Origin: an uncultured Clostridia bacterium
GTDB lineage: Bacteria > Bacillota > Clostridia > Oscillospirales > Ruminococcaceae
Assembly (NCBI GenBank): GCA_947625335.1
Contig: CANQNY010000007.1
Coordinates: forward strand, 1-37,739
Direction: 5' to 3'
DNA: 37,739 nucleotides
The translations under genes were made by a program, and so were the position numbers. Within the stretch, counting starts at the first letter, position 1, and each line of letters opens with the position of its first letter. The notes under the pieces are model-generated. The model was not told the DNA's origin, did not search any database, and was given only the letters and a program-made list of their open reading frames with translations. Positions 1 through 37,739 of the stretch are shown one piece after another.

Positions 1-816
1 GGTCAAAGCAGAGGTTTGGCTACTCGAAACTCGCTAAACAAGGCTCTCGAACAGCAAGGATTTTCTGCAAAAACTAACCTCGAAACTCCCGCTAAACAAT
101 GGACGGATTTTGAGAAACAGCGGCTTGCCGACGTTATGCGAAAGCGCGGCATTGAGTGGGAGCAGCTCGGCACGCACAACGAGCATTTGTCGGTTCTCGA
201 CTTTAAAAAGCAGGAACGCGCGAAAGAAGTTGCTTTCCTTGATGAAAAGGCGGAGTACGCCGACAAGCTCTTAAAGCATCGCGAGGAAATGCGCTCGCAG
301 GTTGAGGAAATTATTGACCAACTTGACGAGCGTTTTCAAGCGAAAAACGCACAAGTCCGACAGCTTGACGAGGAGCTTGCCGAAATGACCGCCGCGCTTG
401 CTGACAATCAGAACTTGCTGAAAGAAAGCGCGGAGAGGGTTTCTCAAATCAAGGCGATTGACAGCATTGAAACGGGAAAGACGGTGTTCGGTGGGAAAAT
501 CACGGTTTCTCGCGAAGATTACAGCAAGCTGACAGACCTCGCCAAAAAGCAGATTGCCGCCGAGAACAGGGAGAACGAGCTGACCGCCGAGGTTGCAAGG
601 CTGAAAAAGGAAACCGAGGCGGCGGCTGAGAGATACGCCGCTCTGGAACGGAACGCGCGGCAGATTTATCCGCTTAAAGAACGACTGCGCGTGTCTGAAA
701 ACGAGCTTGGGAGCTTGAGGGCGAAGTTCCAGAGGGTTATGGAGTTCGTGGAGGAGCTGGGGCTGGCGAAAAAGTTGAAAGAGTTCCTGAACCCAAGGCG
801 CGGAATGCACAGATAG
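1..816 (+). CDS. MobV-family relaxase (Pre/Mob), C-terminal part, cut by window edge
   Basis: The reading frame is open from base 1, so the gene begins outside the window and about 271 residues are visible. The first ~80 residues (GLATRNSLNKALEQQGF, then WTDFEKQRLADVMRKRG and EHLSVLDFKKQE) line up by eye with residues ~165-240 of the relaxase at 34122, just after that protein's HLDE..PHLH metal motif. The N-terminal catalytic half is therefore off-window. The rest is a long charged coiled coil with many E/K/R residues and no enzyme motif, typical of MobV C-termini. MobV proteins nick oriT and lead DNA transfer. It ends at TAG just before a strong hairpin terminator. It marks the end of a mobilizable element distinct from the one at 27.7-37 kb. 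Confidence 0.8.
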   Translation, partial: GQSRGLATRNSLNKALEQQGFSAKTNLETPAKQWTDFEKQRLADVMRKRGIEWEQLGTHNEHLSVLDFKKQERAKEVAFLDEKAEYADKLLKHREEMRSQVEEIIDQLDERFQAKNAQVRQLDEELAEMTAALADNQNLLKESAERVSQIKAIDSIETGKTVFGGKITVSREDYSKLTDLAKKQIAAENRENELTAEVARLKKETEAAAERYAALERNARQIYPLKERLRVSENELGSLRAKFQRVMEFVEELGLAKKLKEFLNPRRGMHR

Positions 817-822
817 CAAAAT

Positions 823-856
823 CCCCGAATGATGCGGTCATTCGGGGGTTATTTTG
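823..856 (+). terminator. Rho-independent terminator after relaxase
   Basis: Perfect 10-bp stem CCCCGAATGA / TCATTCGGGG (823-832 and 838-847) with a 5-nt loop and a following T-rich run, 7 bp after the relaxase stop. Confidence 0.85.
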
Positions 857-897
857 TGAGTTCGGCAACTATCTGCCCGAATGTCGCGAACCACCGG

Positions 898-2058
898 TCA
901 CTCCAACATAATGCTTTTAATCGGCAGCTTCTTTATCCTCCGAGAGTAGGCGTACATAGCTATTTCATAAGTGAAAACAAATAAGCCTAATGTGATTACA
1001 CACGCCGTGAAATCAAAGTTGTATTCGGGTACATTTTCGACATCGGCAAATACGATCGATACCATAATTCTTAATAACACATACTGATAGATTGTACCGA
1101 TTACAAATCCGATATAAGAAAACGGTCTGTAACCTCCGAGGACTGCCTTACTGCAATCGCTATGTTTGTAACCGAACACCCTCATCATAGCAATGGTTTT
1201 CGTGTTCCCTTTCACTACGCTTGAAAGCGATAGAAATAAGGTCACAAAGGCGAGGATTAAGCCTATCGTTAATATCATGATTGCCATTGTTTCGCTCGAA
1301 AGATCTTTTATGGACATTGACATCTGCACCATAGCCGAGAAACAAAACGCCGAAAATGCGATAAAGAACACAAGTGATTTTCTGCTCATTACCGTACTCC
1401 TCGTTAATTCTTTCAAAAAAGGCAAGTCCTTTGTTTCGTTTTTGCTTAACTTTGCCTTATACTCATGCTTTTCTTTCAACAAATCAAGCACGGGTGTTTT
1501 AAGTCTGAAACAGGCGTATATAACTGCTAAAACCGCAAAGCTGATTGCAGGTACAACGACCAAAAGAAATGCCAAAGATAAGTGAAACTGCACCTTGATT
1601 TCGGGGAAAAGATGTTCGGCATTTTGCAACTCGTAGAATAACGGCAGATAGAGAAATGCCGCTGCATATCCCAAAGCACAGCCGACGAAAACGCTTAATC
1701 CAAAAATCCAGAAGTGCTTTGCGATTTTGAAGTTAGAATATCCGAGAGCTTTCAGTATTCCGAGTTCTTTTCCGTGCGTATCTATGTAATTCTTGACATA
1801 GAACAGGAGCATAATGACCGATGTTACGGCTAAACAGCCACCCGAAACGGCTGCAACTACCTTTCCCGTCGAAACAATTGCATTATACATTGTGACGACG
1901 CCTGACGCTGTTATCTCGTTTTCCATTGCTGCGATGTCAATGTTATAATTCAAAAACAGCGTGCATACAAAAATGGCGCAGCAAGCGATAACGGAAATAC
2001 CGATAAGTTTCAGCGCGTCTTTCATTCCTACAACCATACCATCACCACCCGATTTCAT
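898..2058 (-). CDS. ABC transporter permease, FtsX/MacB-like
   Basis: A 386-aa polytopic membrane protein with about eight hydrophobic segments arranged as two FtsX-like halves. The first half carries the typical signature after a transmembrane segment (THGKELGILKALGYSNFKIAK). The second has a matching KTIAMMRVFGYKHSDCSKA. It overlaps the upstream ATPase gene by 17 bp, so the two are translationally linked and form one transporter. FtsX-type exporters with a separate ATPase usually export peptides or lipids, or give resistance to antimicrobial peptides; the substrate cannot be read here. The start is uncertain because several in-frame Met codons (MKSGG, MVVG, MKDAL) lie within 12 residues. 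It is shorter than the ~650-aa BceB/YtrF forms, so it may be a compact or N-terminally reduced version. Confidence 0.85.
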   Translation of the reverse strand: MKSGGDGMVVGMKDALKLIGISVIACCAIFVCTLFLNYNIDIAAMENEITASGVVTMYNAIVSTGKVVAAVSGGCLAVTSVIMLLFYVKNYIDTHGKELGILKALGYSNFKIAKHFWIFGLSVFVGCALGYAAAFLYLPLFYELQNAEHLFPEIKVQFHLSLAFLLVVVPAISFAVLAVIYACFRLKTPVLDLLKEKHEYKAKLSKNETKDLPFLKELTRSTVMSRKSLVFFIAFSAFCFSAMVQMSMSIKDLSSETMAIMILTIGLILAFVTLFLSLSSVVKGNTKTIAMMRVFGYKHSDCSKAVLGGYRPFSYIGFVIGTIYQYVLLRIMVSIVFADVENVPEYNFDFTACVITLGLFVFTYEIAMYAYSRRIKKLPIKSIMLE

Positions 2059-2734
2059 AAGCGGTCTTTTGCTTTTCGTTGGCAGAAACCTCGGAAATTT
2101 TTCCGCTGTTCATTTTTACAACTGTATTTGCCATTTCTGCTATATTCTGATTGTGTGTCACCATCACAATGGTAAAGCCGTATTCTTTATGCAGTTTGCA
2201 GATATAGTCAAGAACCTGCCTGCCCGTCTGTTCATCTAATGCCCCTGTCGGCTCGTCTAAAAACAGCACCTTCGGCTTTTTCGCAAGCGCACGGGCAACG
2301 GACACCCTTTGCTGTTCACCGCCCGAAAGTTCGCTCGGATATTTCCTCGATTTATCTTCAAGCCCTACGGCGGTTATAATTTTCCCGTATTCCCGATTGT
2401 CCGCAAGGTCAGCTCCCATTCGCACATTCTTTTCGACCGTCATATTCGGGAGCAGATAATACTGTTGGAAGATAAAACCGATATTGTCCTTGCGGAATTG
2501 TGTTAATTCACTGTCTGACAGCTTGGTTATTTCCCGTGAACCGTATGTGACACTTCCGCTATCGGGGCGTTCCAAACCCGATATTACATTCAGAAAAGTT
2601 GATTTTCCCGAACCCGACGCGCCTAAAATTACGGTGAAATCCCGATCGGAAATTTGCAAGCTTATCCCTTTCAGCACTTGATTTCTATTCCCGCCTGCTC
2701 CGTAAGACTTTGTAATGTCCGATACTGCAATCAT
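2042..2734 (-). CDS. ABC transporter ATP-binding protein (LolD/MacB type)
   Basis: A 230-aa ATPase with all motifs: Walker A GASGSGKS (38-45), Q-loop FQQYY (89-93), signature LSGGEQQRV (136-144), Walker B VLFLDE (156-161) and switch histidine in VMVTHNQ (194). The motif set and length match ATPases that partner FtsX-like permeases, and the permease follows with a 17-bp overlap. The start overlaps the end of the tetR-like gene by 4 bp, so regulator, ATPase and permease form one operon read leftward. ATP hydrolysis would drive export by the adjacent permease at the cytoplasmic membrane. Confidence 0.93.
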
Positions 2735-3309
2735 TCTGTTTTACCTCCTTTGATTTCTTTCAGCAAACCAACAAATACCTCCGACATCATCTTTCCGATT
2801 TCCTCAGCGGTAAAGGAACACATATTTGTCGCACAAAGAACGGCAATACCGTGCGAGTATATCCACAAATGACGGTAAAGGTCTTCGGCGGCATTCTCAT
2901 CAAGTCCATATCCGTTCTGAACGGACTGCAATATTTGATTATAGCTTTCATCTATAATCGGCAGAACACCCTCAACAGACGGTTTTTGCGGCTGCTCGGA
3001 CATAAAGAGCAGTTGAAACAGTTTTGGTTCTTTAATAGCAAATAGGATATACTGCATACCCACGCCCTTAAACGCAGGTTCCTGCTGCAGTCCGACTTGA
3101 ATATACTCAGCATATAGAGCCTTTGCAGCCTTTTGCACTTCTGCCTGTACTTCTTCCATATTTTCAAACACACTAAATATTGGTTTTGAAGATGACGCTA
3201 ATTTTGCTCCTAACGCTCTTGCCGTAACAGCGTTTATTCCCTCTTCGCGTGTTAAATCCAAAGCGGTTTTTATGATTTCTTCCCGTGTAAATTTGCATTT
3301 TGGCGGCAT
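2731..3309 (-). CDS. TetR/AcrR-family repressor
   Basis: 192 aa from the ATG at 3309, chosen over an upstream ATG because it has AGGAGG at the right distance and begins at MPPKCKFTREEI. Residues ~5-50 form the TetR helix-turn-helix (EEIIKTALDLTREEGINAVTARALG). The C-terminal two thirds are helical, as in ligand-binding TetR domains, with a stretch resembling TetR_C (YRHLWIYSHGIAVL). It is first in the operon with the ABC exporter, so it most likely represses its own promoter, and a small ligand or exported compound would relieve it. Tandem 14-bp repeats at the transcription start are the likely operator. Confidence 0.88.
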   Translation of the reverse strand: MPPKCKFTREEIIKTALDLTREEGINAVTARALGAKLASSSKPIFSVFENMEEVQAEVQKAAKALYAEYIQVGLQQEPAFKGVGMQYILFAIKEPKLFQLLFMSEQPQKPSVEGVLPIIDESYNQILQSVQNGYGLDENAAEDLYRHLWIYSHGIAVLCATNMCSFTAEEIGKMMSEVFVGLLKEIKGGKTE

Positions 3310-3330
3310 TTCTTTTCCTCCTATAATAAA

Positions 3331-3358
3331 GCAACGTGTGTTTCGCAACGTCTGTTTC
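3331..3358 (-). promoter_or_regulatory. Tandem 14-bp operator repeats for the TetR operon
   Basis: GCAACGTGTGTTTC (3331-3344) is followed directly by GCAACGTCTGTTTC (3345-3358), 13 of 14 bases identical. They lie at +1 to about +30 of the leftward promoter, between the -10 box and the ribosome site, which is where a repressor would block transcription. Confidence 0.6.
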
Positions 3359-3365
3359 TTATTCT

Positions 3366-3394
3366 ATTATAACACTATACTTTGGATTTGTCAA
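3366..3394 (-). promoter_or_regulatory. Sigma-A promoter of the TetR/ABC operon
   Basis: Minus strand TTGACA (3389-3394), 17-bp spacer, TATAAT (3366-3371); perfect consensus. Confidence 0.85.
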
Positions 3395-3455
3395 GGGGGT
3401 TGACGATATTTTTTGAAGAAGTCGGGGGAGGTATAGAAAAATTTGCCTGATTTTG

Positions 3456-3484
3456 TTGACAGGATGGATGATATGTGGTATAAT
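3456..3484 (+). promoter_or_regulatory. Sigma-A promoter of the Gabija operon
   Basis: TTGACA (3456-3461), 17 bp, TATAAT (3479-3484); perfect consensus, 60 bp before the gajA-like start. It diverges from the TetR promoter about 60 bp away. Confidence 0.85.
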
Positions 3485-3543
3485 ATAGATATAGTGTATG
3501 GCTATGTAGTGCCAAGTGTTTTTTATTTACAGGGGAGGCACCT

Positions 3544-5598
3544 ATGAAACTATCAAAAATGAAAATTCAGAACTATCGTTGTTTTGGAGAAGAACAAATA
3601 ATAAAATTTGATGATTTAACTACTTTTATTGGAAATAACTGTTCTGGAAAAACAACAGCTATGTCTGCGCTTAATTGTATTTTTTCAAATAACAGCAAAG
3701 ATAGAGTACTTAAACGTAGTGATTTTCATCTTCCGCATGATATGAGTTGGAACTCACTCGATCGTCAAGAACTATACATAGAAGCAGTTTTTGTTTTTGA
3801 CGAATTAGCTAAAGAAGGTGCCGATCTTTCAGCTATACCTGTGTTTTTTAAGAGCTTTGTGGTAGATGAACCAGGAGGAACACCCTATCTGCGAATTAGA
3901 CTAGAAGCATCATGGGAAAAAAGCAACAATATTGAGGGCGCAATAGAGAGCAAAATATACTATATTACTTCTTCTGAATCAGAAGCAATTACAGAAAGAG
4001 CAAAATCCTCAGCAAATCGAAAAGATTTGGATCAAATCAGAGTTATATATGTTCCGGCAGTACGAGATCCTTCCAAACAACTCAAGAACACTTCAGGAAC
4101 TATGATTAATCAAATAATGAGCAAGGTAAATTGGAGTGATAAATCCCAAAGGCAGATAAAAGACTCAATCGAAGCCTTGAATCAAAGTTTTTTAGCAGAA
4201 AAGGGTATCTCTATGATCAGCGAGTCAATAAATAGCCAATGGAAGATGTATGATTCAGATTCTCGCTATACAAACGCGCAGTTGAGATTTAATAGCACCG
4301 ATATTGATTCCTCCGTTAAAAACTCAGAGGTGGTCTTCTCACCCGCCATTACGCCCAAAGAATGTTCAATTGATGAATTGAGTGATGGCCTTCGCTCATT
4401 ATTCTATATTTCGCTTGTGGACAGCATCCTTAATGTTGAAATACAGATCAAACAGGAAATGCTGTCTAACCCAAAACAGCTATCGTTTTCATTTACTCCG
4501 CCTGTATTAACTATTATTGCTATTGAAGAACCTGAAAATCACATTGCTCCGCATTTAATTGGCAAGCTGATTCACAATTTGAAAAGCATAGCATCAAAAA
4601 ACAACGCACAGACAATATTAAGTTCCCATTCAACATCCATAATAAAGCGAGTAGAACCGGAAAGCCTACGGTATTTTAGAATTGATTCAAATCATGATAC
4701 GACTACTATCTGTTCCATAACTTTGCCTGACAAGGAAAATCCGCACGATCAGTATAAATATATAAAGGAAGCAGTAAAAGCGTATCCTGAATTATATTTC
4801 GCCAAATTGGTGATTTTAGGTGAAGGAGATAGCGAAGAAATCATTTTGCCCAAAATGTGGAGTGCTAAAAATGGGGATACAGATATAAGCGGAATCTCTA
4901 TCGTTCCTTTAGGCGGAAGGCATGTTAATCATTTCTGGCGGTTACTTAATGATTTGAAAATTCCACATATTACACTTTTGGATTTGGATAGAGAACGTTA
5001 TGGTGGTGGTTGGGGACGCATAGCATATGCAGTTGAGCAATTAATCAAATATGATCCTGAGAAAAAATCTGTGCTACAATCAGACAAAGGCACGATAAGT
5101 CTTGATGCAATGAAAAAATGGAGTGTATCGGATAATATGGGCTTATGGATTGAGAGGTTGGAAGAAAATGATGTGTTCTTCTCTTCTCCATTAGACATTG
5201 ATTTTTTGATGCTCGAACAATATAAAGATATATATATTTCTACACTTGGATCAACAGAAGGTCCTCAATTAATGGTTTCAGAAGCGGGGGAAAACCATAA
5301 AGTAAAAATAATTGATATCGAATCACAAGATAAAACATCTTTGCCGGAGTATATTGAAAGGATAGAAAATGATGTCCATAGTACATTGAAAGAATGTGGT
5401 GGAGATGGGGCAACATATTCAGATGAGCAGAAACGATTGATGATTTGGTACACATATTTTTTCTTAACTCGCGGAAAACCCTCTACACATATTGAAGCAC
5501 TCTCTCGAATTGATAATGACCAATTAAAAACAACTATGCCAGATGTTTTATCTAGGCTAATATTAGCGGCTGAAAAGAAATTAGAGGAGAAGATGTGA
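3544..5598 (+). CDS. gajA: GajA-like OLD-family ATPase/TOPRIM endonuclease (Gabija)
   Basis: 684 aa. The N-terminal ABC-like ATPase has Walker A GNNCSGKT (~30-37), a degenerate signature ELSDGLRSLFY (~278), Walker B IIAIEEPENH (~323-332) and the SSHS switch (~360). The C-terminal half has a TOPRIM nuclease fold: LGEGDSEE with the catalytic Glu (~425-432) and LDLDRER (~478). OLD nucleases next to a UvrD-like helicase are class 2 OLD, i.e. Gabija, in which GajA nicks phage DNA and is held back by nucleotides. The start has GGGGAGG upstream. At 684 aa it is longer than the ~580 aa I recall for characterised GajA; the extra length is mostly after the TOPRIM core. The gene is AT-rich compared with its neighbours, suggesting recent transfer. 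Confidence 0.87.
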   Translation: MKLSKMKIQNYRCFGEEQIIKFDDLTTFIGNNCSGKTTAMSALNCIFSNNSKDRVLKRSDFHLPHDMSWNSLDRQELYIEAVFVFDELAKEGADLSAIPVFFKSFVVDEPGGTPYLRIRLEASWEKSNNIEGAIESKIYYITSSESEAITERAKSSANRKDLDQIRVIYVPAVRDPSKQLKNTSGTMINQIMSKVNWSDKSQRQIKDSIEALNQSFLAEKGISMISESINSQWKMYDSDSRYTNAQLRFNSTDIDSSVKNSEVVFSPAITPKECSIDELSDGLRSLFYISLVDSILNVEIQIKQEMLSNPKQLSFSFTPPVLTIIAIEEPENHIAPHLIGKLIHNLKSIASKNNAQTILSSHSTSIIKRVEPESLRYFRIDSNHDTTTICSITLPDKENPHDQYKYIKEAVKAYPELYFAKLVILGEGDSEEIILPKMWSAKNGDTDISGISIVPLGGRHVNHFWRLLNDLKIPHITLLDLDRERYGGGWGRIAYAVEQLIKYDPEKKSVLQSDKGTISLDAMKKWSVSDNMGLWIERLEENDVFFSSPLDIDFLMLEQYKDIYISTLGSTEGPQLMVSEAGENHKVKIIDIESQDKTSLPEYIERIENDVHSTLKECGGDGATYSDEQKRLMIWYTYFFLTRGKPSTHIEALSRIDNDQLKTTMPDVLSRLILAAEKKLEEKM

Positions 5599-7421
5599 TG
5601 GCTGTTATTGCAAATGAAAAATGGTTGCCTTCTGATAATATAATTCTTGAAGAAAATGCAGTTGATGCAATTAAAGCAGATGGTAATGTTCTTGTCGTTG
5701 CTGGGCCAGGATCAGGGAAGACAGAATTATTAGCACAAAAAGCTAACTACCTGTTTGAAACTGATAATTGCAAAGAACCATATAAAATATTGGCAATCAG
5801 TTTTAAGAAGGATGCAGCCAAAAATCTTAAAGAACGCGTGGAACAAAGATGTGGTAAAGAAACAGCAGGTCGCTTTGATTCAATGACATATGATGCGTTT
5901 GCCAAAAGCCTTGTAGACCATTTTCGCTTAGCACTTCCACAAGAATTATGTCCTAATCAAGACTATATTGTAGAAAATAAAGAAGATATATTAAAAGAAG
6001 CTTTTGGACGATATAGTAATTTTAGTTCAAGAAATTATGATACTATCTTATCATCAGTATCACTTCCATTCGCCAAAGATGTGGTGATAGAAATGGTATG
6101 GCAGCTTCTGATACATGGCTTTGACGGACACGAATCAATGCTTACCTTTAAAATGATTAGTATGTTGGCAGAGTTTATTATAAGAACTAATGGATTGATA
6201 AAGCTTGGATTGCAAGAAACATATAAATACGTTTTCTTAGATGAATTTCAAGACACAACATCTCTTCAATATAACCTAGTGAAACAATGTTTCTTATCTT
6301 CAAAGGCGTTAATTACAGCGGTCGGAGATAACAAACAACGTATAATGGTATGGGCTGGAGCAAGAAAAACAATTTTCGTAGATTTTCAGAATGATTTTAA
6401 TGCGATCAAATATAAACTCATAATGAACCACAGATCCGCACCAAGGTTAGTTGACTTACAGAGAAAAATGTATTCCGTGCTTAATGAAAGTGATGGGCGA
6501 GTACAGCATACAACAAAATGGAGAAATGATGATGGAATTATAAACTTGTTTATTTCAGATAATTCCGAATCAGAAGCATTAGCAATAACTAATAACATAT
6601 TTAAAAAAATTGAAACTGGAATTTCTACGAAACAAATATGTATTCTTTGCAAACAAAAGCCACAAGATTATACTCAATTAATCATTGATTATTTGGGACA
6701 AAAAGGCATATATGCTAGAATTGAGAATGATTATCAAGATTTAATCAAAGAACCTATTATTGAAATTATTCTTTCTATTCTATTACTCTCCTGTAATCGG
6801 AAACATCCTGATGATTGGCAAGTATTAGTATCTTCTATAATAGAGCTGTGGAACATCTCGGATACACAATCTGATGATGAATACTTTAATGTTCAAAGCC
6901 AAATTGATGAGGAGTTATTAAGAATTAAACAACAGTTTAGCTTAGTAACAACAAAATCTGAGTTCTATGATGTATTAAAGGAAATAGTGTCATTTTTGAA
7001 ATTTGATCGTATTAAAGCTGTGTTTCCAGAATATAGTCAAGGAAAATATATAAATGATGTCCTCGATAAATTTGCAAAGCTTTTTTGGGATGAATTAGAA
7101 AAAACATCCATTGATTTGAATATGTCTATTGAGCGGTTTAAGGGGCTACACTCAATTCCAATAATGACAATTCATAAAAGCAAGGGATTGGAATATGATA
7201 CCGTGTTTTTTGTAGGATTAGAAGATGCTGCGTTTTGGAATTTCAAAAATCAACCTGATGAAGATCGCTGTGCTTTTTTTGTTGCTCTTTCTCGTGCTAA
7301 GAGTGAAGTGTCATTTTCTTTTTGTAAGAATCGAAATCATAAAACGCAAAAGCATAATGATATTAATGAATTTTTTGATCTGTTACAGGAGCCTGGAATT
7401 GCAAATATAATATATAACTAG
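5598..7421 (+). CDS. gajB: GajB-like UvrD/Rep superfamily 1 helicase (Gabija)
   Basis: 607 aa from the ATG at 5598, which shares its A with the TGA of gajA (TGATG), so translation is coupled. A GTG one codon earlier is possible. SF1 motifs in order: I GPGSGKT (~37-43), II VFLDEFQDT (~210), III AVGDNKQRIMVWAGA, IV NHRSAPRLVDLQ, V TIHKSKGLEYDTVFF and VI VALSRAKSEVSF near residue 560. In Gabija, GajB is thought to sense DNA ends made during phage attack and to act with GajA. It is somewhat longer than the ~500 aa usual for GajB. No accessory domain is obvious at either end. Confidence 0.87.
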   Translation: MAVIANEKWLPSDNIILEENAVDAIKADGNVLVVAGPGSGKTELLAQKANYLFETDNCKEPYKILAISFKKDAAKNLKERVEQRCGKETAGRFDSMTYDAFAKSLVDHFRLALPQELCPNQDYIVENKEDILKEAFGRYSNFSSRNYDTILSSVSLPFAKDVVIEMVWQLLIHGFDGHESMLTFKMISMLAEFIIRTNGLIKLGLQETYKYVFLDEFQDTTSLQYNLVKQCFLSSKALITAVGDNKQRIMVWAGARKTIFVDFQNDFNAIKYKLIMNHRSAPRLVDLQRKMYSVLNESDGRVQHTTKWRNDDGIINLFISDNSESEALAITNNIFKKIETGISTKQICILCKQKPQDYTQLIIDYLGQKGIYARIENDYQDLIKEPIIEIILSILLLSCNRKHPDDWQVLVSSIIELWNISDTQSDDEYFNVQSQIDEELLRIKQQFSLVTTKSEFYDVLKEIVSFLKFDRIKAVFPEYSQGKYINDVLDKFAKLFWDELEKTSIDLNMSIERFKGLHSIPIMTIHKSKGLEYDTVFFVGLEDAAFWNFKNQPDEDRCAFFVALSRAKSEVSFSFCKNRNHKTQKHNDINEFFDLLQEPGIANIIYN

Positions 7422-7425
7422 GCTC

Positions 7426-7454
7426 TTGGCACACACCTCATTATATGATATAAT
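7426..7454 (+). promoter_or_regulatory. Promoter of the 170-aa gene after Gabija
   Basis: TTGGCA (7426-7431), 17 bp, TATAAT (7449-7454), starting 5 bp after gajB. The next gene is therefore a separate transcription unit. Confidence 0.75.
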
Positions 7455-7597
7455 AACAAGGGGCAAACTGTTTGTTATTGTGTCCGTAAAGCCCGACGGA
7501 CCATTTGATGACGGATAGAATAAATGAGTTAAAAGCCGTTCAACCACAACTTGCACTCGCAACCATCGTCAAGATTTCAGTTTGAACAGGAGAAAAT
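7455..7597 (+). ncRNA. Structured ~140-nt leader or small RNA candidate
   Basis: Between the promoter and the ATG at 7598 lie three nested or sequential pairings: ATAACAA with TTGTTAT around 7452-7480, GTCCGT with ACGGAC around 7480-7500, and GTTCAA with TTTGAAC closing a larger arm just before the ribosome site. A leader this long and structured is unusual for a short gene. It could be a regulatory leader, a small RNA or simply a long 5' UTR. I do not recognise a known riboswitch. Confidence 0.35.
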
Positions 7598-8110
7598 ATG
7601 GCTTATAAAAATATACTTGATACTAAAAAATGCAACGGGTGTTATAGCAGAGATTTTTGCTTTTTGCGCAAGATTTCTTTACAGGATTATCCTGAAAGTA
7701 CGCAAAACTTTATAGTACATATTCCCAGTAGTTTGTTCTCTTTTGACAAAACGGAATATAGGTGGCACACAAACTATCAAGCTATTCTTGAACAGATTAT
7801 TGCTTATTACAATGATCAGCGCAATATAATACAGGAAAACTTGAAACCCGTTTTGTCATTCGAGACACAAAGAGACAGCGATAGGCAATTTATCAGGGAT
7901 AAGTTTAAACAGCTTTTAGATGTGGCTGCTAAAGCAACAGAAAAGTCTGCTCCTGAGGTTTCAATAGTATTTGATGGCACCGGACTTGTTTTTGTTTCTG
8001 ATTATTTAGAAACTGTTCACCAGGTTCTGTCGATGTTTCAAAAATACACCGATATAGTCAATCCAAACGAAGATGATTGCGGGTATTTTTCTGCAAATCC
8101 CAACAATTGA
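7598..8110 (+). CDS. Unknown 170-aa protein with N-terminal Cys cluster
   Basis: I do not recognise the family. Residues 13-22 carry CNGCYSRDFC, three cysteines in a tight cluster that could bind a metal, and the rest is mixed helix/strand. There is no signal peptide or membrane segment. The start has CAGGAG 7 bp upstream. It follows gajB by ~175 bp with its own promoter and a structured leader. Its position behind a defence operon makes an accessory role possible but unproven. Confidence 0.6.
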   Translation: MAYKNILDTKKCNGCYSRDFCFLRKISLQDYPESTQNFIVHIPSSLFSFDKTEYRWHTNYQAILEQIIAYYNDQRNIIQENLKPVLSFETQRDSDRQFIRDKFKQLLDVAAKATEKSAPEVSIVFDGTGLVFVSDYLETVHQVLSMFQKYTDIVNPNEDDCGYFSANPNN

Positions 8111-8254
8111 ACGGCGGCAACATCTTGGCAACAAAAATTCGGATAGCCGATATTTCACAGATAACTCAAATAATGCGGACACCACGAGCCAAAACGCTTA
8201 CACAAAATTGTTTAGAACGTGTTTGTCGGGAGCGAGTGGGAATAAAAACAATCA

Positions 8255-8289
8255 CCCCGAAAATCCCTTTACAATGCGGATTTTCGGGG
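8255..8289 (-). terminator. Terminator downstream of integrase stub
   Basis: Perfect 12-bp stem CCCCGAAAATCC / GGATTTTCGGGG with an 11-nt loop. On the minus strand a T-rich stretch follows (TGATTGTTTTTATTCC). Confidence 0.6.
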
Positions 8290-8301
8290 TATATTCTGTC
8301 T

Positions 8302-8346
8302 GTTGGCTACAAAATGGCTACATTTTACGGTTTTTTTGTAGCCAAC
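8302..8346. repeat. 13-bp inverted repeat beside integrase 3' end, possible att or arm site
   Basis: GTTGGCTACAAAA (8302-8314) pairs perfectly with TTTTGTAGCCAAC (8334-8346). TGGCTACA also recurs directly at 8304 and 8315. It lies 14 bp past the stop of the integrase fragment, where att and arm-type sites normally sit. A transcription hairpin is the alternative. Confidence 0.45.
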
Positions 8347-8359
8347 GCGCTTGAAATGC

Positions 8360-8656
8360 TCAAATTTCATCAAGCTTATTGGCTACTTCTATCTGCTTAT
8401 TGGGGTAAAGGTGGCTGTAAGTATCAAGCGTTGTCTGAACCTTTTCGTGTCCGAGCCTTTCGGCAATCAGCAGCGGCGAGAAACCCATTTCAATAAGGAG
8501 CGAGGCGTGACTGTGACGTATATCGTGTACTCGTATTCTCTTAACTCCCGACGCCTTGCACGCTTTCTCCATTTCGTGATAGAGATAATTCTTCGTGTAC
8601 GGAAACATTCTGTCGTCGGGTTTCAGCTCGTAACACCTGTCAATATACTCGCGCAA
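8360..8656 (-). pseudogene. Tyrosine integrase remnant, C-terminal ~98 residues
   Basis: Only the end of the catalytic domain is left: HDIRHSHASLLIEMG (His and Arg of the HxxR motif), LGHEKV, and the Tyr nucleophile in TTLDTYSHLYP. The first catalytic Arg (GLRxGE), the core-binding domain and the N-terminus are missing, and no ribosome site precedes the fragment. The sequence closely resembles the end of the integrase at 11700 (shared RIRLHDIRHSH-like and AERLGHE motifs), so it is the scar of a related element. The break lies just before the terminator of the MORN pseudogene. Confidence 0.85.
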
Positions 8657-8675
8657 ACAGGCACATAGTAAAAAT

Positions 8676-8706
8676 AAAAAGGACGTTTTTTAAAAACGTC
8701 CTTTTG
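8676..8706 (-). terminator. Terminator overlapping the end of the MORN gene
   Basis: AAAAGGACGTTTTT pairs with AAAAACGTCCTTTT. The TAA of the MORN frame lies inside the stem. Usable in both directions. Confidence 0.75.
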
Positions 8707-8913
8707 TTTTTGTTCGGATTTTTTTAGGCTCGCCGTTCACAAATTCGCCCTCGAACACAGAGCCGTTTGCATAGGTCATTTTTACGGTGCCGTACCGATT
8801 GCCGTCTTTAACCTCGCCCTCGTATACCTTGCCTTTTTAGTCCAGGTCACTCTTACCTTACCATCCGGTATGCTCTCTTTTAATTTGCCTTCGTACACAA
8901 AGCCCTTTTCCAT
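8690..8913 (-). pseudogene. Small MORN-repeat protein, frameshifted
   Basis: The minus strand from the ATG at 8913 (AAAGG upstream) reads MEKGFVYEGKLKESIPDGKV and then RVTWTK. The frame is lost at a run of five A bases near 8839. In the neighbouring frame it continues GKVYEGEVKDGNRYG, then TVKMTYANGSVFEGEFVNGE, to the TAA at 8690. These are MORN-like repeats (YEGxxKDGxxxGxxxxxxANG), which often bind membranes or proteins. A one-base gain or two-base loss in the A-run would restore one frame of about 74 residues. It may be a decayed gene, a phase-variable homopolymer or a sequencing error. Confidence 0.7.
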
Positions 8914-8963
8914 AGTAAAATACCTTTTTTTGAATACAAAGCATTTCGCCCTAACTTACATTC

Positions 8964-8992
8964 ATTATAGCACACTATTCCTCAAATTGCAA
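8964..8992 (-). promoter_or_regulatory. Promoter of the MORN gene
   Basis: Minus strand TTGCAA (8987-8992), 17 bp, TATAAT (8964-8969), about 50 bp before the start. Confidence 0.7.
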
Positions 8993-9117
8993 AAAAATTT
9001 CATTGTTTCTGCAAATTACCTCTTTCGCCACGATTTACGGAATAAAGAACGATGAGGGCGAGTGAGTGAAAACGAAAAGACCGCCGTTCACCGGCAGGTT
9101 TATGGCAGTATGACAAA

Positions 9118-10035
9118 TCATATATCCTCGTTAAAGAAATCAGAATCAATTCTTTTCACACAGTATGTAGCCAAAGTTGAAACGCCAAGATTATATTCAA
9201 TCATCAACTTTGCAAGCTGTTTTCCGTTTACAAGAACAATTTTATTCTGCGTTTGCTTTGAAACAATTTCCGCAGCGCCTTTTGTAAAATCAGATGTTGT
9301 TATGAATATCCCTTTAGTCGCGCCTTGCGTAGTAGCAAGCGCGCCGATAAATTTTTGTATTTCGGGACGGCTGACAAGATTATCTTTTTTCCACTATTTA
9401 GCTTGAATATAAATACAATCAAATCCAAACTTGTCCGCGCTTACAATCCCGTCAATGCCCTCGTCCCCAGATTTCGGAGTAACTGCGTCCTTGTTTTCTT
9501 CCATCGTTCCGTACCCCATTGCAATCAGCAATTTGACAACAAGCCGCTCGAAATCATACGGCGATATTTTCATAATTTCCGACATCAGATCTTCTACAAG
9601 CTCGTCGTCCAATTCTTTAAGAGCTGATGCTATTCGCTCCTGCGGACTTTCCGAATTTGAAGAAATTTGCTGTTCGCTTTCATCACCGTGCAAAGAATGC
9701 CCTTGAAAATCCTTGAAAGTTTCAAATTGATTGAGATACTCTAAAGTAACACATTCCGCGCCTTGTTGGAAAGCGTTTTTCCCAAGTGCTGTCAGACAAA
9801 AATGTGCCCTCTGCGGACTTTCAATAAGACCTGCTTTCATCATATATGTTTTTGCCCAGCCAACTCTGTTATGCAGTCTGTTCTGACCACTAGATATTAC
9901 CTCAGCTTTGTCTTCGTCGCTCAATTTAAACACGTCAGCACAATATAACGTCAGTTCTTTTAGGGTGTGTATTTTCCCGTCCCCAAGGCAATTAATAATT
10001 ACAGGCATCAGTTCATAAAATTTCGGCACAGCCAT
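9118..10035 (-). pseudogene. mrr: Mrr-type restriction endonuclease with in-frame TAG
   Basis: From the ATG at 10035 (AAAGGAG upstream) the frame encodes an Mrr_N-like winged helix (~1-95) and an Mrr catalytic domain starting near residue 150 (PYDFERLVVKLLIAMGYG, then GDEGIDGI with the catalytic Asp). It reaches IQAK, the [E/Q]xK motif, and stops at a TAG at 9394-9396. Past the TAG the same frame stays intact for 91 more codons (WKKDNLVSRPEIQKFIGAL, TKGIFITTSDFTKGA) to the TGA at 9118, which is the normal remainder of Mrr. Full length would be ~305 aa. Mrr enzymes cut modified DNA and can be toxic to the host, so inactivation is plausible. The TAG sits where relatives have Lys or Arg. Confidence 0.85.
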
Positions 10036-10055
10036 AAAAACATCTCCTTTGCCTT

Positions 10056-10084
10056 ATTATAGCATAAAATAACAAATATTGCAA
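10056..10084 (-). promoter_or_regulatory. Promoter of the mrr-like gene
   Basis: Minus strand TTGCAA (10079-10084), 17 bp, TATAAT (10056-10061). Confidence 0.75.
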
Positions 10085-10214
10085 GCCGTTTTTAGGGTTA
10101 TTTTTGGAGGTGGCAAAGCAAGCCGAGAGTGCTGACAGGCTCTTGAAGCCCCGCTTTACAGATAAATATCCCTGACTGAAAAATCCGATCACATTAACAA
10201 TTTATATAAACAGA

Positions 10215-10910
10215 TTACCCCTCTCCCCTCTTCTCAAACTCCTCTTTTAAGCTCGTCTTTTTTATTTCCGGAAGCTCGCTCAGGATAAAATTACTTTTAA
10301 GCCCTTTTTCGGTAAATCCGTCCCGTGCCCAGCTTTCATAAGCCTCAAGAAATTCGTGGGTTTTGTAATCAAGCTTGCGAATGTCGGTTATCGTTTTATT
10401 GTCGCGGTCAAAAATCGCCACAAAACCGTAGTCGATAATTCCATCGTCGTTTCGCATAAAGCCGAGTACATAGCACACACCCGTTTCGGGGTCGAATTCA
10501 AGGCTGTCCAGCACCATTTTTTCATCGTCCGCAAACAATGTATCAATTTTTGAAAACGTCTTTGTTTCGTATATTGCAAGCTCGGTTTTAGTGCTTGTTA
10601 TCGGCTTTTCGATGTTGTAGAAAAACTCCCCGTCGGGCGAAAACGCAAAGCCCTCGTCCTGCGCGCCGCTTTCTGTGATTGTATACAGCTTAATCAGCGA
10701 CAATTTATCAAGGTCGTAAAACCCCAGACAGCCCTCCGTAGACTTCACGGCGATTATATTCGCATTCGGCATAAACGCCGCGTTATACCCATAGCGAAAG
10801 TCCGTAAATTTGGCGATTTCCTTGTTCTTGCTGTCATATACGAAAACCGCTTTTCCGTCGCACCCGACGCTGTAGTTTTCGTTTTTGTAAAAGCCGATAA
10901 ATTTCTTCAT
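10215..10910 (-). CDS. Beta-propeller-like protein (WD40/YVTN-type repeats)
   Basis: 231 aa with no signal peptide or membrane segment. It has repeating short strands with propeller-like turns (CDGKAVFVYDSKNKEIAKF, GFAFSPDGEFFYNIE, LEFDPETGVCYVLG, FVAIFDRDNKTITDI), consistent with three or four blades. Such proteins usually act as binding scaffolds. The start has AAAGGAG 7 bp upstream. It is the second gene of a minus-strand unit behind the zinc-ribbon membrane protein, 16 bp away. The specific role is unknown. An incomplete propeller would need a partner or dimer. Confidence 0.65.
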   Translation of the reverse strand: MKKFIGFYKNENYSVGCDGKAVFVYDSKNKEIAKFTDFRYGYNAAFMPNANIIAVKSTEGCLGFYDLDKLSLIKLYTITESGAQDEGFAFSPDGEFFYNIEKPITSTKTELAIYETKTFSKIDTLFADDEKMVLDSLEFDPETGVCYVLGFMRNDDGIIDYGFVAIFDRDNKTITDIRKLDYKTHEFLEAYESWARDGFTEKGLKSNFILSELPEIKKTSLKEEFEKRGEG

Positions 10911-10926
10911 AACGTTCTCCTTTAAT

Positions 10927-11475
10927 TTATGATTTGCGGCAGCAAGCCGCAGTTTTTACAATAGACATCACAATCGGCGGCAAGCTCAACCCCGCGCAGA
11001 TGATATAGTATATCGCGGAATTGCCAAACGCAATGCCTATGACGCTTAAGCATAAAAACACGCCGCTCAGCACTAAAAATGTTACGGCAAGGGACTTTTT
11101 GTACTGTTTGCACTTGAATTTCGCCGTTATGCAGGCGAAATGAATAATGAACGCCACAATGCAGCCCAGCCCCAAAATAAACGCTATCAGAGACATCATC
11201 ATAACGGGTATGATAATAACAGTCGATGTAATAAGCGCTTCGGCAATTGAATCCAAAAATTCCTCACCGCTGTCAAAGGACGGGTCTCTTAAAAGCGAGT
11301 CTGAAAGCAGGAAAGACAATCTGTCAAAAAAGACCGCGAATATCAGCAGATAAAACGAGCAGTTAAAGAGCAAAAGCGAGACGTTCCCCGCCCCTCTGTG
11401 CTTTACGACCGCTCCGCAATTCGAGCAAAATTTATCGTTTTGGGAAAGCTCGGCTCGGCATTTATAACAAATCAT
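10927..11475 (-). CDS. Zinc-ribbon membrane protein
   Basis: 182 aa from the ATG at 11475, preferred because AAGGAGG lies 6 bp upstream; an earlier ATG has none. An N-terminal zinc ribbon CYKCRAELSQNDKFCSNCG (two CxxC pairs) is followed by about four hydrophobic segments with an acidic loop between the first two. Zinc-ribbon/membrane proteins of this type are common in Clostridia, and most lack a known function. It is first in a two-gene operon with the propeller-like protein. Confidence 0.75.
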   Translation of the reverse strand: MICYKCRAELSQNDKFCSNCGAVVKHRGAGNVSLLLFNCSFYLLIFAVFFDRLSFLLSDSLLRDPSFDSGEEFLDSIAEALITSTVIIIPVMMMSLIAFILGLGCIVAFIIHFACITAKFKCKQYKKSLAVTFLVLSGVFLCLSVIGIAFGNSAIYYIICAGLSLPPIVMSIVKTAACCRKS

Positions 11476-11521
11476 TTGGAACCTCCTTGTGTTAATATTC
11501 TGCAATATTGAACCTAACTAA

Positions 11522-11550
11522 ATTATACCATATTTAAGCCCAAAAGTCAA
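11522..11550 (-). promoter_or_regulatory. Promoter of the zinc-ribbon/propeller operon
   Basis: Minus strand TTGACT (11545-11550), 17 bp, TATAAT (11522-11527). Confidence 0.8.
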
Positions 11551-11625
11551 TCCCTCGTATTACCAACACATAAAGCTGCCGTTAAAATTTTATAATATAT
11601 TCGGGGAAATTTGTCGAAAAATCTC

Positions 11626-11654
11626 TTGACAGCGTTTGAATATTATGGCATTAT
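11626..11654 (+). promoter_or_regulatory. Promoter of the integrase at 11700
   Basis: TTGACA (11626-11631), 17 bp, CATTAT (11649-11654), followed by AAGGAGG before the ATG. Confidence 0.65.
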
Positions 11655-11699
11655 ATAAATTATCTAATATCCCGTTTCCAAATTTAAGGAGGCTGTTTT

Positions 11700-12956
11700 A
11701 TGGTAAATCAATGCATATATATCACGGCGTCGGAGCTTGCAAGTATCATGGGCGTGTCAAACAGCCGCGCCTATAAGCTGATACGCAAGATGAATTCCGA
11801 GCTGAAAAAACCAAGACCCGAAAACCGCCGGAGAGCCGCTTTGCTCGTACCTCGAAAAATGCTTGTGCGGATATTAAGCCGCTGCAAAAGGCGGCATTGC
11901 AGATGGGGAGCCTGCAAAAAACGAAAATCAAAAGTTCGGCAGGAAAAACGCCGCAAAGCCGTAAAATGCGAAGTTGATAAAACTCAAAGCGCGGAGGAAT
12001 TGCTGCGCGAATTTTTATCCGAGCAGAAAGCCGATTTTGACATCACATTTTCAGATTTTATTGAAATGTATTTCAAAAGCATTTCTCCCCGCCTGCGTGA
12101 AAATACTCTGCGAACCAAGCACTATATCGTTGATCTGAAAATTCTGCCCTATTTCGGCGCAAAGAAAATAAACGAAATAACCCCTGCGAATATCATAGAC
12201 TGGGAGAATGAAATGCTGTCAAAAGGTTATTCTCAGACTTATATGAAGTCTGTTTACAATCAGCTGAACGCTATCTTCAACTATGCGGTAAGGTACTACG
12301 ACCTGCGCGCGAACCCCTGCGCCAAAGCGGGAGCTATCGGAAAAAGCAAAGCCGAGGAAATGAATTTCTGGACGAAAGACGAATTTGAACGGTTCGTGGA
12401 GTGCATTGCGGACAAGCCCATGTCCTACGCGGCGTTCTATATCCTGTTCTGGACGGGTTTGAGAATTGGGGAACTTTTGGCTCTCACTCCTGCGGATATA
12501 AATTTTGACAAGAAAACGCTTGCCGTAAATAAATCCTATCAGCGGCTCGACAACAGAGATGTTATCACGCCCCCGAAAACCCCCAAAAGCAAGCGCGTTA
12601 TATCGATACCGGATTTCCTTTGCGAGCTGCTTAAAGCGTATTGCGGCAGCCTGCAAAACGTAGGCAAAAACGACAGAATTTTTCCGTTTACAAAGTATTA
12701 TCTCCACTACGAAATGCGGCGCGGCTGCAAGAAAAGCGGCGTAAAGCGGATAAGGCTGCACGACATTAGGCACAGTCATTGCGCGCTGCTGTACGAGCTT
12801 GGAATACCGCCGCTTGAAATTGCCGAGCGCTTGGGACACGAGCGCGTCGAAACCACTATGCAGGTGTACGCGCACCTTTACCCCAACAAGCAGGAAAAGC
12901 TGTCCGCAAAACTGGAGGAATTTATGAAAAACGAAAACGAGGAGAAAGGCGCCTGA
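11700..12956 (+). CDS. Tyrosine recombinase with fused Xis-like N-terminus
   Basis: 418 aa. Residues ~8-36 form a MerR/excisionase-type helix-turn-helix (ITASELASIMGVSNSRAYKL). Then comes ~50 residues of very basic sequence, a core-binding domain (~115-215) and the catalytic domain with GLRIGE, HDIRHSH, LGHE and the Tyr in TTMQVYAHLYP. Related elements carry a separate small Xis-like gene upstream of int, and int normally starts with an arm-binding domain. Here the HTH runs straight into int and the arm-binding domain is absent, so a deletion or frameshift may have fused them. The basic linker (RRRAALLVPRKMLVRILSRC) has the look of out-of-frame DNA. The recombinase core is complete; activity is uncertain. 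Confidence 0.85.
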   Translation: MVNQCIYITASELASIMGVSNSRAYKLIRKMNSELKKPRPENRRRAALLVPRKMLVRILSRCKRRHCRWGACKKRKSKVRQEKRRKAVKCEVDKTQSAEELLREFLSEQKADFDITFSDFIEMYFKSISPRLRENTLRTKHYIVDLKILPYFGAKKINEITPANIIDWENEMLSKGYSQTYMKSVYNQLNAIFNYAVRYYDLRANPCAKAGAIGKSKAEEMNFWTKDEFERFVECIADKPMSYAAFYILFWTGLRIGELLALTPADINFDKKTLAVNKSYQRLDNRDVITPPKTPKSKRVISIPDFLCELLKAYCGSLQNVGKNDRIFPFTKYYLHYEMRRGCKKSGVKRIRLHDIRHSHCALLYELGIPPLEIAERLGHERVETTMQVYAHLYPNKQEKLSAKLEEFMKNENEEKGA

Positions 12957-12967
12957 TAATAAAACTG

Positions 12968-12996
12968 TTGCAATTTTCGAGAAAATGTGCTATAAT
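12968..12996 (+). promoter_or_regulatory. Promoter of the kinase/regulator operon
   Basis: TTGCAA (12968-12973), 17 bp, TATAAT (12991-12996). Confidence 0.8.
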
Positions 12997-13034
12997 AAAA
13001 TCGTATGATTTTTTGTGCGGCAGGGGTGATTTTC

Positions 13035-14531
13035 TTGGAGCTTGAATATGTAAATTCGGAAAAGTTCGGTTCTCCGAAGATCCGCCTTATGCGCGACAAA
13101 AACGGAAATTTATTCGTCCGAAAGAATGTAAAGCTGCCGCACGAGCTTTCCGAAAAGCTGCTGAAAATCTCCTCGCCGTATATTGTGAAATTCGTAGAAT
13201 TCGGCGAGGACGAGGACGGTTTTTTCTCGGTGGAGGAGTTTATCGAGGGCGTTCCAGCAGCGGAAAAAACGTTTACGAAAAAACAAGCGTTTAAAGCGAT
13301 AATGCAGCTGTGCGAGGCAATGCGGACGCTGCACGGCGAAAACATAATTCACCGCGACATAAAGCCCTCGAACATAATTATCGCAAGCGACGGGAACATT
13401 CGGCTTATCGATTTTGACGCCGCGCGGGTTGAAAAAATCATCGGGGACAAGGACACGCAAATCCTCGGAACGGAGGGTTTCGCGCCGCCGGAGCAGTTCG
13501 GCTTTTCGCAAACAGACAGGCGGTCGGATATTTATTCGTTCGGCGTGACAATGAGGGTTTTGCTTGGTGAAAACTGCGCGGGGTTTGAAAATATCATCAA
13601 AAAATGCACCTCGTTCGACCCGAAATATCGCTATCGCGATATGGGGCAGGTAATGTCCGCAATACGGTTCGCAAGGTTTAAAAGGGCGGCTTTTCTCCCG
13701 CTTTTCGCGGCGGGTGCGGCGGGGCTAGCGATCGCTGTTTCGGCGGCTGCCGCGGCGTTTTTGGAGCGCGATGTTCCGACGTTTGAAGGACATTCCGAAA
13801 GAACGTTTTCGTCCGTTTCGGCAAGTTTGGTAAGCTCGGCAAGTTCGGCAATTTCAAGTTCCACAGCAGTTTCCTCCTCAAGCACAAAAATTCCGCAGAG
13901 TTCGGAAAGCTCAAAGAGTATAGAAAGCTCTTCTTTGAGCGTATCAAAAACACCCGAAAGCAGCAGTTCTTCGCCCCCGCCGCAATCAATTCAAAGTTCG
14001 TCATCAACGGCGTCTTCGCCTTCAATTTCTTCCCCGGCAAGCGTTTCGGAAAGCAAGCCTATATCCGAACCAAAACCGTTCGTTTTGCATACCTCGGATA
14101 TGGACAACCCGAACAAAATAACGTTCTACACGAAACAAAACAGCAGGGGCTATTACGAGGACAAATGCGACCCGTACATATTCTACGATGACCCGACGGT
14201 TACGGGGGATTGGGAACCTGCCGGAACAATACCCAAAGACGACCTTTACGATTGGGCGGCGGGACGCACTTTTATGTACAAGACAGGCAGGTGCTGGCTG
14301 GGGGATTTGAATATTGCCGCCGACGGGACGGCAGTCAACATAAACAGTCTGCCTATTCACTGGACAAACGGCTATATGATAATTCCCGGCTCGGGGCAGG
14401 TAATTGCACAAATGTTTACGCTGACTGCTGCGAACGGGTGCGAGTATCTTTTAGTTGAAAATAAAAACGGCGACTATGAACGAGAACTTGTTGTCGACTC
14501 TTATTTTATTTACACCCGAAAAGGAGGATAA
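13035..14531 (+). CDS. Membrane Ser/Thr protein kinase with exported C-terminal domain
   Basis: 498 aa from the TTG at 13035, which has AGGGGTGA 6 bp upstream. The upstream ATG at 13005 lies almost on the transcription start. The kinase domain spans ~1-210: VRK lysine near 30, catalytic HRDIKPSN (~106), DFD in place of DFG (~126), and APPEQF. A membrane segment follows (~216-245), then ~100 Ser-rich residues like a wall-spanning linker, and an exported domain of ~140 residues with many Trp/Tyr. This is a Hanks-type sensor kinase architecture, but the exported part shows no PASTA repeats. It is coupled to the XRE gene 3 bp downstream. I infer that the kinase senses an outside signal and may phosphorylate that regulator or neighbouring proteins. 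Confidence 0.88.
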   Translation: MELEYVNSEKFGSPKIRLMRDKNGNLFVRKNVKLPHELSEKLLKISSPYIVKFVEFGEDEDGFFSVEEFIEGVPAAEKTFTKKQAFKAIMQLCEAMRTLHGENIIHRDIKPSNIIIASDGNIRLIDFDAARVEKIIGDKDTQILGTEGFAPPEQFGFSQTDRRSDIYSFGVTMRVLLGENCAGFENIIKKCTSFDPKYRYRDMGQVMSAIRFARFKRAAFLPLFAAGAAGLAIAVSAAAAAFLERDVPTFEGHSERTFSSVSASLVSSASSAISSSTAVSSSSTKIPQSSESSKSIESSSLSVSKTPESSSSSPPPQSIQSSSSTASSPSISSPASVSESKPISEPKPFVLHTSDMDNPNKITFYTKQNSRGYYEDKCDPYIFYDDPTVTGDWEPAGTIPKDDLYDWAAGRTFMYKTGRCWLGDLNIAADGTAVNINSLPIHWTNGYMIIPGSGQVIAQMFTLTAANGCEYLLVENKNGDYERELVVDSYFIYTRKGG

Positions 14532-14533
14532 TC

Positions 14534-14965
14534 ATGATTACAAAGGAAAAAACCACAAACGATCTTGCGGGGGAGATAAAGTCCGCAAACAGCGCGGAGG
14601 AGTATCTTACCCAAAATTCCGATTATCTGCTCAGGCAGGATATTTCACAAGTGCTTAACAGCGCGCTTTTCAAAGCGAACCTTTCGGTGGCGCAGGTGAT
14701 AAAGCGCAGCGGACTTGCCCGCGCGCATGTTTATCACATTTTCAACGGAAAACGGCTGCCGTCGCGGGACAAGCTTATAGCGATTGCGTTCGGACTGGGT
14801 CTTGACGAAACGGAAACCGATCTGCTGCTGAAAAAATGCCGCTTTTCGCAGCTTTACGCGAAGGACGCGCGCGACGCGGTGATAATTTTCAACCTGTCGC
14901 ACGGGAGAGATGTTTTTGAAACCAACTGCGATCTCGAAAGCCATGGGTTCGAGCTGTTGAAATAA
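14534..14965 (+). CDS. XRE-family helix-turn-helix regulator
   Basis: 143 aa. The HTH lies in the middle (NLSVAQVIKRSGLARAHVYH, then GKRLPSRDKLIAIAFGLGL), flanked by an N-terminal helical extension (~1-40) and a C-terminal segment that ends KDARDAVIIFNLSHG. The ribosome site AAGGAGG lies inside the end of the kinase gene, so translation is coupled. Pairing of an XRE protein with a Ser/Thr kinase suggests phosphorylation-controlled transcription. The two palindrome promoters just downstream are the obvious candidate targets. That link is inferred. Confidence 0.8.
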   Translation: MITKEKTTNDLAGEIKSANSAEEYLTQNSDYLLRQDISQVLNSALFKANLSVAQVIKRSGLARAHVYHIFNGKRLPSRDKLIAIAFGLGLDETETDLLLKKCRFSQLYAKDARDAVIIFNLSHGRDVFETNCDLESHGFELLK

Positions 14966-15017
14966 GTTCTCCGAACCTTACGGCGGCAGGCTTTGCATGC
15001 ATTTTTAATAAAAAACA

Positions 15018-15043
15018 CCCCGCTTTACAAAGCGGGGCTTTTT
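15018..15043 (+). terminator. Terminator after kinase/XRE operon
   Basis: Perfect 9-bp stem CCCCGCTTT / AAAGCGGGG with a 2-nt spacer and a following CTTTTT. T-rich on the other strand as well. Confidence 0.85.
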
Positions 15044-15054
15044 CGTCCGAAATT

Positions 15055-15098
15055 GTCTACTCGCAGCAGACCAAATCACCGCGGGAATATGATATAAT
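15055..15098 (+). promoter_or_regulatory. Palindrome promoter, copy 1
   Basis: GTCTACT-CGC-AGCAGAC (15055-15071, one mismatch), 21 bp, then TATAAT (15093-15098). No consensus -35 box is seen, so activation by a protein bound at the palindrome is likely. Flanking bases (AATTGTC, GACCAAATC, GGGAATATGATATAAT) match copy 2. Confidence 0.7.
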
Positions 15099-15148
15099 AA
15101 AGATGTTAAGCTGCAGGCTTAAAAAATCATCGTTTGGGAGGGTTTTTT

Positions 15149-15367
15149 ATGAAAATTCCGTATAACGTCAAAAACGGCTATCAGGTGTGCGCTTTTTGCA
15201 AGTATTGGTACGACCCGGGAAATACGGCGATAAAACCGAAAGATCCGCAGCACGGTATGTGGGAATACGACTCCGAGGCAAAGAGTTATTGCACAATACA
15301 CCAAGGTCAAACTATCGCGCTTGCAAAAAGCCGTTGTTCGCATTTTGAGTGCAAGATACCTAAATAA
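15149..15367 (+). CDS. Cys-rich 72-aa protein
   Basis: 72 aa from the ATG at 15149 (GGGAGGG upstream; an earlier in-frame ATG overlaps that site). CAFC near residue 14, then YCTIH and RCSHFEC near the end, give five Cys plus His residues placed for one or two metal sites. Many Tyr/Trp. I do not recognise the family. It is expressed from palindrome promoter copy 1 and closed by its own terminator, so it is a free-standing member of the regulated set. Confidence 0.75.
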   Translation: MKIPYNVKNGYQVCAFCKYWYDPGNTAIKPKDPQHGMWEYDSEAKSYCTIHQGQTIALAKSRCSHFECKIPK

Positions 15368-15381
15368 ATCGATGTTTATGA

Positions 15382-15416
15382 AAACAACCCCGTTTCTTGA
15401 TAAAACGGGGTTGTTT
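15382..15416 (+). terminator. Terminator after the Cys-rich gene
   Basis: Perfect 14-bp stem AAACAACCCCGTTT / AAACGGGGTTGTTT with a 7-nt loop. Confidence 0.85.
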
Positions 15417-15426
15417 ACTTGAAATT

Positions 15427-15470
15427 GTCTACTCGCAGTAGACCAAATCTCTGAGGGAATATGATATAAT
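15427..15470 (+). promoter_or_regulatory. Palindrome promoter, copy 2
   Basis: GTCTACT-CGC-AGTAGAC (perfect 7+3+7, 15427-15443), 21 bp, TATAAT (15465-15470). Same order and spacing as copy 1, 372 bp upstream. Confidence 0.75.
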
Positions 15471-15532
15471 ATAGAAAAAACATAGTTGTCGGACAAAACA
15501 ACGGACGGCAATCAGAAAGCGAGGGTATACGT

Positions 15533-15766
15533 ATGGGCTTTTGGGATTTTGTGCAGGGCGTACTCGAAGTTGTGGAGAAGGATAATGAAATTTCCTCTTT
15601 AAATTCACAAATTGAGGCTGTTGACAGACAAATCGCCGATCTGAAAAGCGATTTTTTAGGCTCGATTTTGAATTTTGAGCAGCTCGAAGAGCTCAGGCGC
15701 AAGCGTCAGGAATTAGTCAACGAGCGCGACGACCTTATCGAAGAACGCGACTCGATGACGGGTTAA
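15533..15766 (+). CDS. Small coiled-coil protein, paralog 1 of 3
   Basis: 77 aa, starting MGFWDFVQGVLEVVEKDNEI: a short amphipathic head followed by a coiled coil with heptads. It holds the shared core (LKSDFLGSILNFEQLEELRRKRQEL) seen in the next two genes. The leader AGAAAGCGAGGGTATACGT before the ATG is nearly the same as those of the other two, so gene and leader were duplicated together. First gene after palindrome promoter copy 2. Family unknown. A role as a small structural or adaptor protein is a guess. Confidence 0.8.
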   Translation: MGFWDFVQGVLEVVEKDNEISSLNSQIEAVDRQIADLKSDFLGSILNFEQLEELRRKRQELVNERDDLIEERDSMTG

Positions 15767-15790
15767 TCTAAGAAAGAGAGGGTAAACGGT

Positions 15791-16030
15791 ATGGACGATT
15801 TTGAAAATGAATTGGCACTTTTTATGCTCGATGAACTGGAAAAAGAACTGGATAATGTATTCGATAATTTTGATAAATCTCTGGAATTGACATCTGAGAT
15901 TGCAAAAATTTCCGGGAAAATCACCGAATTAGAGAATGAATTTCTGGGTCCGCTTATAAACGCTGACGAAATTGCGCGACTTAAGAGGAAAAAGCAGCAG
16001 CTTACCAATGAGCTCAACAGCTTAGGGTAA
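15791..16030 (+). CDS. Small coiled-coil protein, paralog 2 of 3
   Basis: 79 aa. Acidic N-terminal half (MDDFENELALFMLDELEKEL), then the shared core with variation (LENEFLGPLINADEIARLKR, KKQQL). The leader AGAAAGAGAGGGTAAACGGT matches paralog 1. It has no Gly/Trp head like the other two, so it may have a different partner. Confidence 0.78.
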   Translation: MDDFENELALFMLDELEKELDNVFDNFDKSLELTSEIAKISGKITELENEFLGPLINADEIARLKRKKQQLTNELNSLG

Positions 16031-16082
16031 TTTGAAAAGCCGCAATTCGGGCAAAAACTGCCAAGAAAGTGAGGGTAAAGGT

Positions 16083-16322
16083 ATGGGCTATATATTTGAT
16101 TCTATTGTTGACGGGTTGTTTGAGGGCGTTGCGTTGGGAAACGAAATGTACGTTTTGAAATCGCAAATAGATGAAATCGACGAAGAAATCAGCAGTTTAA
16201 GAGGTGAATTTATGGGCTCGATTGTAAACCGCGCCCAACTTGAACGGCTTAGGAAAAAGCGCATGGAGTTGTCAGACAAGCTTGCCAAATTAAAAATCAC
16301 CGGGCAGTCGGACAGCTATTGA
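16083..16322 (+). CDS. Small coiled-coil protein, paralog 3 of 3
   Basis: 79 aa from the ATG at 16083; an earlier in-frame ATG lacks the conserved leader. MGYIFDSIVDGLFEGVALGN repeats the head of paralog 1, and LRGEFMGSIVNRAQLERLRK repeats its core. The leader AGAAAGTGAGGGTAAAGGT matches the other two. Three tandem copies with conserved spacing imply that dosage or hetero-assembly matters. Confidence 0.8.
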   Translation: MGYIFDSIVDGLFEGVALGNEMYVLKSQIDEIDEEISSLRGEFMGSIVNRAQLERLRKKRMELSDKLAKLKITGQSDSY

Positions 16323-16347
16323 TAACCGCGATATTCCGCAAGTTGCC

Positions 16348-16377
16348 AAAAGCCTGCTTTTTCGGCGGGCTTTTTTT
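16348..16377 (+). terminator. Terminator after coiled-coil triplet
   Basis: AAAGCCTGC pairs with GGCGGGCTTT (one wobble), followed by a T-run. No new promoter is evident before the TIR gene, so partial readthrough may feed it. Confidence 0.7.
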
Positions 16378-16411
16378 CCGTGAATAAATTATTCAAAAGG
16401 AGTTTTTATAA

Positions 16412-18820
16412 ATGGCTGTTTTTAACTGCAAAAGCTGCGGCGGAGATCTTGAGATCCAAGAGGGTACAACTGTTGTTACCTGCGAATACTGCGGGCGGCA
16501 GCAGACTGTTCCGAGCGCAGACAACGAGAAGAAAGTAAACCTCTTCAACCGCGCAAACCGCCTCAGAAGCCGCTGCGAATTCGACAAGGCGGCAGGCGTT
16601 TACGAGAGTATCGTCGCGGAATTCCCGTCCGAATCCGAGGCGTATTGGGGACTTTGCCTGTGCAAATTCGGTATTGAATACGTCGACGACCCCGCAACGT
16701 CCGCCAAAATCCCGACCTGCCACAGAACGTCCTTTGAAAGCATTTTCGACGACTCAAACTTTGACCTCGCCTGCGAAAACGCCGACGCTCTGGCAGTGAA
16801 CGTTTATCGGGACGAGGCAAAGGAAATTGACCGACTGCAAAAGGAAATTCTCGCAATAGCGAAAAACGAGCAGCCGTTCGACGTCTTTATCTGCTACAAG
16901 GAAAGCGACGAACTGGGCGGGCGCACCGTAGACAGCGAACTGGCGCACGACATCTATGACGTTTTGACGGAAAACGGCTACAAAGTCTTCTACTCGCGGA
17001 TTACGCTGAAAGCAAAGCTCGGTCAGGACTACGAGCCGTACATATTCAGCGCGCTGAATTCCGCTAAAGTAATGCTCGCTGTCGGCACGAAGTTTGAATA
17101 TTTCAACGCCGTGTGGGTCAAAAACGAGTGGTCGCGCTTTCTCGATTTAATGCGGAAAGACCCGACAAAAAAACTTATCCCCTGCTACCGCGACATTGAC
17201 GCATACGACCTGCCGAAAGAGTTCGGCAACCTGCAGGGACAGGACCTCAGCAGTCCGCGCGCGTTTCAGGATTTGATGACAAACATCGGGCGAATTATCC
17301 CGAAACAGCAGAAAACCGCCGCTTCGGGGGTTTCGGACCCTGCGCTTGAAAATATTCTTAAACGCGCCTACATCAGCCTTGAGGACGGCGACTGGGACAC
17401 CGCAAACAAGATGTGCGAGAAAATCCTCGACTCCGACGCCGAAAACGCGCAGGCGTATTTGGTAAAATTGTGCATTGACTACAAGCTCCGCAAGCCGTCG
17501 GATCTCGGCGGGCTGAAAGTTCCCATCGACGGAAATAACAATAATTACCAAAAGGTTCTTCGGTTCGGCGACAAGGCTCTGACCGAGGAAATTGAGGGCT
17601 ATAGGCGGCAAATTATTGAAAAAACGCAGATTGCCGTGCTTGTCGAGAAATTCGAGCGCGGGGGCGATTTACTTAATTACATCGACTTGGTAAAGGAAAT
17701 AGCGAAATACTCGGAATTCAAAAGCGCGAACGAGCTGTTTGAAAAGTGTCGGGAAAAGGTTTACGAACTCGCTGAGAAGGAATTAGACGCGCAGAACTAC
17801 GCTCTCGCGGTGCAGGGTTTCAAGGTGATTCCGGGCTACAAGGACGCGGACAATTCGGCTGACAAAATCAAAGAGAGAATCATCTTAAAGTCGCTCAAAG
17901 AGGAGTTTGAACAAGGCGGAAATATCAGCCACTACCGTGATCTCCTAGAAGATTTCGAGAAGTATTCGGGATTTAAGGACGCAGACGAGTGGGCTGAAAA
18001 ATGCCGCGAGATAATCTACGACAAGGCAAAACACGCGTATGACGCGAAAAACTTTGACCAAGCAAAGCAAGGTTTCAAGGCAATTCCGGGCTATAAGGAC
18101 GTTGACGAGTTTGCAAAAGAATTAGGAATAGTCTATGATACCGCAGACGAAGATAAATATATAATTCGTCGTGACACCAGCACATCAAACGATGTCAGCC
18201 AAGAACCCGCAGCAGAAAAGTCCGATGTCTCGGCGGAAAATTCAAATCAAAACGCTGCAATTGACATTTTAACACAAGGCGTTTCAGCGCAAAGCGAAAA
18301 CGAACGCATAGAGAGGGTAAAGAAAAGCAAAATTCTAGCTGTTATGTTGTCGCTGGCAGCGGTGGCGGTCGTGATTGTCGGCATTATTGTCACCGTGAAC
18401 GTTCATCGTAAAAATGTGGCGAATGATGCCATTGTAGCAAGTGAACTAAGGGAAATAGCCGAAAAAAACATTGGTGAAATAGTTGAAATATTCAATACGC
18501 CTATTAACGAACTCAAAAACTGGGACAGTATAACCGTTACAGAAGAGTTGTGGAACGGGTATGAAATGAGTTACCTCGCTTCCAACGGAAAAGAATACAA
18601 CATAACAGCTGAAGTTTGGGGTAGCGATTATGACAGACCACCAAGTCAATTGGAAGTACCTATTGGAATGCTTCTTCACGACAAATCAAAGTACTCTTAT
18701 AATGAACTTGTAAAGATTTTTGGAGATAGTGTTAATTACGGTGTAACAATTAACGGCGTTATAGTTCGCTTTAATAACTATGATGAAGACCAAACATACT
18801 GTGAATTGAGAAATTATTAA
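16412..18820 (+). CDS. Zinc-ribbon / TIR / TPR-like repeat membrane protein
   Basis: 802 aa. Residues 6-28 are a zinc ribbon (CKSCGG, CEYCG). ~40-150 is helical and TPR-like (FDKAAGVYESIVAEFPSESEAYWGL). ~154-300 is a TIR domain: FDVFICYKESDE opening strand, DIYDVLTENGYKVFYS, and WVKNEWSRFLDL, whose Glu (~239) aligns with the catalytic Glu of NAD-cleaving TIRs. ~310-590 has helical repeats with a recurring GYKDAD. There is one membrane segment (~640-665) and an exported C-terminal domain. Bacterial TIRs cleave NAD or make signal nucleotides in immunity. Fixing a TIR to the membrane with an outside domain suggests that it senses envelope events. The ribosome site AAAGGAG supports the start. The SPFH gene follows 31 bp later. 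Confidence 0.85.
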   Translation: MAVFNCKSCGGDLEIQEGTTVVTCEYCGRQQTVPSADNEKKVNLFNRANRLRSRCEFDKAAGVYESIVAEFPSESEAYWGLCLCKFGIEYVDDPATSAKIPTCHRTSFESIFDDSNFDLACENADALAVNVYRDEAKEIDRLQKEILAIAKNEQPFDVFICYKESDELGGRTVDSELAHDIYDVLTENGYKVFYSRITLKAKLGQDYEPYIFSALNSAKVMLAVGTKFEYFNAVWVKNEWSRFLDLMRKDPTKKLIPCYRDIDAYDLPKEFGNLQGQDLSSPRAFQDLMTNIGRIIPKQQKTAASGVSDPALENILKRAYISLEDGDWDTANKMCEKILDSDAENAQAYLVKLCIDYKLRKPSDLGGLKVPIDGNNNNYQKVLRFGDKALTEEIEGYRRQIIEKTQIAVLVEKFERGGDLLNYIDLVKEIAKYSEFKSANELFEKCREKVYELAEKELDAQNYALAVQGFKVIPGYKDADNSADKIKERIILKSLKEEFEQGGNISHYRDLLEDFEKYSGFKDADEWAEKCREIIYDKAKHAYDAKNFDQAKQGFKAIPGYKDVDEFAKELGIVYDTADEDKYIIRRDTSTSNDVSQEPAAEKSDVSAENSNQNAAIDILTQGVSAQSENERIERVKKSKILAVMLSLAAVAVVIVGIIVTVNVHRKNVANDAIVASELREIAEKNIGEIVEIFNTPINELKNWDSITVTEELWNGYEMSYLASNGKEYNITAEVWGSDYDRPPSQLEVPIGMLLHDKSKYSYNELVKIFGDSVNYGVTINGVIVRFNNYDEDQTYCELRNY

Positions 18821-18851
18821 GCCAACAAAACCATGATTTAAGGAGGTAAAT

Positions 18852-20747
18852 ATGGCAAAATTTGTAATTGAATGCCCCAAATGCGGAAGTTACGCCGAGG
18901 GGAAAACGGGCTTTTTCGCGCGAAAGAAAATCGACTGCAGCTGCGGCTACACAATCGACGTCCGCACCGACAAAATCACCACGCGCGTTTGTCCGCATTG
19001 CGGAAACACCGTCCTCTACGACCAGACCAAGGGCGAGGACGCAAAATGCCCCGTCTGTCACGAGAACATCGTAACCGGGGAGAGCATGAGCGCGCTTGCA
19101 CAGTTCACCTGCCCGTCCTGCTCGTGTCAGCTTTTCGCGGACAAAAACGCCGAGGAATACACCTGCCCGCTTTGCGATACGGTAATCGACGTTCAAAAGC
19201 AGATTGCCGCGAACAAATCGAAAAGCGGCGGTATGCCGAGCGTTATCGAGTGCAAGATGGACAACACCGTGTTCGTGAAACGTCACCCCATCGACAATTT
19301 CGTCACGGGCTCTAAACTTATCGTCCACGAAAGCCAAGAGGCGGTTTTCTTTAAGGACGGAATGGCGCTTGATTCGTTCGGTTCGGGCGGGCATATCCTG
19401 ACAACGGACAGACTGCCGCTTATGAACGAGGCTGCGCCCCTGCCGTTTTCCAACGGCGACCCGTTCCGCGCGGAGGTCTATTTTGTAAACAAGACCGAGC
19501 AGAAAGAGATTAAATGGGGTACGCCCGAAAAAATCGGAATTCGCGAGTCCAAGTACAAAATGTACATAAATATCGGAGCGTTCGGCACGTTCAATATGGT
19601 AGTTAAGGACGCGAGAAGATTTCTTATCAAAAATATCGGCGCGGCGTCCGATTTCAAGCAAAGCGATATTGTCGGGGACAGCGAACTTTCCACAAGCACG
19701 GCGTCGGGGCAGTTTAAGGACCTGATTTTAAACAAAATTGTCGATGTGCTTGGGAATACGATCGAAGAACAGCAGCTTGACATTTTCCTGCTCGATTTGC
19801 AGAAAGAAAAGCTTGCGGCGGCAATCCGCGATGTTATCAATGAACAGCTTGAAGATTACGGCTTGTATATGCCGCAGTTCTACATCAGAAAAATAGCTCT
19901 CCCCGAAGACGACCCGAATTTCAAGCGTATGCGCGAAAAGCTGGCGGCGCAGTCGCTGAATGTCCTCGAGGCGGAAACTGCCGAAACCGAACGCGCACAG
20001 CAGATAACCCGCGCGACAACGGCGGCGGACGTCGACTTTATCAAGGCTCAGAACGAGGCGCGCAAAAAGCTGCTTTTGGAGCAGACGCTCGCGGCAGGAG
20101 AACAGGCTCACGGCGAGGCGGAGGCTAACGTTATGAAAGCTAAAGGCTACACTTATCAGCAGGAAACCGCCCGCAAAGTCGGTCTGGAGGCTATGCAGCA
20201 CGGAATTACGGGCGGCGCAGGAGGCTCCGGAGGCGCGGGCGGCGGCATTGCAAGCGATGTTATGGGACTCGGAATAACGCTTGGGGCAATGGGCGGCGTG
20301 ATGAATATGGCGCGCGACGCTCTCGACCCCGTTATGACCTCCGCGAGCGAGATCGGCAGCGGCGTTGCAGGAAATATTCGGCAAACTGTCGCGGATACTT
20401 GGAATTGCTCGTGCGGAGCGGCAAATATTACCTCAAAATGCTGTCCCGAATGCGGAGCAAAACGTCCCGAAACCGTTTTGGGGTGGGAATGTCCCGAATG
20501 CGGCTGTAAAAATATTACCTCGAAATTCTGCCCCGACTGCGGTGCGAAAAAGCCGCAGCCTCCCGCAGCGTGGGATTGCCCGAAATGCGGCTGTAAGGGG
20601 ATATTAAGCAAATTCTGTCCCGACTGCGGCGAGAAAAAAACCGAAGAGCCCGAAATGTGGGATTGCCCCGAGTGCGGCTGCAAAAATATCACCTCGAAAT
20701 TTTGCCCCGACTGCGGAGCGAAAAAACCCGAAACCGTAAAAACCTGA
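18852..20747 (+). CDS. SPFH (stomatin/YdjI-like) protein with multiple zinc ribbons
   Basis: 631 aa. The first ~115 residues carry three zinc-ribbon-like CxxC sets. ~125-400 is an SPFH/Band-7 core resembling Bacillus YdjI (VIECKMDNTVFVKRHPIDNF, AVFFKDGMALDSFGSGGHIL, YFVNKTEQKEIKWGTPEKI, KIALPEDDPNFKRMREKLA). A charged coiled coil and a Gly-rich stretch (~460-520) follow. The C-terminus has four zinc ribbons in tandem with the pattern CPECGCKNITSKFCPDCGAK. SPFH proteins build membrane-associated ring or raft scaffolds, and the zinc ribbons could recruit partners. The start has AAGGAGG. It lies between the TIR gene and a membrane-protein gene with short gaps, so the three are probably one operon. 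Confidence 0.88.
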   Translation: MAKFVIECPKCGSYAEGKTGFFARKKIDCSCGYTIDVRTDKITTRVCPHCGNTVLYDQTKGEDAKCPVCHENIVTGESMSALAQFTCPSCSCQLFADKNAEEYTCPLCDTVIDVQKQIAANKSKSGGMPSVIECKMDNTVFVKRHPIDNFVTGSKLIVHESQEAVFFKDGMALDSFGSGGHILTTDRLPLMNEAAPLPFSNGDPFRAEVYFVNKTEQKEIKWGTPEKIGIRESKYKMYINIGAFGTFNMVVKDARRFLIKNIGAASDFKQSDIVGDSELSTSTASGQFKDLILNKIVDVLGNTIEEQQLDIFLLDLQKEKLAAAIRDVINEQLEDYGLYMPQFYIRKIALPEDDPNFKRMREKLAAQSLNVLEAETAETERAQQITRATTAADVDFIKAQNEARKKLLLEQTLAAGEQAHGEAEANVMKAKGYTYQQETARKVGLEAMQHGITGGAGGSGGAGGGIASDVMGLGITLGAMGGVMNMARDALDPVMTSASEIGSGVAGNIRQTVADTWNCSCGAANITSKCCPECGAKRPETVLGWECPECGCKNITSKFCPDCGAKKPQPPAAWDCPKCGCKGILSKFCPDCGEKKTEEPEMWDCPECGCKNITSKFCPDCGAKKPETVKT

Positions 20748-20762
20748 TGTAAAGGAGTAATT

Positions 20763-21455
20763 ATGAGCAAGAAAAGTAAATCAATCCTTGCAATTTACGC
20801 GATAATTTTCGCAGCGTATTGCGTGCTGTTTTTCGCTGTGCCTTTCCCGAAAATCGGAGCATGTTGGGCGGAATTTGCGTTTTCCGTGGTCGCGATAATC
20901 GCGGGTTGCGGGATAAGCCTATACGCGTTTAAAAACGAGGGCTTGAAAAGCAAAATCTACGGATTCCCGATGTTCAGAATTGGGTTTATTTATATGATTT
21001 TACAGCTTGTTGCCGCAGTTGTAATAACAGCCTTATCGTTTTTTACAGCCGTACCCATGTGGATAGCCGTCGTTATTTCGGTGTTGATTATGGCGTTTGC
21101 GGGAATCGGAGTTATCGGCTCGGACAACGCCCGCGATATAATTACCGAACAGCAGCAAAAAACCGAGCAAGCGGTAAGTCAGATGAAAACTTTCCGCTTG
21201 GATATGGGGAATATCGTCGAAATTTGCAGCTTTCCCGAACTTAAAAAGCCGCTGCAAAAGCTTGCTGACGATTTCCGATACGCCGACCCCGTGACCAGCG
21301 AGGAACTGTCGGGCGTGGAGGAAAATCTCAAAGCGCAGGTGAAGGCGTTGTCGGCGTTGGTGAATACCGACAAGGAACTTGCACAAAAGAAAATCGGCGA
21401 GGTGTCGGCGCTGCTTGCCGACCGAAACCGCAGGTGCAGAGAACTGAAAAAATAA
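20763..21455 (+). CDS. Membrane protein with cytoplasmic helical domain
   Basis: 230 aa with four transmembrane segments in the first ~120 residues, then a charged helical cytoplasmic part (ITEQQQKTEQAVSQMKTFRL, LQKLADDFRYADPVTSEEL, NTDKELAQKKIGEVSALLAD). The FRYADPVTSEEL stretch recalls XpaC-like membrane-associated proteins, but I am not sure of the family. It starts 15 bp after the SPFH gene with AAAGGAG and is the last gene of the TIR-SPFH unit, so it is a candidate membrane anchor. Confidence 0.75.
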   Translation: MSKKSKSILAIYAIIFAAYCVLFFAVPFPKIGACWAEFAFSVVAIIAGCGISLYAFKNEGLKSKIYGFPMFRIGFIYMILQLVAAVVITALSFFTAVPMWIAVVISVLIMAFAGIGVIGSDNARDIITEQQQKTEQAVSQMKTFRLDMGNIVEICSFPELKKPLQKLADDFRYADPVTSEELSGVEENLKAQVKALSALVNTDKELAQKKIGEVSALLADRNRRCRELKK

Positions 21456-21461
21456 ACATAA

Positions 21462-21492
21462 CCCCGCGAACTTAAAGTCCGCGGGGGATTTT
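21462..21492. terminator. Bidirectional terminator between convergent operons
   Basis: CCCCGCG-A-ACTT pairs with AAGT-C-CGCGGGG across 21462-21486, with T-rich sequence on both sides. Confidence 0.8.
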
Positions 21493-21974
21493 TATGTTAC
21501 TTCGACCGTAAACGTCAGCGTGTCGGAATAATTCCCGGTGTAACCCGTGCGCTCACCCGAAAATTCCGTGCTGAACGCGAGAATTGCCCAACCCGACTTT
21601 TCGCCCGCCTCCACCGTAAGCAGCGGAACGCCGCCCGACGCGGGATAATCGTGCCCGTTTACCGACATTTTGTAATCTATGTACCCATCTTTGTTCACCA
21701 TTTTAAAGCCGTTTGCGCTTTCGACCATCACATGCAGCTCCGTTCCCTCGTCAAGCACCACGTCCGACGCGGAAAGCGAACGCTCTATGTTGGTCTCGTC
21801 ATTGGTAAAAGTTACGCTTGCGGGAATAGTTACCGTATATGAAAAGCTCCCATTGTAGTTGACGCTGACAGAGCCGCCGTCTGCAGGCGATTCTAAGACT
21901 TCCGCGCTTGCAAAACTCCCCGCAAGCGCAAACGTAAGAGCGGCTGTAATATATTTCAGAAAAAGTTTCGGCAT
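21492..21974 (-). CDS. Secreted protein with beta-rich domain
   Basis: 160 aa. A signal peptide (MPKLFLKYITAALTFALAGS, cleavage near FASAE) is followed by a beta-rich domain (SVNYNGSFSYTVTIPASVTF, ending SDTLTFTVEV) like small secreted or surface-associated proteins with an Ig-like or WxL-like fold. No anchor motif is visible. The start has GGGGAGG. It is last in a minus-strand unit after the single-pass protein, 25 bp away. The pairing suggests that the two act together at the envelope. Confidence 0.72.
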   Translation of the reverse strand: MPKLFLKYITAALTFALAGSFASAEVLESPADGGSVSVNYNGSFSYTVTIPASVTFTNDETNIERSLSASDVVLDEGTELHVMVESANGFKMVNKDGYIDYKMSVNGHDYPASGGVPLLTVEAGEKSGWAILAFSTEFSGERTGYTGNYSDTLTFTVEVT

Positions 21975-21999
21975 ATTCTAAACCTCCCCTCTTTCGGAG

Positions 22000-22521
22000 T
22001 TATTTTGCCGTAATTTTCAGCACAATATCGGCGTTGTTTGTAGCTGACAGCTTTTTGTCGGCGCGATACGGCTGAATATGCACAACAGCGTTGTATTCGC
22101 CGCTGTCCAGCGGACGGGAAAGCGTTATTTTGCCAAGAGATTTCCCCGCCTCAACAAGACCCGAAGTATACAACGTTTCATAATTGCCGTTTATATTAAC
22201 TTTAAGTTCAAAAGTAAGATAATATGCGCCGCTGTTTTCGGTAGGATTGCAAAGCCCGATCTGAACCTCGGTTTCGTTTGCGGGAATTGTCACCGCGGTT
22301 ATCCCCGGTATAACTACTCCCCGCTCGGAAGATTCTTTGTTCAAATCAGCGGAGCTTTCGGCGTCTGCGGAGAATTCCACACCGCCCGAAAAGCTCTTGT
22401 TTTTCGGCGCAAAATAAAGCCCCGCGCAAAGTCCCAGTAAAAACACCAAAACTATAAGCAAAACCGCGAAAATTATCCTGCCGCTGCTTTTTGATGTGTG
22501 TGTTTCACCCGACTTGTTCAT
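22000..22521 (-). CDS. Single-pass membrane protein with exported beta domain
   Basis: 173 aa. A short cytoplasmic N-terminus is followed by one transmembrane helix (~14-36, IIFAVLLIVLVFLLGLCAGL), an acidic/Ser linker, and an exported domain with alternating strands (GITAVTIPANETEVQIGLCN, AYYLTFELKVNING, GEYNAVVHIQPYR). The fold resembles small Ig-like modules. The ribosome site is weak. It may be transcribed by readthrough from the 30-codon gene upstream. Function unknown. Confidence 0.72.
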   Translation of the reverse strand: MNKSGETHTSKSSGRIIFAVLLIVLVFLLGLCAGLYFAPKNKSFSGGVEFSADAESSADLNKESSERGVVIPGITAVTIPANETEVQIGLCNPTENSGAYYLTFELKVNINGNYETLYTSGLVEAGKSLGKITLSRPLDSGEYNAVVHIQPYRADKKLSATNNADIVLKITAK

Positions 22522-22619
22522 ATTATCTCAGCCTTTCACGAGTATATTTTGGGAATTCTAACTTCCCGAAACATAATATGAAACAACCCGAAATTTGTGA
22601 AAAACAGACAAAAGAAAAT

Positions 22620-22638
22620 GCCCGTCTTTCGGACGGGC
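22620..22638 (-). terminator. Terminator of the 30-codon gene
   Basis: GCCCGTC / GACGGGC perfect 7-bp stem, followed on the minus strand by ATTTTCTTTTG; 9 bp after the stop codon. Confidence 0.8.
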
Positions 22639-22646
22639 AAGTTCAG

Positions 22647-22739
22647 TCAGTTAAAATAACTGTTCAGCAGATTTTCAAGGGAGTCTGCCGTCTCCGCGTC
22701 TTTTACAACTTCCAGACAATAAGCGATAGATAAAAGCAT
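22647..22739 (-). CDS. 30-aa peptide gene with its own promoter and terminator
   Basis: The minus strand ATG at 22739 follows GAAAGGTGGGAAAT. It reads MLLSIAYCLEVV, then KDAETADSLENLLNSYFN, and stops at TGA 22647-22649. The N-terminal third is hydrophobic with one Cys; the rest is acidic and helical. It sits between a consensus promoter with a structured leader and a clean terminator, which is strong evidence for a real short gene. It could be a signalling peptide, a small toxin or membrane peptide, or a leader peptide for the genes downstream. Confidence 0.7.
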   Translation of the reverse strand: MLLSIAYCLEVVKDAETADSLENLLNSYFN

Positions 22740-22773
22740 ATATTTCCCACCTTTCTCTCTATGTTCTACACAT

Positions 22774-22819
22774 TTGCAAGGACCGAGCCCGTATATCGGA
22801 CTTCTTTTTTCCCTTGCAA
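22774..22819 (-). promoter_or_regulatory. Structured 5' leader of the 30-codon gene
   Basis: On the minus strand TTGCAAGG near +5 pairs perfectly with CCTTGCAA ~30 nt later, enclosing a possible small CCG/CGG hairpin. The stem ends ~35 nt before the start codon. A regulatory RNA element is plausible. Confidence 0.45.
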
Positions 22820-22823
22820 CTAC

Positions 22824-22852
22824 ATTCTATCACACTTTGACGTATATGTCAA
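22824..22852 (-). promoter_or_regulatory. Promoter of the 30-codon gene
   Basis: Minus strand TTGACA (22847-22852), 17 bp, TAGAAT (22824-22829). Confidence 0.78.
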
Positions 22853-23056
22853 TAGCGCGGAGAAAATTTTGTGAGATATGCACAAAAATGTTATACATTG
22901 GCAGAAAAATAGGGTTATATTTTCAATTTAATAGACAGGTTTTGCACATCTGAGAAAGGATTTTGGCGATTTATAGTGTATAGTGAATAGCGAACAGCAG
23001 AAAGTGTTCACGGGTTTTGATTGTTTGTATGGATAGGAGGTCAGGGCGCAAATATA
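22853..23056. other. Intergenic stretch, no gene seen
   Basis: AT-rich spacer between the divergent 30-codon gene and the methyltransferase. Apart from one arm of a 19-bp inverted repeat, nothing is recognised. Confidence 0.5.
22973..22991 (+). repeat. 19-bp inverted repeat, left arm
   Basis: ATAGTGTATAGTGAATAGC here; the perfect reverse complement is at 27440-27458. The pair encloses the restriction-modification genes and one unknown gene. Confidence 0.85.
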
Positions 23057-23085
23057 TTGACTTTTGGACTATGCTGTGTTATAAT
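23057..23085 (+). promoter_or_regulatory. Promoter of the methyltransferase operon
   Basis: TTGACT (23057-23062), 17 bp, TATAAT (23080-23085). Confidence 0.82.
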
Positions 23086-23146
23086 ATAAACTGTATTAGC
23101 GGGTATTTAGACGCATATATTCTTGATGATGTTGTAGAGGGTAAAC

Positions 23147-24565
23147 ATGATTAAGTCGAAAAAAAGTGTTTGGAACAGCAGCGTTCCTGTTGAAAAAAGT
23201 CCTTATTTACACCAAGGTGCTGTTAAATATATAAATATCGACAACTTTTCTTTCGACCCCGCAAAACTGACAATGCTTGATCTGTTTTGCGGCGCCGGCG
23301 GGTTTGCAGTCGGTTCTTCGTGGGCAGGTTTTCAGTCTGTTCTCGGAATTGATTTTCTTAAGCCTGCAATGGAAACTTGGACTTATAACCACCCGAATTC
23401 CATAGGATGTCTTGGAGATATAAAGAAAATAGACCCCGAATATATAAAAAAACTGCTTGAAAGCAAAGGAGTTCGGACAATTAACCTTATTACGGGAGGC
23501 GTTCCCTGTCAAGGTTTTTCACGAGCTAACCGCAAACACAACGACAACGACGAGCGAAACTATTTGTTCCTTGAATACATGCGTTTTGTCAAAGCGTTTA
23601 TGCCCGAATACATTATTTTAGAAAACGTCTCCGGAATGAGAAATACAGCAGGCGGTCATTTTGAAACGCAAATCAAAAGCGCTATGGAAGAATTGGATTA
23701 TACCGTGACCGTGAAGTTGGTGAATGCCGCCGACTACGGCGTGCCGCAAATCAGGCAGCGGCTGTTATTTGTCGGCGTAAAAAACAATTCGGGTTTAACC
23801 GTTCCGTTTACATTCCCCGAAGGTGAATTTGTCGGACGTTATAGGACGGTTTCAGACGCTATTTCGGATCTGCCGGCTCTTGAGAATAACCAATCAAAAA
23901 ACGAATATGAATTGCCGCCGAAAACCGAATATCAACAGCTGATGCGAGGACGCGGAACACTCGATATTACCCCCGCAAAAGGTCTGTTTAATCATTCAGC
24001 TCCAAATCATTTACCCGATGTGTTAAAAAATATAGCGCGGACAAAACCGGGAAAACCTATGTATTCAAAATTTAAACAACGTATTCGTTTAAGAAACGAT
24101 ACTCCCAGCCCAACGCAATTAGCGGGCGGTATACGCCCTCAGTTTCAGTTCGGACACCCGTCGCAGATTCGCGGATTGTCTATAAGAGAACGCGCACGAA
24201 TACAGAGTTTTCCCGACAGCTATATTTTCTGCGGCGGAATGGTTCAAGAAAGAGTTCAAACCGGAAACGCAGTTCCGCCGCTGCTGGTATATAATATCAC
24301 TAAACCGATCGCCAATGATATTATTAAAAAAAGGAGCAAAAAAATGTATAGGGTTTGGTACAGCACCGAGAGTTTTGCCGACTATATCATTGACCATACC
24401 GATCTGTCTGCAGAAAAACCTATTAAAAGTTATATGTATGAGAGCGACGCGTCAAAGCCGCGGCACTTTCATTCTATGCCCGATCATATTCGTCGAATTT
24501 TGTACTTAGACGCCCCCGACTTAATCGTTGAACGCAACAACGAGCCGATTTTCTCTATCGAATAA
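23147..24565 (+). CDS. DNA (cytosine-5) methyltransferase, frame running into the next gene
   Basis: The ORF encodes 472 aa, but the methyltransferase ends near residue 395. Motifs: I LDLFCGAGGFAVG (44-56), IV with catalytic Cys121 in GGVPCQGFS, VI ENV (~159), VIII QIRQRLLFVG, a target domain (~220-330), IX RERARIQSFPDSY, and X QTGNAVPP. It transfers methyl groups to C5 of cytosine in the recognition site and so protects host DNA. After IANDIIKK the frame runs through two A7 runs into the endonuclease ORF without a stop. One extra A in the first run would end the gene as KKKEQKNV plus TAG, overlapping the next ATG (ATGTATAG), a classic overlap. The visible fusion is therefore probably caused by a lost A. 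Confidence 0.92.
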   Translation: MIKSKKSVWNSSVPVEKSPYLHQGAVKYINIDNFSFDPAKLTMLDLFCGAGGFAVGSSWAGFQSVLGIDFLKPAMETWTYNHPNSIGCLGDIKKIDPEYIKKLLESKGVRTINLITGGVPCQGFSRANRKHNDNDERNYLFLEYMRFVKAFMPEYIILENVSGMRNTAGGHFETQIKSAMEELDYTVTVKLVNAADYGVPQIRQRLLFVGVKNNSGLTVPFTFPEGEFVGRYRTVSDAISDLPALENNQSKNEYELPPKTEYQQLMRGRGTLDITPAKGLFNHSAPNHLPDVLKNIARTKPGKPMYSKFKQRIRLRNDTPSPTQLAGGIRPQFQFGHPSQIRGLSIRERARIQSFPDSYIFCGGMVQERVQTGNAVPPLLVYNITKPIANDIIKKRSKKMYRVWYSTESFADYIIDHTDLSAEKPIKSYMYESDASKPRHFHSMPDHIRRILYLDAPDLIVERNNEPIFSIE

Positions 24566-25590
24566 CTACCGAGGCGGGTACGGGGCATAATGCTTTTCAA
24601 CGCTTTTCTCGAATTGCGGCAGCAGTTGAAAACGGCGTTCCCGCATTCTATATTTATCCGGAAGGCGTTATTATATCAAGGAAGGGCGCTGCCACAAAAT
24701 GGGACGCAATAAATCCGTTGATATTTAAGGCTTTAGAACAAATTATGGATATTTACGGTATCCCGGCGCTGTTGTACTATTACCCCTCCGATATGGCAAA
24801 TTACTGTAACAATCCTACAGAATGTCCGAATTACAACACAAAAGGTTTGAAAAATGACCCTGACATTGCAAAATACAGCGGCTGCCCGACTTCAGATGAC
24901 GCGCATATGCAACATATGTTTACGGCTATCAACGAAATATTAAACGCCGTTGAAACCGCAGGCGTCTATGACGGGCGGCAAAGCCTTTTGCGAAAAATGA
25001 CTTTCCGTGAGCAACGTAACTTTATGCAGGAACAATATGTAACTAAGGCAAACGGGAAAGCTGAATTTGAAATGTCCCCTTTAAGCGCGGTTACCGTATT
25101 GTCAACCGAATATTTGATGAACTACCTGTCACAATACGAAGATAGAAATTATCAGATCGGCGAACTGTTGCGGCAGAGAGATGAAACCGTTTTCTATCAA
25201 GTGAACGCTAAATTCAGGGGCGACCCATATCCGGGAGCATTGGCGGCAATCGACTACTTAACTTGCCGCGACGGCAAAACATACGAGGATCGGCAGAAAA
25301 ATCTTGTCCTTGTATTTGGAAAAATCGTAGTTGACAACGAACAGCGCACCATCAAAATCGTCGACGAAAAAGGTTCTACTATAGATGACTTTTTCAAAAC
25401 TGTAATAGATTCGGAAAATCACAATTTGTTGACAAAGCGTTATAAAGATTTGCGAAATTTTGAGATACCGCGATATTTTATGCAGGCTAGGTATGGCTCG
25501 ACATATTCAAAGGCTAAGCACATCCGCGTCTTTTCGTACTTTGCAGACGGCGTTCTGTTTCCTGACGGGGCGTTATGGAGAGATGGCTGA
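24344..25590 (+). pseudogene. Restriction endonuclease-like gene, frameshifted
   Basis: The start at 24344 has AAAGGAG 7 bp upstream and reads MYRVWYSTESFADYIIDHTD up to NNEPIFSIE, where TAA (24563-24565) ends the frame. Adding one A at 24561-24562 (GAATAAC to GAAATAAC) joins it to ITTEAGTGHNAFQRFSRIAA and the open frame to 25590, giving ~414 aa. The region APDLIVERNNEPIFSIEITTE looks like a nuclease core with acidic residues on adjacent strands. Placement right behind a C5-methyltransferase supports a restriction enzyme, but I do not recognise its specificity group. As written, the cell would have methylation without this nuclease. Confidence 0.75.
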
Positions 25591-26039
25591 TGAAAGAAGA
25601 GCAAGTTACGAAAGCAATTTTGGAATGGTTGATTTCGCACAAGTGGAAAATCGTATGTTTTGACTTCCCGCAAAGCGGAACAGGCAGAATATTGCACCCT
25701 AACAACGGCAATTATGATAAAAACAAGGACGCAATAATTCCCGACATAGTAGCTTTGAAAAATAGAGTATGCGTTTTCTTTGAAAACAAAAACCGCTTTT
25801 ATCGTCCGGATTTTGAAAAACAAAACGCCATAAAAAACGGGAATGAATACGACGAGGCTATTATGAACTTGCTTAAAGGATACTCCGTCGACAGTATTTT
25901 TTGGGGGATCGGTTTGCCGAGCGCAAATCACAAGCAAGGTTCAAAAAATGCAGCACACCTTGTTGATTTTATTATTTGTGTAGATGAAGATAAAACAATT
26001 CACGCAGCCTATAATCCGTTGGGAATCTCATTTGAATAG
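25590..26039 (+). CDS. PD-(D/E)XK-like nuclease, second restriction gene
   Basis: 149 aa. The ATG at 25590 overlaps the TGA of the previous gene (TGATG), so translation is coupled. The motif IPDIVALKNRVCVFFENKNR has the form PD-(x)-ENK of the PD-(D/E)XK nuclease fold, preceded by an N-terminal helix region with a QSGTGR loop. Two endonuclease-like ORFs directly after one methyltransferase suggest a two-subunit restriction enzyme or a nicking partner. A Vsr-like repair role is less likely because Vsr motifs are absent. Confidence 0.7.
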   Translation: MKEEQVTKAILEWLISHKWKIVCFDFPQSGTGRILHPNNGNYDKNKDAIIPDIVALKNRVCVFFENKNRFYRPDFEKQNAIKNGNEYDEAIMNLLKGYSVDSIFWGIGLPSANHKQGSKNAAHLVDFIICVDEDKTIHAAYNPLGISFE

Positions 26040-26079
26040 CTGCCGCCTTTCTCCGACCGCGCCTGATACTTCCCCCGTT

Positions 26080-27177
26080 TTACGCATAAAATTCTCCGTT
26101 TTTGTATGTGACTGTTCCGATCATTGATTTGAACCACTCGTAACGCCCCGCCTCGACTGCCGAAATAGCCGCGTCAAAAGCGTGTCCGACCCGCATTGCC
26201 TGCACACGCGCCTTATCATCGCCGTGATAGCGCTTGTTTTCCCGAAGAAATTTATCGAGTTCCTCGGGAATGCCGTGATAATCTCCGTTCTCGTCTTTTG
26301 AGAGTTCGAGCAGAGAGCCGCCGCCTGCAAGGTCTAAATAATGCTGCGCTTCTTTAAACCGGTCGAATTGAAATCTCGTTTCCCGGGACAATTTTTCACG
26401 ATTGTACTTGTTGTCATAAATGCAGTCTAAAGAATAAGCAACATTTTTCATTGCTTCTTTGATTGCATTTAACTTGTCATCGTCAACAGTTCCTTTTACA
26501 TCAATCAGATCATATCCCCATACGGTAAAAGTAATTTCATCATCGGGTGAAAGCTCCACGCCCGAACTTGCCAACCGATCCTGCAATTTCTGCTTGAACG
26601 ATATAATGCCGAGTTCCTTTCTGACCTCGTTTACGCGCTTTTGCCCTTCAGTAAAATCGGGAAAAGTTGAAAGCAGATCTTCTTCGAGTCGGGTGAGTTC
26701 CCCGCCGTTTTTAAATTTCTCAAAAGCTGCTTCTCTGTCCTCGGTAAGCTCAGGAGAACCGAACATCTGAGGGGTCATTATAAAATCGGGATTAGTCCGC
26801 CATTCGCGTTCCGCTAAGGACGCTTTCCAGCCCTTTTGCGCTTGAATATAAAGCCTGTGCATATAGTCGTCGCCCGAACGAAAGCCTTGTTTGTCGACAA
26901 AATACCTAACAAAGTCGTCATAGCTTATGCCCGTCATGGGCTCGCCGCTTTCAACGACCTCGTCAATATACTTGTTCCGCAGCATATCTTCAGCCTCCTG
27001 TGACAATTCAATCCTAACGCCGCTTTTGCTTACGGTACGGCGGTATTCTGTCTTTTCGGCCTTGGCGGTATTGGCGATTTCTTTGAAATATTTGTTCAAC
27101 ACACCGCTTTGTAAAAGATTTTGTGCTTTACGTAATGCAAGTCTTTCCTGAATACTTCTGTTTGTACTTATGTGCAT
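26080..27177 (-). CDS. Unknown 365-aa protein
   Basis: I do not recognise the family with confidence. It is soluble, highly charged and helical, with no signal or membrane segment. Notable stretches are MHISTNRSIQERLALRKAQN at the N-terminus (basic, possibly sorted or binding), ELSPDDEITFTVWGYDLIDV with VDDDKLNAIKEAMKNVAY (~205-245), and a C-terminus with RVGHAFDAAISAVEAGRYEW. The ribosome site GCGGGG before the ATG is weak. It converges on the restriction genes and lies inside the 19-bp inverted repeat pair. Confidence 0.65.
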   Translation of the reverse strand: MHISTNRSIQERLALRKAQNLLQSGVLNKYFKEIANTAKAEKTEYRRTVSKSGVRIELSQEAEDMLRNKYIDEVVESGEPMTGISYDDFVRYFVDKQGFRSGDDYMHRLYIQAQKGWKASLAEREWRTNPDFIMTPQMFGSPELTEDREAAFEKFKNGGELTRLEEDLLSTFPDFTEGQKRVNEVRKELGIISFKQKLQDRLASSGVELSPDDEITFTVWGYDLIDVKGTVDDDKLNAIKEAMKNVAYSLDCIYDNKYNREKLSRETRFQFDRFKEAQHYLDLAGGGSLLELSKDENGDYHGIPEELDKFLRENKRYHGDDKARVQAMRVGHAFDAAISAVEAGRYEWFKSMIGTVTYKNGEFYA

Positions 27178-27439
27178 AATATTACCCCGCTTAATACTAA
27201 AAATTTTTACCCATCTATATATCCGTTCTGGAGAGCTGTTAGTTTACTGTAAATTGCTGTTTTTCTCAAATTTTGGCAGTTTTAGCCAAGTTTATCGATT
27301 GAGTTTTTGGCAGTTTAACAGTTTAGAGCGAATAGCAGGGGTATCCTCCGCGGATAATTTAGATTGTCATCAATCGGAGAAGTTGCCGATAAACTCCAAT
27401 ACAATCAAAAAAACGTTCACCTGGGCGGCAGCTCCGCTT

Positions 27440-27458
27440 GCTATTCACTATACACTAT
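27440..27458 (-). repeat. 19-bp inverted repeat, right arm
   Basis: GCTATTCACTATACACTAT, exact reverse complement of 22973-22991; identity stops at both ends. Confidence 0.85.
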
Positions 27459-27492
27459 GCCCTGTAAACTGCTACATACCCGACGTACAGAA

Positions 27493-27520
27493 AAGGGCAG
27501 CTAAAATTTTAGCCGCCCTT
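27493..27520. terminator. Near-perfect palindrome, terminator-like
   Basis: AAGGGCAGCTAAAA and its complement TTTTAGCCGCCCTT form a 14-bp stem with one mismatch and no loop bases. On the minus strand CTTTTCTG follows. No gene clearly feeds it. Confidence 0.5.
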
Positions 27521-27575
27521 ACTGGGAAAAGGTGCACGCATTATCCACTACGAGGATAACGCTGCATTGTTCTGC

Positions 27576-27598
27576 TGGTGGAGATAAGGGGATTCGAA
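27576..27598 (-). other. tRNA 3'-end fragment, probable attachment-site scar
   Basis: Read on the minus strand: T-loop TTCGAAT, T-stem 3' strand CCCCT, acceptor 3' strand TATCTCC, discriminator A, then CCA, each of the exact tRNA length (7, 5, 7, 1, 3). No tRNA body lies upstream (the T-stem 5' strand is lost). Integrases often recombine within tRNA 3' ends, so this is likely a leftover att site. Confidence 0.6.
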
Positions 27599-27712
27599 AA
27601 TCCACCTTTGCTTTTTCTAACTTTTGGCAAACTGCAACAAACCGCATAACAATGCGCTTTTCGACAAATTCTGTTTCGGCTGTTTTTAGTAACTTTTAGC
27701 GGTTTTTTGCAC

Positions 27713-27734
27713 AAATAAAGAACAAATAAAGAAC
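27713..27734 (+). repeat. Two tandem 11-bp repeats, left pair
   Basis: AAATAAAGAAC twice in a row, perfect. The same unit starts a pair at 37043 at the integrase 3' end, in the same orientation. Confidence 0.75.
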
Positions 27735-27780
27735 AAATTTTTAAGGCGCGGCGTGTTTCTGCATATCTTTACGTGAGTAA

Positions 27781-27808
27781 AAAAGTTGATACATATATCA
27801 ATTCAAAC
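27781..27808 (+). promoter_or_regulatory. Repeated operator-like element, copy 1
   Basis: AAAAGTTGATACATATATCA followed by ATTCAAAC. It contains the imperfect palindrome TTGATACATATATCAA. Copy 2 lies at 29059. Confidence 0.6.
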
Positions 27809-27811
27809 AAC

Positions 27812-27840
27812 AAAAAGCGGAGGACAATCTCCGCTTTTTT
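27812..27840 (+). terminator. Terminator hairpin between operator-like element and promoter
   Basis: AAAAAGCGGAG-gacaat-CTCCGCTTTTTT. The same arrangement follows copy 2 of the operator-like element. Confidence 0.8.
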
Positions 27841-27846
27841 CTTGTG

Positions 27847-27875
27847 TTGACATTTCGCCCAAAATCTGTTATAAT
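27847..27875 (+). promoter_or_regulatory. Promoter of the 70-aa gene
   Basis: TTGACA (27847-27852), 17 bp, TATAAT (27870-27875); perfect consensus, right after the terminator hairpin. Confidence 0.82.
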
Positions 27876-28001
27876 GTACTTAAAAGACTTCGGGGAAGGT
27901 TATTTGCTGGCAAAATGAATGTAAGGACAAGCTCCCACAGGTCAGAGAAAAAAGGCAATTCGGAATTTATCGAGCTAATTTTATTGTTTGAGGTGAAAAT
28001 T

Positions 28002-28214
28002 ATGAGACGAAATTGTCCTGTATGGATCGAAGCGTATCAGGCGTACTTGGAAAGAAATTGCACAAAAGAGGAAAAAGAGAAATTGGGGACGATGTATTTT
28101 AACCAGATGTCTGATGAAGAAATAAGCAAGTTATTTCATAAATATGTAGAAGAAAAGGATATTGAAAAAGAAGCCTTTATATGGGTAAGTGAATACTGTG
28201 ACCAATGGATGTAA
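28002..28214 (+). CDS. Small helical 70-aa protein
   Basis: 70 aa from the ATG at 28002, chosen because GAGGTG lies 7 bp upstream; the longer frame starting at 27786 crosses the promoter and terminator. MRRNCPVWIEAYQAYLERNC, then TKEEKEKLGTMYFNQMSDEE: three or four helices, acidic, three Cys. Family unknown. It starts the first cassette of the element, which continues into the methyltransferase-like gene. Confidence 0.65.
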   Translation: MRRNCPVWIEAYQAYLERNCTKEEKEKLGTMYFNQMSDEEISKLFHKYVEEKDIEKEAFIWVSEYCDQWM

Positions 28215-28231
28215 AATTCCTGTTTATCGGG

Positions 28232-28277
28232 CAGTTAAAATACCGCGCGCCCTGACAGCTGTAGGCGCGGGGTAAAT
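28232..28277 (+). repeat. Repeated GC-rich hairpin element, copy 1
   Basis: CAGTTAAAATACCGCGCGCC ... GACAGCTGTA ... GGCGCGGGGTAAAT: a GC stem with a conserved loop. Copy 2 is at 28998. It sits between two genes of the cassette and could act as an attenuator or mRNA-stability element. Confidence 0.65.
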
Positions 28278-28297
28278 TGAAGATTAAGGAGATAATT

Positions 28298-28975
28298 ATG
28301 GCATTTAAACTGAACAGTGTCGTGCCTTGGGGCAGAAATATGGAAGAGTATAAACTGATGTTTCGGTTGAACGAAAGTGACCTGTCAGGAAAAATTGCGG
28401 GTTTTGGCGACGGTCCTGCGTGTTTTAACTGCGAGATGACAGAGAAAGGTGGCAGTGTAACTTCATTTGACCCTATCTATCAGTTTTCCAAAGCAGATAT
28501 AGAAAAACGAATTGAAGAAGTCAGAGTTATCGTTATGCAGCAAATGAGCGAGAATATGGATAACTATGTGTGGAAAAACATCAAGAATTTAGATGAGCTT
28601 GAATTTACCCGTATGTCAGCTATGAGAAAATTTTTGTCTGACTACGAAAAAGGAAAGGCGGAAGGACGTTATATATTTCACAAACTGCCGAACAGGTTAG
28701 TTTATGAGGATAATTATTTTGACATAGGACTAAGCTCTCACTTCCTGCTGATGTACACGTCTTTAGGATACGATTTTCATATTGCCTCAATGACCGAAAT
28801 GCTCCGTGTATGCAAAGAAATCAGGATTTTCCCGATTGTAGACTTAGACGCTAATAAAACGGATTTGACTCAAAAGGTCATAGACTATTTCAAAAAAGAC
28901 TTCAAAGTCGAAATCGTGAAAACGGAATATGAGTTTCAAAAGGGAGAGAATAAACTTCTGATTATCAGAAAATAA
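28298..28975 (+). CDS. SAM-dependent methyltransferase-like protein
   Basis: 225 aa from MAFKLNSVVPWGRNMEEYKL; TAAGGAG precedes this ATG, and an earlier in-frame one is poorer. The core follows a Rossmann methyltransferase pattern: GKIAGFGDGPACFNCEMTEK (motif I-like, ~38-55), then TSFDPIYQF with an acidic residue at the end of strand 2. A central ~60-residue insertion is followed by RLVYEDNYFDIGLSSHFLLM, resembling motif IV, and EMLRVCKEIRIFPIVDLD. Close relatives are annotated as SAM-dependent methyltransferases without a known substrate. Likely cotranscribed with the 70-aa gene. Confidence 0.78.
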   Translation: MAFKLNSVVPWGRNMEEYKLMFRLNESDLSGKIAGFGDGPACFNCEMTEKGGSVTSFDPIYQFSKADIEKRIEEVRVIVMQQMSENMDNYVWKNIKNLDELEFTRMSAMRKFLSDYEKGKAEGRYIFHKLPNRLVYEDNYFDIGLSSHFLLMYTSLGYDFHIASMTEMLRVCKEIRIFPIVDLDANKTDLTQKVIDYFKKDFKVEIVKTEYEFQKGENKLLIIRK

Positions 28976-28997
28976 TTCCAAAATTCCCTTTTGCAGT

Positions 28998-29045
28998 CAG
29001 CTAATATGCCGCGCGCCTTGACAGCTTTCGGCGCGGGGTAAATCG
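28998..29045 (+). repeat. Repeated GC-rich hairpin element, copy 2
   Basis: CAGCTAATATGCCGCGCGCC ... GACAGCTTTC ... GGCGCGGGGTAAAT, nearly the same as copy 1 with some loop and stem-end changes. It follows the methyltransferase-like gene. Confidence 0.65.
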
Positions 29046-29058
29046 TTTGTATTTTCAA

Positions 29059-29086
29059 AAAAGTTGATACATATATCAACTCAAAC
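29059..29086 (+). promoter_or_regulatory. Repeated operator-like element, copy 2
   Basis: AAAAGTTGATACATATATCA followed by ACTCAAAC. 27 of 28 bases match copy 1, and GTTGATACATATATCAAC is here a longer palindrome. A hairpin and promoter follow in the same order as in copy 1. A shortened inverted match (TCATATATCAACTTTTA) lies at 31332-31348 after the anti-sigma gene. Confidence 0.6.
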
Positions 29087-29094
29087 GAGGGAAG

Positions 29095-29118
29095 GCGGAG
29101 GGCAACCCCCGCTTTTTT
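29095..29118 (+). terminator. Terminator hairpin before sigma-factor promoter
   Basis: GCGGAGG-gcaa-CCCCCGC (one mismatch) followed by TTTTTTCTTT. Confidence 0.7.
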
Positions 29119-29127
29119 CTTTGCGTG

Positions 29128-29156
29128 TTGATTTTCACTGATTTATATGGTACAAT
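29128..29156 (+). promoter_or_regulatory. Promoter of sigma/anti-sigma operon
   Basis: TTGATT (29128-29133), 17 bp, TACAAT (29151-29156). A separate, autoregulated sigma promoter was not recognised. Confidence 0.65.
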
Positions 29157-29269
29157 GATTGTAAGCGGAGATTATTATTCATATATCTTGCTCTTTTTTT
29201 GTAAGATTTCGGGATTTACTGCGCATAGATATATAGATCAAGCTTGATAACAAAAGCGGGGGTGATAGG

Positions 29270-29809
29270 GTGACAGACGGAGAACTGCTTGAATTGTTGC
29301 AAACAAAGCCCGATAAGGGCATAAATGTGCTTTTAAAGCAATACGGCGGGCTTGTGTATGCGGTAGTCAGGCGAAAACTTTCGGGGCTGAATATTGCCGA
29401 AGCGGATATTGAAGCCTGCGCCGCCGACACCTTCAGCGAGTTTTATACCGACCTTTGTAAATTCGACCCCGCAAAAGGCAGTATAAGATCATGGCTTTGC
29501 GTTATTGCGCGGCATAATGCTGCAGACCTTATAAGACGCAACGCGCCCTTGCCTTTGGACGACGAACTGCACGCCGCCGACTGCTCGCTTGAAAGCGACC
29601 TCGAAGAACAGGAAATGCGTCGGGCAGTTTTAGAGGCGGTAAAGGCATTAGCCGAACCCGACCGCGAAATACTTATGCGAAAGTTCTACCTCGGCGAAAG
29701 CTCAAAGGACATAGCAAAAAGGCTTAAAATGACGGTTTCAAATGTCGACACAAGAACGAGCCGCGCCGTTGAAAAGCTTCGCCGAAGCCTTGAAGATTGG
29801 AGGAAATAA
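29270..29809 (+). CDS. ECF-type sigma factor
   Basis: 179 aa from a GTG start with GGGGGTGA upstream. Region 2 includes LLKQYGGLVYAVVRRKLSG and FDPAKGSIRSWLCVIARHNA, with ADLIRR at the promoter-melting helix. Region 4 (~120-175) is LAEPDREILMRKFYLGESSK, then DIAKRLKMTVSNVDTRTSRA, a helix-turn-helix for the -35 box. It directs RNA polymerase to a special promoter set when released by its anti-sigma partner, the next gene. Confidence 0.92.
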   Translation: MTDGELLELLQTKPDKGINVLLKQYGGLVYAVVRRKLSGLNIAEADIEACAADTFSEFYTDLCKFDPAKGSIRSWLCVIARHNAADLIRRNAPLPLDDELHAADCSLESDLEEQEMRRAVLEAVKALAEPDREILMRKFYLGESSKDIAKRLKMTVSNVDTRTSRAVEKLRRSLEDWRK

Positions 29810-29811
29810 AT

Positions 29812-31326
29812 ATGAAATATTCTTTGGACAATTTTTATGATGAATTAACGCCCAACGAGCTTGATGAAATAATGCCCGGTAATATTGACGTCAATTTGTC
29901 GGGAAAGGCGCTTCGCGGCATCAGAAAAAGCGTTCTAAAAAATGCAAAGATAAGACCTCGGCATTTGAGCGTAAGGATAGCCGTACCCGCCGTCTGCGTT
30001 GCGATTACTGCGGGAGCAGGTGGCTTTGCGATTGCAGAGGAGGCGAGGGAGTATAACTCCGCCGTCGAGTTTTTCGAGGAGAACGGCTTGTCGTCCGAGG
30101 GGCTTAGCCGTGCGGATTTGAAGGCAGTATACCGCGACATAACCACAAACAGCTTTACAAACGGAAAGACTGTCGAGGTGTTCAGAAACTCGGTCGCAGG
30201 CACGGAGATACTTCAAAGCGAACCCTCGCCCGACGAGCTTGAATTTTTCTGGAATACTAACGTAAATGCAAGCGCATACGCATACACCAAAGAAACGCCT
30301 GTTAAATATTTCATTGATTTTGTAGACAGCGAAACAGGCAATGACTATGAAAAAATTACGGTAAAATGCGAAAAGGACGGCGTTGTTTTATGGACGGTTG
30401 ATTTTCCGAATTTCGGGACAAGGTGGGAGGACGACGACCTTTATGTTGAACGGGCGCAGTTTATTTCAGGCAAGACCGCTGTTATCGGTTCAACTTGTCA
30501 CTACAGAGAAGTTACCGCAGGCAGTAAGTCGGGCGGCGTTACACACGGCTTTTTGACTTTGATTGACAACAGCGGAAACAAGCTCTGGACATATAATTTT
30601 GACCACGGTTTTGATTGGGTGTATGGGTTCAGAATTGTTGAAAACGGGGATAATCTGATTTGTTTTGGCACAGGCGACGATTATTTCTTTGTCATCGAAC
30701 TTGACGAAAACGGAAACGAAATAAATTTCAACAAGACGAAAATTGACGGCATTATTAACGTAAGAAACGCCGTAAAGCTCGGCAACGGGTATCTTGCGCA
30801 GATTTGGACTGATGACGGCGAAAGGCTCATAAAAATTGACGAAAACGGAAATGTGACCGAAAATTATTTCTACGAAAGCGATGACTGCGATTACAGCATA
30901 GTTGATATGGCGGAATTTGAGGGTAAAATTTACCTGTCGGCTCGTTCATTCCCGAAAGGTGAAGGCGGCGCATACAGCGAACACGATTCGCTCTGGGAGG
31001 CTATTGCAAGCAGAAACTCAGATGAACCGTTTGATATAACAGAGCCTGTCCGCGAATATTACACGGCTGTCCTGCTTATATGCGACCCGAACGGCGGTAA
31101 GCCCGAAACATTTTGGGCTGCAAAGAACGCGCTCGGAGGCGATCTTGACGTTTCGGACGGAGAGCTTATCTGGGACGTCAAAAGCATAGTAAATGCGGGA
31201 TTTATGCCGTATGTAAGCAGCTGTCCCTTCACAGGCAACTGCAAGGTTTACCGTTATACGTTCGATACTTCGGGGAAACTGACGGAGTGCGAGGACACGG
31301 GGAAATATCTGGCGATCATTTATTAG
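29812..31326 (+). CDS. Membrane anti-sigma factor with exported propeller-like sensor
   Basis: 504 aa from the ATG at 29812, whose ribosome site GGAGG lies in the end of the sigma gene. A short cytoplasmic N-terminus (LDNFYDELTPNELDEIMPGN) fits sigma binding. One membrane helix (~50-68, IAVPAVCVAITAGAGGFAIA) follows. The exported ~430 residues have repeated strands with GxxLW/GNxI-type turns (VVLWTVDFPNFGTRWEDDDL, FLTLIDNSGNKLWTYNFDHG, NGYLAQIWTDDGERLIKIDE, NGNVTENYFYESDD), as in PQQ/beta-propeller folds. It would hold the sigma factor until an outside signal is sensed. Confidence 0.8.
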   Translation: MKYSLDNFYDELTPNELDEIMPGNIDVNLSGKALRGIRKSVLKNAKIRPRHLSVRIAVPAVCVAITAGAGGFAIAEEAREYNSAVEFFEENGLSSEGLSRADLKAVYRDITTNSFTNGKTVEVFRNSVAGTEILQSEPSPDELEFFWNTNVNASAYAYTKETPVKYFIDFVDSETGNDYEKITVKCEKDGVVLWTVDFPNFGTRWEDDDLYVERAQFISGKTAVIGSTCHYREVTAGSKSGGVTHGFLTLIDNSGNKLWTYNFDHGFDWVYGFRIVENGDNLICFGTGDDYFFVIELDENGNEINFNKTKIDGIINVRNAVKLGNGYLAQIWTDDGERLIKIDENGNVTENYFYESDDCDYSIVDMAEFEGKIYLSARSFPKGEGGAYSEHDSLWEAIASRNSDEPFDITEPVREYYTAVLLICDPNGGKPETFWAAKNALGGDLDVSDGELIWDVKSIVNAGFMPYVSSCPFTGNCKVYRYTFDTSGKLTECEDTGKYLAIIY

Positions 31327-31345
31327 CGGAGTCATATATCAACTT

Positions 31346-32326
31346 TTACTCCCTCCTCGCCCTCTCGCTGTCCGCCTGAGCAAGATACCGCTCAATCTCG
31401 CTCTCAAGCCTCTTGTCGCCGCTCTTCTCAAACTTTCGGAGCAGCTCCGCGGACGTGCGGATAAACTCGCCGCGGAGGGCTTTGTAGTCGGCTTTTTCGC
31501 TGTCGGACAACAACTCCCACCGCCGATTTTTGTGGATAAAATTCTCAAATCGGAACTTGACAATCTGCCGCTCTTTGAACACGCCCGACTTGCATTTCTC
31601 GCGGTAAATGTCCTTGCTGTTTTGTTTTCTCAACGCCTTGCAATCCGCACAGTAAAGCGAATTTTGAGCCTTTGCAAGATAGTAATTCCCGCACAATTTG
31701 CACTTCAGACAGAAAATTTTTCGGCTCGCCAGAAACCGCGAATATTCTCCGAAAAATTCCGAAATCCCCGCGCAATTGAATTGAATACAGTCGCCGACTT
31801 CCGAGTTTCTCGGAGGTTTTTTCTTTTTCAGCGCGGTCAAAACCTCGGAAATCAGCGCATACATTTCCGCGCGGAATTGCTCGCCCAAAACCGCGCGGTC
31901 GGCGTGGTTAAGCCCCAAACCGAGCCTCGCGTTCATATACAAATCGGTCGCCGCGGCGTATTTTTTCACGATAATTTGCGCTAAAAATCTCGCCGCGGTG
32001 TTCTTGTCAGTCTTGAAAATTCTGTCCAACTCGTTCAGCGTTTCGGCAACTCTCTGCCCCTTAGTGTGCTTGTTGCAGAGGTTCGCGTAAAGCGCGTCAA
32101 CCCGCTCCGTAAGCCGTTCCGCGTCGATTGAACACGCGTCCAGAGCGAACGTTCCGAGCGATTGATTACGAAAAAACACGTCAATTTTTTTATTCGCAAA
32201 ATTCCGATTTTTTACCGCATTTTTCAAGGCTCTGCGACTTCCACCGACTAGAGTTTCGCCGTCCTCCGAAAGCAGCATCGCAAATTCATAATCGCAGTTC
32301 AGTTCGAATTTCTTCTCGTAAGTCAT
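31346..32326 (-). CDS. Zinc-finger protein of mobile elements
   Basis: 326 aa, soluble. The middle has CLKCKLCGNYYLAKAQNSLY then CADC, i.e. two CxxC pairs ~15 residues apart forming one zinc knuckle (~210-235), followed by a basic tail (RKQNSKDIYREKCKSG). The N-terminus (~1-140) is alpha/beta with no motif I know. I recall similar proteins (DUF6076-like) in Clostridia mobilizable elements, but I cannot confirm this. The start at 32326 has AAAGGAG upstream. It is read divergently from the excisionase-like gene, with a leader of more than 200 nt. Confidence 0.7.
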   Translation of the reverse strand: MTYEKKFELNCDYEFAMLLSEDGETLVGGSRRALKNAVKNRNFANKKIDVFFRNQSLGTFALDACSIDAERLTERVDALYANLCNKHTKGQRVAETLNELDRIFKTDKNTAARFLAQIIVKKYAAATDLYMNARLGLGLNHADRAVLGEQFRAEMYALISEVLTALKKKKPPRNSEVGDCIQFNCAGISEFFGEYSRFLASRKIFCLKCKLCGNYYLAKAQNSLYCADCKALRKQNSKDIYREKCKSGVFKERQIVKFRFENFIHKNRRWELLSDSEKADYKALRGEFIRTSAELLRKFEKSGDKRLESEIERYLAQADSERARRE

Positions 32327-32562
32327 AATTTTTTCTCCTTTTTTAGAGTTTCAACAAGGATTAAGTATCGGAAAACAGCCGTTTTCAAGATGTATTGTGT
32401 ACAATTCTGCTAACAGCTTTATGATAACAAAGCCGTTTGTAAAGATTGTCGATTTATCTGAATTGTTTACAAGGATAAATTGAAAATATGTAAATAACCG
32501 CGCTGTTATGCGGAATAGTTTTCTCAAAGTTGGCTTTTTGCAAATACTCTATCCTTGTTAAT
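32327..32562 (-). other. Long leader of the zinc-finger gene
   Basis: About 235 nt between the minus-strand promoter and the start, AT-rich. It has several short inverted matches (e.g. GTTATCATAAAGCTGTTAGC region) but no clear riboswitch or gene. Confidence 0.4.
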
Positions 32563-32591
32563 TATAGCACAAATTATTGCAAACGTCAAGG
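32563..32591 (-). promoter_or_regulatory. Leftward promoter, interlocked with a rightward one
   Basis: Minus strand TTGACG (32586-32591), 17 bp, TATAAT (32563-32568). Its spacer contains the -35 box of the rightward promoter. Confidence 0.75.
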
Positions 32592-32607
32592 GGATATGGT
32601 AGAATTA
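32579..32607 (+). promoter_or_regulatory. Rightward promoter of the excisionase-like gene
   Basis: TTGCAA (32579-32584), 17 bp, TAGAAT (32602-32607). It overlaps the leftward promoter, so the two exclude each other. Confidence 0.75.
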
Positions 32608-32636
32608 AATCATCGAAAACCTGAGGAGGAGATTTT

Positions 32637-32885
32637 ATGGACAACAAAAAAGAAATTATAGCGGCGGTGAGCGAGCTGCTCGGGCAACTTTTTGAACGCG
32701 AGGAAACGGACAAGCAACCGACTTCCGAACCCGTTGAGCTGCTGACAATCAAGGAGTGCGTCGAACAAATTCGCGGATTGAACGAGTACACGGTGCGGCA
32801 ACTTGTCGCGCGGAACGAAATCCCGTTTATCCGCAGCGGGCGCGGAAAGCGCGGGAAATCCTTATCCCGAAAGCGGCGTTGCTGA
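32637..32885 (+). CDS. Excisionase-like HTH protein with frameshifted end
   Basis: 82 aa with AGGAGGAG upstream. The middle carries a MerR/excisionase-type HTH (LLTIKECVEQIRGLNEYTVR then QLVARNEIPFIRSGRGKRGK). As written the end is KSLSRKRRC. Adding one A at GGGAAATCC (32855-32863) restores KILIPKAALLKYFSAK and a TAG at 32903-32905, the usual ending of this family. The start and DNA-binding part are intact. Likely role: DNA-binding regulator or excision factor of the element. Confidence 0.75.
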   Translation: MDNKKEIIAAVSELLGQLFEREETDKQPTSEPVELLTIKECVEQIRGLNEYTVRQLVARNEIPFIRSGRGKRGKSLSRKRRC

Positions 32886-32960
32886 AGTATTTTAGCGCGA
32901 AATAGTGCAGAAAAATGCAGTTGCTTTCGCGCTAAAATTGAGGTGAAAGGAGTTGTTGAA

Positions 32961-33809
32961 ATGCAAATTACAAACGTACTGAACCCGACTAACACGCTGT
33001 CCGTGAACCGCCTGCTTGCCCACAAGCTGGGGCTTAATGCCGCCGTTGTGTATGCCGCGCTGGTCGCAAAACAGGCGTACTACGAGGCGCGGGAGATGCT
33101 CGACAAGGACGGCTATTTTTACTCAACCGAGGACGATTTGAAGGAAAGCACCTCGCTGTCAAAACGGCAACAGGCGCGCGCTGTGAAGGCTTTGGAGTGC
33201 GTGGGGCTGATTGAGAAGGATACGCGCGGAATGCCTGCTAAGAGGTCTTTTCGTGTGAAAGATGATGTTGAACTTTTGCAAAAAATTCTCGGGCAGAAGT
33301 GCGAAAATGCTCCGACAAGTTGTCCCGAAAACGCACAACAAGCAGGCGCATTTTGTGCCGACAAGTTGGCGCAAAACGAGCCGCACACTTATAAAACTAA
33401 AGAAAATAAATCTAAAGATAATCCTATCAATCAATCCGCGGACGGGATTGATGGGATTGATAACAAGCGCGAAAATTATTTGGAGATTATCCGCGAGAAC
33501 ATTGACTACGACTGCTTTGCTGAAAAAGAAAAAGTTGATGAACTCGTGAAAATTATGGTTGATGTGGTTTGCTCTATGCGGGAAACTGTGCGGGTTAATG
33601 GCGAGGATTTGCCGACGGAAATTGTGAAAAATCGTTTCCTAAAGCTCGACAATTCGCACATAGATTACGTCCTGACTGCACTTCAGAAGAACACAAGCGA
33701 GGTACGGAACATTCGCGCGTACCTCGTCACCGCGCTTTACAACGCGCCTGCGACGATTGGGAGTTATTACACGGCGTGGGTTAATCACGATATGTATGGA
33801 AGTTCGTAG
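32961..33809 (+). CDS. Replication initiator-like protein (winged helix + DUF6017)
   Basis: 282 aa from the ATG at 32961; AAAGGAG lies 8 bp upstream, and an upstream GTG overlaps that site. N-terminal ~100 residues form a winged helix (LGLNAAVVYAALVAKQAYYE, TEDDLKESTSLSKRQQARAV, LECVGLIEKDTRGMPAKRSF) as in plasmid RepA_N/primase-adaptor proteins. A low-complexity linker follows, and the C-terminal ~90 residues (EKVDELVKIMVDVVCSMRET ... NIRAYLVTALYNAPATIGSY) match what I know as DUF6017. Such proteins start replication of plasmids and integrative elements. The following gap with the oriT candidate fits. Confidence 0.8.
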   Translation: MQITNVLNPTNTLSVNRLLAHKLGLNAAVVYAALVAKQAYYEAREMLDKDGYFYSTEDDLKESTSLSKRQQARAVKALECVGLIEKDTRGMPAKRSFRVKDDVELLQKILGQKCENAPTSCPENAQQAGAFCADKLAQNEPHTYKTKENKSKDNPINQSADGIDGIDNKRENYLEIIRENIDYDCFAEKEKVDELVKIMVDVVCSMRETVRVNGEDLPTEIVKNRFLKLDNSHIDYVLTALQKNTSEVRNIRAYLVTALYNAPATIGSYYTAWVNHDMYGSS

Positions 33810-34121
33810 CGAGCGGAATTTTCTTTTCAGCTTGGCGGGAAATTTTTCGTGGTTGCTGAAAAAATCGTTCGGAAAATTTTTCAAATTTTCGTGAAAGCGG
33901 CAAAAATCCGTTTCGGGTTTTGGAGTGAATTTTTCGGTTTCCGAAAAAATCGCGCGAGGGGTTGCAGGGGCGTTCCCTGCCGAAATGCCGTTTTGTAAAG
34001 CTACGCTTAACAAAATGGCTATTGAGTATAGCAAAACTGTTTGGAATGCGGGAAATTGAAATCAGGTTTAACGGGGCAAATTTGAACTTTTCAAAAAAAT
34101 GGTGAGAGGAGATTTTTCAAG
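33810..34121 (+). other. Rep-relaxase spacer, candidate transfer/replication region
   Basis: 312 bp without a gene. AT-rich first half, then a GCAGGG/CCCTGC hairpin (33964-33980), then the inverted repeats described as oriT candidate. Confidence 0.5.
33987..34032 (+). promoter_or_regulatory. Candidate oriT upstream of the relaxase
   Basis: GCCGTTTTGT (33987-33996) pairs with ACAAAATGGC (34010-34019) with one mismatch. GCTAT-TGAGT-ATAGC (34018-34032) forms the next hairpin, starting inside the first repeat. Adjacent inverted repeats ~90 bp before a MobV gene are the usual oriT arrangement. The nick site cannot be assigned. Confidence 0.4.
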
Positions 34122-35645
34122 ATGAGCGAGCAGGCGCGAAAAAGTCTGTCAATTTCGTTTCGGGTTGACAGTGGAGTGATTGAACACAACAACCGAAAAA
34201 TTGTCGCCAAAAATGTGGACAGGGCGCGGATTTGTGACAACATTATTTATTGTCAACAGGACATCAAGCAGAAATATGCCGAACTTTTCGGGCAGGCACT
34301 TTCGGAGTACAACGCGAAGCAAACGCAAAAAAGCCGCCGCATTCCCGACTACTACGAACACGTTTTGAAGTCCACAAAGGGCAAGCCGTTTTACGAGGTG
34401 GTCGTGCAGTTTGGTGATGTTGAGAGCTGCGGGTTAGGGTCTGGCAATTGGGAAATTGCGGCGAAAATGCTTGATGAGTATATGCGAAATTTTGAGGAAC
34501 GCAACCCGAATTTGAAAGTGTTCAACGCCGTACTCCACCTTGATGAAAGCACTCCGCATTTGCACATAGATTTTGTTCCGATTTCGCGAAAATCTGAGCG
34601 TGGACTTTCGGTCAAGGTTTCGATGAAAGGCGCACTTCGTGAGCAGGGTTTCACCTCGGCGAACCGATTTCAGAACGAGTGGGCGGCGTGGGCGGAACGA
34701 GAGCAGAAGGTTATGACGGAAATTCTCCGTAAGTTTGATTTGAACCGTGACGTGAAAAACGTTCACCGTGAACATCTGTCGGTTGACGAGTACAAAAAGG
34801 TTGCGGCGCAGGTTGCCGAGATTAAAAAAGTGAACGCCCACATTAACGAACTGAAAAAGAAATCGCTGACAACGTTGACGGCAGACGATTTTGAACAGCT
34901 TAACAATCAGAACGATTTTCTGCGGACAGAAATTCAAAAACGCGAGAAACAAATTTCCGAATTGACGGGCAAGGCGAACGCGAAATTTGTGCCTTTGGAG
35001 ATTTTTTCAGAGGAAAAATTGCAATTTGTTGCGGCTGAACTCGAAAAGGCAGGCGTGCCGTTCGTCGAGGAAAACAATTCGGTTTACATACCCGACTACG
35101 CGCAGAAAACCGCACTTACAATCGCCGATAGTTTCCGACCACCGAAGTCTGACGGCGTGAGGGAGAAAATTCGGCTCGACATTGACAGGCTCGTTTACTC
35201 GTCGGCGAATTTTGAAGATTTGCTCCGAAAATTGCAGGGGCGCGGTTACGAGTTAAAGCGCAGGAAGTATCTCACGGTCAAATCTCCAAATGCTGAAAGA
35301 TTTGTAAGGTTGAAAACGTTGGGTGAGGATTACACCCCGAAAAAACTTGAACAGCGCATAGCCGACCGCGAAAAATTCCCGAACGCCGTTCGCGAGAAAC
35401 TGAACACGGCAAGCGAAATTGAAAGAAAATTCCACGCTACAATTCTGAATTTGACCGTGGAAATCTCGCATTTCAAGCTGCTACCGAAAAAGGATAACTC
35501 GCAGAAAATCTACACTTTCCAGAACGACGCGAACATCAACTATCTCGCCGAGCAACTCCGCACAATTCGTGATTTTAAGCTCTGCTCCAGAGAGCAAATT
35601 TACGCAAAAGCTGAGGAGTTGAAAGCCGACAAAACCGCATTATAG
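34122..35645 (+). CDS. mobV: MobV-family relaxase
   Basis: 507 aa, with GAGAGGAG upstream. The N-terminal relaxase domain (~1-230) has the three-His metal motif HLDESTPHLHIDF (starting at His139). A coiled coil (~235-290) follows, then a C-terminal part with DIDRLVYSSANFEDLLRKLQ and GYELKRRKYLTVKSPNAERF, known from Clostridia MobV proteins. It nicks oriT and pilots the strand during mobilisation by a helper conjugation system. Past the TAG the same frame continues ~38 codons (RVKTLIRVYEEIVDGNYIDN, LVRAQVEQHQRH) to a second TAG at 35760-35762, and YEEIVDGNYIDNL looks like a true protein end. The first TAG may thus be a recent nonsense change that leaves the catalytic part intact. Confidence 0.92.
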   Translation: MSEQARKSLSISFRVDSGVIEHNNRKIVAKNVDRARICDNIIYCQQDIKQKYAELFGQALSEYNAKQTQKSRRIPDYYEHVLKSTKGKPFYEVVVQFGDVESCGLGSGNWEIAAKMLDEYMRNFEERNPNLKVFNAVLHLDESTPHLHIDFVPISRKSERGLSVKVSMKGALREQGFTSANRFQNEWAAWAEREQKVMTEILRKFDLNRDVKNVHREHLSVDEYKKVAAQVAEIKKVNAHINELKKKSLTTLTADDFEQLNNQNDFLRTEIQKREKQISELTGKANAKFVPLEIFSEEKLQFVAAELEKAGVPFVEENNSVYIPDYAQKTALTIADSFRPPKSDGVREKIRLDIDRLVYSSANFEDLLRKLQGRGYELKRRKYLTVKSPNAERFVRLKTLGEDYTPKKLEQRIADREKFPNAVREKLNTASEIERKFHATILNLTVEISHFKLLPKKDNSQKIYTFQNDANINYLAEQLRTIRDFKLCSREQIYAKAEELKADKTAL

Positions 35646-35781
35646 CGCGTCAAAACGTTAATCAGAGTGTACGAGGAAATTGTTGACGGGAACTACATAG
35701 ACAACCTTGTCCGAGCGCAAGTTGAACAGCACCAAAGGCACTCGGCGGCATACAAAATTTAGGCATATTTCCGAATACATC

Positions 35782-35810
35782 TTGACTTTAAAGCACAGAA
35801 GTGGTATAAT
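35782..35810 (+). promoter_or_regulatory. Promoter of the integrase at 35855
   Basis: TTGACT (35782-35787), 17 bp, TATAAT (35805-35810). Confidence 0.82.
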
Positions 35811-35854
35811 GAAAGTGCAGAAATATGCCGCGTTGTAAATTAGGAGGGTTTACA

Positions 35855-37048
35855 ATGGCTACAATTCAAAAAAGAGGAAACAGCTACCTTATCAGGGTAA
35901 GCTGCGGATATGACGCGCGGGGCAAGCAGGTCATTCAATCGAAAACTTGGACGCCTGACGAGGGATTGACGACCAAACAGGCGAAAAAAGAACTCGAACG
36001 GCAGAAAATCCTGTTCGAGGAGGAGTGCCGAAACGGTTTTCAGGCGCGGGCGGTGAAGTTTGAAACTTTCTGTAACGAATGGTTTGACGAGTACGCAAAG
36101 CCTAATCTTCGCAGCACTACATACGAGCGTTTGCGCGGTATCGGCAAGCGCATCTGCAAGGCTTTAGGGCATCTTAGAATGGACAGAATAACTGCCCGTG
36201 ACATTCAGCTTTTCGTGAACACGCTTTCCAAAAACGGCGCAAACGAGCATACGGGCGGCGTGCTTTCCTCAAAGACTATCCGTCATTATCTCAACTTTAT
36301 TTCGGACGTGTTTGGTTACGCCGTGAAAATGGGCGTGGTTTCGGAAAATCCGTGTTCGAGGGTGACTGTTCCCAAAACGGTTCAAAGGGAAAAGAAAATC
36401 TACCGTCCGCAGGACATTGAGCGTTTGCTTGCGCTGTTAAAGGACGAGCCGATGAAATATCGCGTTTACTTCAACATTCTTGTTTTCAGCGGGTTTCGGC
36501 GCGGGGAGATGATGGGTTTGGAATGGAAAGATGTGGATTTTGAAAACCGACTGATTTCCGTTCGGAGGACTTCCAACTACACGGTAGAGCGCGGTGTTTA
36601 CACGGACACAACTAAAACTAAGCAATCGCAGAGAACGCTGAAATTCCCGAATGCTGTGTTTGCCTTGCTTAAAGAGTTCAAACTTGAGCAGGAGGAGGAA
36701 CAAAAGCGGCTTGGGAACAAATGGCACGACCACGACCGCCTTTTCGTCAACGACTTCGGAGAGCCTTTACACCCGAATATGCCTTATTATCATCTGAAAC
36801 GCTTTTGCGACAAGAACAGCCTGCCTTTCTACGGTCTGCACAGCTTTCGTCATTCTTTTGCGTCCGTGCTTGTGAACGAGGGCGTGGACATTGTTTCGGT
36901 GTCGGGGGCGTTGGGGCATTCGACGGTAAGCACCACAAGCAACATCTACTGCCACATTATGGAAAATGCCCGCACCAGAGTGAGCGACGCGGTGACGAGT
37001 GCCTTGCATTACAACGAAAACGACCTTGCCGACCCCGAACCGAAATAA
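35855..37048 (+). CDS. int: Tyrosine site-specific integrase
   Basis: 397 aa from MATIQKRGNSYLIRVSCGYD, start chosen for TAGGAGGG 8 bp upstream; a longer frame begins 30 bp earlier. The N-terminal arm-binding (AP2-like) domain spans ~1-55, the core-binding domain ~70-165 (FETFCNEWFDEYAKPNLRST), and the catalytic domain follows with Arg215 (GFRRGE), His329 and Arg332 (HSFRHSF), LGHSTVSTT and Tyr365 (NIYCHI). All key residues are present. It would integrate and excise the element carrying the rep and relaxase genes. The 3' end of the gene carries two 11-bp repeats matching those at 27713. Confidence 0.93.
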   Translation: MATIQKRGNSYLIRVSCGYDARGKQVIQSKTWTPDEGLTTKQAKKELERQKILFEEECRNGFQARAVKFETFCNEWFDEYAKPNLRSTTYERLRGIGKRICKALGHLRMDRITARDIQLFVNTLSKNGANEHTGGVLSSKTIRHYLNFISDVFGYAVKMGVVSENPCSRVTVPKTVQREKKIYRPQDIERLLALLKDEPMKYRVYFNILVFSGFRRGEMMGLEWKDVDFENRLISVRRTSNYTVERGVYTDTTKTKQSQRTLKFPNAVFALLKEFKLEQEEEQKRLGNKWHDHDRLFVNDFGEPLHPNMPYYHLKRFCDKNSLPFYGLHSFRHSFASVLVNEGVDIVSVSGALGHSTVSTTSNIYCHIMENARTRVSDAVTSALHYNENDLADPEPK

Positions 37049-37064
37049 AGAACAAGCAAAGAAC
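37043..37064 (+). repeat. Two 11-bp repeats, right pair, at integrase 3' end
   Basis: AAATAAAGAAC (37043-37053) identical to the left-pair unit, then AAGCAAAGAAC (two changes). It overlaps the last codons of the integrase. Same orientation and period as 27713-27734. Confidence 0.7.
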
Positions 37065-37090
37065 AAGGCGTTTTCCGCGCAAAAGAAAAA

Positions 37091-37126
37091 TCCTCACAAA
37101 CGGCTCTATAAAGCCATTTGTGAGGA
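37091..37126 (-). terminator. Terminator for the acidic-repeat gene (probably bidirectional)
   Basis: TCCTCACAAA-C-GGC pairs with GCC-A-TTTGTGAGGA around an 8-nt loop. On the minus strand it is followed by TTTTTCTTTTG; weaker U-run on the plus strand after the integrase. Confidence 0.75.
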
Positions 37127-37229
37127 CTGAAAATTGTGTAACCTTTACAAAAAAGATTTTTTTAATTCGTCCCCATAATTAAATTATATCACATATTTAG
37201 AGAACTGTCAACAACTTATTCCAATTTTA

Positions 37230-37739
37230 TTACACTCTCATCGTCATTCCCTGACACTCGGACTCGCTCTCATCCTCGTCGAAATCTTCGGATTCCTTAT
37301 CTTCGCTCGGCTCATTGTCCAAGTCCTCAGTTTCCTTGTCGTCTAGTTCCTCGTCCTCAGTTTCTTCGTCGCCGAGTTCCTCACACGCAGTTTCCTCATC
37401 GTCGAGTTCTTCATCCGCAGTTTCTTCGTCGCCGAGTTCCTCACACGCAGTTTCCTCATCGTCGAGTTCTTCATCCGCAGTTTCTTCATCGCCGAGTTCC
37501 TCGTCCTCAGCTTCTTCGTCACCGAGTTCCTCACCCGCAGTTTCTTCATCGCCGAGTTCCTCGTCCTCAGTTTCTTCGTCACCGAGTTCCTCACCCGCAG
37601 TTTCCTCATCGTCGAGTTCCTCGTCCGCAGTTTCTTCGTTGCCGAGCTCCTCGTCCTCAGCCTCCTCATCGCCGAGTTCCTCGTCCTCGGTTTCCTCGCT
37701 TTCGCCGTTGGAAACGTCCTCAAAATCGCCCGAAACGGC
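37230..37739 (-). CDS. Acidic protein of tandem 10-residue repeats, C-terminal part
   Basis: The minus-strand frame is open from the window edge to the TAA at 37230-37232, so 169 residues are visible and the N-terminus is missing. About 12 units of EETxDEELGD (variants ADEELDD, AGEELGD, ACEELGD) are followed by a non-repeat acidic tail (ETEDLDNEPSEDKESEDFDE, ending GMTMRV). More than half of the residues are Glu or Asp. At DNA level the 30-bp unit, and in places a 60-bp double unit, is nearly perfect, so copy number may vary. Highly acidic tails occur in surface, chaperone-like and DNA-mimic proteins; the function is not clear. The opposite strand has a basic open frame only because of codon bias. 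Confidence 0.72.
   Translation of the reverse strand, partial: AVSGDFEDVSNGESEETEDEELGDEEAEDEELGNEETADEELDDEETAGEELGDEETEDEELGDEETAGEELGDEEAEDEELGDEETADEELDDEETACEELGDEETADEELDDEETACEELGDEETEDEELDDKETEDLDNEPSEDKESEDFDEDESESECQGMTMRV
37320..37690. repeat. 30-bp tandem repeat array inside the acidic gene
   Basis: Units of the form GTTTCTTCRTCGCCGAGTTC + CTCNNCNCA. A perfect 60-bp double unit occurs twice around 37366-37490. There are no spacers, so it is not a CRISPR. Confidence 0.85.

Follow-up and report, generated by a model that had tools for sequence, protein, structure and literature searches.

A recurring TIR, SPFH and membrane-protein gene set of Clostridia: a candidate membrane receptor system with a constant head and differing tails

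The locus and its genes

A run of co-oriented genes in an uncultured Clostridia bacterium raises two questions: which of these genes belong together, and what might the resulting set do? The window, by which we mean the whole stretch of 37,739 nucleotides that was analysed, is contig C7 of a 2.24-Mb genome (93% complete). Between positions 11700 and 21455, it encodes an integrase, a kinase, an XRE regulator, a Cys-rich protein, three paralogous coiled-coil proteins, a TIR protein, an SPFH protein and a membrane protein (MEM), in this order and all on the plus strand. A sequence-only reading had treated the genes from the kinase onward as one undescribed module. The genes that it named are open and co-oriented, with the features that it ascribed to them. 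The conserved unit is smaller than that set and consists of TIR, SPFH and MEM only. The features of the region are:

13035..14531, plus strand: membrane Ser/Thr kinase, member of a separate unit (Pkinase, E 1.5e-26)
14534..14965, plus strand: XRE regulator, partner of the kinase (HTH_31, E 6.5e-8)
15055..15098, plus strand: operator GTCTAC-N5-GYAGAC over the -35 region, with TATAAT, before the Cys-rich gene (palindrome search)
15149..15367, plus strand: Cys-rich protein, 72 aa (an 87% identical copy adjoins kinase-XRE in relative G709)
15427..15470, plus strand: second operator with promoter, before the coiled-coil genes (palindrome search)
15533..15766, plus strand: coiled-coil protein 1, 77 aa (open reading frame, paralogue comparison)
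15791..16030, plus strand: coiled-coil protein 2, 79 aa (30% identical to protein 1)
16083..16322, plus strand: coiled-coil protein 3, 79 aa (42% identical to protein 1)
16348..16374, plus strand: hairpin with T after it, in the gap from the coiled-coil genes to the TIR gene (-15.7 kcal/mol for a 48-nt stretch, z -1.7)
16412..18820, plus strand: putative TIR receptor, 802 aa (TIR_2, E 5.1e-13, cut-off passed)
17126..17128, plus strand: codon of Glu239, predicted catalytic residue, in WVKNEW (alignment to the flax L6 TIR)
18852..20747, plus strand: SPFH/Band_7_1 protein, 631 aa (Band_7_1, E 1.4e-38)
20763..21455, plus strand: MEM, 230 aa (hydrophobic helices precede a conserved C-terminal part with SDP and RN..C)

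The kinase may start at ATG 13005, giving a 508-aa frame with one hydrophobic helix at residue 233, or equally possibly at TTG 13035. Its matches to PADLOC kinase models, for example mad6 (E 7e-29), are confined to the kinase domain. The three small helical coiled-coil proteins are paralogues, for which comparison with known small proteins in Pfam, NCBIfam and PADLOC returned only weak coiled-coil matches.

The TIR protein begins with a zinc ribbon (C6, C9, C24 and C27), followed by TPR, the TIR domain (residues 158–286) and TPR-like repeats (approximately residues 302–635). Its C-terminal half continues with a single helix (641–659) and a predicted exoplasmic part (660–802). Of the 14 Cys-pair motifs in the SPFH protein, six precede the SPFH domain and eight follow it; they correspond to the seven zinc-ribbon-like sets described previously. 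MEM has three hydrophobic helices by hydropathy, compared to three or four in its relatives, and profile searches found no known domain over the cut-off. Kinship of MEM with a solved fold was considered and dropped, as the sequence matches were weak (best E 0.029).

The TIR and SPFH genes are separated by 31 bp and the SPFH and MEM genes by 15 bp; thus, the three probably form one operon. Stable hairpins follow the XRE gene (z -3.4) and the Cys-rich gene (z -5.0), and the hairpin at 16348..16374, which 15 of 200 shuffles matched in folding, is a possible leaky terminator. No strong promoter was found in the window immediately 5′ of the TIR gene, the nearest candidates being a weak match at 16269–16297 and the operator promoter at 15427–15470.

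A three-gene core and a separate regulatory unit

In 295 genomes of the order, the TIR gene was matched in 25, MEM in 21 and both in 19 (Fisher p 9e-23, with thresholds of E 1e-20 for TIR and E 1e-4 for MEM). An SPFH search matched 144 of these genomes, many of the matches covering only the zinc-ribbon end. The spread of TIR is patchy, with 20 of the 148 sampled genera represented. Among 36 larger stretches around TIR matches, SPFH was present in 19 and MEM in 15. A scan of genome contigs revealed at least 568 relatives among at least 591 stretches, of which 78 loci were kept; the record titles include Clostridia, Lachnospiraceae, Oscillospiraceae, Erysipelotrichaceae and similar, many from gut or rumen samples. 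These 78 named Clostridia TIR loci contain SPFH in 47 cases, MEM in 43 and both in 42, and in 40 the SPFH gene immediately precedes MEM; the samples L033–L068 and L069–L146 overlap, at least five contigs recurring as judged by their lengths. Restricting the count to the 37 loci of at least 17 kb gives SPFH in 25 and MEM in 24. SPFH was not seen in 31 of the 78 loci, many of whose contigs are short, nor in 12 of the 37 longer ones, and TIR can therefore stand without SPFH nearby. One TIR frame is found in 43 of the 78 loci, two in 21, three in nine, four in four and five in one, a tally that also takes in fragments and a zinc-ribbon protein lacking TIR (L083 15000). Thus, 35 loci have at least two frames, usually with a single SPFH-MEM pair.

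The expectation that the TIR, SPFH and 230-aa membrane proteins would be neighbours elsewhere is therefore upheld, beyond chance, in both the 295 genomes and the 78 loci, and it fails for the stretch as a whole. The kinase, XRE, Cys-rich and coiled-coil genes were found in none of the 36 larger stretches, the Cys-rich and coiled-coil genes, earlier counted as part of the module, in none of the 78 named TIR loci, and the coiled-coil family in one of the 295 genomes. Outside the class, a search of 398 genomes from the phylum returned, at E 1e-30, matches only to the genome itself and to one other of the same class. Carriage by phages or plasmids was considered and rejected, as searches of annotated collections with 50,697 phage and 72,556 plasmid records returned nothing; one viral contig matched.

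The kinase, XRE, Cys-rich and coiled-coil genes form a unit separate from TIR-SPFH-MEM. The shared promoters suggested for the small genes are seen here as the two copies of the palindromic operator with TATAAT (15055–15098 and 15427–15470), the operator being located 21 nt before TATAAT. Perfect palindromes in the loci examined numbered six (four distinct, as some loci overlap), whereas 150 permuted half-sites averaged 0.31 and never exceeded 4. When two mismatches were allowed, 43 genomes of the genus gave 24 places in 15 genomes versus five for the reversed pattern, and several of the places with two mismatches look like chance. The six exact places are distributed over G000 (two), G702 (two), G718 (one) and G709 (one). 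Sites precede the Cys-rich gene and the coiled-coil genes, adjoin XRE homologues (L193, L197 and L206) and, as judged by eye, precede a zinc-ribbon membrane protein (L198). We infer that the XRE protein binds this operator.

In favour of the two units acting as a single system, from the kinase to MEM, all genes are co-oriented here, XRE and kinase homologues lie beside TIR in L070, and the kinase and TIR share a contig in both G698 and G702; on the G702 contig, the XRE gene is followed by a Cys-rich relative (42%). In G702, the operator precedes the TIR gene, its palindrome ending 48 bp and TATAAT lying 21 nt before the start codon, and the proposed control of expression by kinase and XRE is therefore supported in one relative. 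The kinase-XRE pair is nonetheless a unit in its own right: among 41 relatives (own genome counted) with the kinase in 14, XRE in 13 and TIR in 15, the kinase is on the same contig as the TIR gene in only three of the 14 kinase genomes (G000, G698 and G702). G709 (83% complete) retains the kinase, XRE, Cys-rich (87%) and coiled-coil-like (49% over 49 residues) genes in the order of the window, with no TIR match in its genome. Given this and the absence of the small genes from all 78 loci, the module as first drawn does not hold, and we regard a single system as very improbable.

Heads, tails and predicted chemistry of the TIR proteins

Alignment of the TIR domain to that of flax L6 (a weak match, E 0.022) places E239 on the Glu of WCLMEL, which we take to be the catalytic Glu135 of L6, with Glu642 as its presumed counterpart in SARM1. 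Three alignments, of 22, 30 and 16 sequences, show E239 without variation. Of the 111 proteins compared, 110 retain a Glu at the equivalent position; only L083 15000, for which Pfam returned no match of any kind, does not. The predicted catalytic residue was thus correctly placed at about position 239 from the outset. E208 (in YEPY) had been a candidate and was dropped, as the flax L6 alignment points to E239. As in the TIR NADase family, the protein combines a TIR fold by profile (TIR_2, E 5.1e-13) with a Glu after a conserved Trp, and NAD cleavage is its predicted activity.

The 111 proteins (longer than 450 aa, uninterrupted by contig ends and starting with a zinc-ribbon-like motif) share a constant head, defined as residues 1–300, and differ in what follows. 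Identity between heads of the same locus has a median of 66% and reaches 98% (62 pairs, three of them involving L083 15000, which lacks TIR). Tails are alignable over more than half of the shorter tail at 30% identity or more in only 17 of the 62 pairs. In 13 pairs picked for similar heads, DNA identity is mostly 73–100% between the start codon and approximately nucleotide 850, where the TIR domain ends. Upstream of the start codon it is much lower; it drops near nucleotide 850 in 11 of the pairs and only later in L086 and L145. At four-fold silent sites, the median difference is 0.51 within loci (59 pairs) versus 0.71 between loci (400 random pairs), with two of the 59 below 0.25. The best head match of 66 tandem genes lies within the locus for 33 and outside it for 33, and the best tail match lies within the locus for 15 of the 62 genes having any match. 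For example, two L077 proteins (5659 and 7819) have heads that are 92% alike and tails without a match, and one of these tails is 54% identical over 255 residues to the tail of an L103 protein with a head 60% alike. These patterns show that the histories of heads and tails are partly separate, through homogenised heads or exchanged tails.

The tails are built from repeat folds usual in binding, and many are unrelated or far diverged within a locus. In the 108 scanned (one tail shorter than 40 aa, L112 and the very long L126 4858 were omitted), DUF6273 was found in 28, the RCC1 propeller in 27, LRR_5 in three, MORN in two and WG in one. A hydrophobic helix is present in 51 of the 111 proteins. 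For residues 660–802 of the TIR protein in the window (143 residues), a search of the loci from L033 on gave nothing at E 0.01.

SPFH-MEM pairs also occur beside zinc-ribbon proteins of another kind. G196 and G254 have MEM and no TIR match in the order-wide search, and their SPFH-MEM pairs adjoin zinc-ribbon proteins without a Pfam TIR match, one with TPR and an L12-type domain (L213) and the other with an L12-type domain (L214). G136 and G093 each have a second SPFH-MEM pair (L215 and L217), which likewise adjoins a zinc-ribbon protein without TIR. In G274, a relative of L083 15000 (78% identical), also without a TIR match, starts downstream of SPFH where one contig ends (L222) and precedes MEM where another begins (L221). 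These are the six TIR-less cases among 11 stretches, with L216, L218 and L220 cut or not clearly readable, the TIR gene of L219 cut by a contig end, and L223 having no such neighbour. The zinc ribbon is thus what these proteins share, and it probably docks on SPFH-MEM.

A possible receptor system and its alternatives

The recurring three-gene neighbourhood, the constant head with differing tails and the tandem copies, often with very similar heads, could be explained by a membrane-bound receptor system with exchangeable sensor tails and NAD cleavage, to which we give about an even chance. SPFH and MEM would build a ring-like membrane platform, and the zinc-ribbon head would serve to dock TIR proteins on it, with other proteins taking their place in some loci. 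Each tail may sense a different signal, outside the membrane if a helix precedes it and inside if it is a soluble propeller. Sensing would then cluster the TIR domains, leading to NAD cleavage and to growth arrest or production of a signal, most likely in defence against phages or other envelope attackers. In at least one relative (G702), the operon bears the operator of the kinase-XRE unit before its TIR gene. Counting against this reading are the loci that have TIR and no SPFH nearby, and the 33 tandem genes whose best head match lies in another locus.

A defence role is plausible. The TIR Glu, the patchy spread and the tail diversity point towards it, as do the neighbours in the window, which include Gabija (GajA, E 1.2e-253; GajB, E 6.1e-222), an Mrr-like enzyme and a cytosine methylase, together with two integrases and a Mob_Pre relaxase. 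The lack of matches in phage and plasmid records speaks against it, as does a search for enrichment of defence genes around the module, which found none: with PADLOC at E 1e-15, 12 families were counted among 140 neighbours in 36 loci versus 17 among 140 controls. This test was small and rough. The neighbours were 140 of 255 frames within 6 kb; the controls were 140 frames out of 228, drawn from 20 stretches in the same set of genomes, among which some were very short and one measured 218 bases. The frames, of 130–900 aa, came from a greedy caller and were not cleaned, and at least one neighbour is a TIR fragment (L046).

The module could instead serve the envelope without any immune role. According to PMC8581546 and PMC11237479, the ydj operon of Bacillus pairs an SPFH protein, its zinc ribbons C-terminal, with a membrane partner. 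In Bacillus subtilis, where PspA-YdjGHI is a membrane-surveillance complex, a zinc-ribbon protein is encoded with them as well. The same arrangement is seen here, and one could envisage a version in which zinc-ribbon receptors take the place of PspA and TIR is a mere scaffold. The SPFH-MEM neighbours without TIR and the lack of defence-gene enrichment would fit. However, PspA (PF04012) is unmatched in this 93% complete genome, in a search that was positive in nine of 14 control genomes, which is evidence against the known Psp reading. In addition, MEM has no match to TPM, the YdjH domain, and TIR receptors with diverse tails are found here instead; near-invariant retention of the Glu and the presence in few genera also argue against this reading. 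We therefore regard an envelope-stress system as unlikely, and consider defence likelier than plain envelope care, though not by much.

A relay resembling Thoeris, in which several TIR sensors would make a nucleotide signal that opens SPFH-MEM as one shared membrane effector, fits the loci with multiple TIR frames and usually one SPFH-MEM pair. Thoeris comprises one ThsA and one or several ThsB, according to PMC11204291, and thus shares with our loci the pairing of one partner with one or several TIR proteins, which, like ThsB, carry a predicted catalytic Glu. The TIR protein weakly matches the NCBIfam model of Thoeris type III ThcB4 (20.5 bits versus a cut-off of 220). In contrast, a Pfam search of the nine proteins at 13005–21455 revealed no SIR2-SLOG or TM-macro effector, SPFH and MEM both lacking SIR2, SLOG and macro matches, and some SPFH-MEM pairs adjoin proteins without a TIR match. 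The TIR proteins here also have zinc-ribbon/TPR heads and long, differing tails; to our knowledge, such tails are not a feature of Thoeris sensors. This relay appears quite improbable to us. The single-gene TIR NADase defence SpbK (PMC12847820) likewise has a TIR with a conserved Glu, the predicted NAD cleavage being common to both, and differs from the three-gene membrane set with differing tails.

The TIR-SPFH-MEM set was not found named in the libraries and literature searched, in agreement with the earlier description of the larger set as a candidate undescribed system. TIR and SPFH have no match in PADLOC 2.0, where MEM has a chance-level match to Cas5f (E 0.0022), and all NCBIfam 20 matches of the three proteins are under the cut-off; thus, no curated model of either library exceeds its cut-off. 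No paper on a TIR-SPFH system was found among the matches listed in the open-licence full-text literature, and the available parts of PMC7159879, PMC10936438, PMC11237479, PMC11204291 and PMC8581546 describe no such set.

More tentatively, the receptor system set out above could be part of an innate-immune repertoire of gut Clostridia, in which zinc-ribbon proteins dock on SPFH-MEM, most often with TIR as their head; within a cluster, heads would be kept alike while tails are exchanged, giving strain-specific receptor sets. If so, bacteria would have receptor families with one signalling head, many sensor tails and a shared membrane scaffold, following the one-head-many-tails logic known from animal and plant immunity. 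The large Clostridia TIR family would thereby gain a role, as would SPFH proteins working without PspA, and every tail could readily be used to test what a bacterium senses.

In L113 and L140, a zinc ribbon, TIR, TPR, a membrane helix and LRRs are joined in one chain. The repertoire reading counts such TIR-helix-LRR chains of Toll-like make-up among the sensor tails. The likeness to Toll-like receptors and plant TIR-LRR proteins lies in having a TIR, a helix and LRRs in a single chain; in contrast, the proteins here are bacterial, with a zinc-ribbon head and LRRs of the BspA type, and the likeness is most likely convergent.

Defence and mobile-element genes of the window

Four groups of genes flank or accompany the kinase and three-gene modules:

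3544-7421: Gabija pair, GajA (E 1.2e-253) and GajB (E 6.1e-222)
9394-10035, minus strand: Mrr-like type IV restriction enzyme, by profile match
11700-12956 and 34122-37048: two tyrosine integrases and a Mob_Pre relaxase
23147-26039: C5 cytosine methylase and the pair of genes after it

The profile matches of GajA and GajB span almost the full length of both proteins. The Mrr-like enzyme is probably shortened, since only the first 228 of the 317 profile positions are matched. The methylase possibly constitutes a restriction system with the next two genes, neither of which gave a PADLOC match. Based on the two integrases and the relaxase, we conclude that the region containing them is probably a mobile element.

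The kinase-XRE unit and its operator in other loci

A kinase-XRE unit with its genes arranged as in the window is present in another genome (G709), together with the operator palindrome:

L183, 6055-9584: kinase, XRE, Cys-rich and coiled-coil-like genes

A TIR search of this genome gave no match. Operator-like sites with two mismatches were also observed in two genomes, including that of the window (L212 and L209), located 104 nt 3′ of an apparent metK, which was assigned by eye; neither site has a clear gene downstream.

Neighbours and copies of the SPFH, MEM and TIR genes

One locus carries five consecutive genes, in the order listed:

L214, 140-6845: SPFH, zinc-ribbon protein, MEM, YhcG-type nuclease, SIR2-STAND protein

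Proteins adjoining SPFH or MEM in L213, L214, L221 and L222 contain a domain resembling the C-terminal domain of ribosomal L7/L12. SPFH, MEM and TIR all occur on a single IMG/VR contig (L147), a copy that could be either phage-borne or host DNA. The 1.6-Mb genome G002 contains 11 matches to the TIR head, distributed over several contigs, some of them partial.
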